64,000 bases of DNA from Geothrix sp. PMB-07. Lineage in GTDB: Bacteria > Acidobacteriota > Holophagae > Holophagales > Holophagaceae. The notes beneath the pieces are model-generated. The model saw only the letters and a program-made list of their open reading frames with translations, did not search any database and was not told the DNA's origin. A program made the position numbers and the translations under genes. The stretch is taken from positions 3,534,992 to 3,598,991 of the forward strand of contig NZ_CP132333.1 in NCBI RefSeq assembly GCF_030758935.1. The letters are read 5' to 3'. Shown in pieces: positions 1-64,000 of the stretch (position 1 is the first letter of the stretch; each line of letters starts with the position of its first letter).

Positions 1-1
1 C

Positions 2-487
2 GACGACCTGAAGCGCCGCTGGGAGGATCGCGTGGCCCTCCGGGCCCAGGCCGAGGCTGCGGCCCGCCCCAAGGCCCCGCCCGAAGGGGTGCTGCTGGTC
101 TCGCGGGAGGCCGACCTGGAGCGCCAACTGCGTGAAGCCTGGCCCAGCCACCTTCGACTGAAGAGCACACCTCCCGCCCTCGCTCCACTCAAAACAGCCA
201 TGGAGGCGCCGCCCCAATTGGTGCTGCTGCACTGGCCCGGAGGCGGACTGCAGACCCGCTTCCTTTTGAAGAGCCTGGCGGCGACCTTTCCGTCGAACAC
301 GCCCGTGATGGTGCTGGGCACCGGGCTAGAAAGCGCCGCAGGCCGGGAGCTGGCCCAGGAGATCAAGGCCTCCACGTACCTCGAATGGAACGCCGCCCAG
401 GCCCTGTTCTTCCATCGCCTGGTGCAGGGACTGCTGCGGAGGCACTGGGGCAGCCCCGGCGGGCCAGAACCTTTGACCGGAGGCTAA
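2..487 (+). CDS. C-terminal part of an unrecognised protein (5' truncated by window)
   Basis: The reading frame is open from the first bases of the window and closes at a TAA-type stop at 487, so only the C-terminal ~161 residues are present. A GTG at 32 could act as a start but has no convincing ribosome binding site, and the frame continues upstream. An Ala/Arg-rich linker is followed by a stretch alternating hydrophobic strands and helices (VLLVS, LVLLHWP, VMVLGTG), reminiscent of a degenerate response-regulator receiver fold. I see no phospho-acceptor Asp in the expected place. Function not recognised; the resemblance to a pseudo-receiver is inference. Confidence 0.6.
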   Translation, partial: DDLKRRWEDRVALRAQAEAAARPKAPPEGVLLVSREADLERQLREAWPSHLRLKSTPPALAPLKTAMEAPPQLVLLHWPGGGLQTRFLLKSLAATFPSNTPVMVLGTGLESAAGRELAQEIKASTYLEWNAAQALFFHRLVQGLLRRHWGSPGGPEPLTGG

Positions 488-581
488 GCCCCAGGCAGGG
501 CCATATTCGGGGGCGCCGTGCCGTCAAAATCCAGGCCTGGGGCTCGGCCCCGGCCAATCCTGATTGACGAGTAGCATTTGT

Positions 582-600
582 ATTGAGATTTAGTCTCATT
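582..600. promoter_or_regulatory. Fur-box-like operator upstream of the TonB-dependent receptor
   Basis: The 19-mer ATTGAGATTTAGTCTCATT forms a 7-1-7 inverted repeat (TGAGATT, T, AGTCTCA) with one mismatched pair in the 15-bp core. It resembles the classical Fur half-sites TGAnAAT/ATTnTCA. It lies about 115 bp upstream of the ATG of an iron-siderophore receptor, in the only AT-rich stretch of this intergenic region. Iron-dependent repression is inferred from site plus target type. Confidence 0.5.
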
Positions 601-713
601 ATTGTATTATCGTTTTAGCAGGCGCCCAACCCTGACGCCCGCGCCAATTCTCTCCATCCACCCGGCCCTCATGAGGGGCCCCGGGGATGCTCTGCCTCAA
701 AGGAAGCCCAAAC

Positions 714-3077
714 ATGCCCTCTGAAACCCCGTCCCTTGTCTCATCCTCCCGCAGGCATTCAGCCCGCCTCAGCGGGTTGGCCTTCACCCTCGCGCTTTCA
801 AGCCTCGTCCCTATCGCAGCCGGAGCCCAGACTCCCCGGTCCCTTTCCGTGGATTTCCAGGTTCAGCCCTTGGATCGGGCCCTGGAAGCCCTGGGGCGCC
901 AGGCCGGGCTGCGCGTTGTGGCCGCACCGGGCCTGCTCTTGGGTCGGATGGCCCCAGCCCTGAAGGCCGTGCTGACGGAGCAGGCCGCCTTCCGGGAGTT
1001 GCTGAAGGGGAGCGGCCTGGAAGCGCGCATCGACGGCGGCGTGGCGACCATCCTTCCCGTGGCGGGCGAGGCCGTCCTGGCTGAGGTCAGGGTGAAATCC
1101 AACGCCGAGCGGGAAACCGCTGTGACCGCCACCCGGGGCTATCGCCCCAAGCGCACCCTCACGGGCACGAAGACCGACACCCCCCTCTCAGAAACGCCCC
1201 AGGCGATCTCCGTGGTCACCCGCGAGCAGATTGAGGATCAGGCGGCCATCAGCGTGGGCGATGTCCTGAACTACGCCTCGGGCGTGCGGTCGAACGCCTA
1301 CGGCGTGGACAGCCGCGGCGACTGGACGCGGGTGCGCGGCACCGAACCCACCCAGTTCATGGACGGGCTCCTGCAGGTCTACGGCTACAACAACAACGTC
1401 CGCCCCGATCCCTACCTCCTGGAGCGCGTCGAGGTGCTTCGCGGGCCCTCCTCCATGTTGTACGGCCAGGGCAGCACCGGCGGCGTCATCAACCTCCAGA
1501 GCAAGCGACCCCAATCGGACCGTCAGGCGGAGATCGGCCTCCAGCTCGGCACCTTCAACCGCCGCCAAGTCCAGGGTGACGCCACCGGCGCCCTCAGCGA
1601 AGATGGCCACTGGTCCTACCGGGTGGTGGGCCTGGCCCGCAAGAGCGACACCCAGGTGGACTTCGTTCCCGACAACCGCTACGCCATCGCCCCTTCGCTC
1701 GCCTGGCGGCCTGACGCCAATACCAGCCTCACCTTCCTGGGTTACTGGCAGAAGGACGAGAGCGGCTCCAGCGCCACCTTCCTGCCTTGGTCCGGCACCG
1801 TCCTGCCCAATCCCAACGGACAGATTCCCACCAGCCGCTTCGTCAGTGAGCCCGGCTACGACGACTACACCATGCGCCAGGCCAGCCTGGGCTACGCCTT
1901 CGAGCACCGCTTCTCCGGCGCGTGGACGCTGCGCCAGAACGTCCGCTACGCCGCCAACCGGGGCAACTACCAGTCGCTCTACCCCGGCAGCAACTTCGCG
2001 GATCCCCTGCATCCCTACCTGGACGCGGATCAGCGAATCATCAGCCGCTCCATCTGGGCCAACAAGCGCGACGGCCACGCCCTGGTGGCGGACCAGTCCC
2101 TCGAAGGCAGCCTCAAGACGGGCGCGGTGGAGAACCGGCTGCTCTTCGGCTTCGACCATCTGCGCTACAGCGAAAACGCGGCTTCTGCCTTCGGGTTCAG
2201 CCCCACCTTCGACCTCTATCACCCCGTCTACGGGAACTTCACGGCCCCGAGCCTGACGCCCAATCCCTCCACCGAGCTGCGGCAGACCGGCGTCTACCTC
2301 CAGGACCAGATCAAAATCGCCTCGCGCTTCTCGATCCTGCTGGGCGCGCGCCGGGACCACGTCACCAACGCCTCCGAGGGATCTCCCACCGACAGCGACG
2401 ACGCCACGACGCTGCGCGGGGCCTTCATGTTCCTGTCCGATTCGGGCTGGTCGCCCTACCTGAGCTACGCGGAATCCTTCCAGCCCGTGGCCGGCAGCAA
2501 CTTCTACCACCAGCGCTACAAACCGCTTCGCGGCGAGCAGTGGGAGGCGGGCGTGAAGTTCCAGAGCGCCTCCGGCACCACCACCTTCAACGCCGCCTGC
2601 TACGACCTGAAGGAGAAGAACCGCCAGATCCCGGATCCCACCCAGCCCCTCAACAACCTGCAAGCCGGCCAGACCAAGAGCAAGGGCTTCGAGGCCGAGC
2701 TGAAGACCCGCCTGGGCCGGGCCTTTGAAGTGGTGGCCAACTTCGATCACATCGATCTGGATGAGCAACTGGAAGGCGTGCCCGCGAACCAGGGCTCCCT
2801 CTGGGGCCGCGCACGCTTCTCGCTCGCCGGCCTGGACGGCTGGTCCGCAGGCGTGGGCCTTCGCCACACCAGCGCCTTCCGGAACCCCGGCGCGCCCGAG
2901 GTGGCCCAGACCACCCTGCTCGACGCGATGCTGGCCCTGGATACCGGTTCCTGGCGCTGGGCCCTGAACGCCACCAACCTCACCGACAAGATCTACACCG
3001 CGACGATCCTGAGCCGGGGCGATGCGTGGTACGGCGCGCGGCGGAACGTCGTCGCCAGCCTCACCTACCGGTTCTAG
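714..3077 (+). CDS. TonB-dependent siderophore receptor with STN signalling domain
   Basis: Outer-membrane beta-barrel receptor for TonB-driven uptake of a ferric siderophore, 787 aa. I chose ATG 714 because AAGGAAG sits just upstream; ATG 687 in the same frame lacks a site. Residues 1-38 are a signal peptide ending AGA. Residues ~42-110 form a secretin/TonB N-terminal (STN) domain, followed by a plug domain (~145-260; TPQAISVVTREQIEDQ, GSTGGVINLQSKRP) and a barrel ending in the typical C-terminal aromatic residue (ASLTYRF). STN domains are found in receptors that signal to an anti-sigma/ECF sigma pair, but no FecI/FecR-like genes are nearby. The next gene, a PepSY membrane protein, starts 27 bp downstream and probably belongs to the same iron operon. 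Siderophore specificity cannot be read. Confidence 0.93.
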   Translation: MPSETPSLVSSSRRHSARLSGLAFTLALSSLVPIAAGAQTPRSLSVDFQVQPLDRALEALGRQAGLRVVAAPGLLLGRMAPALKAVLTEQAAFRELLKGSGLEARIDGGVATILPVAGEAVLAEVRVKSNAERETAVTATRGYRPKRTLTGTKTDTPLSETPQAISVVTREQIEDQAAISVGDVLNYASGVRSNAYGVDSRGDWTRVRGTEPTQFMDGLLQVYGYNNNVRPDPYLLERVEVLRGPSSMLYGQGSTGGVINLQSKRPQSDRQAEIGLQLGTFNRRQVQGDATGALSEDGHWSYRVVGLARKSDTQVDFVPDNRYAIAPSLAWRPDANTSLTFLGYWQKDESGSSATFLPWSGTVLPNPNGQIPTSRFVSEPGYDDYTMRQASLGYAFEHRFSGAWTLRQNVRYAANRGNYQSLYPGSNFADPLHPYLDADQRIISRSIWANKRDGHALVADQSLEGSLKTGAVENRLLFGFDHLRYSENAASAFGFSPTFDLYHPVYGNFTAPSLTPNPSTELRQTGVYLQDQIKIASRFSILLGARRDHVTNASEGSPTDSDDATTLRGAFMFLSDSGWSPYLSYAESFQPVAGSNFYHQRYKPLRGEQWEAGVKFQSASGTTTFNAACYDLKEKNRQIPDPTQPLNNLQAGQTKSKGFEAELKTRLGRAFEVVANFDHIDLDEQLEGVPANQGSLWGRARFSLAGLDGWSAGVGLRHTSAFRNPGAPEVAQTTLLDAMLALDTGSWRWALNATNLTDKIYTATILSRGDAWYGARRNVVASLTYRF

Positions 3078-3103
3078 GCCACTTCTGGAGAAAGGAGGCC
3101 GCC

Positions 3104-4309
3104 GTGCTTCGCCGTGGGTTCGTCAAGCTGCACCGCTGGTTTGGTCTGGGCGCAGCGGCCTTCCTCTTCATCGCCGGCTTCACCGGCGCCATCATCTCCT
3201 GGGACCACGAGCTCGACGCCTGGCTCAACCCCAGCTTCTACCAGGCCCGCGGCCAAGGCCCGGCCCGGCCGGCTCTGGTCCTGGCGGCCGCGGTGGAGGC
3301 GGCTGAACCCAGGGCCCGAATCCGCTTCATGCCGCTGGAGGCCGAGCCGGGACAGACGCTGTTGATCTCCCTGGAGCCCCGCCTCGACCCCGCCACCGGC
3401 CGTCCCCACGACCTGGGCTACAACCAGATCGCCGTGGATCCGGCCACGGGGGACATCCAGGCCCGGCGCGAGTGGGGCCAGACCTCCCTCAGCCGGGAGA
3501 ATCTGCTGCCCTTTCTCTACAAGCTGCACTACAGCCTGCACCTTCCCAAGGCCTGGGGCCTCGAGCTGGGCGTCCTGCTGATGGGCGTCCTGGCCATCCT
3601 CTGGGTATTCGACTGCTTCATCGCCCTGTGGATTTCCTTTCCCTCCCTGGCCACCTGGCGCCAGTCCTTCAGCTTCCGGTGGCGGCAGGGAGGCCCGCGG
3701 CTGGTCTTCGACTTGCACCGCTCCGGTGGCGTGTGGGCCTGGTTCCTGCTGCTGATCCTCGCCGTCACCTCGGTGAGCATGAACCTCAACACGCAGGTCA
3801 TGCGGCCCCTGGTTTCGCGCTTCTCCAGACTGACGCCCTCTCCCTTTGAGCGCCGCGCGGGCCAGGTGATCCCCGCCGAAGACATGGCCGGAGATCCCAG
3901 GGTCTCCATGGCCCGCGCCGTGGACCTGGCCCAAGCCGAGGCCCATCGCCGGGGCTGGACGGCCCCGCCCGGAGGCGTCTTCTTCTCCGCGGAAACCGCC
4001 CTGTGGGGCGTGGGCTTCTTCAAGGCGGGACAAAGCCACGGCGATGGCGGCCTGGGCAACCCCTGGCTCTACTTCGATGCCCACAGCGGTGAATCCCTTG
4101 GGGCCGACGTGCCGGGCACTGGCTCGGCCGGGGACATCTTCCTCCAGGCCATGTTCCCGCTGCATTCCGGGCGCATCCTGGGGCTGCCAGGGCGGATCCT
4201 TGTCTCCCTGCTAGGCCTGGCCGTGGCCACACTCAGCGCCACGGGAATTCTGATCTGGTTGCGGCGTCGCCGCTCCGAAGGCCGGGTCCGCTCGCTCCGG
4301 AGACCCTGA
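3104..4309 (+). CDS. PepSY-associated transmembrane protein (iron uptake, probable reductase)
   Basis: PepSY_TM family inner-membrane protein, 401 aa. These proteins are commonly encoded next to TonB-dependent siderophore receptors and are thought to reduce or release siderophore-bound iron. Start is GTG 3104, preceded by AAAGGAGG at ideal spacing; the longer in-frame ORF would overlap the receptor. Four hydrophobic helices are visible: near residues 12-32, 155-180, 205-225 and 365-390. Histidines in or beside them (LHRWFGLG near the N-terminus, KLHYSLHLP, DLHRSGGVWAW, MFPLHSGRI) are candidate haem ligands. The long periplasmic segment between helices 1 and 2 holds the PepSY-type domain. The reductase role is family inference. 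Confidence 0.88.
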   Translation: MLRRGFVKLHRWFGLGAAAFLFIAGFTGAIISWDHELDAWLNPSFYQARGQGPARPALVLAAAVEAAEPRARIRFMPLEAEPGQTLLISLEPRLDPATGRPHDLGYNQIAVDPATGDIQARREWGQTSLSRENLLPFLYKLHYSLHLPKAWGLELGVLLMGVLAILWVFDCFIALWISFPSLATWRQSFSFRWRQGGPRLVFDLHRSGGVWAWFLLLILAVTSVSMNLNTQVMRPLVSRFSRLTPSPFERRAGQVIPAEDMAGDPRVSMARAVDLAQAEAHRRGWTAPPGGVFFSAETALWGVGFFKAGQSHGDGGLGNPWLYFDAHSGESLGADVPGTGSAGDIFLQAMFPLHSGRILGLPGRILVSLLGLAVATLSATGILIWLRRRRSEGRVRSLRRP

Positions 4310-4311
4310 AC

Positions 4312-4346
4312 AAGGAAGGCGCAGATCCGTGATCCGCGCCTTCCCT
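4312..4346. terminator. Bidirectional hairpin terminator between convergent genes
   Basis: AAGGAAGGCGC at 4312-4322 pairs with GCGCCTTCC at 4336-4344, and an inner GATC/GATC pair extends the stem. It lies in the 59-bp gap between the plus-strand PepSY gene and the minus-strand phosphatase gene, so it can serve both. Only short T/A runs flank it. Confidence 0.65.
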
Positions 4347-4368
4347 TCAGTTGAAGCCATTCAGAGCG

Positions 4369-6432
4369 CTAGTCTCGCTCCTCCCACTCCCGCTCGGCAG
4401 GCTCGTCGCCGGCCAGGGCCGCCTTCATCAGCTTGAAGAAGACATCAGTGTTCTTCTGGGCACCCACGAAGCGCAGCCAGGCCTTGTTGCCCGTGCTGTA
4501 GGCGGAGACGGGGATGTCCGCAGCGGTGTGCACGGCCTGGCCTTCGCCATTCAGGTGGCCCCGGATGAAGAAGCCGTTCTTGTCCACGTCGCGCAGCTCG
4601 GGGATGGTGGCGTATCCCTTCGCACCCAGAAGGCCCGTGGTGCCCTTGAAGGGGCTGGGCAGCAGGCTGTCGATGACCGGAGTGGGCTTGGACAGCCAGG
4701 ATTCGTAGCGGTCGCTGTTGGCGCCGAACCCCACCAGCACCTTGTTGTCGATGTCCATGGTGGCCGGGTAGCCATCGGGCAGGATCTTGTAGCTGGGGAA
4801 TCCGGCGAGATCGTAGGTGCCCACGGCATTCTGATGGGCGGGGACCGTGCCGGGGCTCAGCGTACCGTTTTCGGAAGGCAGGTTCTTGAGCGCCGCGATG
4901 CCGCCATTCAGGGAGAGGGCACCGATGAGGCTGAAGCCCGAGCACTCGTGGTCGGCCAGCACCAGAACGGTGGTGTCGCCTAACCGGTCAGCCCACTTGC
5001 GGGCCACGCCCACGGCCCGGTCGAACTCCAGGGTCTCGCCGATGGCGCGGTCCGCATCCATGAGGTGGGACTGCTTGTCGATGTGGGCGCCCTCGATCAT
5101 CAGCACGAAGCCGTCGCGATGGTGGGAGAGCACCTTGAAAGCCGCCTCGGCCATCTCGTCGAGCATGGGCTGGTCGGGCGCCAGGTAGTCGTCCACCACA
5201 TAGCTGGAGGCCCCCGCGGGCAACTCGCCGCGACGCTTGGCCACCTTGTCCAGCGCCACGTTCATGTTGCCGTAGCCGAAGAGGCCCAGAAGTTTCTGGG
5301 GCGCGTGGCCGGACGTCAGGGCGTCCAGTTCCGTGTGGCTGGAGGCGTAGGAGAACCCGGCCGTCTTGAAGTCGTTGATGAGATCGCGGGAGGCGCTGCC
5401 CTGCTTGGCGGGGGTGGCGGGCAGGTTCCAGCCGGCAATCAGATCGGCGGGCAGACTGGGATAGCCGGTGCTGTCGGTACGGCTGGAGTAAAGCGTGGTG
5501 GCTGGCATGAACCAGCGGCGACCACCGCCGAGCAGCACGCGCAAGCCCGTGCCGAAGGCGCGGCTGTTGCCGGGATCGCTCTCGTCAAGGTACTGGTCCA
5601 CCACACCGGTGCCGTTGTTGCGGTTGGCCGTGTGCACCGCGTTGGCGGCGGGCGTCGCATCTTCCACATCGGCGGTGCTGACCAGGCCCAGCGCGGTGCC
5701 CTTCACCCGGTGGAGGTATTCGGCGAGGTATTCCACCCGCGGCGCATAGAAGGGATTCGTGACATGCGCCGGGTAAACGCCTTCCTGACCGTTGAAGAAG
5801 TGGTTGCCCGTGGTGTAGCAGGCCATGCCCGGGGCGGAGTCCGTGATGATGCTGTTCAGCGAGTGCGTGCTCACCAGGCCCGTGCCCGGAAACTGATCCA
5901 TCTCCAGGCGGCCGTTGGGGTCGCCCGCTGTGACGCCGTAGCGCACGATCCGCGCGGCGGTGCGATGGGCCACGCCCATGCCGTCGCCCAGCATGATGAC
6001 GATGTTCTTCGTCAGGCGGCGATGGCCCCGAGCCCCTTCAAAGGGATCGACAACTTGGATGCGCGAGGTCACGGTGGTGGTGCCCGTGCCATCCGTGAAC
6101 TCGGCCGTCAGCGTGTGCCAACCCTTGTGGCCAAGAGAGGTGCCGCGCAGGTTGAAGCCGCCCCAGCCCGCGGCAGAGATGCCATCTGTCGTCGCGGTGC
6201 CCTGGGCGCCCGAGGTGAACTTGGCCAGGCGTCCGTCGATCCAGAGCTTGGCGGAATAGGGGCCCGCGCCCTGCCCTTCCACCCGGATGTCAAAGCGCTG
6301 GTTGGCGAGGAGGCGGGCACCGTCGGATGGCAGGAGCGCCACATTGGACGGAGCCGCAATGGCCGGGGCGGCCGCGGCGACAGCCAATGTGAGCAGGGCA
6401 GCGGCCCTGCGGGACTGTGAGACCAGGGTCAT
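4369..6432 (-). CDS. Secreted alkaline phosphatase with N-terminal Ig-like domain
   Basis: Alkaline phosphatase superfamily enzyme, 687 aa, hydrolysing phosphomonoesters outside the cytoplasm. Residues 1-26 are a Sec signal peptide (AAAAPAIA). Residues ~28-125 look like a beta-sandwich domain (RFDIRVEGQGAG, LWIDGR). The catalytic domain follows: IVIMLGDGMG (metal-binding Asp), TDSAPGMACYTTG (Ser nucleophile in DSA), MIEGAHIDKQSH (Asp/His metal ligands) and LADHECSGF (Asp-His ligand). AAGGAGG precedes the ATG and lies inside the upstream gene, with which it overlaps by 4 bp (ATGA), implying translational coupling. It is larger than E. coli PhoA because of the N-terminal domain and insertions. 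No clear Pho box was found. Confidence 0.9.
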   Translation of the reverse strand: MTLVSQSRRAAALLTLAVAAAAPAIAAPSNVALLPSDGARLLANQRFDIRVEGQGAGPYSAKLWIDGRLAKFTSGAQGTATTDGISAAGWGGFNLRGTSLGHKGWHTLTAEFTDGTGTTTVTSRIQVVDPFEGARGHRRLTKNIVIMLGDGMGVAHRTAARIVRYGVTAGDPNGRLEMDQFPGTGLVSTHSLNSIITDSAPGMACYTTGNHFFNGQEGVYPAHVTNPFYAPRVEYLAEYLHRVKGTALGLVSTADVEDATPAANAVHTANRNNGTGVVDQYLDESDPGNSRAFGTGLRVLLGGGRRWFMPATTLYSSRTDSTGYPSLPADLIAGWNLPATPAKQGSASRDLINDFKTAGFSYASSHTELDALTSGHAPQKLLGLFGYGNMNVALDKVAKRRGELPAGASSYVVDDYLAPDQPMLDEMAEAAFKVLSHHRDGFVLMIEGAHIDKQSHLMDADRAIGETLEFDRAVGVARKWADRLGDTTVLVLADHECSGFSLIGALSLNGGIAALKNLPSENGTLSPGTVPAHQNAVGTYDLAGFPSYKILPDGYPATMDIDNKVLVGFGANSDRYESWLSKPTPVIDSLLPSPFKGTTGLLGAKGYATIPELRDVDKNGFFIRGHLNGEGQAVHTAADIPVSAYSTGNKAWLRFVGAQKNTDVFFKLMKAALAGDEPAEREWEERD

Positions 6433-6989
6433 GGGTGGACCTCCTTGGGGGTGGTGGTTGTGGGCTTCTCCGGCACGGCGCCGGGCAGATCCTGAGGACG
6501 ATCGAGCAGCAGCCGGATGTGGGTCACGCGGTCGTCGGGCTCCACCCGGTAGCCCACTTCCAGCAGGCCCGTCACTTCGAGCGCCTGTGGCGTGTGGGGG
6601 ATCTCCTTGCCCGCGAAAGAACGCACCAGGACGTACACCGCCTCGGGCGGAAGGTCGGCCGTGCCGCCGCCTTCCTCATCGCAGGAGACGGGCCGGGGGG
6701 TCAGGTAGAACGCGCCTTTCGGAGCGACTTCCATCTTCGCCATGAAACCCACCAGCTTCACCCGCTGCCCGGCAAACGCCAGGAGTCGCTCCGAAGGCTT
6801 GAGTTCCCCGGCAGCAATGGTGAAGAATTCCGAGAAGGCAAGACAGGGCACCTCAGCGGCCTTGATGACATCTGGTTTGGCGGTGTCCATGCCGTGGGCA
6901 CCGGGTTCGGCCCCCAGTGCCAGGGCCAAGGCCAGGGGCACGCACCGCAGGAATCGGATCGCTCTGATCGTCAAACTTTTTTCATTCAT
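6429..6989 (-). CDS. Small secreted protein resembling DUF3299 family
   Basis: Predicted exported protein, 186 aa, with a signal peptide (MNEKSLTIRAIRF then an Ala/Leu-rich core ending GAHG). I placed the start at ATG 6989, preceded by GAGGCAGCC; an upstream ATG at 7118 is possible but gives no signal peptide. The core pattern GQRVKLVGFMAKM, a loop with a single Cys (VSCDEE), then PEAVYVLVRS and LEVTGLLEVG resembles DUF3299-type small beta-barrel proteins of unknown function. It is the first gene of a two-gene operon with the alkaline phosphatase. Its role is unknown; a phosphatase accessory or metal-handling role would be speculation. Confidence 0.7.
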   Translation of the reverse strand: MNEKSLTIRAIRFLRCVPLALALALGAEPGAHGMDTAKPDVIKAAEVPCLAFSEFFTIAAGELKPSERLLAFAGQRVKLVGFMAKMEVAPKGAFYLTPRPVSCDEEGGGTADLPPEAVYVLVRSFAGKEIPHTPQALEVTGLLEVGYRVEPDDRVTHIRLLLDRPQDLPGAVPEKPTTTTPKEVHP

Positions 6990-7358
6990 GGCTGCCTCGC
7001 AAACGAGATGAGAAGGCAACCCGAGAACGCCGTCAATGCGGGCAGGAAGTAGGTATTTACAGTTCCACGACCGGCTCGATTGGCAGTAATTCCAAACAGA
7101 CAAAGTCCTTCTGCTCATTGCTCATCCATGACTCGGAAATGGTTGATGCACGTAAAGTCACTGCAAACTTCCAGGCTGGTTACGCCGCCCTCCGTTCTGG
7201 TTCCCTGAGACCTCTGACACCTCATGCGTGCGGCGGTAGCCCTGCTCGCGACTGGAATCCACCCCGGCCGCGTGGAATCCGCCGAAGAAGGCCTGCCTTC
7301 AGGGCGCGCCACCACCACTCCACTCGGGGTTGGGCTACGCTGGAAGGCTGGAGTTTCG
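6990..7358. other. 369-bp divergent intergenic region
   Basis: Region between the minus-strand phosphatase operon and murA. It is more AT-rich near 7040-7180 and must carry promoters for both directions. I found no convincing operator, hairpin or small gene. The ORF that continues upstream of murA's ATG has no initiation signal. Confidence 0.5.
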
Positions 7359-8660
7359 ATGGACCGACTGGTGATCCAAGGTGGACATCCCCTGCGGGGG
7401 CGCATCCGGGTATCCGGGGCGAAAAACGCGGCCCTGCCCTGCCTGGCCGCGGCATTGCTCACGAAGGATCCGCTGGTGCTGTCCAACCTGCCCGCCGTGG
7501 CGGACATCCGCACCATGGTGAAGGTGCTGCAGGCCCTGGGCACCGAGGCCTCCCTGGAGGCCCATCCTGACGGCTTCGAGCTCACGGCCCGTCTGGCCTG
7601 CGCGGGCAGCGACGATCCCAAGGCACCCTACGACCTCGTGAAGACCATGCGGGCCTCCATCCTCGTGCTGGGGCCGCTGCTCGCCCGCTTCGGCAAGGCC
7701 ACCGTGAGCTTGCCCGGCGGCTGTGCCATCGGCGCCCGGCCCGTGAACCTGCACCTGGAAGCCCTGGAGCGCATGGGCGCCCTCATCGAAATCAGCCACG
7801 GCTACATCCACGCTTCTGTGAAAGGCCGCCTGAAGGCCATCGATCACACCTTCGAGAAAGTGAGTGTGGGGGCCACGGAAAACATCCTCATGGCCGCCGC
7901 CCTGGCCGAGGGCACGACCGTGCTGCGCAACGCGGCCCTGGAGCCGGAGATCGGCGACCTGGCGCAGCTGCTCGTCGAGATGGGTGCCCAGATCGAAGGC
8001 ATCGGCACGGGAACGCTCACCATCACGGGCGTGGCACAGCTGCACGGCTGCGAGCACGCCGTCATCGCCGACCGCATCGAGGCGGGCACCTACCTCTGCG
8101 CTGTGGCCGCTGCCTGCGGCGACGTGGTGCTGGATCGTTGCGAACCCGAGCATCTGCGCTCCCTGCTGGACCTGCTGGAGCGCAGCGGGTGTGTCATCAC
8201 CGAGCGGGAAGGCCAGGATGGCCGCCAGCTGCGCATCCAGCGTGAAGAGGGCCAGAAGCTCCGCTCGAAGGATGTCACCACCCTGCCCTTCCCCGGTTTT
8301 CCGACGGACCTTCAGGCCCAAGTCATGGCCGTCATGACCCAGGCCTGTGGCATCAGCGTCATCAACGAAGGCATCTTCGAGAACCGCTTCCAGCACGCCA
8401 TGGAGCTGGAACGCCTCGGCGCCAACCTGCGCACCGATGGCCACACCGCCATCATCGCGGGCCCTGCCGATCTCACCGGCTGCACTGTCATGGCCACGGA
8501 TCTGCGGGCCAGTGCGGCCCTTGTCATCGCGGGCCTGGTGGCCAGGGGCGAGACCATCGTGGACCGCATCTACCACCTGGATCGCGGCTACTCGGGCCTG
8601 GAGAAAAAACTCCAGGGCGTGGGCGCCCGCATCGAACGGGTGGGTGGCGGCAAGGTCTAG
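7359..8660 (+). CDS. murA: UDP-N-acetylglucosamine 1-carboxyvinyltransferase
   Basis: First committed step of peptidoglycan synthesis: transfers enolpyruvate from PEP to UDP-GlcNAc. 433 aa, near the usual 417-430. The N-terminus MDRLVIQGGHPLRGRIRVSG followed by AKNAALPCLAA is the MurA signature with the conserved Lys-Asn. The fosfomycin-target Cys is in LPGGCAIGARPV. NEGIFENRFQH and RASAALVIAGLVARG near the C-terminus match the family. Start at ATG 7359, with a purine-rich GGAAGGCTGGAG upstream; the frame is open further upstream but this is the conserved N-terminus. Flanking genes (WYL regulator, DinB-fold protein) have no obvious pathway link. Confidence 0.96.
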   Translation: MDRLVIQGGHPLRGRIRVSGAKNAALPCLAAALLTKDPLVLSNLPAVADIRTMVKVLQALGTEASLEAHPDGFELTARLACAGSDDPKAPYDLVKTMRASILVLGPLLARFGKATVSLPGGCAIGARPVNLHLEALERMGALIEISHGYIHASVKGRLKAIDHTFEKVSVGATENILMAAALAEGTTVLRNAALEPEIGDLAQLLVEMGAQIEGIGTGTLTITGVAQLHGCEHAVIADRIEAGTYLCAVAAACGDVVLDRCEPEHLRSLLDLLERSGCVITEREGQDGRQLRIQREEGQKLRSKDVTTLPFPGFPTDLQAQVMAVMTQACGISVINEGIFENRFQHAMELERLGANLRTDGHTAIIAGPADLTGCTVMATDLRASAALVIAGLVARGETIVDRIYHLDRGYSGLEKKLQGVGARIERVGGGKV

Positions 8661-8678
8661 CCCCCTCCTTCCACCGCC

Positions 8679-9365
8679 ATGCGCCGCGCGGACCGCCTGT
8701 TCCAGATCGTGCAGCTGCTGCGGCGGGATCGCATCAGCACCGCCGCCCGGCTCGCCCGAGAGCTGGGCATCAGCGAGCGCACGCTCTACCGGGACATCGC
8801 CGATCTCATGGCCTCGGGCGTGCCCATCGAGAGCGAGGCGGGCGTGGGCTACAGCCTGCCTCGGCACTTCGACCTGCCCCCATTCATGTTCAATGCAGAC
8901 GAGGCGGAGGCCCTCCTGCTGGGCGCCCGGGTCGTGGCGGCCTGGGGCGATCCCGCGCTGCAGAAGGCCGCGGACAATCTGCTGCGGAAAGTGGAGGCCG
9001 TCCTGCCTGCGGGACGGAGAAAGGCGTTGTCGGACCTGCCTTTCCTTGTGCCGGATTTCCATGTGCCCGCTGAAACGGCCCGGTTCCTCGGTGAGCTGCG
9101 CCTGGGCCTGCGCGAGCAGCGTCGCGTGCGCATCTCCTATTCCCGAGCCGACGGCACCAGCTCCGAGCGTGTGATTCAGCCCCTGGGTCTGATCTTCTGG
9201 GGTTACCGCTGGCACTTGGCCGCCTGGTGCGAACTGCGTGAGGCCCTGCGCACCTTCCGCGTAGACCGGATTCACGCCAGCGAAGTGCTCGACCCCTTTG
9301 AAACCCACCCGGGCCGCAGCATGGCGGACTACCTCCAGCTCGCCCAGGCAGGCAAGGGCCGCTGA
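8679..9365 (+). CDS. YafY-type HTH/WYL-domain transcriptional regulator
   Basis: 228 aa. The N-terminal winged helix (residues ~5-60, RRDRISTAARLARELGISER with TLYRDI as recognition helix) is followed by the WYL ligand-binding domain (RVRISYSRADG, WGYRWHLAAWC, LRTFRVDRI). WYL domains are thought to bind small ligands or nucleic acids and regulate diverse operons including stress and defence. It starts 18 bp after murA with no strong ribosome binding site, so it may be read through from murA. Its target is unknown. Confidence 0.88.
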   Translation: MRRADRLFQIVQLLRRDRISTAARLARELGISERTLYRDIADLMASGVPIESEAGVGYSLPRHFDLPPFMFNADEAEALLLGARVVAAWGDPALQKAADNLLRKVEAVLPAGRRKALSDLPFLVPDFHVPAETARFLGELRLGLREQRRVRISYSRADGTSSERVIQPLGLIFWGYRWHLAAWCELREALRTFRVDRIHASEVLDPFETHPGRSMADYLQLAQAGKGR

Positions 9366-9513
9366 ACCCTCCTGCCACCACGGTGTCAGGAGCCCTGGGT
9401 CACCCTGGACCTCCACTCATCACAGGAGGTGCCCGTGCCCTTTGGCTAAACCAGCCTCACGCTGTTCGTTATTTTTACGCAAACACCTCAGCATCCTTCC
9501 CGTGGAGCCTCCG

Positions 9514-10017
9514 ATGCCCATCGCTCAAACCCTTCTTCCCGAGTTCACCCACGAAATGGCGGGCCTTCGCCGCGTGATCGAACGTCTGCCCGAAGATCAT
9601 CTGGCATTCCGACCCCATGCCAAATCCTTCACCCTCGGTGATCTGGCCAACCACTTGGTGACGGTGCCGGGTTGGACGGTTAGCACCATGACCGCCACGG
9701 AGCTGGATTTCGGACTGCCCGAAGTGCGCGCCCGGCAGCCCAAACCCAGCAGCACCGTCGAGGGACTCCTTCGCACCCTGGACAAGGGCGTCGAAGAGGC
9801 GCTGGAGGCCCTTTCCAAGGCCCCGGATGAAGCCTTCTCCGTCGTCTGGACCCTCAAGAACGAAGGACAGGTGATCCTGGCCATGCCGCGCATCGCCGTT
9901 TACCGGGGCTTCGTCATGAACCACCTGATCCACCACCGTGCCCAGCTTGCGGTCTACCTCCGTTTGCTGGACCGGCCGGTGCCCGCGCTTTACGGCCCCA
10001 GCGCCGACGAAAATTGA
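9514..10017 (+). CDS. DinB-family protein (DinB/YfiT four-helix metal fold)
   Basis: 167 aa, close to the family norm. Start at ATG 9514 with GGAG 9 bp upstream. The family is a four-helix bundle with a His-based metal triad; here candidates are His in LANHLVTVPGW and the NHLIHHRAQLAVYLRLL motif near the C-terminus, which is characteristic. Members include bacillithiol- or mycothiol-dependent transferases and many uncharacterised proteins, so a specific reaction cannot be assigned. It is followed by a hairpin and appears monocistronic. Confidence 0.82.
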   Translation: MPIAQTLLPEFTHEMAGLRRVIERLPEDHLAFRPHAKSFTLGDLANHLVTVPGWTVSTMTATELDFGLPEVRARQPKPSSTVEGLLRTLDKGVEEALEALSKAPDEAFSVVWTLKNEGQVILAMPRIAVYRGFVMNHLIHHRAQLAVYLRLLDRPVPALYGPSADEN

Positions 10018-10045
10018 GCAACTGACTCGCCAGCGGCAGATGAAA

Positions 10046-10077
10046 GCGGGAAGCGGCAAATGGCGTTCCGCTCCCGC
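10046..10077 (+). terminator. Hairpin after the DinB-family gene
   Basis: GCGGGAAGCGG pairs with CCGCTCCCGC with one bulge, 29 bp after the stop of the DinB-family gene and before prs. The T run after the stem is short (CTTCATTT), so strength is uncertain. Confidence 0.45.
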
Positions 10078-10161
10078 CTTCATTTCCCCCGCCTATCCGC
10101 ATTCCATGTGACGACCTCCTCCCCTCGGGTCGGTTACACTGAATTCACGATCGGGGGATCC

Positions 10162-11109
10162 ATGTTCGGCGAGATGAAGGTGTTTTCCGGGAGCAGCCAC
10201 CCGGATCTGGCGAGGGGCATCGCTACCCACATGGGCATGCCACTGGGGCGCCTGAAGGTCACCCGGTTTTCCAACGAGAACATCAAGGTGAAGGTCGAGG
10301 AGAACGTTCGCGAGGCCGATGTCTTCGTCATCCAGTCCTCCTGTCCGCCCGTCAGCGACAACCTGATGGAACTGCTCATCCTGATCGACGCCCTGAAGTT
10401 CGCATCCGCGGCCCGCATCACCGCCGTGCTGCCCTACTTCCCCTACGCCCGCAGCGACAAGAAGGACGAGGCGCGCATTTCCATCACGGCCCGCCTGGTG
10501 GCGGATCTGCTGGAGACCGCTGGCGCCGACCGCGTGCTGACCATGACCTTGCACGCGCCGCAGATCCTGGGCTTCTTCCGCAAACCCGCGGACCAGCTGC
10601 TGGCCACGCCGATCCTCACCAACTACTTCAAGACCAAGGATCTCTCCAACGCCACCGTGGTGGCCACGGATGCCGGCGCCGCCAAGTTCGCGGGCCACTT
10701 CGCCAAGCGGCTGTCGGTGCCCATGGCCATCATCGACAAGCGCCGCTTCGATGATTCCGAGAAGGCCCAGAGCGTGGCCCTCATCGGCGATGTGAAGGGC
10801 CGCGACGCCATCATCTACGACGATGAGATCGCCACCGGCGGCTCCATCAAGGAAGCGGCCCGCATTCTCCGCGAGTTCGGCGCCCGCACCGTGCGCGTCG
10901 GCGTCACCCACCCGGTGTTCTCGGGCAACGCCCTGGAGACCCTCAACTCCGCCAACCTCGACGAGCTGGTGGTCACGGACAGCATCCCCATTTCGCCCGA
11001 GCGCGCCCAGCAGCTGCCCAATCTCAAGGTGCTCTCCACCGCCGCCCTGTTTGGCGATGCGATTCTGCGCATCCACGGCGGCCGGAGCATCAGCGAGATG
11101 ATGGACTGA
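10162..11109 (+). CDS. prs: Ribose-phosphate pyrophosphokinase (PRPP synthetase)
   Basis: Makes PRPP from ribose 5-phosphate and ATP for nucleotide, His and Trp synthesis. 315 aa, the standard length. Start at ATG 10162 behind CGGGGGATCC. Family landmarks: FSGSSHPDLARGIA near the N-terminus, FSNENIKVKVEENVRE, PYFPYARSDKKDE (ATP-binding flexible region) and the PRPP-binding loop YDDEIATGGSIKEAAR. The stop codon overlaps the start of the following methyltransferase by 1 bp, so the two are translationally linked. Confidence 0.96.
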   Translation: MFGEMKVFSGSSHPDLARGIATHMGMPLGRLKVTRFSNENIKVKVEENVREADVFVIQSSCPPVSDNLMELLILIDALKFASAARITAVLPYFPYARSDKKDEARISITARLVADLLETAGADRVLTMTLHAPQILGFFRKPADQLLATPILTNYFKTKDLSNATVVATDAGAAKFAGHFAKRLSVPMAIIDKRRFDDSEKAQSVALIGDVKGRDAIIYDDEIATGGSIKEAARILREFGARTVRVGVTHPVFSGNALETLNSANLDELVVTDSIPISPERAQQLPNLKVLSTAALFGDAILRIHGGRSISEMMD

Positions 11110-12269
11110 TGGAAGGCGCCCTCGGCCCCATCGAGGCTCCCAGCCTCGACCTGCTGGGGCCTCTGGGGCCCGACATCGCGCGCCTCTTCACGCGCTCAGT
11201 CAGTGTGCTGCACCGGGTGTCCGAGTTGTACACCGCCCGCATCTGCCTGCTTCTGCTGCTGGATCTGGGCTGGGAGGCCCGCCTCCGGGCGGGCACCACG
11301 CTTGATGAGCTCTGCGCGGGATTGCCCGATCAGAGCCGCAAACCCCTGGCCTGGATGCTGCCATTTCTGGCCGCGGAAGGGCTGCTCCAGGCACAGGAAG
11401 GGCGATACCTGTTGAACGGGGAACCGGATCTCGACCTCGCCGGGCTGCGGGCCTTGGTGGCGCAGGAGGCTCCGGGCCACGATGTCAACTTCGATCTGCT
11501 GGACGGGGTCCGCACGCGCATCCAGCCCTTCTTCACAGAGGGCAAGGCCGGCGAAGGCCTGCTCTTCGATCTGAGCCTCTTTCCGCTCTGGCTCTCCTAC
11601 TTCCGCAACGAGAACCTGGTCTACCTGCCCAACAACCTCCTCACCCTGCTGGCCCTGCGGGAATCTCTGCCAGAGCAGGCCCGGGTGCTGGAACTGGGCG
11701 CGGGCGCGGGCTCCTTCGCGCAGCTGGTGGCCCGCCAGGGGGGCGAGGAAGGCTGGCTTTCCCGAATCGCCGAGTACCGCTTCACGGATGTGGCTCCCAC
11801 CTTCCTCCGGCGCGCCCAGCGGGAACTGAAGGCCGCCGCCCCGGGCCTGCCCCTCCAGTTCCAGATGCTGGATCTCAACCGGCCCCTGGGTGCCCAGGGC
11901 ATCGAGCCCGCCAGCCTGGATGCCATCGTGGGCATCAACGTGCTTCATGTGGCCCAGGATCTCGAGGGCACCCTGCAGAACCTCCGCACCCACCTGAAGC
12001 CCGGTGGCCGCCTGGTGATGGGCGAGTGCGTGAAGCCAGTGCTGGGACAGCCCCTCTACCTGGAATTCTTCTTCACCTTCATCCGCAGCTTCACCGATGT
12101 GCAGTTGGATCCAGAGTGGCGGCCCGTGCATGGGTTCCTCACGCCAGAAGCCTGGGAGAAAGCCCTGCGCCATGCGGGTTTCGGTGAGGTGGCATTCCTT
12201 CCGCCCCCGCGCCCCCTCATGGACCGGTTCCCCTCCTTCAACGCCTCAGCCATCACCGCCCGGGCCTGA
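11109..12269 (+). CDS. SAM-dependent class I methyltransferase (O-methyltransferase-like)
   Basis: 386 aa. The N-terminal ~100 residues resemble the winged-helix dimerisation domain of small-molecule O-methyltransferases. The Rossmann domain starts around residue 190 with VLELGAGAGSFAQLVA (SAM motif I), then FTDVAPTFLRRAQREL, VGINVLHVAQDL (motif IV region) and LKPGGRLVMGE. The ATG overlaps the prs stop codon (TGATG arrangement). The substrate is unknown. Related domains occur in polyketide synthases and in polyketide, quinone or phenazine tailoring, but there is no biosynthetic cluster here. Confidence 0.85.
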   Translation: MEGALGPIEAPSLDLLGPLGPDIARLFTRSVSVLHRVSELYTARICLLLLLDLGWEARLRAGTTLDELCAGLPDQSRKPLAWMLPFLAAEGLLQAQEGRYLLNGEPDLDLAGLRALVAQEAPGHDVNFDLLDGVRTRIQPFFTEGKAGEGLLFDLSLFPLWLSYFRNENLVYLPNNLLTLLALRESLPEQARVLELGAGAGSFAQLVARQGGEEGWLSRIAEYRFTDVAPTFLRRAQRELKAAAPGLPLQFQMLDLNRPLGAQGIEPASLDAIVGINVLHVAQDLEGTLQNLRTHLKPGGRLVMGECVKPVLGQPLYLEFFFTFIRSFTDVQLDPEWRPVHGFLTPEAWEKALRHAGFGEVAFLPPPRPLMDRFPSFNASAITARA

Positions 12270-12290
12270 GCGGCGCTCCGCGATCAAAGA

Positions 12291-12318
12291 ACGCGGCGCC
12301 TCCGGAGAGGCGCCGCGT
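12291..12318. terminator. Perfect 12-bp hairpin between convergent genes
   Basis: ACGCGGCGCCTC, loop CGGA, then its exact complement GAGGCGCCGCGT. It lies between the plus-strand methyltransferase stop (12269) and the minus-strand DUF4382 stop (12334), so it is probably a bidirectional terminator. The T tract is weak. Confidence 0.7.
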
Positions 12319-12333
12319 CTCATGCCCTCGATC

Positions 12334-13992
12334 TCAGAAGCCCGTGAACACCACCACCGCATAGGCCGAGAAAGTGCCGTCAGGCTTGGGCACCACGGCC
12401 ACGCGGGCCTTCGCGGGGCTGACCAGCTTGGTCCCCCAGGCGCTCACGTCGATGGGATTGACCGTCACCACCCCGGCCTGCCTGGCCACTTCCACCACGG
12501 CGGGCTGAGCGCCCACGGTGGTGTTGAGGTTGACCGTGATGGCCTGGCTGGCGGCAGAGGAGTTGGTGAAGGTGAAGCCGAGGGCACCATTGCTGTAGGA
12601 AGTGCTGATGGTGCCCTGGGGCAGGGCCACCGGCAGGAAGACGGCGGTGCTGGCATCCCAGGCGCTGCTGCCGCTGTTCCACACCAGGTCGCTGACGCCC
12701 TGCACGCGCACATCGCCCGCGCCCGTCACGGCCGAGGCGAAATCGCCTGGCAGCGTGGAGGTCACCCCGGGGAAGCCCAGGTACCACCACGTGAAGGGGT
12801 TGGCGTAGGCATGATCGCGGTCCCCGGCCCAAGGGTGGTGGTAGGTGAAGGAGGTGGCGGTGGCGGTCTTGATGACGCCGCCATCCACAGCCCGCTGGAT
12901 GTTCACGGAGCTGGCGTGCATGGGTACCTGCAGAGGATCCTTGACCTCCACCTGCACCTTGAAGCCCGCCCACACATCGCCCAGCACCGACTGGCCGGTG
13001 CCCAGGGCCTGGCTTTCGTGGAAGGTGAACGCGGTGTCCGAATCGATGGCGATCACCCGGGGCACACTGCCGTTGGTGGTGACCAGCATCCGGTTGGCGG
13101 CCCGGTCCACGCTCAGCACATGGCCCTCGGGCGTCCAGCCCTGCAGGGCGCTGGCGCTGTACCACACGCGCACGGCCCAGAGGCTGCCATCAGGCTGCAT
13201 GCGCAGCTTCACCAGCGCGTTCTTCCCCGCGGTCAGGCCCGCGAGGCTGCCCACGGCCTTGGCATCCACATCGTAGAACCAGGCCCCGGTATCCACGTTC
13301 ACGGTGAGATCGTTGCCCGCATCCGTGTGCAGCACGAAGCCCGTGGCACTCACAGAAGCGATGGTGCCCTTGCGGTGACGGAAGGCCAGCTGGGCCAGGC
13401 TGCCTACGATGGGCCGGTGCCGGGCCTGCAGGTTCAGGGACCAGTCACCGTTCGGCATCTGCACCAGGAAGAGGGGGTGCCCCAGGTCGAAATCGATCTG
13501 CACGGCGTTGCTGCCGGAGGCCGTCACCACCAAATCTGAGCTGAGGGCCACCTGCACCGTCGCCCCCTGCACATGCACTTGGCTGGGGGGCACGGTGGTG
13601 CCATCGGACTTCACCAGGTTCACGCTGGCGGGATCGATGGTGATGCGCACCGCGTCATAGGTGCCCGCGGGCAGCTGGGCTGAGGCCAGCAGCTCACCCA
13701 CGCTATCCAGATCCACCAGATTGATCTTGGAAGAAGTTCCCTGGAAGGCCACCACCTCCTTGGTGTGATCGGCCTTGTTCAGGAGCGTCACCTTGGTGAC
13801 CACCACCTCGATGGCATTCCACTGATCGGAGGGCGCGTCCGTGAGGATGATGGACGTTGCACCGGTGGCTGGCGCTGCGGGTGCGGTCGCCGTGGGACTG
13901 CCCGAGGAACTGCCGCCGCAGGCCAGGGACAGGGCCAAGGCGCTGATCGCGGGCGCCAGCAGGAGGGTGAAGGCTTGGCTGGAAGGGCGCAT
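12334..13992 (-). CDS. DUF4382 domain lipoprotein
   Basis: 552 aa exported lipoprotein. The signal sequence ends in the lipobox ALSLAC (Cys ~25), followed by a Gly/Ser/Pro/Thr-rich linker. Residues ~45-180 match DUF4382 (ILTDAPSDQWNAIEVVVTKV, LPAGTYDAVRITID), a domain of unknown function seen in large families of surface lipoproteins in Acidobacteria and related bacteria. The remainder has repeated short beta motifs (IASVSATGFVLHTDAG, GHVLSVDRAANRMLVTTN) similar to DUF5666-type repeats. Start at ATG 13992 with TTGGAGAACTC upstream. Probably monocistronic; function unknown. Confidence 0.85.
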   Translation of the reverse strand: MRPSSQAFTLLLAPAISALALSLACGGSSSGSPTATAPAAPATGATSIILTDAPSDQWNAIEVVVTKVTLLNKADHTKEVVAFQGTSSKINLVDLDSVGELLASAQLPAGTYDAVRITIDPASVNLVKSDGTTVPPSQVHVQGATVQVALSSDLVVTASGSNAVQIDFDLGHPLFLVQMPNGDWSLNLQARHRPIVGSLAQLAFRHRKGTIASVSATGFVLHTDAGNDLTVNVDTGAWFYDVDAKAVGSLAGLTAGKNALVKLRMQPDGSLWAVRVWYSASALQGWTPEGHVLSVDRAANRMLVTTNGSVPRVIAIDSDTAFTFHESQALGTGQSVLGDVWAGFKVQVEVKDPLQVPMHASSVNIQRAVDGGVIKTATATSFTYHHPWAGDRDHAYANPFTWWYLGFPGVTSTLPGDFASAVTGAGDVRVQGVSDLVWNSGSSAWDASTAVFLPVALPQGTISTSYSNGALGFTFTNSSAASQAITVNLNTTVGAQPAVVEVARQAGVVTVNPIDVSAWGTKLVSPAKARVAVVPKPDGTFSAYAVVVFTGF

Positions 13993-14096
13993 GAGTTCTC
14001 CAAAGAGAAAGAGGAGCGAGGCTCCAGATGAGCGGGTGGGGAATCAGATACCCCACTGACCCGATCCCGTAAAAAACGGTTGACGGAAGAAATTCG

Positions 14097-14756
14097 ATGG
14101 GCTGCTTCTGCCCTCCTCTTGCGACACTTCTGCCCATGGCTTCCACCCTGCGGGACCTCCTCATCCAGCGCGCCGCACGGCTGCAGAGCCAGGCGGCCCT
14201 CAGCACGCCGGATTGGGGCACCTTGAGTTACGCGCAGCTGCGCAACCGCGTCGAAGGCGTGGCCCTGGGGCTGCTCTCGCGGGAGGTTCCATCTGCATCC
14301 TTCAGCAGCACCCATACGCCCTGGGATTGGGCCGCCGAATTGGCCGTGGCGGCCTCCGGCCTGGTATGGGATCCGGCCGGGCAGACCATGCCTTCCGATA
14401 CTTTCGGAGGAGCCCGATTTAATCACGAGGATGGACGGGGCCCTTACCACGCACGGGAGCAAGTGGTCCAAGCGACCACACCCTTCTCGGCGGGCCTCGA
14501 TCAGGGCGAACTGATGCTGCGGCTGCGGCGACTCAACACCAAGCTCGGCTGGGATCACACCAGCCGCATCGACCTGCCCCTCGCAAGGCTGGGCGAAGCA
14601 CCACTGCGCGCAGCTCTTTGGAGTGCTTTGTACGCCGGAGCCCATGCGGTGTTGATTGCGGAAACACCGACAACCGCCAAACGCTTCTTCACCCGCTTCC
14701 AATCCGCGCCCCAGGCCTGGGACGCGGAACCCTTCTTGGGTTTCTGGAATGCCTGA
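14097..14756 (+). CDS. Short protein with an N-terminus like AMP-forming acyl-CoA synthetases
   Basis: 219 aa from ATG 14097 (preceded by GGAAGA), or 206 aa from ATG 14136 (MASTLRDLLIQRAARLQ). Residues ~14-60 (TLRDLLIQRAARLQ, LSYAQLRNRVEGVA) resemble the first ~50 residues of AMP-binding acyl/aryl-CoA ligases. None of the later ligase motifs (Thr/Ser/Gly-rich P-loop, YGxTE) is present, so it cannot be an active ligase. It overlaps the start of the chromate transporter by 8 bp, so the two are co-translated. It may be a decayed or repurposed ligase fragment; function unknown. Confidence 0.55.
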   Translation: MGCFCPPLATLLPMASTLRDLLIQRAARLQSQAALSTPDWGTLSYAQLRNRVEGVALGLLSREVPSASFSSTHTPWDWAAELAVAASGLVWDPAGQTMPSDTFGGARFNHEDGRGPYHAREQVVQATTPFSAGLDQGELMLRLRRLNTKLGWDHTSRIDLPLARLGEAPLRAALWSALYAGAHAVLIAETPTTAKRFFTRFQSAPQAWDAEPFLGFWNA

Positions 14757-15897
14757 TCAGCGCGGCCATGAATCCCATCCGCAGGCGCTGCCGCTGAAGC
14801 CATTGGCAGGGCTTTTCCTGCGGCTGGGACTCACGGCTTTCGGCGGCCCCGCCGCCCACATCGCCATGATGGAAGACGAAGTGGTTCGCCGGCGGAAGTG
14901 GATGGATCACACCTCCTTCCTCGACCTGCTGGGCCTTTGCAACCTGCTGCCCGGGCCCAACTCCACTGAACTGGCCATGGCCATCGGCCGGGCCCAGGCG
15001 GGGTGGCGCGGGCTGCTGCTGGCGGGCCTCTGCTTCATCGTGCCCGCCTCGCTGCTGACCCTCGCCCTGGCCGCCGTGTACGTGCATTACGGCCGCCTGC
15101 CCGCAGCCCAGGGCTTCCTGCTGGGTCTGAAGCCCGTGGTGCTGGCCATCGTGGCCCAGGCGGTTTGGAATCTCGGGCGTTCCGCTCTGCGCACCTGGCG
15201 CAACGTGCTGCTGGGTGTGTCGGTGCTGACCGCCAGCCTCCTCGGCCTTCAGGAGGCCCTGCTCATCCTGGGTGCCGGAGCCCTCTCCCTGTTGCTGGCG
15301 CGGCCCAGGACGCAGACATCCGCTTTCAGCCTGATGGTGCTGCCCTCGACGGCCGCGGCCGTCAGCCTGCCCTTCACCCTCAGCGGCCTCTTCTGGGTGT
15401 TCCTGAAAGTGGGCGCCACGCTCTTTGGCAGTGGCTACGTGCTGGTGGCCTTCCTCCGCACGGATCTGGTGCATCGCCTGGGCTGGCTTACGGAAACCCA
15501 GCTGCTCGATGCGGTGGCCGTGGGCCAGGTGACGCCAGGCCCCGTCTTCACCACCGCCACCTTCATCGGGTTCCTGCTCGGCTCCTGGCGCGGCGCCCTG
15601 GTGGCCACCACGGCCATCTTCCTGCCGGCTTTTCTGCTCGTGGCCCTCGGCAGCCTGCTGCTGCCGCGCATCCGCAAATCACCGGCGCTGTCCGCCTTCA
15701 TGAACGGCGTGAACGCTGCGGCCGTGGGGCTCATGGCCACGGCCCTATGGGACCTGGGCCGAGCCACCCTGGCCTCGCCCTGGACCATCCTTCTGGGTCT
15801 GGCCGCGGCCTGGCTGCTCATCCGCCAGCGGATCAACCCCACCTGGGTACTCCTGGGCGGAGGCCTGTCGGGCTACCTGTTTCACTTCAGGGCATAA
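14749..15897 (+). CDS. CHR-family (ChrA-like) transporter
   Basis: 382-aa membrane protein of the long-chain chromate ion transporter family with two homologous CHR domains. The N-terminal half carries LRLGLTAFGGPAAHIAMME and NLLPGPNSTELAMAIG. The second half repeats the pattern with FLKVGATLFGSGYVLVAFL and VGQVTPGPVFTTATFIG. About ten hydrophobic segments are visible. ATG 14749 lies inside the end of the preceding ORF. Characterised members export chromate with a sulfate-like mechanism, but many homologues have no tested substrate; no chrB or sulfur genes are nearby, so the substrate is open. Confidence 0.87.
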   Translation: MPDQRGHESHPQALPLKPLAGLFLRLGLTAFGGPAAHIAMMEDEVVRRRKWMDHTSFLDLLGLCNLLPGPNSTELAMAIGRAQAGWRGLLLAGLCFIVPASLLTLALAAVYVHYGRLPAAQGFLLGLKPVVLAIVAQAVWNLGRSALRTWRNVLLGVSVLTASLLGLQEALLILGAGALSLLLARPRTQTSAFSLMVLPSTAAAVSLPFTLSGLFWVFLKVGATLFGSGYVLVAFLRTDLVHRLGWLTETQLLDAVAVGQVTPGPVFTTATFIGFLLGSWRGALVATTAIFLPAFLLVALGSLLLPRIRKSPALSAFMNGVNAAAVGLMATALWDLGRATLASPWTILLGLAAAWLLIRQRINPTWVLLGGGLSGYLFHFRA

Positions 15898-15923
15898 TCA
15901 CCCACCACCCCAAAGGAGCCTCG

Positions 15924-16601
15924 ATGAGACTGGCCGCCCCGCTCCGTCCATTCACCCTTCTCATGTCGGCACTCCTCCTCGCCGCGCCCACGCCGCCCTC
16001 AGCCCGGGCCATGCGGTTGCTGCATGAGGGTCAGCGTGAACTGAAGGCCCTTCGGCAGGGCAGCTATGACCATCGCGTCGCCGTGGATGAAGCAGCAGGG
16101 CGTTTTGATTACGACTGTTCGGGCTTCCTCCATTACGCCTTGGGCCGCGTGGATCCCGAGGCCCAGCAACTGCTCCCCATCACCTCCAAATCCAAGAAGC
16201 GGCCCCTGGCCCAGGATTTCCACGCTTTCTTCAAAAGCCTGGGCGAGGCGGGACAAGGGCCTTGGAAGCGCGTACTCCACGCCCGCAACCTCAAACCCGG
16301 CGACATCGTGGCCTGGCTCAAGGCCCCCGACAGCGATTCCCACAACACCGGCCACGTGATGCTGGTGCGCGAGCACGCGTACCCGAATCCCGACCGCCGC
16401 GATGAGATCCTGGTGCCGATCATCGATTCCACCATGAGCGCCCATGCCCAGGACAGCCGTGCCAAGGGCGAAACGGGCCTGGGCCAGGGCCTCATCGGCA
16501 TCCTGGTGGATGGAGAGGGGCGTCCTCTGGCTTACCGCTGGAAGGGCGGCGAATCCAAACGGGCGGTGGAGACGGACATCGCCTTCGGGCGGCTGGAGTA
16601 G
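15924..16601 (+). CDS. Exported NlpC/P60-like cysteine peptidase/amidase
   Basis: 225 aa with a signal peptide (hydrophobic core FTLLMSALLLAAP) and start at ATG 15924 behind AAAGGAG. DYDCSGFLHYALG provides the catalytic-type Cys in the D-C-S-G-F arrangement of NlpC/P60 enzymes. LKPGDIVAW and NTGHVMLVREH provide the later strand and His. These enzymes usually cleave peptidoglycan stem peptides; the compact sequence and lack of a wall-binding domain leave the substrate open. It sits 26 bp after the CHR transporter gene and may be co-transcribed. Confidence 0.75.
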   Translation: MRLAAPLRPFTLLMSALLLAAPTPPSARAMRLLHEGQRELKALRQGSYDHRVAVDEAAGRFDYDCSGFLHYALGRVDPEAQQLLPITSKSKKRPLAQDFHAFFKSLGEAGQGPWKRVLHARNLKPGDIVAWLKAPDSDSHNTGHVMLVREHAYPNPDRRDEILVPIIDSTMSAHAQDSRAKGETGLGQGLIGILVDGEGRPLAYRWKGGESKRAVETDIAFGRLE

Positions 16602-16665
16602 CCTTCACCCGAATTCCCCTTGCCACTGGACAATCACTGGCCAATCCTTGGAGCCGGAGGTCGCC

Positions 16666-17724
16666 ATGGCCCGCGCTGCGTCCCGCAAGGTGCTTGAATC
16701 CCCCCGCCCGGATGGCGGCCATCTGGTGAAGCCCGAGCGGCTTCAAATCGTGCTGGAGGCCATCCGCGATGCCGGGGAGCGGGGCATCACCAAGGAGGGC
16801 CTGGCCCGCAAGCTGGGTGGCGTGGCCATGCGCACCGTGGACCGCGCGGTGCAGCTGCTGGAGGAGCAGGGTGCCCGCTTCGGCAAGGCCCGGGAAGGCC
16901 GCCCCGCCATCATCCACTTCACCCTGGAGAAGGCCCCGGATTGGGACAGCCGCATCACGCCCCATGCCCGCATGGCCCTGGAAGTGGCGCTCATGGCCCT
17001 GGAAGGCACGGCCACGGAGCTGTGGTTCGATCAGCTGGAGGGCCTGCGCACCCTGGCGGACAGCCACCTCAGCACCCGCGACCGCGACCTCTTCCGCGCC
17101 CTGCAGGAACACGTCTGCGTGCGCGGCGGCGCCGACGACCAGCAGGCCCTGGACACCAAAATGCTCACCCAGGTGCTGCTGGCCTTGGGCCATCCCGAGG
17201 GCCCGCGCGAACTGGAACTCACCTACGCTGCGGCTTCCACGGGGCGCACCAGCGCCCGCACCGTGGTGCCCTTCACCCTCACCCACGATGTGTTTTCCGG
17301 CGGCGCCTTCCTGCTGGCCTGGGATGCCGCCAAGCAGGAGCCCCGGCACTTCCGCCTCGCCCGCATCGAAGAGGCCAAGGCCCTCACGCGGCGGGGGCTG
17401 ATTCCCGACAAGCGCCCCCTGGAACAGGCCCGGGAGCTGCAGATCGGCGGCTGGTACCGGCAAGCGGAGCCCATGCAGATCCAGGTGCGCGTCTCCGGCA
17501 CCAACTGGCCCCAGGCCCTGCTGGACGCACCCCCTGCCCTGCCCGGCGTGACCGTGCGGAAGGAGAAGGGCGGCACCGTCCTGCTGGGCTTCCAGGCCAC
17601 CGAGCTGTCCGGCCCCACGCGCTTCATCCTGCAGTTCGGGGCTGAGGCGGAAGTGCTCGAACCGAAGGTGCTGAGGGAGCACCTGGCCAAGACACTCAAG
17701 GCCATGGCCGCCCGGTACCGCTAA
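16666..17724 (+). CDS. HTH/WYL-domain transcriptional regulator (second in window)
   Basis: 352 aa, starting at ATG 16666 with GGAGG upstream. Basic N-terminus, then a helix-turn-helix (~residues 25-75: IRDAGERGITKEGLARKLGG with RTVDRAVQLLEEQGA), then a long WYL-type effector region (LELTYAAASTGRTSARTV, AWDAAKQEPRHFRLARIEEA) and a C-terminal WCX-like extension (VRVSGTNWPQALLD). Not closely similar to the WYL protein at 8679. Its target is unknown; it is not obviously in an operon. Confidence 0.78.
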   Translation: MARAASRKVLESPRPDGGHLVKPERLQIVLEAIRDAGERGITKEGLARKLGGVAMRTVDRAVQLLEEQGARFGKAREGRPAIIHFTLEKAPDWDSRITPHARMALEVALMALEGTATELWFDQLEGLRTLADSHLSTRDRDLFRALQEHVCVRGGADDQQALDTKMLTQVLLALGHPEGPRELELTYAAASTGRTSARTVVPFTLTHDVFSGGAFLLAWDAAKQEPRHFRLARIEEAKALTRRGLIPDKRPLEQARELQIGGWYRQAEPMQIQVRVSGTNWPQALLDAPPALPGVTVRKEKGGTVLLGFQATELSGPTRFILQFGAEAEVLEPKVLREHLAKTLKAMAARYR

Positions 17725-17858
17725 GGCCCGACCCAGTTCAGGCAGCATCAGAGTCAACGGATCCCCTTGCCGCTTCGGAGGGGAGCGATGGATTCACAGC
17801 CTGAAGGATTCCCTGTCACACGCAGCCCCTAGCCTGGGGCGGTCGGACCGGGGGGCAT

Positions 17859-18527
17859 ATGATGGGGACCAGTCACCGCATCCAAGTCGTGAAGGTGCGC
17901 ACCCAGCGCGATGTCCGCGATGCCGCGCGCGTGCTGGAGGACGTCTTCCAGCGGGAGAAGGGCTGGATTCAATCCGCGGAGCATCAGATCCCCACGGACA
18001 TCGCCCAGAATCCCAAGGTGTCCTGGTTCCTGGCCCGGGCCGGGGGCCTTCCCGTGGGCTTATTGCGATTGGTGTATGACCCGGCGCTGGAACTTCCGCC
18101 GGAGTGCCTTCCCACCTTCGAGGCCGGTGTGGACTTGCAGGCCATGGCCGCCTCGGGTCGCTTCGTGGAAATCGGGCGCTTCATGATCCGCCAGGAGTAC
18201 CGGCGGGATGTCACCATCGCCCTGCGCCTCATGCGGAAGGCCGCGCGTGAAGTGGTGGAGCGGGACTACACCCACTTCCTCACCGATGTCTTCGAGAACG
18301 AGCCCAACAGCCCCTTCCATTTCCACACACGCATCCTGGGTTTCGAGGTGGTGGGCCGCCACGTCCACGGTGAGCTCCACTGCAACTACACGCGCATCAT
18401 CCTCGTCCTGAACATTCTCAAGGCCTACAAGAAGTTCAGGCAGAGCAAGAGTGCCGTTTACGCCACCATCACCCGCGGCTTCCGGCGGCTCATGAACCGG
18501 AAGCTGGCGCTCATGGGCGAGGCGTGA
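17859..18527 (+). CDS. GNAT-fold N-acyltransferase (FeeM/OlsB-like)
   Basis: 222 aa. The central fold follows acyl-homoserine-lactone-synthase/FeeM-like GNAT proteins: WFLARAGGLPVGLLRLVYDP, then FVEIGRFMIRQEYRRDVTIA (Glu-x-x-Arg plus the Tyr-Arg acyl-CoA/ACP contact region) and FHTRILGFEVVGRHVHG. Such enzymes attach a fatty acyl chain to an amino acid or amine (N-acyl tyrosine by FeeM, lyso-ornithine lipid by OlsB). The C-terminus is basic (KAYKKFRQSK, RGFRRLMNRK). Start at ATG 17859 behind GGGGGG. It overlaps the next acyltransferase gene by 4 bp (GTGA). Acyl-amine product is inference. Confidence 0.75.
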   Translation: MMGTSHRIQVVKVRTQRDVRDAARVLEDVFQREKGWIQSAEHQIPTDIAQNPKVSWFLARAGGLPVGLLRLVYDPALELPPECLPTFEAGVDLQAMAASGRFVEIGRFMIRQEYRRDVTIALRLMRKAAREVVERDYTHFLTDVFENEPNSPFHFHTRILGFEVVGRHVHGELHCNYTRIILVLNILKAYKKFRQSKSAVYATITRGFRRLMNRKLALMGEA

Positions 18528-19303
18528 AGCCGCTGGATGCCAAGGACTGCTGGGCCCCCCGTCCTCTGGAAACCCTGCGACGGCCACTCGGCTTCCTGCC
18601 AGCCGCGGACCGATGGCTGCTGCGGGCCCTTTTGTGGCTGCTGGGCCCCCTCGTCCGGGTAGAGGCCCCAACGGCCTTGGCCACGCCCGGGCCTGTGATC
18701 TTCGCCTTCACGCATTCCACGTTTTTCGAGACCCTCTTCGCCGCCCTGGTGCTCTGCTTCCACCGCCAGGAGCGGGTGGCCTTCCTGGTGGATTGGATGT
18801 ACGGCCGCCTGCCCGGATTCCGTTGGCTGGTGGCCAAGGTGGATCCCATCTACGTCTGGAACAAGCGTTCCCAGTTTGGCTGGATCAACCGCCACAAGGG
18901 CGCCAGGCCACCGCGTACGGCCTGGGAGGAGGCGGCGGAGCGGCTGGCTCTGGGCCGTGCCCTGGCCATTTTCCCCGAAGGGAAGGCCCATCGGGATCCG
19001 CAGCAGTTGCGGAAGGGGCGCAGGGGCCTGGGCCACATGGCCCTGACGGCTGCCGCCGTGGTGGTGCCCGTGGGCATCGATTTTCCGCTGCGGCGGACCA
19101 AAGGCCGCATTCCCCGTGTCGGACGCCTGCTTTTCCGGGTGGGCCTCCCCATGGCCTTCCCGGCTGAATCCAGCGCCTACCGGTCCTCACAGGATCCCCG
19201 CCACCAGGCGCAGCTGGCGGATTCCGCCACCCACGGGGTGATGCTTGAGCTGGCCAGGTTGTCGGGCCGCGCGTATCCCTACCCAGCCATCCACCCATGC
19301 TGA
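18524..19303 (+). CDS. PlsC-type lysophospholipid/glycerolipid acyltransferase
   Basis: 259 aa, GTG start overlapping the preceding stop. It has the PlsC arrangement: block 1 FAFTHSTFFETLFAA, an interface helix with MYGRLPGFRWLVAKVDPIYV, block 3 IFPEGKAHRDPQQL and a later VVPVGIDFPL (block 4). Block 1 reads H-x4-E, where the family catalytic dyad is normally H-x4-D; the substitution is conservative but notable. Together with the upstream N-acyltransferase it would make an O-acylated N-acyl product, as OlsB/OlsA do for ornithine lipids. Substrate unproven. Confidence 0.8.
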   Translation: MKPLDAKDCWAPRPLETLRRPLGFLPAADRWLLRALLWLLGPLVRVEAPTALATPGPVIFAFTHSTFFETLFAALVLCFHRQERVAFLVDWMYGRLPGFRWLVAKVDPIYVWNKRSQFGWINRHKGARPPRTAWEEAAERLALGRALAIFPEGKAHRDPQQLRKGRRGLGHMALTAAAVVVPVGIDFPLRRTKGRIPRVGRLLFRVGLPMAFPAESSAYRSSQDPRHQAQLADSATHGVMLELARLSGRAYPYPAIHPC

Positions 19304-21807
19304 AGGGGCTGCTTCGGCATCTGCTGCGGCTGCACCTCCGGCATCCCCGCCCAGTGGCAGGCTGCCTCCTGGCTCTGACGTTGGGGCTGGGCTGGGGGGC
19401 CTTCCGGGTGGAGCGGCGCCTGGATATCCGCGGCCTGTTTCCCCAGGATTCGCCGGTGGTGCAGAACAGCCTCCGTGCGGGCGTGGGAAGCGAGGAGTTG
19501 GTGTGGCTGGCCGCCGAAGGATCACCCCAGGATCTGGAGACGCGGAAGAAATGGCTGGAGCAGTTGGCGGACCGGCTCTGCACCGAGCAGGTGCCACTGA
19601 ACGGGCTCACACCAGAGGGCCGCCTGGCCGAAGCGGTGAGCGTCCCCGGACCCGAAGGCGCGGCACTTTGGCCTCCGCTGCTGGCTGCCGGTGCCTTGGC
19701 CGCAGGCGATGAGGACCTCCTGAAGGCCCTCGGGCAACGGGCCTACCGCTTGGCGCCTCTGGTGCTGGGGCACCGGCTGGACCCCCTGCTGGAACCCGAA
19801 GCCGCCTCCAAAGCCCTGACGCGTTCAGTGGAGGACTTGCGGGGGCTGGATCCGGTCCAGGCCCGCCTCGCCATCCTGGATCCCCTGCGCTTGAGAGAGG
19901 GCCTCGACCGACGGCCCTACCAGAAGGCGGCGTCCTCCATGGCCGGGTTCCCCTTCCGCCTGGGCGGCAGCAGCACCCTTGTCTCACGGGACGGGCGTTG
20001 GGCCCTGCTGCCCCTGGTGCTGCGATTCCCCACCGATCATGCGAAGGGAACCACCCGCGTGGTGGCCTGGCTGGCCCAGGGCGCCCAGGGCCCGCTGCCC
20101 GAGCAGGCTTCCCTCGCCGCCATGAAAGCGGCGCTGGCGCCCGATGGAACGCGGCCCTTCGCCCTGCAGGTGACCGGCGCCCACCCCATCGCCGCCTATG
20201 AAAGCAGCCACCTGACGCGGGAAATCGGTCGAAGCCTCGTTCTCTCTTTCCTGCTCATCGGGCTGGTCTATGCCCTTGGGTTCCGCACCCTCTCGGGTTA
20301 TGGGTTCATCCTCGTGCCCTTGCTGGCGGGCATTCTTTGGGGTCTGGGCATCCTCGGTTTGCTCCTGGGCCGCCTGAACCTCCTCGTCGCGGTGTTTGGC
20401 GTGGTGCTCCTGGGAGTGGGCGACGACATCGGCATCCTGCTCTTCAGCCGCTACCTGGAGACGCGCGAAGCCGGACGAACCAAGGCCTCGGCGCTGAAGG
20501 CCATGCTGGTGGGCACGGGCCCCGGTGTGCTGGCAGGAGGACTGACCCTCTCCGCGGCCTTCCTCGCCTTTGCCGCCGCCCCCCTGCCCGCCCTACGTGA
20601 AGTGGGGCTCACCATCGGGTTGGGCTTCCTGACGTGCCTGGCCGCCAGCTTTCTCGTGATGCCCTCCCTCTTGCTGGCTTTCGACCGCGGGGACCGGCGG
20701 CCCAGGCGGTGCGGCGCCCCACGCGCACCGCGGCCCCAGGGCCCGCACTGGCGCCCCTGGGTGGCCGCGGGCCTGGTCGCGCTGGCCATGGCCGGGGCGG
20801 CACACCTGCGTTGGGAGCAGGATCTGCGGGCGTTCAGGCGGAATGAGAACCCTGCCATGGCGCTGCAGGAGCGCCTCGGCCAGGCCGTAGGGACGGGACT
20901 TCAGGCCCTCGCCCTGCACATCGATCTGGTGCCCCCCGGTGCTCTGCCGGGTACCTGGAACCGCGCGGCGAAAGCCCTTCAGCGCGAAGGCCTCCCCTTT
21001 CCAGACTGGCAGCCCTCCCATCCGACAGAGCGGCCCGCACAACTGGAGCGTCTTCTGCCCCAGGCCGTGGCCCTCGGTCTGGATGAAGCCTTTCTCCGGT
21101 CGCGCATTGAGGCCCTGACCCTGGGCACGGCGGATCCGGCCGGTGCCCTGGCCACCTTCGCCGCCCGGGGCTCCCATGCCCTGCAGATCCCCCTGCGGCT
21201 TGATGAGGCGGCCCAGGAGCGCGTGCAAAACCAGCTTGTGGGAAGCCAGGCCATGCTGGTGGGCACACGCCCTCTGGCCCAGGCCCTGAAGGCGCTGGCC
21301 AAGCAGGGCCTCACCCGCGCCATCGTTGCGGCCATCCTGGCCATGGCCTTCATGCTGGCGGCCTTCGGGCGCGATCTTCGCTTTGGCCTCCTGGCCCTGG
21401 TGCCCATCCTGGCCAGTGTGGTGGGCGCCCTCGGCGCGATGGGTCTCGCCGGGGTGCCCCTTGGCTTCCTGTCTTTGTGTGCGCTGCCCATCGCCATGGC
21501 CGTGAGTGTGGATCTGACCATGAACCTGCTGCACCGGGCCCGCCTGGAGCCCCTGTCTGTCACCGGCCTGGGCCGAGTCAACGCCGTATGCGCGGGCACA
21601 ACCCTGGCGGGTTTCGGCGGATTTCTCTTCAGCGGCCACGGGGGTCTGCGAGGCCTGGGCCTCGCCGCGGCAGGCGGCACCGCCCTGGCCCTGCTGACAA
21701 TCCAGTGGCTGCTCCCCCCGTTGCTGGAAAGGTGGCCCCTCGCGCGTCAGGGTCAGGGACGGAAACGGTTGGCCACGAGAGAGGGCGCGTCGGTCCGGGC
21801 CACGTGA
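19297..21807 (+). CDS. MMPL/RND-family lipid exporter
   Basis: 836 aa. Two repeated halves, each with a transmembrane helix, a large periplasmic domain and a 5-helix bundle. The first bundle includes LVLSFLLIGLVYALGFRT and VVLLGVGDDIGILLFSRYLE (Gly-Asp-Asp proton relay as in MMPL proteins). The second includes ALPIAMAVSVDLTMNLLHRA. This family exports lipids, glycolipids or hopanoids to the periplasm or outer membrane. It overlaps the PlsC gene by 7 bp, completing a three-gene acyltransferase/exporter operon. Its 3' end overlaps napB, read from the opposite strand, by 55 bp. Confidence 0.87.
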   Translation: MLKGLLRHLLRLHLRHPRPVAGCLLALTLGLGWGAFRVERRLDIRGLFPQDSPVVQNSLRAGVGSEELVWLAAEGSPQDLETRKKWLEQLADRLCTEQVPLNGLTPEGRLAEAVSVPGPEGAALWPPLLAAGALAAGDEDLLKALGQRAYRLAPLVLGHRLDPLLEPEAASKALTRSVEDLRGLDPVQARLAILDPLRLREGLDRRPYQKAASSMAGFPFRLGGSSTLVSRDGRWALLPLVLRFPTDHAKGTTRVVAWLAQGAQGPLPEQASLAAMKAALAPDGTRPFALQVTGAHPIAAYESSHLTREIGRSLVLSFLLIGLVYALGFRTLSGYGFILVPLLAGILWGLGILGLLLGRLNLLVAVFGVVLLGVGDDIGILLFSRYLETREAGRTKASALKAMLVGTGPGVLAGGLTLSAAFLAFAAAPLPALREVGLTIGLGFLTCLAASFLVMPSLLLAFDRGDRRPRRCGAPRAPRPQGPHWRPWVAAGLVALAMAGAAHLRWEQDLRAFRRNENPAMALQERLGQAVGTGLQALALHIDLVPPGALPGTWNRAAKALQREGLPFPDWQPSHPTERPAQLERLLPQAVALGLDEAFLRSRIEALTLGTADPAGALATFAARGSHALQIPLRLDEAAQERVQNQLVGSQAMLVGTRPLAQALKALAKQGLTRAIVAAILAMAFMLAAFGRDLRFGLLALVPILASVVGALGAMGLAGVPLGFLSLCALPIAMAVSVDLTMNLLHRARLEPLSVTGLGRVNAVCAGTTLAGFGGFLFSGHGGLRGLGLAAAGGTALALLTIQWLLPPLLERWPLARQGQGRKRLATREGASVRAT

Positions 21808-22205
21808 CAGAGGGTGCAGACCATTCGGGAACCCGCCACCTGCTTGGCCTTGTGTTCGGGATCGCGGCGCAGGTCCAGGTAGTGGCTGGCGGGAATCGGC
21901 GTGGGCTCGCCCTTTTTCTTGGGGCCGGAAACCGCGTGGCAATCCACGCAGAGATTGGAACTCCGGGTGATGGGGAGGCTGTCGGCGATGCCATGGGGAA
22001 TGACCGGGGGCGTCTCCGCGTTGATGCGCTTCGGGGCCTTCTTCACGCCGGGCTCGGAGGCCTCGTCCTGGTACCTCGGGGGCGCGAGCACCTCGAACAC
22101 CGAGCCCTTGGCAAGGCCCAGGTCCCGATCGCGAAGGGGTTTGGCCGGGGAATCCGCCAGCAGCAGGGCCGTGGCGCAAGAGAGCAGCAGGAGGGCGCGG
22201 CGCAT
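21753..22205 (-). CDS. napB: Periplasmic nitrate reductase dihaem cytochrome subunit NapB
   Basis: 150 aa with a cleavable signal peptide. Two CXXCH haem sites (CVDCH, CTLCH) and the NapB pattern SNLCVDCHAVSG, PIPASHYLDLR (distal His ligand) and RMVCTLCHVARTD are present. It passes electrons to the molybdenum subunit NapA encoded 9 bp upstream. It is the last gene of the nrfHA-napAB operon. The start at ATG 22205 follows GGGAG. The C-terminus overlaps the MMPL gene by 55 bp, so the two operons terminate inside each other. Confidence 0.93.
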   Translation of the reverse strand: MRRALLLLSCATALLLADSPAKPLRDRDLGLAKGSVFEVLAPPRYQDEASEPGVKKAPKRINAETPPVIPHGIADSLPITRSSNLCVDCHAVSGPKKKGEPTPIPASHYLDLRRDPEHKAKQVAGSRMVCTLCHVARTDAPSLVANRFRP

Positions 22206-22214
22206 GGAAACTCC

Positions 22215-24956
22215 CTAGACAACCTTGGCAATGCGGACGGCGCACTTCTTGAAATCCGTCTCCTTGGAGATGGGACAGGTGGCATCGAGGGTCACCTTGT
22301 TGATGAACACGCCTTCGTCGAACCAGGGCACGTAGACGAGGCCCCGGGGCACGCGGTTGCGGCCGCCCACGGTGACCCGGGCCTGAATCTTCCCGCGCCG
22401 CGATTCGATCCAGGCGAGGTCGCCCACTTTGAGGCCTCGCTGCTCCGCATCCTTGGCGTGCATGTAGAGCAGCGCCTCGGGCACCGCCGCGTGGAGCTGG
22501 GGCACCCGGCGCGTCATGGAGCCGGAGTGCCAGTGTTCCAGCACCCGGCCCGTGCAGAGCCACAGGTCGTAGGTGCCGTTGGGCGATTCCGGCGGCTCCT
22601 GCCAGGGCCGGAAGAAGATCTTCGCTTTTCCCGCAAGGGCCACGGGATCTCCCGGCTTCGCGCCGTCCAGATCGCCCATGGGCAGCTTCTTCATGACCTT
22701 GCCGTAGAAGTCGATGCCCGCGCCCTTCTTCGCGTAGGGGTCGTACTGATCGTTGAAGCGCCAGAGGGTTTCCTTGCCATCCACCACCGGCCAGCGCAAG
22801 CCGGCGACATCGCGCTTGAAATAGAGGTCGAAGGGCGCGAGGTCGTGCCCGTGCCCTAGGCCGAAGCGGCGGTATTCCTCGAACAGCGCCTTCTCGGGGA
22901 ACCAGGTGATGCCCGCATGAACCACGGTGGAATTGGGTTTGCCGAAGGCCACGGGATCGGGCCAGGCCACCTTCTTGGCGGCTGGCGTGGCGAAGAGCAC
23001 TTCGTAGAGGGTGGTGTCGGGCTTGTGGCCCAGGGCTTCCGCCGCGGGCAGCACGTTGGGCAGCTTGCCTTTCTCGTAGCCCTCGGCCTCCAGCCCTGGC
23101 AGCGTCTGCTCACCCCACACTTCGGCCAGGGTGAAGCGCTTGGAGAACTCCATCATCTGCCACAGGTCTGAGCGGGCCTCGCCGGGCGGCAGCACCACCT
23201 GGCGCCAGAGCTGGGTGCGCCGCTCGGCGTTGCCGTAGCCGCCCCACTTCTCGTAGATCATGGCCGAGGGCAGGATGAGGTCGGCCACCTTCGAGGACAG
23301 GGTCGGATAGACATCCGAGACGACGATGAAAGTGTCGAGCTTGCGCGCCGCCTCGATCCAATGGTTGGCGTTGGCCGTGGATTGGAAGGGGTTGGTGACC
23401 TGGATCCACAGCCAGCGGACTTTGCCGTCTTCCAGATCGCGCATCATCTGCGTGATGTGGCTGCCCACCTTGGGATTCAGGGTGTTGGGGGGCAGGTTCC
23501 AGATGCCCTCGGCGATCTTGCGATGGCCCGCATCATCCACGCTCATGTCCGCGGGCAGGCGGTGCGCGAAGGTGCCCACCTCGCGGGCCGTGCCGCAGGC
23601 GGAGGGCTGGCCCGTGAGGGAGAAGGCGCCGGCGCCGGGGCGGGCCTGCTTGCCCGTGAGCAGGTGCAGCATGTAGGCCTGCTCGTTCACCCAGGTGCCC
23701 CGCGTGTGCTGGTTGAAGCCCATGGTCCAGTAGGAGACCTGCTTGCGGCCTGGGTTCGCATACTCGTCCGCCAGCTGCACCAGCTTGGCCTTGAAGGCCT
23801 CCAGGGGCTCGTCGGGATCGCCCTTGGCCAGGGCCGCGACGAAGTCGAGGGTGTAGGGCTCCAGGCCCTTCTGGAAATCCTCGAAGGAGATGAGCCAGTG
23901 CTTCTGGGCGCTGCCCGAGGCGGTCTGGGCGCGCTCGTGCCGAGCTTCGGGGTCCAACCCGCGGGCGATGGCCTCCTCCCGGGTGAGCACCACCGTCTTC
24001 TGCCGGGCCTGGGTGTCCTTCTCGGCCGCGTAGGCCTTGAGGGAATCCTCCCGCAGGCCGAAGCCGATGTCCGCGGGCCCTGCCGCGAAGACGCAATGCT
24101 TCGCCACGAAATCCTTGTCCACGGCGCCGCGCTTCACCACCTCCCGGGCCAGGTAGTTCCAGATGGCCAGATCGGTGTTGGGCTTGAAGACGATCTCGAG
24201 ATCCGCGCCCTCGGAGGTGGCGTTGGCGTAGGTGGTGAGGTTGATGATGCGGTAGGCAGGCCGCCGCAGCCGCTCGTCGATGATGCGGGCCCAAAGCATG
24301 GGATGCATCTCGGCCATGTTGGCGCCCCAGGTCACCACGGTGTCGGTCAGCTCGATGTCGTCGAAGCAGCCTGCGGGTTCATCGGCGCCGAAGGTCTGCA
24401 TGAAGGCCGTCACCGCCGAGGCCATGCAGTGGCGGGCATTGGGATCGAGGTTGTTGGAGCGCCACCCGGCCTTCACCAGCTTCACGGCGGCGTAGCCTTC
24501 CATGATGGTGTACTGGCCCGAGCCCATGACGGCCAGGCCGGTGGGACCGAGCGCCTTGTGGGCCTTGGACCACTGCGCCTTCATGACGTCAAAGGCCTCC
24601 TGCCAGGACACCTCCTCGAAGTCACCCTGCTTGTCGAACTGGCCGTTCTTCTTGCGCAGGAGGGGGCGCTTCAGGCGGTCCTCGCCGTAGAGGATCTGGG
24701 CGCAGGCGTAGCCCTTGGCGCAGAGCAGTCCCCGGTTCACGGGATTGGCGATATCGCCCTTCACGGCCACCACGCGGCCTTCTTTCGAGGCCACGCGGAT
24801 GCCGCAGCCGGTACCGCAGAAACGGCAGACGCTCCGCTCCCAGTTCCAGCCCTTGGCCTCGGCGGGGAGCGCTTCCAGGGGAAGCCCGCCCGCGCCGATG
24901 GCCGCAGTGGTGAAGCCGGCCTTGAGAAAAGTCCGCCTGTTGAGGGTCAGGGACAT
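22215..24956 (-). CDS. napA: Periplasmic nitrate reductase catalytic subunit NapA
   Basis: 913 aa molybdopterin enzyme reducing nitrate to nitrite in the periplasm. The Tat signal LNRRTFLKA has the twin Arg at 7-8. The [4Fe-4S] ligands are C44, C47, C51 and C79 ([10 protein letters not shown], then GLLCAKGY). The Mo-ligand Cys is in [14 protein letters not shown], followed by [14 protein letters not shown]. The C-terminal MoCo-binding motifs [14 protein letters not shown] and [10 protein letters not shown] are present. I favour ATG 24956 (AGGTGG upstream) over GTG 24965. No napD (Tat proofreading chaperone), napC or napGH is adjacent, so electrons probably come through NrfH. Confidence 0.95.
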
Positions 24957-25010
24957 GTCGGCCACCTGGGTCTTTCTTGAGGCTGTGTCTTTCTTGAAGC
25001 TGGCTCGGGG

Positions 25011-26501
25011 CTACTTCTTGGCCACCTTGGGGGCGCCGAGGTCACGCAAGGCCACCTGGCCCTGACGCGCGTAGTCGATGGCCTCGCCGAGGATGCGGGC
25101 GGCCTCCTGGGGCGCATGGAAGCCCATGGAGTTTTCGGCGTTCACGAAATCCGTGCGCCACTGGGCCTTGCGCTGCAGCTCATAGATGGGCGCCAGCTTG
25201 GTGTCATCCAGCCCGGCCTTCTTCGCGGCCTCGATATTGTTGATGAGATCCACCACGGCATCCTCGGCGCGATCCATGAGGGCCTTGGTGCGGTCCTGGA
25301 TGGCCACGACGCGGGCCTTCAGCTCCTCTTCGGGGAAGCGGTGGCAGGTCTGGCAGGCGCGGGAGACGTCCAGCAGCGGGCTGCGCACCTGGTGATCGCT
25401 GATCTTGATGGCGCCTTCGCGCTTGTAGGGCATGTGGCAGTCGGCGCAGGAGACGCCGGAGCGGGCGTGGACACCCTGGCTCCACATCTCGAACTCGGGG
25501 TGCTGGGCCTTGAGCACTTCGGCGCCGGTCTTGGCGTGCTTCCAATCGAAGAAGCGATGGCCATCGGGGAACTTGTAGCCATCGTAATAGGCTTCGATCT
25601 GCTCAACTTTCAGGCCGTTGTTCCAGGGGAAGAACAGGGTGGTCTTGGGCCCGCAGTAGTACTCCACATGGCACTGGCCGCACACCATGGAGCGCAGCTC
25701 CTGGCGGGAGGCGTCATGGTTGGCGTCATAGGGCGTGGCCTTGTCGCCCTTGCGCCACTTCTCGATGGAGGGCAGGTGCGGCACAGGTTCGGCGCTGTTG
25801 GCCAGGGCGGCGATGCCGCGGATGAAGCCGGGCTTGGTGACGCGAAGGGCCATGTTCTTGGGATCGTGACAGTCGATGCAGGCCACGGGATGCTTCACGA
25901 GCTTGGTGGCTTCGGCGTAGGGCAGCTTGCAGATGTCCTCGAACCCCTTCATGAGCTGGCTCTGGGCGTTGGGGCTGGTGAAATCTTCATTCAGGGTTCC
26001 GGGCACCCCGGCCTTCAGGCCGGCCTCGCGGTAGGCCACGGTGTTGGAGGCATGGCAGTGCATGCAGGCGCCGGTCTGGGGCTTGGTGGTCACGCGCTTG
26101 GTGGTGCGCTGGTCATCCAGCATGTAGGCATGGCCGCGGCGCTGGTTGAAGTCGATGGCGAAGGCGTAGCCATCGAAGATGGTCACCAAACGGGGATCCT
26201 CCTTGATGCGGCTGGTGGGCAGGCCTTCGCTGCCGGCGCCGCCGTACTTGGTGCTGTAGCGATCGGCGGTGCGCTGGTAGGCGTCGAACTGCCGGGGGAA
26301 GTTCTTGCCCCAGATGGCCGGATCGACCGTCTTCTCATCGAGGTCCACCAGCTTGAAGCTGGTCTGCCGGGCCTCGGCCTTGCGATTGGAGATGTTGGCG
26401 TAGAGGCTCATCACCAGCACCGTGGCCACGGCCGCGCCCACGGCCAGCAGCCCCATGCGGGCCCAGGGGCGGGAGAAGAAGGGGGTGGGTTGGTCGGTCA
26501 T
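25011..26501 (-). CDS. nrfA: Ammonia-forming cytochrome c nitrite reductase, CXXCH-type
   Basis: 496-aa pentahaem enzyme reducing nitrite to ammonium. An N-terminal hydrophobic segment (residues ~17-34) may be an uncleaved anchor or signal. Five haem motifs are visible: CMHCH, CIDCH, CGQCH, CADCH and CQTCH. The active-site haem 1, which is CXXCK in E. coli-type NrfA, here has His. The catalytic Arg (MALRVTKPGF region), Tyr (CHVEYYCGPKT) and His (WSQGVHARSGVSC) environments are conserved. Start at ATG 26501 with GGAGGATCCCTCCG upstream. It is encoded between nrfH and napA. Confidence 0.95.
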   Translation of the reverse strand: MTDQPTPFFSRPWARMGLLAVGAAVATVLVMSLYANISNRKAEARQTSFKLVDLDEKTVDPAIWGKNFPRQFDAYQRTADRYSTKYGGAGSEGLPTSRIKEDPRLVTIFDGYAFAIDFNQRRGHAYMLDDQRTTKRVTTKPQTGACMHCHASNTVAYREAGLKAGVPGTLNEDFTSPNAQSQLMKGFEDICKLPYAEATKLVKHPVACIDCHDPKNMALRVTKPGFIRGIAALANSAEPVPHLPSIEKWRKGDKATPYDANHDASRQELRSMVCGQCHVEYYCGPKTTLFFPWNNGLKVEQIEAYYDGYKFPDGHRFFDWKHAKTGAEVLKAQHPEFEMWSQGVHARSGVSCADCHMPYKREGAIKISDHQVRSPLLDVSRACQTCHRFPEEELKARVVAIQDRTKALMDRAEDAVVDLINNIEAAKKAGLDDTKLAPIYELQRKAQWRTDFVNAENSMGFHAPQEAARILGEAIDYARQGQVALRDLGAPKVAKK

Positions 26502-26578
26502 CGGAGGGATCCTCCCGCGTGGGTGGCACGCATCATCGGGTTGAAGGTCAGAAGTGAAGCGTCATTCGGGTGAAGGGG

Positions 26579-27088
26579 TTATCTCGTGGGCCCGTGGCCG
26601 ACGCCCTGGTGGCAGCGGACGCAGCCGTAGAGGTCGGCTTTCTGGGTGGGATCCGTGGGCACGCCCAGGGTGCCGTGGGCAGTGATTTCGTCGGTCAGCT
26701 CACCATGGCAGCGCAGGCAGTTGGCCTCCAGCACCTTGGCGTTGCCGGGCTTGATGCGGATGGGTTCGGCGAAATCCTGAAGGGTGAAGGCCTTGGAGTG
26801 GTGGTAGCCATTGCTGGCCTTCACGAAGAACTTGCTCACCACGTTGTCGTGGGGCAGGTGACAGTCGTTGCAGGTGGCCACCGCGTGATGGGACCCATGC
26901 CGCCAGCCGTCGTAATCCTCGCGCATGATGTGGCAGTTCACGCACACAGCGGGATCGTTGGACAGGTACGAGGTGCCGTGGGCCGACACGAAGGTGTAGG
27001 CCCCAGATCCCAGGAACACGCCCAGGAACACACTGGCGGCCAGGCTGAAGAAGATCAATCGGCGCTTTCCGCTCACAGGGGCATCCAT
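26579..27088 (-). CDS. nrfH: Cytochrome c nitrite reductase quinol-oxidising subunit NrfH
   Basis: 169 aa NapC/NirT-family tetrahaem membrane cytochrome that takes electrons from menaquinol. One N-terminal transmembrane helix (IFFSLAASVFLGVFLGSGAY) and four haem motifs (CVNCH, CNDCH, CLRCH, CVRCH) are visible. CVNCHIMREDYDGW and NGYHHSKAFT are typical of NrfH. I chose ATG 27088 rather than 27115. It is first in the operon; besides donating to NrfA it is the only candidate donor for the adjacent NapAB, which would make it a shared hub. Confidence 0.94.
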   Translation of the reverse strand: MDAPVSGKRRLIFFSLAASVFLGVFLGSGAYTFVSAHGTSYLSNDPAVCVNCHIMREDYDGWRHGSHHAVATCNDCHLPHDNVVSKFFVKASNGYHHSKAFTLQDFAEPIRIKPGNAKVLEANCLRCHGELTDEITAHGTLGVPTDPTQKADLYGCVRCHQGVGHGPTR

Positions 27089-27144
27089 TCGGGGAGCCCA
27101 GCATCGACCGGGCACCTGGAAAGGGTAATTCGGAATTAGGACTC

Positions 27145-27166
27145 GTCAATCCTGAAATTACTTGAC
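27145..27166. promoter_or_regulatory. Inverted repeat in the nrfH promoter region
   Basis: GTCAA at 27145-27149 and TTGAC at 27162-27166 are inverted half-sites in the short AT-rich stretch between the nrfH start and the upstream terminator. They could form a dyad operator; the minus-strand TTGACG could alternatively be a -35 element. The spacing does not match an FNR site (TTGAT-N4-ATCAA), so the regulator is not identified. Confidence 0.25.
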
Positions 27167-27183
27167 CCATCTGTGGGCAAAGC

Positions 27184-27212
27184 AAAGGGGGTCGGCTTTG
27201 CCGACCCCCTTT
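27184..27212 (-). terminator. Strong rho-independent terminator of the TVNG-repeat gene
   Basis: A perfect 13-bp stem (AAAGGGGGTCGGC and its complement) with a 3-nt loop lies 20 bp after the stop of the minus-strand gene at 27232. It separates that gene from the nrf-nap operon. Confidence 0.85.
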
Positions 27213-27231
27213 GAATCGATCCTAACGCCTC

Positions 27232-28044
27232 TCAATCCAGGGTGATGGCCCCATTCACCGTTTCAATCTCGATGCCCTGGTCGCTGCCAGGGAAGACGGC
27301 GGTCACGCGGTGTTTCTTCACTTCCACCTGTTCGGCCCCCTTGGCGTTGAAGGAGATGCCGCCGTTCACCGTGTTGGCTCGGAGGCGGCCCTTGATCCCC
27401 CCCAGCTGCAGATGAATGGAACCGTTCACGGTCTCGGCCTTGATGCCCTTGCCCTGCCCATCCAGGCCCCAGCCATGGATGGCCCCATTGACCGTCTGCA
27501 GAGAGAGGGCGCCCTTCACTTGCTCGATATTGATGCCCCCATTCACGGTCTCGGCCTTGAGGGAATCCACCAGGCCAGCGGCGCGGATGCCGCCGTTCAC
27601 CGTGGTCACCTCCGCCTTGCCCTGGGTGCCGCTCACGGACACCTCGCCGTTCACCGTCTCCAGGTTGGAGGTCACGCGCCGCGGCACCTTCAGGGTCATC
27701 TGACACTGGGGGCCCGAATACCGGCCCCAGCCCGTGTGCTTGGGATATTCACCGCGAATCTCCAGGGAGCCCTTGGAGGCCTCCACCACCACCTTCACCT
27801 GCTCATCCTCGCTGCTGGGCTTGAACTCACCCGTGAACTGCACTTCCTCTCGGTCCCAGGCTTCCACTTTGATGAAGCCATTGACGTTCTTCACCTTGAG
27901 GTTCGATCCCGAAGCCAGCGTCAGGGTGCGGGTCTCGGTGGTCTTTTCCGCCTTGGCGGGCTGGATCACCTGGGACTGGGCCATCAGCGAGCCGCAGATC
28001 AGGAGGGCGGCCACGGCCGCGGAGAAAGGATGGGCGAGGGACAT
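27232..28044 (-). CDS. Exported DUF4097-type beta-helix protein with seven TVNG repeats
   Basis: 270 aa with a signal peptide (FSAAVAALLICGSLMAQ). After an N-terminal region (LASGSNLKVKNVNGFIKVEA) the protein contains seven regularly spaced TVNG turns (ETVNGEVSV, TTVNGGIRA, ETVNGGINI, QTVNGAIHG, ETVNGSIHL, NTVNGGISF, ETVNGAITL) and one NVNG variant, consistent with a single-stranded right-handed beta-helix of the DUF4097/adhesin-like class. Start at ATG 28044. Such proteins are widespread and mostly uncharacterised; an envelope role is inferred from export. It has its own terminator and lies divergent to the gene at 28147. Confidence 0.85.
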   Translation of the reverse strand: MSLAHPFSAAVAALLICGSLMAQSQVIQPAKAEKTTETRTLTLASGSNLKVKNVNGFIKVEAWDREEVQFTGEFKPSSEDEQVKVVVEASKGSLEIRGEYPKHTGWGRYSGPQCQMTLKVPRRVTSNLETVNGEVSVSGTQGKAEVTTVNGGIRAAGLVDSLKAETVNGGINIEQVKGALSLQTVNGAIHGWGLDGQGKGIKAETVNGSIHLQLGGIKGRLRANTVNGGISFNAKGAEQVEVKKHRVTAVFPGSDQGIEIETVNGAITLD

Positions 28045-28146
28045 GGAAGCCTCCTGGGATGTCAGAGATCGTGCGGGGGATACGAAGCTTGTCGGAGGAG
28101 CGTTTAGCGGCCCGGAAATCCGTATACTGGCCCTGCCGGAGCCCCC

Positions 28147-28407
28147 ATGTCCCAGACCATCGACCACCCTGAACTCAGCGCCGCCGAATGGGCCTTCATC
28201 AAGAACCTGCGGGCCCTGCCCGACGAGGCTCTGCGCGGCCGCGTCCACGCCTCGCTGAACGAACTGATCTACTTCTTCCAGAATCCCAAGTGCCAGGGCA
28301 TCGGCGTTGAAGGCTTCCCCTGCGGCGATCCCCGCTCCTCCTGCGAGGACTGCCACCAGATCTGGGACATGCTCGACAAAGTGGCGGCGCGAACCAAGAA
28401 GGGCTGA
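28147..28407 (+). CDS. Small Cys-containing conserved hypothetical protein
   Basis: 86 aa soluble protein with GGAG five bases before its ATG. The C-terminal half contains four cysteines (NPKCQGIG, FPCGD, SSCEDCHQIW) that could bind a metal or form disulfides. The CEDCH motif formally matches a haem-attachment site, but there is no signal peptide, so c-type haem is unlikely. It is 13 bp upstream of the next gene and probably in the same transcript. Function unknown. Confidence 0.65.
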   Translation: MSQTIDHPELSAAEWAFIKNLRALPDEALRGRVHASLNELIYFFQNPKCQGIGVEGFPCGDPRSSCEDCHQIWDMLDKVAARTKKG

Positions 28408-28420
28408 TTCCGGAGGACCC

Positions 28421-28945
28421 ATGAACCCGGATCGCCTGGTGAAGATCCTGTTCGTGGATGAGGATGAATCTGTCTGGATCCGGGCCGGGGCTTTCTTTCG
28501 TCATCAGCTGAATCTGGTGGGAGGCGAGGCCCAGCTGCACTTCCGCGCACAGCTACCAGGCCGTGCCGCCGGTTTCGACATGGTGTCGCTGGAAGGCCGG
28601 AACCTCATTCCCATGCTGCTGGACCGCCCCGGCCTGCAGGCCGATCTCCGTCAGACCGCCATTCTCAACCTGCATGCCGACGCACCCGGGCCCACCTTCA
28701 GCCAGCTCCGCCGACTCCTGGGGCGCTGCAACCATGGCCTCCGCGGCGATGGTCTCTGGGTGTTCCCCCAATCCTGGATGGCCCCCTGGTTTCAGGAGGC
28801 CCTGGAATTCCCCGAGTTGGACTTGCGGTTGACCGCGCCACCACCGCGCCCCGTGCCCCTGGCAGTGCCAGCTCGCCCCTGGGAGCGTCACTCGGCCCAG
28901 ATCATCCAGGGGCTCGCACACCTGCGCTTGGCCCTGGCGCCCTAA
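28421..28945 (+). CDS. Hypothetical protein, possibly a degenerate LMW phosphatase fold
   Basis: 174 aa; CGGAGGA precedes the ATG. The N-terminus KILFVDEDESVWIRAGAFFR can be aligned with the P-loop region of low-molecular-weight phosphatases/arsenate reductases (ILFVCxxNSxRSxMAxAFFR), but the catalytic Cys is replaced by Asp and the Arg is displaced. If the alignment is right it is inactive as a phosphatase. The remainder (LNLHADAPGPTFSQLRRLLG, LWVFPQSWMAPWFQEAL) is not recognised. It ends 7 bp before the convergent transporter gene. Confidence 0.5.
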   Translation: MNPDRLVKILFVDEDESVWIRAGAFFRHQLNLVGGEAQLHFRAQLPGRAAGFDMVSLEGRNLIPMLLDRPGLQADLRQTAILNLHADAPGPTFSQLRRLLGRCNHGLRGDGLWVFPQSWMAPWFQEALEFPELDLRLTAPPPRPVPLAVPARPWERHSAQIIQGLAHLRLALAP

Positions 28946-28952
28946 GAGGAGT

Positions 28953-29420
28953 TCAGCCCTTCACGATCCAGCGATCGCCGAAGTTCACGAGGCTGGCCCC
29001 GACCAGCAGCAGGATGGCTCCCAGCAGGCGCACCCAGGAGATCTCCCGGACGGGCAGGCCCAGCAGACCGAAGCGGTCGAAGGCCAGGGAGGACACCACC
29101 TGCCCCGCGATGATCAGCGAAATCATGGCCGCGAGGCCGATGCGCGGCGCCAGAAGGGTGGAGCCGAACACGAAGAACGCGCCCATGACGCCGCCCAGCC
29201 ATTGCCACCAGGCGATGCGTGGCAGGCCCGTCAGCGACGCGAAGGGCTGCCCTGTGGCGAGGCTGAAACCCGCCAGAAAGACCGTACCCACGGCGAAGGA
29301 GATCAATGCGGCCAACAGAGAGCCGCTGCCCAGGGCATCCCGCAGCGCACTGTTCACCGCCGACTGCAACGGAATGACCAAGCCAATGCCAAAGGCCATG
29401 AGCAGCAGGAGCGGGACCAT
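28953..29420 (-). CDS. DMT-superfamily small membrane protein, YdcZ (DUF606) family
   Basis: 155 aa and almost entirely hydrophobic, with five predicted helices starting MVPLLLLMAFGIGLVIPLQ. The motif LQSAVNSALRDALGSGSLLA and AGQVVSSLAFDRFGLLG fit the DUF606/YdcZ half-size DMT transporters. Start at ATG 29420 with GAGGTGA upstream; the frame is open further but without a site. Substrate unknown. Confidence 0.85.
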   Translation of the reverse strand: MVPLLLLMAFGIGLVIPLQSAVNSALRDALGSGSLLAALISFAVGTVFLAGFSLATGQPFASLTGLPRIAWWQWLGGVMGAFFVFGSTLLAPRIGLAAMISLIIAGQVVSSLAFDRFGLLGLPVREISWVRLLGAILLLVGASLVNFGDRWIVKG

Positions 29421-29458
29421 CCATTCACCTCGGGGCAAGTGCCGATGGTAGTCCCAGC

Positions 29459-30877
29459 TTAGAGAGATTCCCATAGGCTCCGCGCCTGACCGCTGGCATC
29501 GGCCGTGGCCGCTTTGGCCCGCGCCCGCAGGCCTTCCGGCAGGCTGCGACAGGCCTCCAGGGATTGCAGGCGGAAGGGTGGCGTGAGCCGGGGCCACTCC
29601 ACCACCAGGGCCCGCACCCAAGCCTCGTCGCCCAAGGCCGCGCGGGCAGTCCAGCGCCAGGGAGCACCCAGGCCCGCTTCAGACAGGGCTGCCCGGGCGG
29701 ACTCCAGCTGGCCCGTGCGCAGGGCCACGTCTGCTGCGGCCTCGGCCGCCTCGCGCTGGGCGAACGGATCGGACAGCAGGCCCAAAAGGGGTTGCAGGGC
29801 CTCGGCTCCGCCCACCTTGCCCAGGGCCCGGGCCAGCGCGAAGCGCGCCCCCTCCGGCGCCCGCGCCAAGGCCGCTTCCAGCCAGGGGCCATCGCCAGGG
29901 CGCACACCGCACACCAGCCCCTCCGCCGCGGCCCGGCGGGCTCCCACGGGCCCCGTACCCAGCGCATCGAGGTACGGCCCGAGGCGGTTCTCCACGCCTT
30001 CCTCCCGCCGTGGCCCGGCCACCGTAGCCTGTTCCCGGTCGCGGGCTGCGAACCCCGGCAGAGGCTCCTCACCCCAGCCCACGGCTTCGGCGCTATCCAA
30101 CCAAGTGGACAGCTCATGTCCAAACGTGTTCATGTCCGCCATGCGCTTGGCGGGGTCGGGCTGCAACGCGCGCATGATGATGCCCGCCAATCGCGGCGGG
30201 AAACCTGGGCGCACCGCTGCCGGGGGCAATTGCACCTGCGCGTAGGGCTGTCCCGTGGTGAACTCAAAGAGGATGGCGCCCAGGGCGTAAACATCGCAGC
30301 GGCCATCCACTCGGCGGGGATCGCCGTGCTGTTCGGGGGCCATGTACCCCAGAGTGCCCACCACCATCTGGCTGCGGGTGGCGCGCGTCCGGCCCTCCTC
30401 CCCTTCCCAGAAGCAGACGCCGAAATCCGTCACCTTGAGGTGGCCATCTCCCGCGAAAAGCATGTTGGATGGCTTCAGGTCCCGATGCACCACGCCCGCC
30501 GCGTGAGCCACCGCCAGGGCCCCGCACACCGGTACCAGGCGACGCACCAGGGCCGCGGGCGCTTCGCCCCGGCAATCCTTCAGGCTGCCGCCCGGAAGCA
30601 GTTCCATGATCAGGTAGGGCCAGGCGCCACTGGTGCCAAACGAGTGGATCTCCACCAGGCTGGGGTGGGAGAGGCGCGTGAGCACGTCACCTTCCCGCAG
30701 GAAGCGGCGCACCAGGTCCGCGTCGCGGTGGACCTCGGGGCGCAGCAGCTTTACGGCGCTCTGGACGCCGGGGCGGAAACGGTCCTCGCCGCGAAAGACC
30801 AGGGCCATGCCGCCTTCACCCAGGGGTTCCAGCAACCGCACGCTCCCGATCTGGGCCGGTGGCCTCAGGCCGCTCAT
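29459..30877 (-). CDS. Hanks-type Ser/Thr protein kinase with HEAT-like C-terminus
   Basis: 472 aa, cytoplasmic. Kinase domain residues ~10-265: Gly loop LGEGGMALVFRGED, catalytic Lys in SAVKLLRPEV, catalytic loop VHRDLKPSNML, DFGVCFW and GYMAPEQ. The C-terminal ~180 residues (VGARRAAAEGLVCG, FALARALGKVGGAEALQPLL) look like HEAT/PBS-type helical repeats, probably for partner binding. No transmembrane or PASTA domain. Its start overlaps the stop of the upstream FHA-GGDEF gene by 4 bp, so the kinase and a phosphothreonine-binding FHA protein are co-translated. Confidence 0.92.
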   Translation of the reverse strand: MSGLRPPAQIGSVRLLEPLGEGGMALVFRGEDRFRPGVQSAVKLLRPEVHRDADLVRRFLREGDVLTRLSHPSLVEIHSFGTSGAWPYLIMELLPGGSLKDCRGEAPAALVRRLVPVCGALAVAHAAGVVHRDLKPSNMLFAGDGHLKVTDFGVCFWEGEEGRTRATRSQMVVGTLGYMAPEQHGDPRRVDGRCDVYALGAILFEFTTGQPYAQVQLPPAAVRPGFPPRLAGIIMRALQPDPAKRMADMNTFGHELSTWLDSAEAVGWGEEPLPGFAARDREQATVAGPRREEGVENRLGPYLDALGTGPVGARRAAAEGLVCGVRPGDGPWLEAALARAPEGARFALARALGKVGGAEALQPLLGLLSDPFAQREAAEAAADVALRTGQLESARAALSEAGLGAPWRWTARAALGDEAWVRALVVEWPRLTPPFRLQSLEACRSLPEGLRARAKAATADASGQARSLWESL

Positions 30878-31806
30878 GGTGCCGGCTGCGCGCGATCGCG
30901 CCCCCCGGCCTTGGCCCCGTAGAGAGCCGCATCGGCCCGGGCCAAAAGGCCCCCGCCATCGCTGTCCCCAGGCTTGAGCTCGGCCACACCGAGGCTGCAG
31001 GTGAGCTTGAGGCTTTGCCCATCCTCCAGCACCAGCCTGTGCTCGGTGAGAGCATGGCGCAGGCCCTCGGCAGCGACGAGGGCCTGCGCCGCTGACGATT
31101 CCGGCAGCAGGATGAGGAACTCATCGCCACCCAGGCGACCCACGGAGTCGGATCCTCGCAGCCGATGCCGAAGCAAGGCCCCGAAGGCTTCCAGGGCCTG
31201 GTCCCCCGCCCGGTGGCCGTGGGAATCGTTCACCTGCTTGAAATGATCCAGGTCCGCCAGGATCACCGACAGGGGCCGCTGATGGCGCCGGGCCAGCCCC
31301 ACATGGGATTCCAGCTGCTGCAGCACCGTGGTTCGGTTTCCCACTCCGGTGAGCGGATCCAGCGTGGTGCGGGTCGCCATATCCTGGTGGTACCGGCGCT
31401 CCAGGGCATCCATGTGCTTCAACTTGAAGGCATGCCCAGCAACCCGCAGCACATCTTCGGCCCGAAGCCGAAAGGGGCCCGGATCCGCAAAAACCCTGCG
31501 GCCATTCACGAACAGGCCGTTGGTGGAATGGAGGTCGCGCAGTTCGACGGCATCCAGCGTCGAAGCGATTTCCAAGCGTGCGTGACGACGACTCACCTCG
31601 GGTTCGGGCAGGCAGAGTGCGTTCTCAGGCGACCGGCCCACGGTCAGGCCCTCGGCGGGCACGGGGATGTACTGCCCCATGGGCTGGCCCACGTAGCGGA
31701 TCAGCGCCCACTGCCGCGCATCCACGTCTCCGAGGAGTTCCGCCTCTTCCGGCGAAGCGGCCGGGTCCCACACGGGAAGGTCGGGAGGCGTATGGTCGAA
31801 GGGCAT
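30874..31806 (-). CDS. FHA-domain diguanylate cyclase (first of two)
   Basis: 310 aa. Residues ~45-120 form an FHA domain (LTVGRSPENALCLPEPEVSR with RHARLEIA and LHSTNGLFVNG), which binds phosphothreonine. Residues ~145-305 form a GGDEF domain: LDPLTGVGNR, DLDHFKQVNDSHGH (metal site) and the active site RLGGDEFLILLP. RGSD five residues before GGDEF is a canonical I-site for product inhibition by c-di-GMP, so the enzyme is predicted active. The downstream kinase gene overlaps by 4 bp and may phosphorylate a partner that the FHA domain reads. Confidence 0.92.
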   Translation of the reverse strand: MPFDHTPPDLPVWDPAASPEEAELLGDVDARQWALIRYVGQPMGQYIPVPAEGLTVGRSPENALCLPEPEVSRRHARLEIASTLDAVELRDLHSTNGLFVNGRRVFADPGPFRLRAEDVLRVAGHAFKLKHMDALERRYHQDMATRTTLDPLTGVGNRTTVLQQLESHVGLARRHQRPLSVILADLDHFKQVNDSHGHRAGDQALEAFGALLRHRLRGSDSVGRLGGDEFLILLPESSAAQALVAAEGLRHALTEHRLVLEDGQSLKLTCSLGVAELKPGDSDGGGLLARADAALYGAKAGGRDRAQPAP

Positions 31807-31836
31807 CCCGGAAAGTCTAGCGGAGAAACGACTTCC

Positions 31837-32835
31837 CTACCCTTCGCAGACCTGGTTCCGTCCACCGGCTTTGGCCCGGTACAAGGCCGCATCGGCCCGG
31901 GCCAGCAACTGCCCGGCCTCCAGATCCGAAGCGGTGCGCTCGGCAATGCCCAGGCTGCAACTGATGTTCAGGGGGCCCGAGGCCAGGGGAATCGGCGTGC
32001 TGGCGATGATCCTCCGCAACCGTTCCGCGAAGGGACGCGCGCCGACCAGATCCGTTTCCGGCAACACCATGAGGAACTCTTCGCCCCCGATGCGCCCAGC
32101 CAAGTCCGCTTCGCGCAGCGTGGTCAGCAACCTCTCTCCAAAGGCACGGAGCACAACGTCCCCGGCGCCGTGGCCGAAGGTGTCATTCACCTGCTTGAAG
32201 TGGTCCAGATCGCACACCACCACAGAAAGAGGCCGACCGTAGCGGAGGCTCAATCCAAATCGGTTTTGGAACTCGGCCAGGGAACTGCCTCGGTTGGCCA
32301 GGCCCGTGAGGGCATCCTTGGTGCTGAGGTCGAGCAGCGTTTCGTGAAAGGCCCGCTCCAGAGAATCGAGGCAGACCACCTTCAGCACATGACCGCCCAT
32401 GGAAAGACGGTCGCCTGCCTTCAGCTCCAAGGGGCCACGCACCGCTTCCCCGTTCACTCGGGTGCCGTTGGTGGAGCCCAGATCCTCCAGCTGGATCCGA
32501 TTCTCCTCCACGCGGACCTGCGCGTGGTGGCGGCTCACTTCGCCATCCAGAAGCGTCACGCCCGCATCCGGTGCCCGGCCGATGATCACCGTTCCCGTCG
32601 ATAGCGGAAAGACGCGTCCCAGGGCGGCTCCGGCGTAGGCCACCAGGGCCCACTCCGGAGGGGCCTGATGAAGTTCCCCTTCAGCTTTGGAGCGCACCAC
32701 CGTCGCCATTTCGGGAAACCCCGGCAGTGTCTCCAGGGGCACAGGCTTGGCTTCAGGCCCAGGCGCTGCTCCTGCCGCGGGCTTGGGCCGGGACATGCCC
32801 CCGGGCTTGGCGTCTGCCGATGGCTTCCGGGTCAC
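31837..32835 (-). CDS. FHA-domain diguanylate cyclase (second of two)
   Basis: 332 aa, the same architecture as the protein at 30874: a Pro/Ala-rich N-terminal tail, an FHA domain (VIIGRAPDAGVTLLDGEVSR with HHAQVRVEE and GSTNGTRVNGE), then a GGDEF domain with GGEEF (RIGGEEFLMVLP) and an I-site READ five residues before it. GTG start at 32835 with GGAGGATCC upstream, overlapping the stop of the preceding gene (GTGA). The pair arose by tandem duplication and has diverged outside the motifs. The Pro/Ala-rich tail is absent from the other copy. Confidence 0.9.
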   Translation of the reverse strand: MTRKPSADAKPGGMSRPKPAAGAAPGPEAKPVPLETLPGFPEMATVVRSKAEGELHQAPPEWALVAYAGAALGRVFPLSTGTVIIGRAPDAGVTLLDGEVSRHHAQVRVEENRIQLEDLGSTNGTRVNGEAVRGPLELKAGDRLSMGGHVLKVVCLDSLERAFHETLLDLSTKDALTGLANRGSSLAEFQNRFGLSLRYGRPLSVVVCDLDHFKQVNDTFGHGAGDVVLRAFGERLLTTLREADLAGRIGGEEFLMVLPETDLVGARPFAERLRRIIASTPIPLASGPLNISCSLGIAERTASDLEAGQLLARADAALYRAKAGGRNQVCEG

Positions 32836-33617
32836 GGATCCTCCACGAAACAACTGATCAGGCCACCGTTGTCCTTCCGGCGGGCCAGGATGAACGGGGC
32901 GCGCGGCGCCTTGAGCGCCGAGGGTTCCAGCCGCACCAGCAGCCGCCCTTTCGCGGGATCGTGCCGCAGATCCGCCACGCCTTTGCGGGGCACGCGGAAC
33001 AGCCCGAGCACTTCGAGATTTCTCACATTCTCGCCCGTACCCCGCACCAGCTGCAGGCTGTAGCGCATCCACAGTCCCTTGGGCAGGCCTTGGATGTCCT
33101 CGCCCCGGATGGGCACGGCCAGCGAGAGCATGACCTGCATGCCGAACCGGGTGCCCACGGTCCCGAGGCCAGGCGCCAGCTGACGAAGGTTGGGGCGGGC
33201 GATGCCTTCCTGCCAGCGCCGCGAGATCGGCCTGGCCGGCGGCTCCAGGCGGCCCAGCACTTCCGCCTTGCGCGGCAGGGGCGGAACCGCCATGCGCGCG
33301 GCGGAGCCGCCTTCAAGCGGCGTCATGCGGATCACCTCAGCCTCGGCGCCCCACCGGGCCCATCCCGATTCCGCCTGCAGGTGCGCCTCGAAGGGCTCCA
33401 GGGTGCGTCCCTCCACCGCTTCGCGCAGCAGGCGCATCTCCTGGCAGGCCGTGGCGGGAGGTTCCAGGCCCTCGCAGCCCACCGCCGCCAGGGCCACCGA
33501 AGCATGGCTGCGGAGCTGAAAGGGCTCGGCCGCCACTTCCACCACCTTCAGCCCGGAGAACGCCTGGCGCAGCGTTTCCGCGGCGTCCGCCATGGCGTTC
33601 TTCACTTTGCCGAACAT
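32832..33617 (-). CDS. Hypothetical protein in the FHA/GGDEF signalling operon
   Basis: 261 aa, no signal peptide or membrane helix. MFGKVKNAMADAAETLRQAF at the N-terminus is amphipathic. The C-terminal part (LPKGLWMRYSLQLVRGTGEN, RVPRKGVADLRHDPAKGR) is basic and strand-rich. No family recognised. It starts one base into the preceding stop (TGATG) and overlaps the next gene by 4 bp, so it is tightly coupled to the signalling genes. Confidence 0.65.
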   Translation of the reverse strand: MFGKVKNAMADAAETLRQAFSGLKVVEVAAEPFQLRSHASVALAAVGCEGLEPPATACQEMRLLREAVEGRTLEPFEAHLQAESGWARWGAEAEVIRMTPLEGGSAARMAVPPLPRKAEVLGRLEPPARPISRRWQEGIARPNLRQLAPGLGTVGTRFGMQVMLSLAVPIRGEDIQGLPKGLWMRYSLQLVRGTGENVRNLEVLGLFRVPRKGVADLRHDPAKGRLLVRLEPSALKAPRAPFILARRKDNGGLISCFVEDP

Positions 33618-34165
33618 CAGGCTTCCTTCACCACGAGGCTCTGCAGGGCCGCCGTCACGCGCTCCAGAGGCTCCGTCAGATCCATGTGGTAGCCCGCTTC
33701 CAGCAGTTTCACCACGGCCTGCTCCTGGGCCGTGGCATCCACCGAAGCCGCGAAGATCACCCGCAGCGGCGCGGCGCCTTCCGCCAGCTGGAGCAGCAGT
33801 TCCCGGGGCCCGACGCGGAAGGCCTCGCCCACCTTGCCGAGGGGCGCCTCCTGGCTTTTCTGCACCGCCAGCACCGGGTATTTCGCGTCGCCGGACCAGC
33901 CCCCTGCCAACTCCGTCGCACTGAGGATGAACAGGTCCGGCGGCGTCTTCAGCTCTTTCAGCAGCGTCTTCTGGATCACCTCCTCTTTGAGATGCGGCTC
34001 CAGCGATTTCCCGTAGAGGATGCTCTGCAGGCGGGTGGGCGTGATGGGCTCGGTGTAGCGGAAATCCAGGGGGATGCCCGAGGTATCCGTCACCAGCAGG
34101 CCGCCCAGGTAGCTCGCGCCCTCCTTCACCGCCATGAAATAGGCCAACTTGATGGATTCCGCCAT
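33617..34165 (-). CDS. Hypothetical protein, first gene of the FHA/GGDEF/kinase operon
   Basis: 182 aa, start at ATG 34165 with AGAGGTG upstream; longer in-frame starts have no site. The N-terminus (IKLAYFMAVKEGASYLGGLL with VTDTSGIPLDFRYTEPI) and the region LAVQKSQEAP suggest an alpha/beta fold; one helix (APLRVIFAASVDATAQEQAV) resembles a Rossmann-like segment. Family not recognised. It leads the five-gene run ending in the Ser/Thr kinase. Confidence 0.6.
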   Translation of the reverse strand: MAESIKLAYFMAVKEGASYLGGLLVTDTSGIPLDFRYTEPITPTRLQSILYGKSLEPHLKEEVIQKTLLKELKTPPDLFILSATELAGGWSGDAKYPVLAVQKSQEAPLGKVGEAFRVGPRELLLQLAEGAAPLRVIFAASVDATAQEQAVVKLLEAGYHMDLTEPLERVTAALQSLVVKEA

Positions 34166-34216
34166 GAAAGCACCTCTGCCCAGAAAGGCTACTCCCCCCA
34201 TCGGCGGAAGCACCCC

Positions 34217-34244
34217 TTGCCTTTTGCCCCGTGCGTGGTACAGT
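34217..34244 (+). promoter_or_regulatory. Sigma-70-like promoter of the tRNA pair
   Basis: TTGCCT (34217-34222) and TACAGT (34239-34244) are separated by 16 bp and lie 15 bp upstream of tRNA-Gln. Position and hexamers fit a housekeeping promoter driving both tRNAs. Confidence 0.5.
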
Positions 34245-34259
34245 GGATCTTCCACTCAT

Positions 34260-34334
34260 TGGGGAGTGGTCTAATGGTAGGACAACGGTTTCTGGTACCG
34301 TCAGGTGAGGGTTCAAATCCTTCCTCCCCAACCA
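34260..34334 (+). tRNA. tRNA-Gln (anticodon CTG)
   Basis: 75 nt including an encoded CCA. The acceptor TGGGGAG pairs with CTCCCCA. The anticodon stem ACGGT/ACCGT encloses a 7-nt loop with CTG at 34292-34294. The T arm with GGTTCAAATCC is standard. It is followed 17 bp later by tRNA-Glu in the same orientation. Confidence 0.95.
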
Positions 34335-34351
34335 TTCACAACTTGTTCAGT

Positions 34352-34426
34352 GGTCCCATCGTATAGCGGTTAGTACACCGCCCTCTCACGGCGGGAACAG
34401 GGGTTCGATTCCCCTTGGGACTACCA
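34352..34426 (+). tRNA. tRNA-Glu (anticodon CTC), integration target
   Basis: 75 nt with encoded CCA. The acceptor GGTCCCA pairs with TGGGACT (first pair G-U). The anticodon stem CCGCC/GGCGG encloses the loop CTCTCAC with anticodon CTC at 34385-34387. The 3' half, from the anticodon loop onwards, is the attL of the element that ends at 45812, so this part of the functional gene is probably supplied by the element. Confidence 0.95.
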
Positions 34427-34432
34427 ACAAAG
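34383..34432 (+). repeat. attL: tRNA-Glu 3' end duplicated at 45763-45812
   Basis: The 50-bp segment from the anticodon loop through the CCA and six more bases is repeated in direct orientation at 45763-45812 with one mismatch (G34390 versus A45770); the last 42 bp are identical. This is the typical attachment duplication left by a tyrosine recombinase integrating into a tRNA gene. Confidence 0.92.
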
Positions 34433-34464
34433 AGCCTAGAGAAATCTAGGCTCTTCTTGTTTTT
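34431..34464 (+). terminator. Terminator carried by the element after tRNA-Glu
   Basis: AGAGCCTAGA, loop GAAA, TCTAGGCTCT, then TCTTGTTTTT: a 10-bp stem with a T tract immediately after the tRNA. Being just inside attL, it belongs to the element and replaces the chromosomal terminator now located beyond attR. Confidence 0.85.
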
Positions 34465-34495
34465 AAGCGGCATTGGCGATCCCGGATTTTGCCCC

Positions 34496-34525
34496 GTGTC
34501 CAAACGGTGTCCAAAACCTGTTCCC
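34496..34525 (+). repeat. Arm-type integrase site, left end
   Basis: A 30-bp sequence containing two tandem copies of TGTCCAAA (starting GTGTCCAAAC, ending CCTGTTCCC). It matches 45635-45664 inside the right end at 28 of 30 positions in the same orientation. Position near both att sites suggests binding by the integrase N-terminal domain or by excisionase. Confidence 0.6.
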
Positions 34526-34562
34526 GGATCCCCATGTTCCACGATGCACGCGGGCGCACTCA

Positions 34563-34895
34563 TCACGGCTCGCTATGCCGCCCTTGCCGCCTTCCGTGCC
34601 TTCGCCTCATCTCAGCACAGGCATAGGCGATCAAGACTTCATTCATGCCCGTGAGCCACGCTTGCTCCGAAGGCGGCTCATCCCGGATTTGTTCGGAAAA
34701 CTCGGCTCTGAGCAGCTCGATTGCCGCGTGTTTGATCGTCTTCACCTGCGCCGATAGCCGCTCTGAAATGGTGCTCTTCGCTATCCCCAGTCTCCGGGCC
34801 AAGGCAGAAGTGCTCATCCCAAGACAGAGGCAATAGCACACGGCCTCCCATTCTTCCTGGCTCAACTTGGAGGGCCTGCCCCGCCGCATCCTCAC
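34563..34895 (-). CDS. HTH protein of the element (terminase-small-like or regulator)
   Basis: 110 aa with a basic N-terminus (MRMRRGRPSKLSQEEWEAV) and a helix-turn-helix (GMSTSALARRLGIAKSTISE). The C-terminus is helical and basic (ACAEMRRRHGRRQGRH). This layout is seen in small regulators and in small terminase-like proteins of phage-related elements. ATGA overlap with the upstream 69-aa gene. Exact role unknown. Confidence 0.65.
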   Translation of the reverse strand: MRMRRGRPSKLSQEEWEAVCYCLCLGMSTSALARRLGIAKSTISERLSAQVKTIKHAAIELLRAEFSEQIRDEPPSEQAWLTGMNEVLIAYACAEMRRRHGRRQGRHSEP

Positions 34896-35101
34896 CCCTT
34901 CAAGACTTCCTTCTGTTCCCTCAAGAGCCTCCCCAGTTCCCGGAGCAGCTCACGGGCATTGCTGCGGCCCTTGAAGGCATTGCGGGATGAAGCCGCCTTG
35001 CCCGCTTCCGTCTTCGGCCCCGTGGATCGCTCCCAGGGCTTCCATCGGCGAATGGCTTCTGCCTGCTTCGCCTTACGCTCTTCAGTCCACCCGCTCAGCA
35101 T
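34892..35101 (-). CDS. Short conserved mobile-element protein (WTEERKAKQAE type)
   Basis: 69 aa, very basic, with the pattern WTEERKAKQAEAIRRWKPWE followed by STGPKTEAGKAASSRNAFKG. This short motif family recurs in integrated elements and plasmids next to the protein type encoded at 35082; its function is unknown. Overlaps both neighbours (4 bp and 20 bp), so it is part of a tightly packed operon. Confidence 0.65.
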   Translation of the reverse strand: MLSGWTEERKAKQAEAIRRWKPWERSTGPKTEAGKAASSRNAFKGRSNARELLRELGRLLREQKEVLKG

Positions 35102-35705
35102 CCTGAGCCTCCATTAGTTCGTTCCGCACCTCTTCAACTTTCCCCGCGGGCGCGGACATTGTTCCGTTGTTCACCTGCTGGGGCCCGTTTGCGATATTGG
35201 CTTGCCGAGCGAAGATCACGGGCGGGTTCTTCACGGCGGCGAGGGTTTCCAGCGTGGCGCGGCACTGGCTCTGCGCTCTGAGGGCCAGGCGAAGGTAGGA
35301 ATCCACGGCGCTCGGATAATGGCCGATGTTCATTGCGGCCCGTGAAGCGAGGGTCTGAAAGATAGCCTGGAGCGAGTGTGCCTGCCCAATCAACATCGCC
35401 TCACATTCCTTCAGGTCCCCGCCTTGCACCCGCCCAATGGATTTACTCAAGCCAGTGACAAGCGAACCAAGATCAACCTCCCCGGTAGAAAAATCAGGAG
35501 TAAAGGTCTTCACGGTGAGGGCGGAGCTGATACACGGGTTGATGGCAAATTCGGCCAAAGCATCAGCGCTGGCCTGTTCTTCAGGGTTCTTCTTTACCGG
35601 GAAACACACCGAGGCTTTGAAGCTGGAATTCACAGCGGAACTCTTCTTCACCACCCCCGCGGGCTTCTTCTTCGTGGCTGGTTTCTTCTTCGGATTGGCG
35701 CTCAT
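35082..35705 (-). CDS. Element-encoded conserved hypothetical with Lys-rich N-terminus
   Basis: 207 aa. The N-terminus is a Lys/Pro/Ala tail (KKKPATKKKPAGVVKKSS) suited to nucleic-acid binding. The middle (GDLKECEAMLIGQAHSLQAI, YLRLALRAQSQCRATLETLA) is helical, and near the C-terminus is IANGPQQVNNG. This PQQVNNG segment is a recurrent feature of proteins encoded beside the WTEERKAKQAE protein in other integrated elements. Function unknown. Confidence 0.6.
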   Translation of the reverse strand: MSANPKKKPATKKKPAGVVKKSSAVNSSFKASVCFPVKKNPEEQASADALAEFAINPCISSALTVKTFTPDFSTGEVDLGSLVTGLSKSIGRVQGGDLKECEAMLIGQAHSLQAIFQTLASRAAMNIGHYPSAVDSYLRLALRAQSQCRATLETLAAVKNPPVIFARQANIANGPQQVNNGTMSAPAGKVEEVRNELMEAQDAERVD

Positions 35706-36022
35706 GCGGCCTCCGTCTGTGTACGCGTGATCAGCCCCGCCCGCAGTTCGGCCTCCATGCGGCTCAAGCCCCCTTCAAATTCCAAGACCGCGGCCCGCTC
35801 TTCCCTAATGTCCGCGGCCTCCTCGGGATCAACCGCGGCGCACAGGGCCTCCAGGGCTTCGTCCTCGACCAGGTGAATCAATTCCGCCTTGAAGATCAGG
35901 GCCCGGGCCAAGTCTTCGGGCCGGAGCTGGGAGGGGGCATGCCAGAACAGGCGCCCCTCTTCGGCAAAGAAAAACACCCTCTGAAGCCCCATGGATGCAT
36001 GGAATTCACGTGCTTCATCCAT
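35702..36022 (-). CDS. Small acidic protein with a TubC-N-like segment
   Basis: 106 aa, acidic. The segment GLQRVFFFAEEGRLFWHAPS then LRPEDLARALIFKAELIHLV resembles the small TubC N-terminal docking-like fold that is common as a stand-alone protein in mobile elements, often near primases. The C-terminus is helical (EERAAVLEFEGGLSRMEAEL). ATGA overlap with the next gene. The GGGAAAA repeat block lies immediately upstream and may carry its promoter. Confidence 0.5.
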   Translation of the reverse strand: MDEAREFHASMGLQRVFFFAEEGRLFWHAPSQLRPEDLARALIFKAELIHLVEDEALEALCAAVDPEEAADIREERAAVLEFEGGLSRMEAELRAGLITRTQTEAA

Positions 36023-36057
36023 AGTGCGCCCCAGAGTCTAGGGGGAGGGGTGTTTCA

Positions 36058-36172
36058 GAAAGTGGGAAAAATGGGAAAAGTGGGATTCGGTTAGGAATGG
36101 CGCGGGTTTCCATTGCCCGGATTGCCAGGGGCGCCCGGGACTGAGATGGGAAAACGGGAAAAAACGGGAACC
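36058..36172. repeat. GGGAAAA repeat block, copy A
   Basis: Contains tandem purine-rich units (GTGGGAAAAATGGGAAAAG; ATGGGAAAACGGGAAAAAAC) flanking a core TTAGGAATGGCGCGG. The same arrangement recurs in inverted orientation at 44088-44193. It sits in the only sizeable gap in the replication gene cluster, between the DUF927 gene and the 106-aa gene. Candidate iteron-type origin or shared operator. Confidence 0.55.
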
Positions 36173-36175
36173 GGT

Positions 36176-38104
36176 TCATGCCACCTCCCCAAAGACTCCG
36201 CCCTGCCCTTCCTCTTCCGGCCAAAGAGCCGAGGTGTGCAGAGCGATGCCCCGTTGGAACATGCCCCGCCCCGGCGCCTTCTTCGTGAGCCGCTGGGCAT
36301 CCTCTGTTTCGATCAAGCCCCGCTCACGGAGCCGCTTCCATAGGGTTGCTTTGGACACGGGCAGGGGTTCCCCTTCCTGCCCCGCGAAGGCTTGCACCTC
36401 GGCATAACAGGCGCTCGGCTCCAAATAGAGCAGGCCATGGGCGGCATCCTCCCAGCCGATGCACCGGCCCTTCTGTGTCATCTCAAAACCTTCCGATCTT
36501 CCCGACACCTTCACCCATCCCAGGCGCTCGGAGTGCTCCGGTTCCAGGGCTTCGGTTCCCTCCAGGTGTGCCCGGCCACTCAGGAACAGGGCGCGGAGCA
36601 CCTCGATAAACCGGCGAACGGGATCGGAAGCGGCCTGGGCTTCTGCCTGGGCCTCTGCCACTGCCCCAAGGGCGGCACCGAATCGGGCCTGGAGTACCCC
36701 GGCCTCCGCGGGCGTGATGGCTCCGGCTTCCTGGGCAAAGCGAAGGAAGTGCTCCCCTCCGGCGAAGAGCTGCACCGCTTGATCCGTGGTGCGCTTGTGT
36801 GTGGCCTGGAATGCCCCGCGGAGGGATGCCAGGCGCTCCCCCAGCACCGCGGGCATGGATGCCATGTGAGGGGCAAGCCACCGCACATAACCGGCCATGG
36901 CGGCGGCGAGCTGCCCCGCCTTTGCCTGGGCTTGCAGATTTGTCACCCTTTCCCACTTGATCGAATTCGGTTCAGTCTCCAGGATCAGCACGCGGGCGCG
37001 GATTGAATGCCCCGCGGGCAAGTCTTCACCCGATGAAACCACCAAGCCCCGCGGCGTGCGCGAAGGGCGGAGGGTTGCCGAATCGTTGCACCGATCCCGG
37101 CTCGATCCGTTCCCCACGCTTCGGAAGATATGGGCCATGGTGCCTTGCAGGCGGGCTTGATCCTGTTTCGAGCCATCGGGGGCGAAGTCATCAATGCAGA
37201 GCACCGCATCCTTGGCGGCGAAGGTGAGCACCTCAAGAGCTGTCTTCGTGCTCTGCCAGTTCCCCGGTATGGATTGATGATCGAATGCGGCGCCCCAATG
37301 GGCTTGGGCGAGGCTTTGAAGCACGCTCTTGCCGTTGCCTGTGCGGCCTGCCAAGTGAAGGCCAAAGGGCGAAGGGCCAAGCGGTGCACGGTAGCAACTG
37401 AGGAAGAGGGGCACCGTCACCGCATCCGGGGCCAGAGCGAGCAAGCCCATAGATGCCCGGATGGCTTCCCGCAGTGCCTCACCTTCCGGCGGATCGGGCA
37501 GGGTGAAGGCTTGCAGCTTCCCCCCTGGATCAACCTCGATCCCAGTCACCACCCCTTCAGCGCCGATGGCTCCGCCGGTGTGCAGGTAAAGCCAGCGATC
37601 CTCGATCTGCCTCCATCCTACATGGGCGAAAACCACCCGGCGGGCAGGCGTTCCACTCAATACCTGGAGGGCGGCGCGAAGATGATCCTTGGTGCCATTC
37701 CCGGCATTCACCACGGCACGGGCGCCCCAATGGGCAATGATCCAGTTCAGGCCCCCGAATTGCGCCGATGGCACGTCAATTCGCTCCAGGGCACCCCCGG
37801 AGGCGAGCCGCCCTTCAAGGCTGAAATAGGTTTGCTTTTCGGCCCCATCATCCTTCACCAGCTCCCCAACGATGGACGCGGCAAAATTGCAAAGCGGGAT
37901 GAACACAGGCCCGGAGTCAGTCTGTTTCCGCTGGCAGATCCGGCCTCCGTTCTCCATATAGGGCGAGGGCATGAAAGCGGGGGCCTCATCTTCCGGCACA
38001 TTCACCCGCGGCTTGGGGCGTGGATTGGTGAAACTTCCCTCTGGAGGTGCGGAGGATTCACCGCCCGGCACAGGCGGGGCGTGGCGTTTCTGGCGGCGGC
38101 TCAT
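36176..38104 (-). CDS. DUF927-family ATPase/helicase-like replication protein
   Basis: 642 aa. The P-loop GLHLAGRTGNGKSVLQSLAQ followed by HWGAAFDHQSIPGNW, and a Walker B-like VLCIDDFAPDG, match the DUF927 domain found in phage and plasmid replication proteins fused to or encoded beside primases. The N-terminus is Pro/Arg-rich; the C-terminal ~120 residues (ATLWKRLRERGLIETEDAQR) look like a winged helix. Start at ATG 38104, overlapping the stop of the primase-like gene by 4 bp. Together they form the element's likely replication initiator. Confidence 0.75.
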   Translation of the reverse strand: MSRRQKRHAPPVPGGESSAPPEGSFTNPRPKPRVNVPEDEAPAFMPSPYMENGGRICQRKQTDSGPVFIPLCNFAASIVGELVKDDGAEKQTYFSLEGRLASGGALERIDVPSAQFGGLNWIIAHWGARAVVNAGNGTKDHLRAALQVLSGTPARRVVFAHVGWRQIEDRWLYLHTGGAIGAEGVVTGIEVDPGGKLQAFTLPDPPEGEALREAIRASMGLLALAPDAVTVPLFLSCYRAPLGPSPFGLHLAGRTGNGKSVLQSLAQAHWGAAFDHQSIPGNWQSTKTALEVLTFAAKDAVLCIDDFAPDGSKQDQARLQGTMAHIFRSVGNGSSRDRCNDSATLRPSRTPRGLVVSSGEDLPAGHSIRARVLILETEPNSIKWERVTNLQAQAKAGQLAAAMAGYVRWLAPHMASMPAVLGERLASLRGAFQATHKRTTDQAVQLFAGGEHFLRFAQEAGAITPAEAGVLQARFGAALGAVAEAQAEAQAASDPVRRFIEVLRALFLSGRAHLEGTEALEPEHSERLGWVKVSGRSEGFEMTQKGRCIGWEDAAHGLLYLEPSACYAEVQAFAGQEGEPLPVSKATLWKRLRERGLIETEDAQRLTKKAPGRGMFQRGIALHTSALWPEEEGQGGVFGEVA

Positions 38105-39168
38105 GGGCGCCCCCAAACCAGCTCGATCAAGTCTTGAAGGCCCAGGTGTGCATGGTGCGAGTGCGAGCAATGGAAGGAAGGCCACTGCCCCGGCGTCTGA
38201 ATAATCACGGCGCTATCGTCGTCCATCCCGCCTGAATGCTCCTGAGCCAGGGGGCAGGAACATCGCCAGCGTGTGCCGCTCTTGAAGGCCCGCGGCGCAC
38301 CGGCCCGAATGCCCTTCGCCGTGAGCAGGGAAACCAGATCCAGGGCGCGGAAATCCACCGGGCGGCCTCCCACGCGATAGGGCTTCCACCATCCGTCCCC
38401 GGCGTCTTTACGGGCCTTCCGTTCGGCCTGAATGTCAGCTTGCCACGGGGCCACGGGCAGAGGCGGCACTGCTGCGGGCGTGATTCGGGCCAGCGGGATT
38501 GCGAGGTGCTCCCCTTGGGTTTCACCTCTGCGAATTGTTCCGGGATCAGGGGCACCGGGCAGGAAGTTTAAACGGGCAGTATCCCGAAGCACCGGCATAT
38601 CCACCCCGCGGCGAATGACCCCAAAGCCCAGGCGATTGATGGCCCATTCCGAGGCGGCCTCCCACAGCTCCGCGGGCACGGGATGGGCGAGGGGCACAAG
38701 CACCCGGAATTTGGGCCACGCGGGGCGGTTGCTCCAGGTGCTCCAGGTGTAGGAATCCACCCCCGCATCCCAAAGGGCCTCTTGCACCTCTTCAAATGTC
38801 ACCGGCTCCGGGATCATCACCTTTCGCAGCTTGGGGCGATTGCTCGCCATGCCGGTGCGTGGATCGGGCCAGAATTCGCCGGTAGGCTCTTCCTCTGAAT
38901 TGTCGAAATCGAAGAGCAGCAAGCCCAGCTCCAGGGCGTTCTCTCTTCCTCGCTTGGCGCCTGCCTTGAAGCGAGTGCCACTGATAGCCGGAAGGCTCTT
39001 CTTGGCCTCATCCCCTTCCGTGCCACGTCGCGGGGTGTTCGCCGCCTCCAGGCGCTCGCGGAGATGGAGCCAGGTTCCCGTGAAGAGGCGCGGCGAATTG
39101 TCCCGGGCCCCGTTGAAGAATGAACATTTGAGGCACCCCGCGGCACCGCCCCGCTTTTCGGTATTCAT
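38101..39168 (-). CDS. Primase-like protein (AEP/PrimPol type) with zinc-binding C-terminus
   Basis: 355 aa. LELGLLLFDFDNSEEEP contains a D-x-D resembling the metal site of archaeo-eukaryotic primases, and WPKFRVLVPLAHPVPAEL resembles their Arg-containing motif. The C-terminal RWRCSCPLAQEHSGG ... FHCSHSHHAHLG gives Cys/His ligands like the zinc ribbons of phage and plasmid primases. Start at ATG 39168 (MNTEKRGGAAGCLKCSFF). Encoded directly upstream of the DUF927 ATPase with a 4-bp overlap. The primase assignment rests on these motifs only. Confidence 0.6.
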   Translation of the reverse strand: MNTEKRGGAAGCLKCSFFNGARDNSPRLFTGTWLHLRERLEAANTPRRGTEGDEAKKSLPAISGTRFKAGAKRGRENALELGLLLFDFDNSEEEPTGEFWPDPRTGMASNRPKLRKVMIPEPVTFEEVQEALWDAGVDSYTWSTWSNRPAWPKFRVLVPLAHPVPAELWEAASEWAINRLGFGVIRRGVDMPVLRDTARLNFLPGAPDPGTIRRGETQGEHLAIPLARITPAAVPPLPVAPWQADIQAERKARKDAGDGWWKPYRVGGRPVDFRALDLVSLLTAKGIRAGAPRAFKSGTRWRCSCPLAQEHSGGMDDDSAVIIQTPGQWPSFHCSHSHHAHLGLQDLIELVWGRP

Positions 39169-39437
39169 GCGGCACCCTGCCCTTGATAGACCACAGCATC
39201 GGCGAGCCAATACCGCAGCTCTTCAGGGTGAAAGAACACGCCGAAGTCACCTCCGTCCGGGGCTTCCGCCCAGTATCTCGGAGCACCGGCACGGCATAGG
39301 GCCTCCAGTTCATCCGACTCAAGGGCGAAGTGCTCAAGGGTGGAAGCAAGGCCCATCAACGCACCCGGATCGAAGCCCCTGATTCGGAGCCTCGCCCAAT
39401 CGACATCATGAACAAGCATGCAACCAAGCCCGCTCAT
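39165..39437 (-). CDS. Small element-encoded hypothetical protein
   Basis: 90 aa, acidic, with no recognisable domain (VHDVDWARLRIRGFDPGALM, GGDFGVFFHPEELRYWLADA). It overlaps its neighbours by 4 bp on each side, between the HTH protein and the primase-like protein, so it is certainly part of this operon. Function unknown. Confidence 0.6.
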   Translation of the reverse strand: MSGLGCMLVHDVDWARLRIRGFDPGALMGLASTLEHFALESDELEALCRAGAPRYWAEAPDGGDFGVFFHPEELRYWLADAVVYQGQGAA

Positions 39438-39649
39438 GCCGCGCCCCCAAGACGGGCGAGGAAGGCTTCACATTCCTTCACGGGCACCACGGTTCGGCGG
39501 CCGATCTTCACCGCGCCGAGCTGGCCCTCACGGATCAGGCGGAAGGCGAGGGACCTGCCAATGCCGAGGGCCCGGGCGGCGTCCTCCACAGAGTAGGAAA
39601 CCGCAGCCACTACGGGCGCGGCCTTGGGTTGGGGTGTCGGGGTGCGCAT
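39434..39649 (-). CDS. Excisionase-family HTH DNA-binding protein
   Basis: 71 aa. YSVEDAARALGIGRSLAFRL followed by IREGQLGAVKIGRRTVVPVK is the compact HTH_17/excisionase (MerR-like) fold that binds short DNA sites. In integrative elements such proteins direct excision or act as regulators. It is the first gene of the minus-strand replication operon, so it may also control it. No dedicated xis is found elsewhere in the element. Confidence 0.78.
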   Translation of the reverse strand: MRTPTPQPKAAPVVAAVSYSVEDAARALGIGRSLAFRLIREGQLGAVKIGRRTVVPVKECEAFLARLGGAA

Positions 39650-39704
39650 GTATCCTCCATGGGCCTCTTAGGGCTTATTTGGAGGTTCGATCGGCGCTAA
39701 TGGC

Positions 39705-40757
39705 CTAAACAGGCCTAGTTTTTCGATCGGTTTGGGCCACCTTCCGAACGGCCTTCCGGCCCTTATCCTTCGAAGGCCTTCCGTCCATCATTTTCATCAT
39801 CTCTTTGCCGTGTTCCGCCACCATGACGGCCTGCACCATCTTGAGGACTACTGTTTGCGACTCGCATCCATGGGTATTTGCGAATTCATTACAGGCCTGA
39901 GCCAGCTGATCTTCCGGCGAACCATGAAGGCGTGAGCCAAAGGACTCCCGCCCTCCTTTACCTGTGGCATTCCCCAGATGATCGGCGTTGGCCGCTGCCA
40001 ATTCTGCGAGGGCCTCTAGTCTGACTATCCAAGGGCCCCCGAGGCTCCACTCATAGTCGTGCATTCCATCATCGTCGTTAGCACGATCGGGATCGTAAGG
40101 GATAACCCAAGGAAGATTGAAAGCTTCTGCATCTTCGAGAAGGCCTGGTGAAGGTGTAAAAGATAAATCAACCAAACTATCTTTAGATTGTTCTCTAAAA
40201 AGATCGCCAAATTCTCGCAATTCTTGCCATTCTGCGATATTAACGGTTCCACTTAGCGGAGCACCATTTGCATCCGTGGGGTCTTTGACGCCCGATCTTG
40301 CAACGGGGTATCTATTTCTCGAAAGTATTTCTCTTGCCCCTTCCCTTACTTCCAGCAGTGCAATTGCTAGATTGTATGCCTTTTCCATGATGTTTTGTAA
40401 ATCAGCTCTAGCTTCCTTAGAGCGTTCTATTTTTCGAATACTGCGTTTAGTGTCGTGATATTTGAAACGACAACGCGACAAGAATAAATTAAGCTCATCA
40501 AATTCAATCCCTTTAAAACTAGGCAATAGCTCACACGCCGTTTTAGTTAATTGGTTTTTTGCTGCATTTTCCTTAATCTCATATCTCGCATAATCGTCAT
40601 CTGTTGAGATAACATCAGCCCCCGATGCGATGCCTTCTTTAATACTTTCAACATCCTCTGGACCGCACATAATTAGACCGAGATCGTTTCTTCGTTTCCA
40701 CCTGAGTTCCAGAGCAATTTTCAGCAAATTTCGGAGCGTTTTAAGATCCTGAGCCAT
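39705..40757 (-). CDS. AT-rich orphan gene of the element (possible recent acquisition)
   Basis: 350 aa, start at ATG 40757. No domain recognised. The N-terminal two thirds (LKTLRNLLKIALELRWKRRN, ISTDDDYARYEIKENAAKNQ, RCRFKYHDTKRSIRKIERSK) is charged and helical and is encoded by strikingly AT-rich DNA from about 40100 to 40750. The C-terminal third (GKGGRESFGSRLHGSPEDQL, HGKEMMKMMDGRPSKDKGRK) is encoded by DNA of normal GC. This suggests a chimeric gene assembled by recombination. Located between the HTH protein and the IS, where cargo is usual. A host-interaction or defence role would be speculation. Confidence 0.6.
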   Translation of the reverse strand: MAQDLKTLRNLLKIALELRWKRRNDLGLIMCGPEDVESIKEGIASGADVISTDDDYARYEIKENAAKNQLTKTACELLPSFKGIEFDELNLFLSRCRFKYHDTKRSIRKIERSKEARADLQNIMEKAYNLAIALLEVREGAREILSRNRYPVARSGVKDPTDANGAPLSGTVNIAEWQELREFGDLFREQSKDSLVDLSFTPSPGLLEDAEAFNLPWVIPYDPDRANDDDGMHDYEWSLGGPWIVRLEALAELAAANADHLGNATGKGGRESFGSRLHGSPEDQLAQACNEFANTHGCESQTVVLKMVQAVMVAEHGKEMMKMMDGRPSKDKGRKAVRKVAQTDRKTRPV

Positions 40758-40994
40758 GCGCGCCCCCACGATGCACCCCCGCAAGGTGGCGCGGCATCCA
40801 GAGCGGGGGCCTGGAGTTCGGGAGCTACCCGAGCCGTGCCGAAGTCAGTCTAGGGCGTGAGTTTCAGCCTGCCCAGTTCAGTCATATGGCGCATTGCTTC
40901 TTCCGGGGTTCAGGTGCGACCCTTCGGTTCTTCGTCACATCCTAATCGGATTCGAGCTGCGAGTAATTCTGTCCTGGGAGACTAGACGCACCCC

Positions 40995-41180
40995 ATGCGC
41001 ATCTCCTACTTCATCCCTGATGACCCAAAACGGTCCAAGGTGCTGGCACTGGCAGAGGAACGCCGCCTGCCAGCGCGGCAGGACGGCCAGTGGGTTGTAT
41101 TCGATGCGGTGAATGATGCTGAACCACTTCAAGCGATGCTGAAGGCTGCCGGGGTTCCAGTTTCTGGTCGGACTCATTGA
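40995..41180 (+). CDS. Small hypothetical protein
   Basis: 61 aa, basic, MRISYFIPDDPKRSKVLALA then LPARQDGQWVVFDAVNDAEP. A short alpha/beta sequence without a known family. It lies upstream of the IS element on the plus strand and is preceded by ~240 bp of non-coding DNA (40758-40994) in which I see no clear element. It may be real or a chance ORF; codon use is plausible. Confidence 0.4.
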   Translation: MRISYFIPDDPKRSKVLALAEERRLPARQDGQWVVFDAVNDAEPLQAMLKAAGVPVSGRTH

Positions 41181-41262
41181 ATTTCACTGTGTCAGGTTGG
41201 CCTGTCCCCTCCAAATAGAGCCAAGCTAAATGTTAAGGTCCACTCCAAAGGAGTCGGATCCA

Positions 41263-41529
41263 ATGAGGACAAGCAAGTTCACCGAGGAGCAGATCGTGGG
41301 GCTTCTCAGAGAGGCGGAGAAGGGGGAGCAGACGGTCGATGCCCTCTGCCGGGCCCGTGGGATCACGGCGCAGACCTTCTATCGATGGCGAAAGAAGTAT
41401 GGCGGAGTCGAGGTTTCCGATGTCCGGCACATGCGGCAGCTTGAGAAGGAGAACGCCCAGCTCAAGCGCCTTCTGGCAGAACGGGAGCTGGATATCGCAG
41501 CCCTGAAAACGGTTCTCCGAAAAAAATGA
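41263..41529 (+). CDS. IS3-family transposase OrfA (HTH)
   Basis: 88 aa from ATG 41263 (MRTSKFTEEQIVGLLREAEK); an in-frame ATG at 41230 lies inside the inverted repeat and is less likely. The HTH (VDALCRARGITAQTFYRWRK) binds the IS ends and a leucine-zipper-like helix follows (RQLEKENAQLKRLLAERELD). It ends with A7-TGA, where OrfB begins one frame back. An IS150/IS407-like subgroup is likely. Confidence 0.9.
   Translation: MRTSKFTEEQIVGLLREAEKGEQTVDALCRARGITAQTFYRWRKKYGGVEVSDVRHMRQLEKENAQLKRLLAERELDIAALKTVLRKK
41520..41526 (+). promoter_or_regulatory. Programmed -1 frameshift heptamer A-AAA-AAA
   Basis: In the OrfA frame the last sense codons read CGA AAA AAA TGA, so A41520-A41526 forms a perfect A AAA AAA slippery heptamer directly before the stop. 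Slipping back one base enters the OrfB frame at ATG 41526. This is the known way IS3-family elements make the OrfAB transposase. Independent re-initiation at the ATGA overlap is also possible. Confidence 0.7.
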
Positions 41530-42575
41530 GTGGCGCGTCGCAGCGAAAGGAGGGGGCGGCATACCTGACGGCCACCGGCTTCTCCCAGCGGCGCGCTGCC
41601 CGGGCCATGGGCCTGAGCCGTTCCTATGTCCGGTATTCACGCCGGGTGAAACTGGATGGGCTGGACGAGCGGATCGTCCAGCTTGCCCATGCCAACCCCC
41701 GCTATGGCCACCGGCGCGTCTGGGCCCTCCTGAGGCGGCTCCAGCTCCGGGTGAACCTGAAACGGGTCCACCGGGTTTTCAAAGCCCATGGCCTCCAGGT
41801 CCGGCGGCGTCCCAAAAAGCACCTCCGGACCGGCCAGCATGTGCCGATGAAATCCGGGTATCCCAACCAGGTCTGGTCCTACGACTTCGTCCACGACAGC
41901 TGCCTGAACGGCGAGGTCGTGAAGTGCCTGACGCTCACCGACGAGTTTACGAAGGAGGCGTTGGTCATCGAAGTGGCCTCCTCCTTCAAGGCCGAGGAGG
42001 TCATGCAGGTCCTCAAACGCTTGTTCCAGACCCGGGGATGGCCCGCATTCCTGCGCAGTGACAACGGCCCCGAGTTCATCGCCCATGACCTCCAGGTCTG
42101 GCTGATGGCCACCGGTGCCCAGACCTTCTACATCCCCCCGGGCTCGCCCTGGGCCAACGGCGTGGCCGAGAGCTTCAACAGCAAGTTCCGGGACGAATGC
42201 CTGAACATGGAGGCCTTCTCCAGCCTGGCTGAGGCCAAGGTCATCGTCGAAGCCTGGCGCCGTCGCTACAACGAGGAGCGCCCGCACAGCAGCCTGGGCT
42301 ACCTCACCCCAACCGAGTTCCGCTGCACCATTGAACTGGCTCAGCTCGGTCTCCCTGCGACGGGGGCTCTGCCCCCGGACCCCCGGGATTTATCGCTTTG
42401 GGCACCCCCGGTGGAGGCCAACGCCCTGACAGAAAAGGCCAGGGCGTTTCCCCTGGCCAACACCGTCCGGTGCATCTCCGAAGCGCTCAAGTCGCTTCCC
42501 AGCGTTGCTCTACCCTCTCCGGAGATGGAAGCCAAGCTACCATCTCCTGGAAGCTCCTGGCCAACCGGCCATTAG
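41526..42575 (+). CDS. IS3-family transposase OrfB (DDE integrase core)
   Basis: 349 aa. N-terminal HTH_21-like region (RYGHRRVWALLRRLQLRVNL) and rve integrase core: first Asp in VWSYDFVHDS, second Asp in RSDNGPEFIA, Glu in ANGVAESFNSKFRDECLN; complete DDE triad, so catalytically intact. After the usual family end (RPHSSLGYLTPTEFR) the frame runs on for ~75 residues with no resemblance to transposases, probably read-through into the IS end region. Confidence 0.93.
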   Translation: MSGASQRKEGAAYLTATGFSQRRAARAMGLSRSYVRYSRRVKLDGLDERIVQLAHANPRYGHRRVWALLRRLQLRVNLKRVHRVFKAHGLQVRRRPKKHLRTGQHVPMKSGYPNQVWSYDFVHDSCLNGEVVKCLTLTDEFTKEALVIEVASSFKAEEVMQVLKRLFQTRGWPAFLRSDNGPEFIAHDLQVWLMATGAQTFYIPPGSPWANGVAESFNSKFRDECLNMEAFSSLAEAKVIVEAWRRRYNEERPHSSLGYLTPTEFRCTIELAQLGLPATGALPPDPRDLSLWAPPVEANALTEKARAFPLANTVRCISEALKSLPSVALPSPEMEAKLPSPGSSWPTGH

Positions 42576-42751
42576 CTCTCTCTTTTTCAACCCGACCTTC
42601 ACATTTAGCCCGGACCTAAATCTGGGAACCGGCCAAGGTTGAGCTACTCGATAGGTCAATAATTGGTACCTCGGAGGTTGGGTAAAGGGCAATCCGAACC
42701 CGTTGACTTTCGCTTTTTGTTCGCCATCCTGGATAGCCCAGGAGGCACCCC

Positions 42752-43006
42752 ATGGACGTTCAAAAACACACCACTGCAGAGAGCCGCCACGCCCTGAGGG
42801 AGTACTTTCGCAACCGCCGCATGACCTCCTCCATTCACCTGAGCATGGCCGCCGTGGCCCTGGAGGAACTTGAGGAGGCGCTGCACCTGTTGCGAGGGAT
42901 CGAGCACCCCAACGCGACATGGGCCGATGAAGTGGAACGATTCTTGGGCATCCGGGGAAGCTCCCGGCCAACAAACCAGGGGCCCTCACTCCCTGGTTTG
43001 TTGTGA
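42752..43006 (+). CDS. Small helical hypothetical protein
   Basis: 84 aa. MDVQKHTTAESRHALREYFR then IHLSMAAVALEELEEALHLL suggests two or three helices. GTGA overlap with the next gene implies coupling. The last ~11 codons contain a strong DNA palindrome (42971-43001). The upstream stretch 42610-42751 beyond the IS holds no other gene. Function unknown. Confidence 0.5.
   Translation: MDVQKHTTAESRHALREYFRNRRMTSSIHLSMAAVALEELEEALHLLRGIEHPNATWADEVERFLGIRGSSRPTNQGPSLPGLL
42971..43001 (+). repeat. 11-bp perfect palindrome at a gene junction
   Basis: ACAAACCAGGG and its exact complement CCCTGGTTTGT flank a 9-nt loop, ending 2 bp before the GTGA overlap of the genes at 42752 and 43003. In mRNA it would form a hairpin covering the ribosome-entry region of the downstream gene. 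It lacks a T tract. Confidence 0.55.
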
Positions 43007-43395
43007 CCCGTGGTGGTCGTGGCGAATGGATAGGCCTAACCTCCCGCAGAAACCCCCCTCCTGCCGCGACGCCCTGGGGGAAGTTCTGTGAGTTAACCAG
43101 GGCCTGGATCAAGGTGGACCGCCCCTGGCAAGGCAACCTAACTGAAACCCTTGAACTGGCTCGCGACGGAATGCACTGGGCGAACTACCAGGCGTCAAGG
43201 AAGAGGAAGCCCAAGCCTTGGTCAAACGAAGAGGCTTTTCTAGTTGCATGGGCTAGGAGGCGCAGGTGGCTTGTGGACATCGACACCACTCGTGGCCTCG
43301 TCACCATTCGAGTGGACCCGGGTAAACAGTCTCCTGTGATCAAGCCAAAGCGCATGGTCGATGAACAGCCCCCGCTCCCAGGGCTTTTTGATTAG
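43003..43395 (+). CDS. Hypothetical protein of the element
   Basis: 130 aa from a GTG overlapping the preceding stop. Basic, Trp-rich (WGKFCELTRAWIKVDRPWQG, HWANYQASRKRKPKPWSNEE). Ends with PPLPGLFD, a short motif similar to beta-clamp-binding peptides (QxxLxxLF-like), which is only suggestive. Its stop overlaps the convergent SRAP gene by 4 bp. No family recognised. Confidence 0.5.
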   Translation: MTRGGRGEWIGLTSRRNPPPAATPWGKFCELTRAWIKVDRPWQGNLTETLELARDGMHWANYQASRKRKPKPWSNEEAFLVAWARRRRWLVDIDTTRGLVTIRVDPGKQSPVIKPKRMVDEQPPLPGLFD

Positions 43396-44060
43396 GCCGA
43401 CACCGGCAGAATCAACCCCGGATGGTCGTTCCGCACGTTTCCGACCTCCGGGCCCACCTCATGGGCGGCCATGAGCTGCTGCGGGTAGGGCACCAAGAGT
43501 GGCTTAACCTCTCGCGTCTGCGAGGCAGGGTCCAGCCAGAGGTCCCACGCCGAGCGGGGAAGGATCACTGGCATTCGGTTGTGAATCCCGGCCATAAGTT
43601 CGTTGGGATCTGTGGTGATAATGCAGGCACTGATCATCACCTCGCCATTGGGACCCTGCCAGTCCTCCATGAGGCCAGCAAACGCAAAGAATGGCTCCTC
43701 GGTGGGGTGAATGTAGAACGGGCGCTTGGCCTTTCCTTCGGCCTTCCACTCGTAGAAGCCGCTGGCGGGGATGATGACTCGCTTGCGCTTGAAGGCAGTG
43801 CGGAAGCTAGGCTTCTCTTCGATAGTTTCGGCGCGGGCGTTGATCGGCTTGGAGAACTCGTTAGGGTCTTTCACCCAGCCAGGGATCAGGCCCCAGTAAG
43901 CCACATCAGCCACGCGTTGCCCGCTCTCAGGGCGCACAAAGATGATGTAGCGTCCTGGGCCGATGTTATGGCCCCCCTTGATGGAGAATCCGGTGGGGAC
44001 CAACCCAAACGCCTGTTGGAGCGTGGGGGCGTCAATCTCGAAGGTGTACCGGCCGCACAT
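43392..44060 (-). CDS. SRAP (HMCES/YedK-type) DNA-protein crosslinking protein
   Basis: 222 aa. The N-terminus MCGRYTFE exposes the catalytic Cys2 that forms a thiazolidine crosslink with abasic sites in single-stranded DNA. Further SRAP motifs are PINARAETIEEKPSF, IPASGFYEWK (catalytic Glu region) and IHNRMPVILP (His). YedK-type proteins shield abasic sites; in mobile elements they are frequent cargo and some have been linked to replication or host-defence interplay. Encoded 5' of the GGGAAAA block copy B. Confidence 0.92.
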   Translation of the reverse strand: MCGRYTFEIDAPTLQQAFGLVPTGFSIKGGHNIGPGRYIIFVRPESGQRVADVAYWGLIPGWVKDPNEFSKPINARAETIEEKPSFRTAFKRKRVIIPASGFYEWKAEGKAKRPFYIHPTEEPFFAFAGLMEDWQGPNGEVMISACIITTDPNELMAGIHNRMPVILPRSAWDLWLDPASQTREVKPLLVPYPQQLMAAHEVGPEVGNVRNDHPGLILPVSA

Positions 44061-44087
44061 GGGTACGGATCATAACCTCAGTATCAA

Positions 44088-44193
44088 GTTCCCGTTTTCC
44101 CATTTTGCTTCCCAGGGCAACCCCGAAAACGGGAAGCGAAGAGCCGCACCATTCCTAGCTGTTTCCCGTTTTTCCCATGATTCCCACTTTTCT
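44088..44193. repeat. GGGAAAA repeat block, copy B (inverted relative to copy A)
   Basis: On the minus strand it reads AGAAAAGTGGGAATCATGGG, AAAAACGGGAAAC, a core AGCTAGGAATGGTGCGG and then AATGGGAAAACGGGAACT, in the same order as the block at 36058-36172. It lies between the integrase stop and the SRAP start. The duplicate, opposite orientation and purine-rich units suggest an origin, a partition-like site or a shared operator. Confidence 0.55.
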
Positions 44194-44222
44194 ACACAGG
44201 GGGGGCCTATACCCTTTTGGGT

Positions 44223-45602
44223 TCATTCGGAAGCAACGGCAATTTTCAACGGAGTCACCTTCGGATCGTTCCCAAGGCCCAGCTTCGGGGCAAGGGTTCG
44301 GATGGCATCGGCAAGGGCGGTTGGGGCGAGGTGCCCATAGTGCTTCTCTGTCATTCGGGTATCGGTGTGCCCTAGCTGGGCGGCAACATAGGCCATGGGA
44401 AGCCCTGCATTCACCAAACCGGAAGCATAGGTATGCCGCAACTCATGGAAGGCGGCTTTGGGCACCTCCGCGGCCTTGCAGGCGAGGGACATAAAGCGGG
44501 TTTGATCGGAGGCTCCCCAGCCCCCTGCCAGCTCCGGGCGCTTCCTTCGTTCCACCTCATCCCGAAGGAACATGAGTTCATCGGAGGGGCGCCCGGCGGT
44601 AATGCTTGTAAAGAATTCCTGGGCCTCTTCGGTCAAGACGATATGGCGAGATTTACCGCTCTTCGATATGGCAATGAATAGGCTCCCATTGGCGGCGTTG
44701 AAGTCTCCCACCACCAAGCGGCACAACTCCCCATACCGGGCGCCGGTGTAGAGGGCACCCTTTACGAGGCGCCGGAAGTCAGCGGGGCAGACGTTCACAA
44801 GCCGCACTTGCTCTTCGGCACTCAGGAACCGGATTCGGGCGCTTGTGGTGCCCTTGTAGGGTTTCACAGCCTGCCAGGCTTCCCCGTGTTTCACCCGTCC
44901 CCGATCCAAGGCGTGATTCAGTGCGGCTTTGAGCGTGGATAGCACCCGGTTCGCCGTATCCTTCCGGGCACGTTTCTCCTCCTCCGTCTGTGGCGGGGCA
45001 GGCTTTGGCTTCGGCGGATCGTCTTTGGATGGCTTCTTCTTGTGGCTCTTCACCCCCGCCTTGCCGGTTCGCTTTCGCTTCGGGGCCTCTGTGAGCCGCT
45101 TCTGCCAAGCCTCGATCCGGCGACGCGTCAGCTCTGCCACCTCCAGGGCGCCCAGCTCCGGCACGATCCACAGGGCGGAGCGTTGCTTATCCCGATCCAG
45201 CCCCTTCACACCACGGCGCTCGGCATCCTCAAAATAGGCCTCCATGGCATCGGCCACCGTCCAGGGGCCCTTCTTGCGGGGCACTCCCTCACGGGCGAGG
45301 ATCGCTTCATCGGCCCGCGATTCGAACCATTCTTGGGCCTTGGCCTGGGCCTGGGCGAAGGTGAGCACCGCCACTCCATCGGCATCCGAATAATCGTCAG
45401 CCGTGCCGATTCGGGCCTGGGCCTCGCTCTTCGTTTCGGGATCATTCCACCGGGCGAGCCAGGACCCAGCGGCTTTGCTCATGGGCCTCCGGTATGCCAG
45501 ATATTGCCCCGGAGCGAGGGGGGATTGATGCCGAATCCCTGATTCCAGCTTGAGGCGGGCGCTTCTCGTGTCCAATTTCGAACTACGCTTGGTGCGTGCC
45601 AT
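44223..45602 (-). CDS. int: Tyrosine recombinase (integrase) of the tRNA-Glu element
   Basis: 459 aa. The N-terminal arm/core-binding region includes an unusual Lys/Pro linker (KSHKKKPSKDDPPKPKPAPP). The catalytic pentad is complete: Arg in GALYTGARYGELCRL, Lys in SKSGKSRHI, His-x-x-Arg in HELRHTYASGL, His in LGHTDTRMTEKH and Tyr in HYGHL. Start at ATG 45602 (MARTKRSSKLDTRSARLKLE), behind GGGGGC; the upstream ORF extension overlaps the arm site. Lies ~160 bp from attR, as expected. It would catalyse integration at and excision from tRNA-Glu. Confidence 0.94.
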   Translation of the reverse strand: MARTKRSSKLDTRSARLKLESGIRHQSPLAPGQYLAYRRPMSKAAGSWLARWNDPETKSEAQARIGTADDYSDADGVAVLTFAQAQAKAQEWFESRADEAILAREGVPRKKGPWTVADAMEAYFEDAERRGVKGLDRDKQRSALWIVPELGALEVAELTRRRIEAWQKRLTEAPKRKRTGKAGVKSHKKKPSKDDPPKPKPAPPQTEEEKRARKDTANRVLSTLKAALNHALDRGRVKHGEAWQAVKPYKGTTSARIRFLSAEEQVRLVNVCPADFRRLVKGALYTGARYGELCRLVVGDFNAANGSLFIAISKSGKSRHIVLTEEAQEFFTSITAGRPSDELMFLRDEVERRKRPELAGGWGASDQTRFMSLACKAAEVPKAAFHELRHTYASGLVNAGLPMAYVAAQLGHTDTRMTEKHYGHLAPTALADAIRTLAPKLGLGNDPKVTPLKIAVASE

Positions 45603-45634
45603 ACAGCCCCCACATAGGTTTCCGGGTTTTGGCC

Positions 45635-45664
45635 GTGTCCAAACCATGTCCAAAACCTGTTCCC
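45635..45664 (+). repeat. Arm-type integrase site, right end
   Basis: 30-bp direct counterpart of 34496-34525 (28/30 identical; only the central two bases differ). It lies in the integrase promoter region, 33 bp upstream of the start codon, so bound integrase could autoregulate. Confidence 0.6.
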
Positions 45665-45762
45665 AAACCAGCATGCATCACTTGGCACTACAATGCATTA
45701 AATTCAATATTATCTTAGTTCACTCCAGTTCGCCGGGGTGCACTAAAGTGTCTTTCCAGGCA

Positions 45763-45812
45763 CTCTCACAGCGGGAACAGGGGTTCGATTCCCCTTGGGA
45801 CTACCAACAAAG
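45763..45812 (+). repeat. attR: duplicated tRNA-Glu 3' end
   Basis: Direct repeat of 34383-34432 with one mismatch. It is only a 3' tRNA fragment and cannot fold into a tRNA. It marks the chromosomal junction and is followed by the original tRNA terminator. Confidence 0.92.
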
Positions 45813-45837
45813 GCCCGGCATTTGCCGGGCCTTTTCA
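45809..45837 (+). terminator. Ancestral tRNA-Glu terminator
   Basis: AAAGGCCCGGCA pairs with TGCCGGGCCTTT (12 bp, 2-nt loop) followed by T's. It directly follows attR and would be the tRNA-Glu terminator before integration. Confidence 0.8.
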
Positions 45838-45839
45838 TA

Positions 45840-45973
45840 TCCCAAGGGGGATCGAAGTCACGGCTGGCGCGCAGGTAGGGGCCAGGCGGAGGCCCGTGCG
45901 CAGCCAGCCGTGCGGCCGGAGCGTCACCCCGGAGGCGCAGCCGCAGGGGGTGACGCGGAGGCCCCCCCTGGGA
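45840..45973. repeat. Nested palindromic element beyond attR
   Basis: An outer stem TCCCAAGGGGG / CCCCC(C)TGGGA encloses two hairpins: ACGGCTGGCGCGCA with TGCGC-A-GCCAGCCGT (one bulge; 45860-45911), and GCGTCACCCC with GGGGTGACGC (45921-45956, perfect 10 bp). The left outer arm continues as an inverted, one-mismatch copy of the tRNA T-arm sequence (TCCCAAGGGGGATCGAA). It encodes no plausible protein. Confidence 0.6.
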
Positions 45974-46030
45974 CGACCAACATCGAGGCCAGAGAAATCT
46001 AGGCTCTGTTTGTATTTCGACGGCATCTCG
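45962..46030 (+). repeat. Decayed second att-like sequence
   Basis: CCTGGGACGACCAACATCGA, then GGCCAGAGAAATCTAGGCTC and CGACGGCAT near 46020, align in order with the sequence just across attL (34413-34475: tRNA 3' end, AGCCTAGAGAAATCTAGGCT, GCGGCAT). This looks like the left junction of an earlier, related element, most of which has been lost. The rest up to 46200 holds no gene or clear signal other than the AGGA site of the following kinase. Confidence 0.6.
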
Positions 46031-46200
46031 GCGAACCTGCCCTCGCCAAGTCAAACAGCAGCTGACTGGGTGACCGGAATACGCTCGAGGCTGAGGTTCC
46101 ATACAGCTGGCCGGGTTGGCGGCCCCTCCCAGATGATCAATAACTACGCCCTTCGCAGGTTCATTCCGATCCGGTAAAGCAGAAACCTCCAGGATCCAAC

Positions 46201-48000
46201 GTGCCAGCGCCATCCATCTCGCCCTTCCGCCTCCTGGCGGATGCCCTTCGGGGCGATCCGCCTGCGGACCTCGGCTTGGCTGCAGTGCGTCGGTCCATCT
46301 TGGACACCAGCCTGCTCGCCCTGGGCCTGCTCATGCTGCCCTCGACGGTGGCCTCCATCATGCGGGCGGTGATGCTGGGCCAGGCCCGCTACGCCATCGC
46401 GTACTACGTCATCATCCCTTGGCTGCTGGGCTTGTACGCCTCAAGGGACTGGATACCCGATTCCATCCGTTCCCATGGCCTCGTCCTGCTCTACCTGGGC
46501 ATCTCCGGCTACACCCTCTGGACCGCTGGACTGTCCCTGCCCGCGAGTCAGAGCCTGAGCATCATGGGGGCCCTGATGGCCACCCTGCTCCTGGGTCTCC
46601 GTCCAGGGCTCGGCTATGCCGCCCTGGCGGTACTGATGATTGGGCTCTTTTCCCTCCTCGACACCCTGGGGATTCACCACCCGAGCCTGCCCGTCACCTT
46701 GCTCATCGGTCGGCCCTTCCTGGCCTACTGGTTGCCGAATCTGCTTGCGCTACCGGTCTACCTCTTCGTGTTCCTGGCAGGCCTTGCGCGGCTCTTCCAG
46801 CACCTCAGTGGGGTGGCCTCCAGCCTGTTGGAGGAACAGGCGCAGCGCCATCGCATGGAACTGGAGCGCCAGCAAATCCTGGTTCGCCTGCACCAGACTC
46901 AGCGCCTGGAGAGCCTGGGACGCCTGGCGGGGGGCGTGGCTCACGACCTGAACAACGTCCTGGGAGCCATCCTGGCCCACGCCAACGCTGAGCAGTTGCG
47001 AACCCCAGAAACCGGTACGGCGGCCAGCGCCATGGCCACCATCGTCCAGGCCTGTCTAGGAGGCCGTGAGGTGGTGGAAAACCTGCTGCGCTTCGCCCGA
47101 AAGGAGGTGGCCGCCAACACCCTGGTGGACCTCAACGAACTCGTCATGGAGATCACCCAACTCCTGGCCCACAGCACCCGCCAGCGCGTGCGCATCGATG
47201 TGCGGGCGGGTGCGCTCCCCGGGCCGCTGCTGGGGGACCGCGGCGCCCTCAACACAGTCCTGATGAACCTCTGCGTGAATGCCATGGATGCCATGCCAGC
47301 GGGTGGCACCTTGACTCTGACCACGGCCGCCACACCGGAGGGCGGTCTCCAATTGGTCGTCGAGGATGAAGGTGAAGGCATGCCCCCGGAGGTTCTCGCC
47401 CACGCCATGGAACCCTTCTTCACCACCAAGCCCGCGGGCCGGGGCACTGGTTTGGGGCTCGCCATGGTCTATGGGACGGTCCTGGCTCATGATGGCACCT
47501 TTGAGCTGCAGAGCCGACCCGGCGAAGGAACCCAGGCCTACCTGACCTTCCCGGCTTCCAGGATCGGCTCACCTGAGGTGGAGCAGGCGCCGACCCTCCA
47601 GACGGCAGTGCAACCCTCCGCTCTGCGGGTGCTTCTGGTCGACGATGATGAACTGGTGAGGGCCGGCATCCTGGGCCTGCTCCAGGTGCTGGGATGCCAA
47701 GTCCAGGACGCGGCCTCGGGGCCAAAAGCGCTGGCCCTGCTGGAGGGTGACCTGGAGGTGGATGTCGTCCTGCTCGACTTCAACATGCCCGGCATGGACG
47801 GCCTGGAGACCCTAGGCCGCATTCGAAACCGACGTCCGGAATTGCCTGCCTTGCTCATCACCGGCTACGCCGACGACCAGTGCATTCAAGCCCTCGGGGC
47901 ATTCCCCAAGGCCCAGATCATCCAGAAACCATTCACCCAAAAGGAAATGCGTCAGTCCCTCGAAGCATTGTTGAGGAAGCCCGCCCAGACCTCGCTTTAG
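46201..48000 (+). CDS. Hybrid sensor histidine kinase with C-terminal receiver
   Basis: 599 aa from GTG 46201 with AGGA upstream. Residues ~30-220 contain about five or six hydrophobic helices (unclassified membrane sensor). Then a HisKA domain with the phospho-acceptor His in GRLAGGVAHDLNNVLGAIL, and an HATPase: N-box NLCVNAMDAMPAGG, G1 EDEGEGMPPEV, G2 GRGTGLGLAMVYG. The receiver (~residues 475-595) has LLVDDDELVR and phospho-acceptor Asp in VVLLDFNMPGMDGL. No partner regulator or output gene adjoins it, so its pathway is open. Confidence 0.92.
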   Translation: MPAPSISPFRLLADALRGDPPADLGLAAVRRSILDTSLLALGLLMLPSTVASIMRAVMLGQARYAIAYYVIIPWLLGLYASRDWIPDSIRSHGLVLLYLGISGYTLWTAGLSLPASQSLSIMGALMATLLLGLRPGLGYAALAVLMIGLFSLLDTLGIHHPSLPVTLLIGRPFLAYWLPNLLALPVYLFVFLAGLARLFQHLSGVASSLLEEQAQRHRMELERQQILVRLHQTQRLESLGRLAGGVAHDLNNVLGAILAHANAEQLRTPETGTAASAMATIVQACLGGREVVENLLRFARKEVAANTLVDLNELVMEITQLLAHSTRQRVRIDVRAGALPGPLLGDRGALNTVLMNLCVNAMDAMPAGGTLTLTTAATPEGGLQLVVEDEGEGMPPEVLAHAMEPFFTTKPAGRGTGLGLAMVYGTVLAHDGTFELQSRPGEGTQAYLTFPASRIGSPEVEQAPTLQTAVQPSALRVLLVDDDELVRAGILGLLQVLGCQVQDAASGPKALALLEGDLEVDVVLLDFNMPGMDGLETLGRIRNRRPELPALLITGYADDQCIQALGAFPKAQIIQKPFTQKEMRQSLEALLRKPAQTSL

Positions 48001-48044
48001 AGAGGCACGAAACCTGGCAGAGGCGCTAATGGTTCGCGTGTTAA

Positions 48045-48671
48045 ATGCCGATGCAGGCCTCGGGATTTTTCGCCATGAGCATCGGAGCCACGACTTCCAG
48101 CAGTCCTTTCGCGGTCTCGACGGCCTTGAATGCCTATGCCCCATCTCTGGCCTCCTCCAACGGGTTGACAGCCCAAACACTTCCGGGAGCGAGCGACTCT
48201 TTCTCGAGCACATGGCAGGACTCGGCCGCCTTTCAAGACCTCTCCTCGACTCTCGCCAGCCTGCCCACCCTTTATGATTCCACGGGGGCCATCAACCCTT
48301 CGGCAGCCAGCCAGTTCCTCTCATCCCTCACGAGCAGCCTTGGTTCCCTTGGCTTGGGCAATGGAGGCACGGCCATCACCCCTGGAGCCTTCGGTGCCTT
48401 GGCGACTCCCGGGGGGCTCACTCCTGAAGCCGCCAACTTGCTCTTCGGAAACACCGATTCGAGTGGGAGTTCGGAACTTCCTTCGTCGGTGCTCAATATG
48501 GATGCCACCCTGGCCCTGGCGACCTACAACTACCAGCAGAGCCTATCCTCTTCCAACACTGGGGCCGCGACCACCCCGGCAGGGAGTTCACCCGGGGCTG
48601 CCACCGTTCAGGCTGCGATTGCCTCGGCACAGTCCACTGCCTTTGCGAGCCTGTTCAACCTGATCGGTTAG
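48045..48671 (+). CDS. Ser/Ala/Gly-rich hypothetical protein
   Basis: 208 aa from ATG 48045, or 198 aa from ATG 48075 (MSIGATTSSS); neither start has a good ribosome binding site. Low complexity throughout: SSTLASLPTLYDSTGAINPS, SLTSSLGSLGLGNGG, TTPAGSSPGAATVQAAIASA. No signal peptide or Cys. The composition is like flagellar-associated or secreted proteins, but no family can be named. It lies 44 bp after the sensor kinase and may be co-transcribed. Confidence 0.5.
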   Translation: MPMQASGFFAMSIGATTSSSPFAVSTALNAYAPSLASSNGLTAQTLPGASDSFSSTWQDSAAFQDLSSTLASLPTLYDSTGAINPSAASQFLSSLTSSLGSLGLGNGGTAITPGAFGALATPGGLTPEAANLLFGNTDSSGSSELPSSVLNMDATLALATYNYQQSLSSSNTGAATTPAGSSPGAATVQAAIASAQSTAFASLFNLIG

Positions 48672-48782
48672 GCGCTGCGGGCCAGGACGGACGTGCCTTC
48701 CCCATGGGTGGGTCCTTCGCACGTGACTTTCCATGCTTTCAGGTGTCACGTTGAAGGCCCGCTCTGGCGCTACCCTAAGGCC

Positions 48783-49082
48783 ATGGACTATCCGCTCAAA
48801 GTTGGCGACCGCGTGCGTCTCACCCCACAGGCGGTGGGTTTCTACGGCGGAGCCTGGCCGCACTTTGTGCCCCAAGCGCAGGGCGGCGGTGCGCCGGGAA
48901 CGCTGCTGTTCGCCGGGGAGCGGCCCCACAAACCCGGAGCTGCGCCGCGTCCCTACTATGTCCGCTGGGACAATGGCACAGAGAACAGCTACCGGGTCGA
49001 GGACCTGGAAGCCGCTTCATCTGCTCAGGAAGCAGATCCCGAAGCACCGAACAATGTGGTGCCCTTTCTTCGGCCCAAATGA
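48783..49082 (+). CDS. Small hypothetical protein with SH3-like beta strands
   Basis: 99 aa from ATG 48783 (MDYPLKVGDRVRLTPQAVGF); longer starts lack signals. VGDRVRLTP, PYYVRWDNGTENSYRVEDLE suggest a small beta-barrel of the type seen in nucleic-acid or ligand-binding modules. No family recognised. It ends 54 bp before the convergent atoA stop. Confidence 0.6.
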   Translation: MDYPLKVGDRVRLTPQAVGFYGGAWPHFVPQAQGGGAPGTLLFAGERPHKPGAAPRPYYVRWDNGTENSYRVEDLEAASSAQEADPEAPNNVVPFLRPK

Positions 49083-49136
49083 GGCCGTGGGGCTGAGCCT
49101 TCTCCAGCGGGATTCGGCCCAGCCCCAGTCGGCTTC

Positions 49137-49799
49137 CTAGAACACCACGGGTCGGCAGTCGTTGGGGATGACGATCTCCGCGTCCGTGCGCCCCTTGATC
49201 CACTCGGGGGTGTAAGGCTCAAAGTACTCGCGCAGGAAGAAGCGGTCGCCCATCACCTCGAACACACCGAGATCCGTCACCACCAGGTTCACTTCGCGCA
49301 CGGCTGTCAGCGGCAGCGTGCAGCGGCGCTTCAGGCGGGAGGCGCCTGAGGGCTCGAAGTGCAGCGTGGCGGCGATGACCACGCGCGAGCCCGTGGTGAG
49401 ATCCATGGCGCCGCCCATGCCCGGCACCATCTTGCCGGGGATCTTGTAGTTCGCGAGGTTGCCCTCCTGATCCACTTCCAGCACGCCCAGCACGGTGTAG
49501 TCCACGTGGCCGCCACGGATGATGCCGAAGCTCATGGCGCTGTCGAAGAAGCAGCCGCCCGGCACCACGGACACCGGCGCGCCACCAGCGTTGGTGAGAT
49601 CGCGGTTCTCCTCGCCCTTGGCGGGCGCGGGCCCCAAGCCGAGCATGCCATTCTCCGACTGCAGGATGAGGGTGACGCCCTCGGGCACGTAGTTGCCCAC
49701 CAGCGTGGGCAGGCCGATGCCCAGGTTCACCACATTGCCGGATTTGAAGATCCGGGCGATGCGCTTGGCGATGTTGTCTTTGTTCGCAACGTAGTCCAT
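49137..49799 (-). CDS. atoA: Acetate/acetoacetate CoA-transferase beta subunit
   Basis: 220 aa from ATG 49799 (GAGGGCGG upstream); GTG 49811 overlapping the atoD stop is an alternative. IARIFKSGNVVNLGIGLPTL and the catalytic Glu in LILQSENGMLGLGPAP are the beta-subunit signature; GGHVDYTVLGVLEVDQEGNL and KMVPGMGGAMDL follow. With AtoD it moves CoA between butyryl-CoA or acetate and acetoacetate, disposing of the acetoacetate released by Kce in lysine fermentation. Last gene of the lysine operon. Confidence 0.93.
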   Translation of the reverse strand: MDYVANKDNIAKRIARIFKSGNVVNLGIGLPTLVGNYVPEGVTLILQSENGMLGLGPAPAKGEENRDLTNAGGAPVSVVPGGCFFDSAMSFGIIRGGHVDYTVLGVLEVDQEGNLANYKIPGKMVPGMGGAMDLTTGSRVVIAATLHFEPSGASRLKRRCTLPLTAVREVNLVVTDLGVFEVMGDRFFLREYFEPYTPEWIKGRTDAEIVIPNDCRPVVF

Positions 49800-49807
49800 G
49801 TCCGCCC

Positions 49808-50494
49808 TCACCCATCCAGCCGTTCGGCCTGCACCAGGAAGTCGATGAAAATCCCCGGCGTGTGCACCGCGTTGGGATCAATGTCGCCCACCTCGACGAT
49901 CTCTTCCGCTTCCGCGATGACCAGCGACGCCGCCATGGCCATCATGGGGTTGAAGTTCCGCGCGGTGTCCGCGTAGACGAGGTTGCCGAAGCGGTCCGCC
50001 TTCTTGGCCTTGATGAGCGCCACGTCGGCTTTCAGCGGCAGTTCCAGCAGGAAGAGGCGATCGCCCACGGTGATCACCTGCTTGCCCTGCTCCACCTCGG
50101 TGCCCAAGCCCGTGGGGGTGAGAATGCCGCCCAGGCCCACGCCGCCCGCGCGAACGCGCTCGGCCAGCGTGCCCTGGGGCACCAGCGATACCTCGGTCTC
50201 GCCATCGTTGATCTGGCGCTGGGTCTCCTGGTTGAGCCCGATATGGCTGGCGATGATCTTCTTGAACTGCCGCTTCACCACGAGGTGTCCGACGCCGGTG
50301 ACCTTGCCCGACTTGAAGTCGTGAATGCCCGTGTCGTTGCAGATGAGGGTCAGGTTCTTCGCGCCCTTTTCCGTCAGTGCCTCGATGACCGTGTGGGGCG
50401 AACCGCAGGCCATGAAGCCGCCCACCATCAGGACATCGCCGTCGCGCACCTTGGCCGCGGCATCCGCCGCGGAAATCACTGGTTTTTGGATCAT
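49808..50494 (-). CDS. atoD: Acetate/acetoacetate CoA-transferase alpha subunit
   Basis: 228 aa from ATG 50494, preceded by AGGAGG; the upstream in-frame ATG at 50533 lacks a site. LMVGGFMACGSPHTVIEALT, the CoA-binding-type GGVGLGGILTPTGLGTEVEQ and ARNFNPMMAMAA are characteristic of the alpha subunit. Partner is AtoA, encoded immediately downstream. It sits 106 bp downstream of kamE in the same direction. Confidence 0.93.
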   Translation of the reverse strand: MIQKPVISAADAAAKVRDGDVLMVGGFMACGSPHTVIEALTEKGAKNLTLICNDTGIHDFKSGKVTGVGHLVVKRQFKKIIASHIGLNQETQRQINDGETEVSLVPQGTLAERVRAGGVGLGGILTPTGLGTEVEQGKQVITVGDRLFLLELPLKADVALIKAKKADRFGNLVYADTARNFNPMMAMAASLVIAEAEEIVEVGDIDPNAVHTPGIFIDFLVQAERLDG

Positions 50495-50600
50495 GAAAAG
50501 CCTCCTGCTTGGGACGAATGCAACATCAAACAAGCGATAAAAAGGTCATCAATTTAAACCACCCCGGAGCCACCACCGCACGGCTTCCGGGGACAGGCGA

Positions 50601-51338
50601 CTAGGCCAGGTTCTTGCGCTCGATGAGCCGGTCGATGATGAAGGTGGCCACGTGGTCGGCGTAGCTGCCCTTGCCGAAGCCGCCATCGTAGCCCAGCTCC
50701 ACCGCCAGTTTGTTGCCGATGCGCGTGCCGCCGGCCACGACGATGAAGCGCTCGCGCAGGCCGCGGGCCTGCAGCAGCTCGATGAACTCCGTCATGTTCT
50801 GGATGTGCACATCCTTCTGGGTGACGATCTGGCTCACCAGGATGGCGTCCGCGTTCACCTTCACGGCGTAGTCGATGAGCTTGTCGTTGGGCACCTGGGC
50901 GCCGAGGTTGTGCGCCTCGATCTCCTGGTAGCGCTCCAGACCGTAGTGGTGGTTGTAGCCCTTCATGTTCATGATGGCGTCGATGCCCACGGTGTGGGCG
51001 TCGAAGCCCGTGCACGCGCCCACGATGACGATTTTCCGGCCCAGCTGCTCGCGGATGACCTCGCAGGACTCGGCCATGGTGTAGACCTTCTCGCCCGTGG
51101 CCTCCTCGATGTGGATGGCGTCGAAATCCACCGAGGTTTCCGTGCGGCCATAGGCCACATAGAAGGAGAAACCCTCGGCCATGGCGTGCGAGTGCACGAT
51201 CTCGGCGTGCTTGAAGCCCAGCTTCTCCACGAAGAGCCGCGCCGCCTCGCGGCCCCGGGGGCCCTCAGGCACCGGCAGCGTGAAAGAGAGCTGAACCGCA
51301 CCGTCATCCAGCGTGTCGCCATAGGGTCGAACGATCAT
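50601..51338 (-). CDS. kamE: Beta-lysine 5,6-aminomutase beta subunit (B12-binding)
   Basis: 245 aa. With KamD it moves an amino group in D-lysine/beta-lysine to give 3,5-diaminohexanoate, using adenosylcobalamin and PLP. The B12-binding fold has the D-x-H-x-x-G motif in GACTGFDAHTVGIDAIM, followed by VNADAILVSQIVTQKDVHI and VVAGGTRIGNKLAVELGYDG. The N-terminal ~100 residues form the dimerisation/PLP-Lys region. Separated from kamD by a 113-bp gap holding a palindromic repeat, but in the same operon direction. Confidence 0.94.
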   Translation of the reverse strand: MIVRPYGDTLDDGAVQLSFTLPVPEGPRGREAARLFVEKLGFKHAEIVHSHAMAEGFSFYVAYGRTETSVDFDAIHIEEATGEKVYTMAESCEVIREQLGRKIVIVGACTGFDAHTVGIDAIMNMKGYNHHYGLERYQEIEAHNLGAQVPNDKLIDYAVKVNADAILVSQIVTQKDVHIQNMTEFIELLQARGLRERFIVVAGGTRIGNKLAVELGYDGGFGKGSYADHVATFIIDRLIERKNLA

Positions 51339-51369
51339 GTCATCACCTCAACAGTCAAAAGCAAGAAAG

Positions 51370-51445
51370 AGCCACGGATGAACACGGATGAACTCAGATG
51401 AAACGGAAGGGCTTTATCCGTGCTGACCTGTGTTCATCCGTGGCT
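51370..51445. repeat. Interspersed palindrome (CCACGGATGAACAC type) in the kam operon
   Basis: AGCCACGGATGAACAC (51370-51385) has an exact 16-bp inverted complement at 51430-51445, with an inner CACGGAT/ATCCGTG pair. It fills the kamD-kamE gap. Similar CCACGGATGAACACGGAT-type sequences occur as dispersed intergenic repeats in diverse bacteria. Confidence 0.75.
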
Positions 51446-51451
51446 TCATAG

Positions 51452-53011
51452 TCAGTTTCCCAGACCCAGCTCAGCCTTCAGGTAGGCCTCGAAGGGGTTG
51501 AAGTACTCGGGCCCCTTCTTCACCAGGCCATCGAGGCCCTTACCCATGTCGCGGGGGCGTTTGATGTCGGCGAACTCGCCCTGCGCCATGGCATCCATGA
51601 GGCCCGCCTGCTCGATCTTCTCGAGGAAGGCCACGGCCTCGTCCAGCACCTGGTGGGCGCGGGTCTTGATGAGGCCGCCCTCCTTGAATTCGATCTCGCC
51701 GCCCAGGTCCGCCATGGTGTTCATCACATACTTGGCGTTCTCCAGGGCCAGCGAACGATCCTGCATGTAGGGCGTGTGGATGGCCTCGGTGAGCATGCCC
51801 AGCAGGTGGATGCCCTGGCCCGTGGCCTGGCTCACGAAGTTGAACAGCGCGTTCTGCACCACGCCCTTGAAGATGTCGCCGGTCATGAACTTGGTGGGCG
51901 GCATGTACTTCAGCGGGGCCTCGGGGAAGATCTCCCGGGCCATCTGGGCCTGGGCCAGCTCCAATAGGAAGCCGTTCTTGAGCGTGGGATCGATCTCGAA
52001 GGCGTGGCCCAGACCCATCTGCCAGGGCTTCAGGCCCGCCACCTGGGCGAAGCGCTCGTTGAGGAACTGGCTGGCCAGCACGGTGTAGGCCTTCTCCACC
52101 GCGTCCGAGGTGGTGAGGTAGTTGTCCTCGCCGGTGTTGATGATGACGCCTGCGAAGGCGTTGATCATGCGGCTGAATTTCTGATCCACGAAGGTGCGGT
52201 ACATGTTGATGTCGCGGAAGAGGATGCCGTACATCGAATCGTTGAGCATCATGTCCAGGCGCTCGAGCGCGCCCATGGCCGCGATCTCAGGCATGCACAG
52301 GCCCGACGCATAGTTGGTGAGGTAGATGTAGCGGCCGTGCTTGTCCACGGCTTCATCAAGCGCCGCCCGCATGATGCGGAAGTTCTCCTGGGTGGCGTAG
52401 GTGCCGCCGAAGCCCTCGGTGGTGGCGCCGTAGGGCACGTAGTCCAGCAGTGACTGAGCCGTGGTGCGGATCACCGCCACCACGTCGGCGCCCTGCTCCG
52501 CCGCCGCCTGAGCCTGCTTCACGTCCTCGAAGATGTTCCCCGTGGCCACGATGAGGTAGAGCATGGGCGAGTGGTTGCGGCCTTCATACGTCTTCAGCTT
52601 CGCTTCCCGGTGGGCCCGGTTGCCCTTCACACGGGCCGAGAAGGCCTGCACCAACTCGGCGGCCTTGGCTTCCAGCGCAGTGCGGTCGCCCAGGGGCAGC
52701 TCGGCGATGTTCAGACCCGCGGCAATCTTCTGGTTGAGGCCCGCCACTGTCTCACCGGTCTTCACCAGGGCGTTCACATAGCTCAGCAGCGCGCCCTGTT
52801 CGAGTCGGCCCTTCAGCTGATCCACGATGAGGTTCGGCACGGGCACGCCGTCGGCATCGGCGCCGTCGGCCCCTGCCAGGCGCAGGGTCGCGCGCTCCAC
52901 GGTGACCGTGGTGTGCGCATCCACGAAGTCGCCCACGGGCGCCACGATGCGGGCGGCCAGCTCCCGGGCCCGGGCGATCTTCTCTTCTGAAAGGGCCAGC
53001 TTGGTTTCCAT
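51452..53011 (-). CDS. kamD: Beta-lysine 5,6-aminomutase alpha subunit
   Basis: 519 aa, full family length. Contains the PLP/substrate-binding TIM barrel: MLYLIVATGNIFEDVKQAQA, VVAVIRTTAQSLLDYVPYGA, TTEGFGGTYATQENFRIM, LTNYASGLCMPEIAAMGALE. The C-terminal PLKYMPPTKFMTGDIFKG and DRSLALENAKYVMNTMADLG are diagnostic. Start at ATG 53011, AGGAG upstream, 2 bp after the kamC stop. Functions as a complex with KamE. Confidence 0.95.
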   Translation of the reverse strand: METKLALSEEKIARARELAARIVAPVGDFVDAHTTVTVERATLRLAGADGADADGVPVPNLIVDQLKGRLEQGALLSYVNALVKTGETVAGLNQKIAAGLNIAELPLGDRTALEAKAAELVQAFSARVKGNRAHREAKLKTYEGRNHSPMLYLIVATGNIFEDVKQAQAAAEQGADVVAVIRTTAQSLLDYVPYGATTEGFGGTYATQENFRIMRAALDEAVDKHGRYIYLTNYASGLCMPEIAAMGALERLDMMLNDSMYGILFRDINMYRTFVDQKFSRMINAFAGVIINTGEDNYLTTSDAVEKAYTVLASQFLNERFAQVAGLKPWQMGLGHAFEIDPTLKNGFLLELAQAQMAREIFPEAPLKYMPPTKFMTGDIFKGVVQNALFNFVSQATGQGIHLLGMLTEAIHTPYMQDRSLALENAKYVMNTMADLGGEIEFKEGGLIKTRAHQVLDEAVAFLEKIEQAGLMDAMAQGEFADIKRPRDMGKGLDGLVKKGPEYFNPFEAYLKAELGLGN

Positions 53012-53013
53012 AG

Positions 53014-54627
53014 CTACTCCTGAATGGCGCGAGGTCCGTGCGCGAAAAAGTCCGTGGCCCGCCGGGTGATGGCATCATCCAGTCCCAGCAGGCCCGCCAC
53101 CGCGATGGCATCAGAGGCACCGGGACCGCCGCTGTCGGGCACCAGGTGGTATTCCATGCGCTGATCGATGAGGCGGATGCGTGTGGCCAGGGCTTCGCCC
53201 GATGCGAGGTTCAGATCCAGCCCTTCCCGGTTCAGGCCCTTCATGCGCAGGTAACACACGCCAGGCAGGCGCTGGATGCCCCGGAAATGCGTGCTGAAGA
53301 GGGCCACCACACCGGGACGGGCGGCCACCCACTCCACCACCGCGGACAGGATGGCCTCGGCCTCCTGCGAGTTGGTGGTGCGGGCGAATTCATCGAAGAG
53401 CACCAGGCTCGGCGCGTTGAAATCCTGGGCGGCTTCCACAAAGGAGTGGATCTCGAATCCAAAGCCCGAAAGGCCCTGGGCGGCCTGGCTGGTCTGCCCT
53501 TCACCGAGATAGTGGAAATGGTGAAAGAGAACCGTGCTGAAGGCCTGAGCCGGCACGTAGAGGCCCATCTGGGTGCAGAGCTGCAGGAAGGCCAGGGTCT
53601 TCAACACCACGGTCTTGCCGCCCATGTTGGAACCGAATATGACCGTGGCCCGCTGATCGAACCGCGCATCCAAGGGCACGTACTCCGTGCCCAGGTCGCG
53701 GCAGACCTCCTCGCAAGGCAGGAAGCGGCCACCGGCCACCGTGATGGCGCCCTCCGCCAGCGCAGGCCGCACCAAAGCATGCTCCCGCGCCAGGCGGGCC
53801 CGGGCGAAGGCCAGGTCGAAGCGGGTGATGGCTTCCTGGTACTGCTCGAAGCGCGGCAACTCCTGACGCAGGGCCTCGGAGAGGCTTTCCAGCACCGCAT
53901 CTTCGGCGGCGCGCTCCCGGGCGAGCAGCGCCGAACGGCGCTCCTGCCAGAGGAACTCCTCGGCCGTAGCCTGCACCCGGATGGCCACCTTGGTCTCATC
54001 GAAGGGCTCGATGCGCAGCAGGTCGCTGGCTTCCTCGGGGCGGCCCAGTGCCTCGCGGGATACCAACAGAAAGGCCTTGCTGCCGAACTCGAAGCCCCAG
54101 CGCGCCTGGATCTCCGCCGCCCGCTGCGCCTGCAGGGCCTGGATCGCCGCATCGGCTTCGCGGATCTCGCGGCGGGCTTCGGCAAGGGCTTCAGAGTAGG
54201 CATCGGCCACGTAGAAGGATTCGGCGCTCTGGCGTCCCTGATCCAACAACCGCTCCAACCCCTCTGAGGCGTACTCCACGCCGAAGAGGCCTCGGATGGC
54301 CGGATCCAGGAGTTCGACCAGACTCTTGTAGTTGTGGAGGAATTTCTTGAACTGGAAGATCTCCACTTCGTCATAGCAGGGCTTGGCGTCCCTGCAGGTG
54401 CGGGGCAGGCGCTTGAGGTGGTGCTGGATCTGGCTCAGGCGGACCGCTTGGCCCTCCAGTTCCCGCAGCAGCCCAAGGGCCGCGTCGGTTTCATTCCAAA
54501 TGCGCTCCAGCGCGGTGACCTCGCTCAGGAAGCCCAGCCCCTCTTTCGCCGCACGGCCGAAAGGCGTTTCGGGCAGGAAGCGATCCCAGATGAGTCCGAA
54601 CTGGGCGTAGCTGGCCAGGGCACGCAT
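53014..54627 (-). CDS. kamC: MutS-like ATPase, lysine 5,6-aminomutase reactivase KamC
   Basis: 537 aa. The C-terminal ATPase is of the MutS/ABC type: Walker A IFGSNMGGKTVVLKTLAFLQ, Walker B region APSLVLFDEFARTTNSQEAE and a conserved ALFSTHFRG switch. No mismatch-recognition domain is present, so it is not a repair MutS. KamB/KamC pairs accompany lysine 5,6-aminomutase in amino-acid fermenters and are annotated as the ATP-driven factor that swaps damaged cobalamin. Start overlaps the kamB stop by 1 bp. Confidence 0.88.
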   Translation of the reverse strand: MRALASYAQFGLIWDRFLPETPFGRAAKEGLGFLSEVTALERIWNETDAALGLLRELEGQAVRLSQIQHHLKRLPRTCRDAKPCYDEVEIFQFKKFLHNYKSLVELLDPAIRGLFGVEYASEGLERLLDQGRQSAESFYVADAYSEALAEARREIREADAAIQALQAQRAAEIQARWGFEFGSKAFLLVSREALGRPEEASDLLRIEPFDETKVAIRVQATAEEFLWQERRSALLARERAAEDAVLESLSEALRQELPRFEQYQEAITRFDLAFARARLAREHALVRPALAEGAITVAGGRFLPCEEVCRDLGTEYVPLDARFDQRATVIFGSNMGGKTVVLKTLAFLQLCTQMGLYVPAQAFSTVLFHHFHYLGEGQTSQAAQGLSGFGFEIHSFVEAAQDFNAPSLVLFDEFARTTNSQEAEAILSAVVEWVAARPGVVALFSTHFRGIQRLPGVCYLRMKGLNREGLDLNLASGEALATRIRLIDQRMEYHLVPDSGGPGASDAIAVAGLLGLDDAITRRATDFFAHGPRAIQE

Positions 54628-55481
54628 CAGGAAGCCACTTCATAGGGATTGAAGAGGATGGATGGGCTCAGGGCCTCACCCACGGCCTGGAGGAATTCCG
54701 GACGCGCCACATCCCGCAGGGTGATGGCGAAACAGAGCAGGCGGAACTCGCGGCGCACGCTGATCTCCGTGTGCTGGCGCAGGCGGGAGAAGGCGGCGGG
54801 CTCCAGAAAGACCTTGGTGAAATCCTCCAGCGACAGACGGCTGACACCTTCGGGCAGCACCTCCACCTGGGTGGGGCCGAGGGGACCTTCCATTCGCAGC
54901 ACCTCAGCCGGTGGTTCCGGCTCTACGGGCAACGAGGCCAGCTGACCCAAATGCTGGACACGAGCTGCGGCCTTGGCCAGATTGCTGCGGTCGATGCGGG
55001 CCGTGAAAACGAAGCCCAGATCACCCAGGGCGGCCACCTGGGTCAGGCGGTTGACTGCGCCATCCACTAGCACGGATGCGGCCCATCCATCCCGCCGGAC
55101 CTGGGCAATGACCTCCGCCAGCTGGCTCAGGTGCTCGCTGCCCACCAGGGTCACGGTCCCACCCCGCTGGGCGCGACCCAGCAGGAGGTGACCGAGGGAA
55201 CCGCGCCCTGGGAGCGCTTCCAGGATCTCGAAACGGGCATCGGAGCTGCGCGCAAAGGCCTCGGTGGTCATCACCAGGTCGCCCGGCTCCACTCGAATTT
55301 CTGGCGAGGAGCCGGTGGTACGGGCTTTCTGGGCGCCATCCACGCCAATGCTGAAGACAGCCACGGGGCCCGCCTGGCGCGCCAGAGGCAAAGCATGATT
55401 CAGGAATGTGGTTTTCCCCGACCCCTTTTCGAGGCCGGTAATCGCGGTCACCGTCCCGGCGGCGCCTTCAAACCACGCCAT
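54627..55481 (-). CDS. kamB: P-loop protein, lysine 5,6-aminomutase reactivase subunit KamB
   Basis: 284 aa from ATG 55481 (AAGGA upstream; the ORF extends to 55523 without a site). The P-loop GLEKGSGKTT is at residues 16-25. LGHLLLGRAQRGGTVTLVGS, AASVLVDGAVNRLTQVAALG (Asp-Gly-Ala-x-x-Arg) and FNPYEVAS at the C-terminus match the KamB type. It acts with KamC on the KamDE mutase (family inference). Separated from kamA by the palindromic repeat at 55522-55650. Confidence 0.85.
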   Translation of the reverse strand: MAWFEGAAGTVTAITGLEKGSGKTTFLNHALPLARQAGPVAVFSIGVDGAQKARTTGSSPEIRVEPGDLVMTTEAFARSSDARFEILEALPGRGSLGHLLLGRAQRGGTVTLVGSEHLSQLAEVIAQVRRDGWAASVLVDGAVNRLTQVAALGDLGFVFTARIDRSNLAKAAARVQHLGQLASLPVEPEPPAEVLRMEGPLGPTQVEVLPEGVSRLSLEDFTKVFLEPAAFSRLRQHTEISVRREFRLLCFAITLRDVARPEFLQAVGEALSPSILFNPYEVAS

Positions 55482-55521
55482 GCTTCGATCCTTCTTGAGA
55501 GAGCGTTTGGATGATTGTTTC

Positions 55522-55650
55522 AAAGCGGAACACAGAGGGCGCAGAGGTCACACAGAGGGCACAGAGAGACCGGCGAACGATGCCTGGGCAGATTTTCCGC
55601 TTTTCTCTGTGCGCCTCTGTGGAAATTCTGTGCCCTCGGTGTCTCGCTTT
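55522..55650. repeat. Imperfect 129-bp palindrome of CACAGAGG repeats
   Basis: AAAGCGGAACACAGAGGGC with CACACAGAGGGCACAGAGAG in the left arm, and the imperfect reverse complement (TTTTCTCTGTGCGCCTCTGT, TGTGCCCTCGGTGTCTCGCTTT) in the right arm, about 49 nt each. It lies between kamA and kamB. It is a different repeat from that at 51370 but of similar design. Dispersed CACAGAG-type intergenic repeats are known in several phyla. Confidence 0.75.
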
Positions 55651-55656
55651 CCCATG

Positions 55657-56925
55657 TCAGTGCTTCCCGTTCCGCTGCTTGCGGGAGAGGCCCGCCGGCT
55701 CGAGGCAGAGCCTTTCGCCGGAAAGCATGGTGGCCACACCATCCTTGGCCTTGTACACCTTGGAGGTGGGTTCGAGCTTGGCATCGGGCATCGTCGTGGT
55801 GTGGACGGGTTCCGTATAGGTGGTGATGACGCCCTCGTAGTTGCGGAGCACCACCTTGTTCTCCCCCTGGGTGATGAGGTAGCTGGGCATGACGGGGATC
55901 TTGCCGCCACCGCCGGGCGCGTCCACCACAAAGGTAGGCACCGCCAGGCCCGTGGTGTGGCCGCGCAGGCCCTCGATGATCTCGATGCCCTTGCGCACCG
56001 TGGTGCGGAAGTGGGAGATGCCCAGGGAGAGATCGCACTGGTAGATGTAGTAGGGCCGCACCCGGATGGTGAGCAGCTTGTGGAGGAGCTGCTTCATCAC
56101 TTCGGTCTGGTCGTTGATGCCCCGCAGCAGCACGCTCTGGTTGCCCAGCTGGATGCCAGCATCGGCCAGCTTCGCGCAGGCCTCGCGCGCCTCGGCGGTG
56201 ATCTCCTTGGCGTGGTTGAAGTGGGTGTTCACGAAAATGGGGTGGTACTTCTTGAGCATGCCCACCAGGGAATCCGTCACGCGCTGAGGCATGACCACGG
56301 GCGTGCGGGTGCCGATGCGGATGATCTCCACATGCTCGATGGCGCGGATGCGGCTGATGATGGATTCCAGGCGCTCATCGCTGAGCACGAAGGGATCGCC
56401 GCCGGAGATCAGCACATCGCGCACGGCCGGGGTGTTGCGGATGTACTCGATGGCCTTGGCCACGTTGTCGTCGGGCATGTCCAGGTCGTTATCGCCCACC
56501 AGGCGGCGACGGGTGCAGTGGCGGCAGTTCATGGAGCAGATGTTGGTCACCAGGAGGAGCACGCGATCTGGGTAGCGGTGCGTGAGGCCGGGGACGGGGC
56601 TGTCCACATCCTCGTGCAGCGGGTCGGAGAGGTCGGAGGGATCGTCGTGCAGCTCGGCGAGACGCGGCACGGACTGCATCCGCACCGGGCAGTTGGGGTC
56701 TTCACGGTCCATGAGGGCCGCATAGTACGGCGTGATCTCCATGGTGAATTTCTTCAGGCATTCGCGAAGGTGCTCGCGCTCCTGTTCCGTGAGGGTGATG
56801 ACCTTTTCCAGGGTCGCCACGTCATGGATGCCGTTCCGCAACTGCCAGCGCCAGTCGTTCCACTCTTCGGCGGTCACGTCCTTGAAGAGGTCGATGCTGC
56901 GCCAGTCCACTTTCTTGAAGTTCAT
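55657..56925 (-). CDS. kamA: L-lysine 2,3-aminomutase (radical SAM)
   Basis: 422 aa. First step of lysine fermentation: L-lysine to L-beta-lysine with SAM, [4Fe-4S] and PLP. Radical SAM cysteines in [17 protein letters not shown] (C-x3-C-x2-C), followed by [32 protein letters not shown] and the PLP Lys region near [18 protein letters not shown]. Length and motifs match the clostridial enzyme; the long C-terminus argues for KamA rather than the EpmB homologue. Start ATG 56925, 32 bp after the kce stop. Confidence 0.96.
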
Positions 56926-56957
56926 GGGAATCTCGCTTTGAAAAGTCAGGGTCGGGA

Positions 56958-57782
56958 TCAGGCTTGACGGAGTTTGAGCATCTGGCGGACATCGTCGGGG
57001 CGCGCCAGCTCGCGGCCGCAGTCCTTGGCGATGCGGGCTGCGCGCGCCACCAATTCGGCGTTGCTCGTCGCCAGGCGGCCCTTGCTGTAGTAGATGTTGT
57101 CCTCGAAGCCCACGCGGACATGGCCGCCCAGGGCGATGGTGGCGTAGATGGAATCCACGTTCGCCTTGCCGCCAATGCCGAAGGCCGTGAAGAAGGCGCC
57201 CTTGGGCAGCTTGCGGACCAGGAACTCCATGACATCGGGCTCGTACTTGGCAGCGCCGGGGACGTTGAGCACCAGCCCGTAGTGGTAGGGCTCCTGCAGC
57301 AGCCCTTCCTTGATGAGAATGTGGCTGGCGTAGACGTGGCCCAGGTCGAAACATTCGAGGGTGGGCCGAACGCCGTGATCCAGCATGGCCTGGGCGAACT
57401 GGCGCATGATGGGCAGGGTGTTAACGATGTACTCGTCGCCGAAATTCACGGTGCCGCAGTCGAGGCTGGCCATCTCGGGGTTGAGGGTCACGGGCTGCAG
57501 CCGCTCCTCGGGCGTCATCCAAGCCGCGCCGCCGGTGGTGGTCTCGATGACGATGTCGCAATTGGCGCGGATGAGGTCGATGGCCTTCTTGAAGACAGCC
57601 ACATCCTGGGTCGGCGTGCCGTCATCCTGGCGCACATGCAGGTGCAGGATGGAGGCGCCAGCCTCCCAGGCCTCGAAGGCACCCTGGGCGATCTCCTCCG
57701 GCGTGATGGGCAGCGCCGGATTCATCTCTTTGGTGGTCTCGGCGCCGGTGATGGCGCAGGTGATGATCAGCTTGTTGTCCAT
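56958..57782 (-). CDS. kce: 3-keto-5-aminohexanoate cleavage enzyme
   Basis: 274 aa BKACE-family TIM barrel with bound zinc. Combines 5-amino-3-oxohexanoate and acetyl-CoA to give L-3-aminobutyryl-CoA and acetoacetate. Motifs: [35 protein letters not shown] (zinc-ligand His pair) and [18 protein letters not shown]. The Glu/Asp in [15 protein letters not shown] and [17 protein letters not shown] complete it. Lies between kdd and kamA in the lysine operon, so assignment to Kce rather than another BKACE is strong. Confidence 0.95.
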
Positions 57783-57797
57783 GGCTTGCCTCCGCGT

Positions 57798-58835
57798 TCA
57801 GACGTAGCGCTCTTCAAAAAGCTTCCGCAGCTTGGGATTCTCACGCAGCTCCCAGAGGGTGATCTCGGCGTGATCCTTCGTGTAGCCATTGCCCACGATC
57901 ATGGTCACGTCCTTGCCCACGCCTTCGGCGCCCAGCGCGGCCTTGCCGAAGTGGGTGGCCATGCTGAAGAAGTAGACAGTGCCCTCCTGGCGGCAGGGCA
58001 GGATGCTCGACATCTCCGTGTTCTGCACGTTCACGCAGTTCACGACGATGTCGTATTCGCGGCCCCCGTTGGCCTGCAGCACGGCGGCGAGGAAATCCAC
58101 GGGACGGGTCGCATCGGCCACCACCACCTCGTGGCAGACGCCCAGGTCATCGAGCACCTTCTTGTCGTCGGCCAGATAGACGTTGCCCACCACGCGGCCC
58201 GTGGGGCCCACCCGCTTCATGGCCTCATAGGCCACCAACATGCCGGACTTGCCACCGGCGCCCAGGATGAGCACACTCTGGCCGGGCTTCACCAACTTGG
58301 CCGCCTGGGCAGGCGCGCCCGCCACATCCAGGGCCGCCAAGGCGAGGCTCTCGGTCATGTCCTCGGGCAGCTTGGCGTAGAGGCCACTCTCGAAAAGGAT
58401 GGCCTGGCCCTGGATCTCCACCCGGTCGATGTCCGCGTGGATCTTGAGGATCTTCTCGATCCTGAGGGGCGTGAGGCTGAGCGAAACCAGCGAGGCGATC
58501 TTGTCGCCGGCCTTGAGACCCCGATCCGCCAGTGCCGCGCCCACCTTGGCCACCCGGCCGATGAACATGCCGCCCGAACCCGTAACGGGGTTCTGCATCT
58601 TGCCCTTCTCGCCCACGATGGCGAGGATCTTGGCCTCGATCTTGGCCAGGTCGTGCCCGGCCTCTTCCTCGATCTGGGTGAAGCTGGCGCTGTCGATGTT
58701 GAGGGCGATCACGTCCACGAGGATCTCGTTGTCGTAGACCGTCGACATGTCATTGCTGATGCGCGCGGCGGGCTGGGGCAATACGCCCCGGGGCTCCAGC
58801 ACGCGGTGGGATCCGTATTTGCAGCCCGTCGCCAT
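57798..58835 (-). CDS. kdd: L-erythro-3,5-diaminohexanoate dehydrogenase
   Basis: 345 aa. Oxidatively deaminates 3,5-diaminohexanoate to 5-amino-3-oxohexanoate with NAD(P). N-terminal MATGCKYGSHRVLEPRGVLP is characteristic. The Rossmann site is SVLILGAGGKSGMLVAYEAM, with VGPTGRVVGNVYLADDKKVL and NGGREYDIVVNCVNVQNTEM. First gene of the minus-strand lysine operon; its promoter must be in the 583-bp gap shared with kal. ATG has AAGGAGT upstream. Confidence 0.94.
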   Translation of the reverse strand: MATGCKYGSHRVLEPRGVLPQPAARISNDMSTVYDNEILVDVIALNIDSASFTQIEEEAGHDLAKIEAKILAIVGEKGKMQNPVTGSGGMFIGRVAKVGAALADRGLKAGDKIASLVSLSLTPLRIEKILKIHADIDRVEIQGQAILFESGLYAKLPEDMTESLALAALDVAGAPAQAAKLVKPGQSVLILGAGGKSGMLVAYEAMKRVGPTGRVVGNVYLADDKKVLDDLGVCHEVVVADATRPVDFLAAVLQANGGREYDIVVNCVNVQNTEMSSILPCRQEGTVYFFSMATHFGKAALGAEGVGKDVTMIVGNGYTKDHAEITLWELRENPKLRKLFEERYV

Positions 58836-59418
58836 GGCCTACTCCTTCAATCAATGCGATGCCGCGAGATAGATGCCCTCGACATCGTTTTGAAGCTAGC
58901 ACGCAGCCTTTCTCGAAGATCGTCACAATCCCAGCCTCATCCAATCGGGTCAGACCCGCCCCAGCCGGGGGTTCCGGGGCCTTCGGACCCGGCCCGCAAG
59001 ACCTCGGTCTGCCCGCCGCAGGGCCTCTGTTTTTCGCAGAGAAACGGGCGCTTCGGAGCCGCGGGATCCCGTTCTTCAGAACTGTCGAGGGGACACCTAC
59101 CCTGCGGAAAGCAGGAGGGCAATCCAACGACCCGAAAACGAATTTTGTTTCGGCACACTTTACACTTTGTCATTTCCGGCTCCCACCCAAGCGGCCCTTG
59201 GGGAGGCTCATGGCCCCGAACGATTCACCGCGGTGGACCGTCACCGCGACCTTGAAACAGGCAGCCACGGACTGGCTCATCGGCGAAACCGACTCCCGGT
59301 CTGAGCCCTGCACGAGCCCGGTCACCCCCGCCATTCCGCTCCTGGTCAGGTGACCCCCAGGTGTCAGGCGGCGTGCCATGATTTGCCATCCGCGACTGGA
59401 CCTCTGAAAGGTGACCTC
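58836..59418. other. 583-bp divergent control region of the lysine fermentation genes
   Basis: Separates kdd (minus) and kal (plus). It is GC-rich in the middle, with an AT-richer patch around 59130-59175 (TTTTGTTTCGGCACACTTTA). I looked for sigma-54 -24/-12 elements with correct spacing and for long palindromes and found none convincing. ORFs here have no start signals and no family resemblance. Confidence 0.5.
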
Positions 59419-59832
59419 ATGGGTGACATCAACCTGGACCGCTTCACGAGCCTCATCCGCCTCCGCATCGCCGCGCACGATGCCCACTACGCCGGCAACC
59501 TGGTGGATGGCGCCAAGATGCTCCAGCTCTTCGGCGACGTGGCCACCGAGCTGCTCATCCGCAGCGATGGCGACGAGGGCCTTTTCGTGGCCTACGACAA
59601 CGTCCAGTTCCTTGCCCCCGTGAACGCCGGCGATTACATCGAGGCCACGGGCCGCATCGTGTCCATGGGCCGCACCTCCCGCAAAATGGAGTTCGAGGCG
59701 CGCAAGGTGATCGTGCCCGCAGGCATCGCCGGGCAGGTTTCCGCCGCCGATGTGCTGGCCGAGCCCATCGTGGTGTGCAAAGCCTCGGGCACCTGCGTGG
59801 TTCCCGCCAACTGCCAGCGGTTCAAGCGCTAG
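59419..59832 (+). CDS. kal: 3-aminobutyryl-CoA ammonia-lyase (hotdog fold)
   Basis: 137 aa. Removes ammonia from L-3-aminobutyryl-CoA to give crotonyl-CoA, the step that follows Kce. The hotdog-fold pattern is clear: [20 protein letters not shown] (active-site region), [40 protein letters not shown] and [12 protein letters not shown]. Start at ATG 59419 with AAAGGTGA upstream. Unlike the rest of the pathway it is on the plus strand. The size and position beside kdd/kce support Kal over other small thioesterase-like proteins. Confidence 0.88.
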
Positions 59833-59835
59833 GGC

Positions 59836-60744
59836 GTGTCCAACACGCCTGACGGGCCCCCGTCGTCGAGCCAGGCCCGGAGCCTCCGCCGAGGCACCCT
59901 GGCGGCGTTTGCCGCCTATGGGATGTGGGGGATCCTTCCGCTCTACTGGAAACAACTCTCCAACGTGAACGCCGTGGAGGTGCTCTGCCATCGCGTGCTC
60001 TGGTCGGGGCTGTTCCTGGTGGCGGTGCTGCTGGGCAAGGGTCGGCTGGGCGAGGTGCTCCACATCTGGCGCAACCGCGCCAGCGCACTGGCGGTACTGG
60101 TCTGTTCGCTCCTCATCACCGTGAACTGGGGGATCTACATCTGGGCGGTGCAGGTGGGCCGCGTGACGGAATCGAGCCTCGGCTACTACATCACGCCCCT
60201 GCTCTCGGTGGCCCTGGGCGCCTTCTTCTTCCATGAGCGGCTGGACCGTTGGGCAAAGGTGTCGGTGGGCCTGGCGCTGCTGGGCGTCGCCGTGGCGACC
60301 TGGCGCCTGGGCAGCCTGCCCTGGGTGGCCGTGGTGCTCTCCACCAGCTTCGCCCTCTACGGCGCCCTGAAGAAGAAGGCCGGCTTGGACGCGCTGTCGG
60401 GCCTCGCCGCCGAAACCCTCATCGCCATGCCCTTGGCCCTGGCCTACCTGGGCTGGATTGGCGGTGGCGCCATCTTCCATGCAGGGCCCAAGGCCACCAC
60501 CCTGTTGGTGCTGGCGGGCCCGGTGACGGCCCTGCCGCTGCTCACCTTCGCCTACGCTGCCCTGCGGATCCCCCTTCAGCGCCTGGGCTTCATCCAGTAT
60601 TTCAGCCCCACCTTGCAGTTGGGCATCGGCCTCTTCCTGATGGGTGAACACCTGAGCCCACCGATGGCGCTGGCCTTCGGCGCGGTGGTAGTGGCCGTGC
60701 TGCTCTATGCAGCCTCGCGCCCGCGCAACGCCAACATCAGGTAA
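59836..60744 (+). CDS. rarD: RarD/EamA-family DMT transporter
   Basis: 302 aa, ten predicted helices. AAFAAYGMWGILPLYWKQLS and VEVLCHRVLWSGLFLVAVLL at the N-terminus and YFSPTLQLGIGLFLMGEHLS at the C-terminus match RarD. Two EamA repeats. GTG start at 59836, 3 bp after kal, so it is co-transcribed; export or import of a lysine-pathway amine or acid is possible but not shown. E. coli RarD was named from chloramphenicol sensitivity studies and its substrate is not established. Confidence 0.87.
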   Translation: MSNTPDGPPSSSQARSLRRGTLAAFAAYGMWGILPLYWKQLSNVNAVEVLCHRVLWSGLFLVAVLLGKGRLGEVLHIWRNRASALAVLVCSLLITVNWGIYIWAVQVGRVTESSLGYYITPLLSVALGAFFFHERLDRWAKVSVGLALLGVAVATWRLGSLPWVAVVLSTSFALYGALKKKAGLDALSGLAAETLIAMPLALAYLGWIGGGAIFHAGPKATTLLVLAGPVTALPLLTFAYAALRIPLQRLGFIQYFSPTLQLGIGLFLMGEHLSPPMALAFGAVVVAVLLYAASRPRNANIR

Positions 60745-60748
60745 CCCG

Positions 60749-61498
60749 TTAGCGCCCCATGCTCCGGCCCAGCCATTCCCAGCAGAAGCCCTGAGTGTTG
60801 TGCAGGCCTTCCTGTTGGGGCACCAGGTGCCAGAGCTCCCACCGGGGCACCCGTCCGCGGCGGTCACTGGCCACCGGCACCGCCTCAAGCCCGGTCCGCC
60901 GCGCCAGGGCCATGGCCCTCGGCAGGTGCCAGGCAGAGCTGAGCAGCCCCACGCGCTGCCAGCCTTCCCTTGCTTTGAGGCGGGTGTAGGCCTGCACCTC
61001 GTCGCGGGTGATGACGCAGGGTTCTTCGATCACCCGGATGGCGCTTTCGGGAATGCCCAGGTCCTTCCACAGGGTTCGGGTTTCCTCCCCCAGGTTCCGG
61101 CTTCCCGGGCCCGTCCCCTGGGACGCGCCGCTGGCCACCAGCCACCGCACCCGCCCCGCATGCCAGAGGCGGGCGGCTTCCACGATGCGGTCTCCAGAAT
61201 CCCCAAGCGCTGGCCGCCCCTGCTCATCCACCGCGGAACCACCGCCCAGGACGAAGAGGGCCTCCAGGGGAGCATCTTTGGAAGAGAAGGGCTGAACCTC
61301 CGCTTCCAAGCGACCCATGAGGCGGTGTCCCAACTGGACGTTGCCGACGAGCGCGAGACCCACAGCCAGCCCCATCAGGGCAAACCCCAGACCCCTCACC
61401 CGGCGCCGGAAGGCCCAATAGGCGCTGCCCCACAGGCCCAGCCAGATCAGGCCCAGAGGCATGAGCAGCATTCCAACGAGCTTGGTGAAGGCGAGCAT
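60749..61498 (-). CDS. YdcF/ElyC-like DUF218 membrane protein
   Basis: 249 aa. Two N-terminal hydrophobic helices (LLMPLGLIWLGLWGSAYWAF; GFALMGLAVGLALVGNVQLG) and a DUF218 domain: ALFVLGGGSAVDEQGRPALG, RVRWLVASGASQGTGPGSRN, RVGLLSSAWHLPRAMALARR. The architecture of two helices plus DUF218 matches ElyC-type proteins, which affect envelope or lipid-carrier homeostasis in E. coli. It ends 5 bp from the convergent rarD stop and is divergent from the VanZ-LpxH gene. Role inferred from family. Confidence 0.82.
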   Translation of the reverse strand: MLAFTKLVGMLLMPLGLIWLGLWGSAYWAFRRRVRGLGFALMGLAVGLALVGNVQLGHRLMGRLEAEVQPFSSKDAPLEALFVLGGGSAVDEQGRPALGDSGDRIVEAARLWHAGRVRWLVASGASQGTGPGSRNLGEETRTLWKDLGIPESAIRVIEEPCVITRDEVQAYTRLKAREGWQRVGLLSSAWHLPRAMALARRTGLEAVPVASDRRGRVPRWELWHLVPQQEGLHNTQGFCWEWLGRSMGR

Positions 61499-61570
61499 GG
61501 CTCCATTGTGTCGGAAGCGAGGGGCCTGGTGCAGATTCGCATCCAGGGCCCGGCTGTGTTTGGATGGATC

Positions 61571-62641
61571 ATGCGCATGCGATGGCTCTGGACCCTTCCC
61601 CTGGCCTTGGCCGCGACCATCGTCTGGCTGAGCGCCCAGTCCCACCTGCCTGCGGGCATCGAGCTGCCCTCGCCCCTGGACAAATTCGCCCACGCCTCGG
61701 CCTACGCCGCGCTGGCCTGGACCCTGGATCTGGCCCTGCGCGTCAACCGCCGCGACCTGCCCCTGTACCGCCGCCACCTGTTCATCATCGCCCTGGTGGC
61801 CTTCTTCGGCGCCACGGACGAGTGGCACCAGAGCTTCGTTCCAGGTCGCAGCTGCGACGTTCTGGACTGGGTCGCGGATGTCATCGGGGGCGGTCTCGGG
61901 CTGTTTGCGGCCTCGGTCCACCTCGTGTTCAGCCGACGTCTCGAGGCCCTGTCCTGGAGACGCGGCGCTGGCCATCGCCTTGATTCGGCTCGCGACCTCA
62001 TCCTGGTGGCCGATCCCCACTGGGGCGCGGAACTCACGGGGCTGGAGGAAGCCACGGCGAGGTTCCCCAAGGCGGACTGGCTCTTCCTCGGGGATGTCTT
62101 CGACGTGTGGGTGGGCCTGCCCGGCATGGAAACCGAAGCCCAGCGCGCCTTCCTCGCCTGGGTGCGGGAGCGCCGCCAGGCCGGGCGCTGGGTGGGCCTC
62201 TGGATGGGCAACCGGGAGTATTTTCTCGATCGCCATGCGTCCGCCTTCGATCTCATGGGCGAGGGCATCGGCGGCAGCCTGGAAGGCGAGCGCCTCGTCT
62301 GGGAGCACGGCGACCTCATCAACGGGGCGGACCACCAGTACCGTCTTTGGAACCTGCTCTCCCGTTCAGGCCTGCTCTGGCTGCCCTTCTGCCTCATGCC
62401 CGGAAGCACGGCCCGCAAAATATCCGCCTGGATGGAACGGAAGCTCCATACCACCAACGCCGCCTACAAACTGGCCTTCCCCCGCGAAGCCTTCCGCGCC
62501 GCGGCCCAGGCCCACTCCGAAGCGACCTTCCTCACCGGTCACTTCCACACCCACGAAGTGGAAGCCAACGGCATCGCCCTGCCCTGGGCCCACGAAGGGC
62601 GGTTCATGGTGTGGCGGGGCGGAAAGGTGGAGCCCCTCTAG
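61571..62641 (+). CDS. VanZ-like membrane domain fused to an LpxH-like phosphoesterase
   Basis: 356 aa. Residues ~1-125 are a VanZ-like domain with four helices (LWTLPLALAATIVWLSAQSH; LDKFAHASAYAALAWTLDLA; LVAFFGATDEWHQSFVPGRS with CDVLDWVADVIGG). Residues ~138-356 are a calcineurin-type phosphoesterase: ILVADPHWGAE (D-x-H), FLGDVFDVWVG (G-D-x-x-D), WMGNREYFLDR (G-N-R-E), WEHGD and LTGHFHTHEVE. LpxH removes UMP from UDP-2,3-diacylglucosamine in lipid A synthesis. There is no internal start or site between the domains. Start at ATG 61571; overlaps engB by 4 bp at the 3' end. Confidence 0.8.
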   Translation: MRMRWLWTLPLALAATIVWLSAQSHLPAGIELPSPLDKFAHASAYAALAWTLDLALRVNRRDLPLYRRHLFIIALVAFFGATDEWHQSFVPGRSCDVLDWVADVIGGGLGLFAASVHLVFSRRLEALSWRRGAGHRLDSARDLILVADPHWGAELTGLEEATARFPKADWLFLGDVFDVWVGLPGMETEAQRAFLAWVRERRQAGRWVGLWMGNREYFLDRHASAFDLMGEGIGGSLEGERLVWEHGDLINGADHQYRLWNLLSRSGLLWLPFCLMPGSTARKISAWMERKLHTTNAAYKLAFPREAFRAAAQAHSEATFLTGHFHTHEVEANGIALPWAHEGRFMVWRGGKVEPL

Positions 62642-63225
62642 AGGTCCAGCAGGTCGGCCACTTCGCGGCGCAGTTCGGCGATGCCAGTGCCTTTCCCCGC
62701 ACTCACCCAGGCGATGTCATTGGGCATCAGGTTCAGCTCGGCGGCCACGTCCTTGCGCTGTTTGAGGGCCTTGCTGGGCTTCACCTGGTCGGCCTTGGTG
62801 GCGACGATGCGGTGGGGCAGGCCTTCGACGCGCAGCCATTCGATCATCTGGTGGTCCAGCTTGGTGGGACCCACCTCCGCATCCACCAGCACGAACACCA
62901 TGCGCAGGGTGCTTCGGCCCGTGAGGTAGCCCTCCACCATGGCCTGCCAAGTGGCCCGCTCAGAAGCAGGTCCGGTGGCGAAGCCGTAGCCCGGCAGATC
63001 CACAATCCAGCGGTCCGGCCCCGTGAGGAAAACATTGATGAGCCGCGTGCGACCCGGCGTTTTCGAGACGCGGGCCAGCTGCTTCTGGTTGGCCAGGGCG
63101 TTCAGCAGCGAGGACTTGCCCACGTTGCTGCGGCCCACGAAGGCCACTTCGGCATGGCAGACGCCAAGTTTGCGCGCATCGGCGGCGGAGGTGACGAACC
63201 GGGCATCGGTGAGGGGCTGGGCCAT
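62638..63225 (-). CDS. engB: Ribosome biogenesis GTPase EngB/YsxC
   Basis: 195 aa, standard length. P-loop VAFVGRSNVGKSSLLNALAN, Switch I Thr region SKTPGRTRLINVFL, G3 WIVDLPGYGFATG, G4 VATKADQVKPSK and G5 VSAGKGTGI. Needed for large-subunit assembly. It follows ftsE on the minus strand after 34 bp and converges with the VanZ-LpxH gene. Confidence 0.95.
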   Translation of the reverse strand: MAQPLTDARFVTSAADARKLGVCHAEVAFVGRSNVGKSSLLNALANQKQLARVSKTPGRTRLINVFLTGPDRWIVDLPGYGFATGPASERATWQAMVEGYLTGRSTLRMVFVLVDAEVGPTKLDHQMIEWLRVEGLPHRIVATKADQVKPSKALKQRKDVAAELNLMPNDIAWVSAGKGTGIAELRREVADLLDL

Positions 63226-63259
63226 GGGAATCCAATCGACAGCTTCCAGCCTACCGCCT

Positions 63260-63946
<687 letters not shown>

Positions 63947-64000
63947 GCAGGGTTCCGGTGCGCCACTGGGGCTGGACTTCCCCTGATTCTGGAGTGATAA
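63947..64000. other. Sequence upstream of ftsE to window edge
   Basis: 54 bp with no complete feature. On the minus strand it would hold the ftsE ribosome binding site (GAACCCTGC precedes the ATG) and possibly the end of another gene. Confidence 0.3.

Follow-up and report, generated by a model that had tools for sequence, protein, structure and literature searches.

Three overlapping genes on the forward strand, at 17859-21807 of the window (the whole 64,000-nucleotide stretch of Geothrix sp. PMB-07 DNA that was analyzed), encode a FeeM-type N-acyltransferase, a PlsC-like O-acyltransferase, and an MMPL transporter (Table 1). By their coordinates, the first and second genes share 4 bases, and the second and third share 7. 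An earlier reading of the sequence alone (the sequence-only reading) had proposed just this series of N-acyltransferase, PlsC, and MMPL genes. The series is present as claimed, and all three proteins score above the respective Pfam cut-offs. A scan of the three proteins against NCBIfam gave matches below cut-off only, and a scan for an operon promoter or terminator gave no match. At the right edge, the MMPL gene and the gene for the short CxxCH-motif protein, on the opposite strand, overlap at their 3′ ends.

Table 1. Features of the operon and its flanks (window positions)
Feature	Position	Strand	Remarks
WYL/WCX-domain regulator, left flank	16444..17724	+	matched in 47/47 genus genomes; outside the module
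Operon insertion (segment absent at the same site of relative G028, locus L105)	17739..21754	.	blastn and junction views; ends ± ~16 bases
FeeM-type N-acyltransferase (GNAT/AHL-synthase fold)	17859..18527	+	222 aa; PF21926, fold match
LPLAT/PlsC-like O-acyltransferase	18524..19303	+	259 aa, GTG start; PF01553; HX4E (HSTFFE) and FPEG block
MMPL/HAE3-type RND transporter	19297..21807	+	836 aa; PF03176; D377 and D739 conserved
Short CxxCH-motif protein, cytochrome c-like (read by eye), right flank	21753..22205	-	

Two acyltransferases and a transporter

The first protein passes the Pfam profile for FeeM (PF21926; 37.8 bits against a cut-off of 27), and a genome-wide profile search found PF21926 once in the window's genome, in the operon gene only. 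Its AlphaFold model, with an alignment of 21 rows, has a mean pLDDT of 90.7. When this model was compared with PDB structures, FeeM itself was the best match (2g0b; E 1.8e-9, TM 0.59/0.71); chains of 2g0b took ranks 1 to 4, with other GNATs and AHL synthases close behind. The structural match to 2G0B shows 16-18% identity, and phmmer against PDB sequences returned one meaningless match only (E 1.7). PF13444 (Acetyltransf_5), the family to which we take OlsB to belong, stayed below its cut-off in the first protein (20.3 versus 22.4 bits), and the window's whole genome gave no PF13444 match at E 0.001. The passed FeeM profile, the best fold match, and the failed PF13444 test agree with the suggestion that this N-acyltransferase is FeeM-like rather than OlsB-like. 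With the FeeM cut-off cleared, the concern that it might prove to be a GNAT of an unrelated kind did not materialize.

Across 21 rows of the FeeM-type family, 27 positions are invariant, among them E33, K34, W36, R70, G106-R107-F108, and D143. Five relatives were scanned with PF21926: one passes (31.1 bits), three fall below 27 (24.3, 25.1, and 23.1 bits), and the fifth, a fused protein, has no FeeM match at the threshold; the divergent L122 is counted apart. Because most of the scanned relatives fall under the PF21926 cut-off, the window-type proteins form a divergent branch of FeeM.

The second protein matches PF01553 (Acyltransferase) at 55.1 bits against a cut-off of 23, and its AlphaFold model (mean pLDDT, 89.4) finds the glycerol-3-phosphate acyltransferase GPAT1, PlsC (5kym), and PatA among PDB structures. 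The canonical catalytic motif of PlsC/OlsA-type acyltransferases is HX4D. This motif is absent here, and all 43 rows have HX4E instead (the window protein, 41 found by pattern, and L068 by eye, with the identical L024 and L060 both counted). H64 and E69 are invariant in 21 of 21 rows, and most O-acyltransferase rows retain the FPEG-type block.

The third protein contains the MMPL domain (PF03176; 79.8 bits, cut-off 20.5). It is like the HpnN and HAE3 lipid transporters in having the MMPL fold and differs from them in that it scores far below the model cut-offs; HAE3 and HpnN are its two best NCBIfam matches, and for HpnN (TIGR03480) it reaches 104 bits versus the 752 needed. Two membrane aspartates, D377 and D739, are invariant in six aligned rows and presumably serve in the proton relay.

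Linkage of FeeM-type and PlsC-like genes

It is the FeeM+PlsC pair that is conserved as a unit. PlsC is adjacent to or fused with FeeM in 25 of the 29 FeeM-bearing Acidobacteriota genomes and at 19 of the 20 genome_contigs loci, which span Chlorobi, Desulfobacca, KSB1, Caldithrix, Spirochaetales, and others. This linkage is far beyond chance and well supported, and it upholds the pairing of an N-acyltransferase with an O-acyltransferase on which the sequence-only reading was built. The 29 genomes were pooled from three overlapping searches, not drawn as one random sample: 18 of 396 came from a phylum sample, 4 more from the class (5 of 93, the window's own included), and 7 more from the class of G418 (12 of 148, five of them counted already). 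One fused protein is identical in L024 (genome_contigs) and G107, and therefore probably one genome was counted in both lists. We found three distinct fusion proteins, all with PlsC first and FeeM second (L060, identical to L024; L072; and L120). In the window, FeeM precedes PlsC; in all other pairs seen, PlsC precedes FeeM. Searches of an open-licence library turned up no description of a FeeM+PlsC pair.

At the sole exception among the genome_contigs loci (L027), the FeeM frame is broken, and no PlsC lies in the preceding 7.5 kb.

Four of the 29 genomes (G055, G390, G403, and G492, the last with a divergent FeeM) have no PlsC beside FeeM, and the first three suggest that FeeM may act alone. 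One can then envision a free N-acyl amino acid with one chain, such as a signal or biosurfactant, as the product of the FeeM-type enzyme and the cargo of the MMPL exporter, with the PlsC-like enzyme acting on phospholipids or only tuning the acyl supply. FeeM, TyzA, and AHL synthases do give single-chain products. In the tyz cluster, as described in the available part of the report (PMC10404671), TyzA, a FeeM-like enzyme with the FeeM acyltransferase fold, is encoded near mmpL9, its product is an acyl-oxazolone, and the authors propose export without demonstrating it; that part of the report names no PlsC partner, in which tyz differs from the operon studied here. However, 25 of the 29 genomes and 19 of the 20 genome_contigs loci have PlsC beside FeeM or fused to it, and it is the MMPL gene that is the dispensable partner. 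We consider a one-chain product unlikely, if plausible enough to keep in mind.

Probable joining of the MMPL gene and acquisition of the operon

The linkage of the exporter is weaker than that of the pair. An MMPL gene is adjacent to the FeeM locus in 7 of the 29 Acidobacteriota genomes and at none of the 20 genome_contigs loci. The seven are the window, four genomes of family f3 (G042, G046, G048, and G050), and two of family f73 (G389 and G418). In the remaining 22 an MMPL gene was not seen, some contigs or flanks being too short to tell. Across the loci examined, contigs end close to FeeM at L008, L019, L027, L062, L070, and L072, and the seven genomes added from the class of G418 are represented by loci with 1.5-kb flanks. 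The sequence-only reading had the pair locked to a dedicated MMPL exporter. MMPLs of two clades do adjoin pairs, but most pair loci have no MMPL in view, so that the lock does not hold; in relatives, FeeM and PlsC are linked, and MMPL is mostly unlinked.

In G042, FeeM and MMPL are separated by a short ORF. The neighbor of the divergent FeeM in G492 (L122) was considered as a linked MMPL and was not counted, its best match being an AcrB-type RND protein.

In a tree of 29 MMPL rows (L092 and L093, the same genes as L068 and L071, were omitted), the window protein groups with MMPLs of the host family (100/100), and the six other linked MMPLs form one separate clade (100/100); the seven appear as a single group in 0% of 200 bootstrap trees. 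Given warnings of long branches and of uneven composition in 18 of the 29 rows, together with the long branch of the window protein itself (0.99), its place within the family clade is unsure. The window MMPL is about 51-52% identical to the second MMPL of its own genome versus 24-26% to the f3 MMPLs, which also points to the host-family clade. The second-MMPL type is matched in 43 of 47 genus genomes, the window's own included; the neighbors (ABC transporter, peptidase, and Hsp70) of this genus-wide MMPL, the closest kin of the window protein, offer no lipid clue.

In the FeeM tree (45 rows, omitting L025, L027, G483, and G492), the window protein groups with those of Spirochaetales, Caldithrix, KSB1, Desulfobacca, and Chlorobi (97/89); the remaining six rows with a linked MMPL sit in another clade (99/95). 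A label test on this tree gave one change, with unlabelled rows ignored, and the separation was read from the tree itself. Since both trees divide the seven loci between two clades, the simplest reading is that an MMPL exporter was joined to the pair twice, probably by independent events.

The operon itself appears to be a newcomer. The FeeM gene was found in none of the 46 other genus genomes and none of the 76 other family genomes, not all of which are complete. In G028, the match to the left flank (to 17738) and the match to the right flank (from 21755) meet, sharing 16 G028 bases. In 6 of 11 relatives' loci viewed, the next gene after WYL is instead the one found at window position 25011. 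Base composition gave no sign of foreign origin: GC is 0.688 in the operon and 0.652 in the window, and 2-kb blocks from 16001 to 24000 range from 0.670 to 0.698. From the distribution, the empty site, and the tree, we infer that the operon was acquired, with no support from composition. The end of the window MMPL gene extends into right-flank sequence.

If so, the acquired pair could have landed by chance beside an MMPL gene of the host family's type, with the functions being separate. That MMPL is unseen at most pair loci, that the window MMPL belongs to the type found in the host family, and that the window's gene order, with FeeM first, is unlike that of all other pairs seen would all fit such a chance neighbor. 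On the other hand, the MMPL gene overlaps the PlsC gene, the segment that G028 lacks consists of all three genes, and MMPLs of a separate clade adjoin pairs in families f3 and f73. We regard a chance neighbor as improbable.

A candidate route to an exported aminolipid

We propose, with a probability of roughly 0.55, that the operon serves to synthesize an acyloxyacyl aminolipid in two steps and to export it. The FeeM-type enzyme would move a (3-hydroxy)acyl group from acyl-ACP or acyl-CoA onto the amino group of an amino acid or small amine. The HX4E PlsC-like enzyme would then attach another fatty acid to the hydroxyl of that chain by an ester bond, and the product would be a membrane lipid with two tails and no phosphorus. 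Finally, the MMPL protein, driven by the proton gradient, would lift the lipid or its lyso form from the inner toward the outer membrane. We imagine the FeeM+PlsC pair as a mobile two-gene synthase. Specificity for 3-hydroxy chains is not readable from the sequence here. As for alternative aminolipid routes in the window's genome, neither PF13444 (OlsB-type) nor GH3 (PF03321, OlsH-type) gave a match.

Known systems offer partial parallels. OlsB/OlsA and GlsB/GlsA carry out two-step aminolipid synthesis, and the OlsB/OlsA genes are adjacent (PMC11631085). As in those systems, an N-acyltransferase is here followed by a PF01553 O-acyltransferase. The differences from OlsB/OlsA are a FeeM-type first enzyme (PF21926) that falls below the PF13444 cut-off, HX4E in the second, and an MMPL gene at some loci. 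Because the PF13444 test failed, the window system would work like OlsB/OlsA but lie outside the OlsB family. OlsF, a single-protein ornithine lipid synthase, has the O-acyltransferase at its N end and the N-acyltransferase at its C end, as do the fusions described above; the domain at the N end of OlsF is given as Pfam 19576 (PMC11631085), whereas here it is PF01553. FeeM and the N-acyl amino acid synthases (PDB 2G0B) share the fold and profile of the first protein, but the portions of the literature consulted mention no PlsC partner for them. The tyz cluster described above, with its FeeM-like enzyme encoded near mmpL9, is another close precedent.

Enzymes of this kind might also act on other acceptors. 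The pair could acylate an envelope peptide, protein, or sugar amine, comparable to exosortase-linked acyltransferases, with the MMPL protein carrying an unrelated lipid. Consistent with this, there is a weak match to the exosortase-associated acyltransferase model TIGR03694 (18.2 bits versus a cut-off of 112), and an exosortase is present in four of the eight pair genomes tested (G042, G046, G389, and G418), these four being all of the tested MMPL-linked genomes besides the window's. However, their exosortases lie on another contig or megabases from FeeM, and the window's genome (G000) has no PF09721 (exosortase) match, so that the exosortase link does not hold for this genome. We regard acylation of such an envelope acceptor as very unlikely.

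Returning to the aminolipid, gene order in Chlorobi provides a possible setting. At all 11 Chlorobi loci, a porin-like gene and pstS lie downstream of the pair on the same strand, and at 8 of the 11 the series continues with a second pstS, pstC, pstA, pstB, and phoU; NCBIfam confirms one PstS and one PstA in these loci. At loci outside Chlorobi, the neighborhood of the pair gave no further pst matches; the PstB-like matches there score far lower (37-81 bits versus 531-634) and look like ordinary ABC ATPases. A Pho-box scan using mononucleotide shuffles, covering the upstream regions of 17 pair loci and the triad, picked out L016 only (1 of 200 shuffles as high), and none of the regions upstream of the 11 Chlorobi porin genes stood out (at least 25 of 200 shuffles as high); no convincing Pho box thus emerged, and the scan lends the phosphate link no support. 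The position of the pair beside phosphate-uptake genes in Chlorobi suggests use as a phospholipid substitute; a phosphorus-free lipid is thus hinted at, with the phosphate link given by gene order and in Chlorobi only.

In L021 and L022, a pstC piece lies upstream on the other strand, and the L014 locus has no further pst genes.

A weak hint bearing on the aminolipid reading comes from Sulfidibacter corallicola, a possible carrier of the triad, for which five unidentified ninhydrin-positive lipids are recorded (PMC8841776). Against it, the species is also listed with a GH3 homologue, a further possible source of aminolipids (PMC12493201).

More tentatively, and with doubts of our own, the pair may represent an undescribed, mobile aminolipid pathway of FeeM-class and HX4E enzymes found across Chlorobi, Acidobacteriota, Desulfobaccaceae, Calditrichota, KSB1, and Spirochaetes, producing a phosphorus-free lipid and having gained its own MMPL exporter to the outer membrane in at least two lineages. 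Such a pair would join OlsBA/GlsBA, OlsF, and OlsHI as a further, FeeM-based route, and it could explain unassigned aminolipids of Acidobacteriota. To our knowledge, the route by which aminolipids reach the outer membrane is unsettled. With a synthase pair and a lipid transporter probably joined in two lineages, three genes would make delivery to the outer membrane testable, and from the placement of the pair next to pst genes one would expect green sulfur bacteria to exchange lipids in a phosphate-dependent manner.

Genes flanking the pair in Chlorobi and other phyla

The gene order upstream of the FeeM-type N-acyltransferase and PlsC-like O-acyltransferase pair, at about positions 3600-7000, was identical across four Chlorobium loci (L009, L011, L016 and L020): genes for PHP-domain and calcineurin-like phosphoesterase proteins are accompanied by HAD and methyltransferase genes encoded on the opposite strand. 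Six loci, belonging to Chlorobi, Caldithrix and Acidobacteria, have an anion-symporter-like gene adjoining or close to the pair on the opposite strand; two of these loci (L024 and L060) are probably from the same genome. This identity comes from a CitMHS (PF03600) match at L013, from DASS matches that fell under the cut-off in all three of the proteins profile-scanned and, for the others, from likeness to L013. The substrate of such a transporter could be the head group or phosphate.

Coordinates within extracted loci of transporter and FeeM-like genes
Feature	Locus	Position	Strand relative to pair
Anion-symporter-like gene	L013	1972-3429	opposite
Anion-symporter-like gene	L015	5364-6830	opposite
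Anion-symporter-like gene	L022	2597-4069	opposite
Anion-symporter-like gene	L024	8670-10394	opposite
Anion-symporter-like gene	L026	5579-7099	opposite
Anion-symporter-like gene	L060	8612-10336	opposite
AcrB-type RND gene	L122 (G492)	86-1159	
FeeM-like gene	L122 (G492)	1456-2139	
Paralogue of operon MMPL	L031 (G000 C1:4175044-4177602)	8042-10603	

Related genes elsewhere in Acidobacteriota

Directly downstream of an AcrB-type RND gene, genome G492 carries a divergent FeeM-like gene, whose product scored 64.8 bits against the alignment model and gave zero matches in a Pfam scan. Exosortase (PF09721) was found in all four MMPL-linked genomes tested from families f3 (G042, G046) and f73 (G389, G418), encoded far from the FeeM genes. 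It was absent from the other four genomes with the pair that were tested, among them the genome of the window.

The Geothrix genome

The operon's MMPL transporter has a genus-wide paralogue (51% identity), close to ABC-transporter and Hsp70 genes. Within the window, positions 40001-42000 have a G+C content of 0.544, compared to 0.652 overall, and on composition this stretch is possibly acquired DNA.
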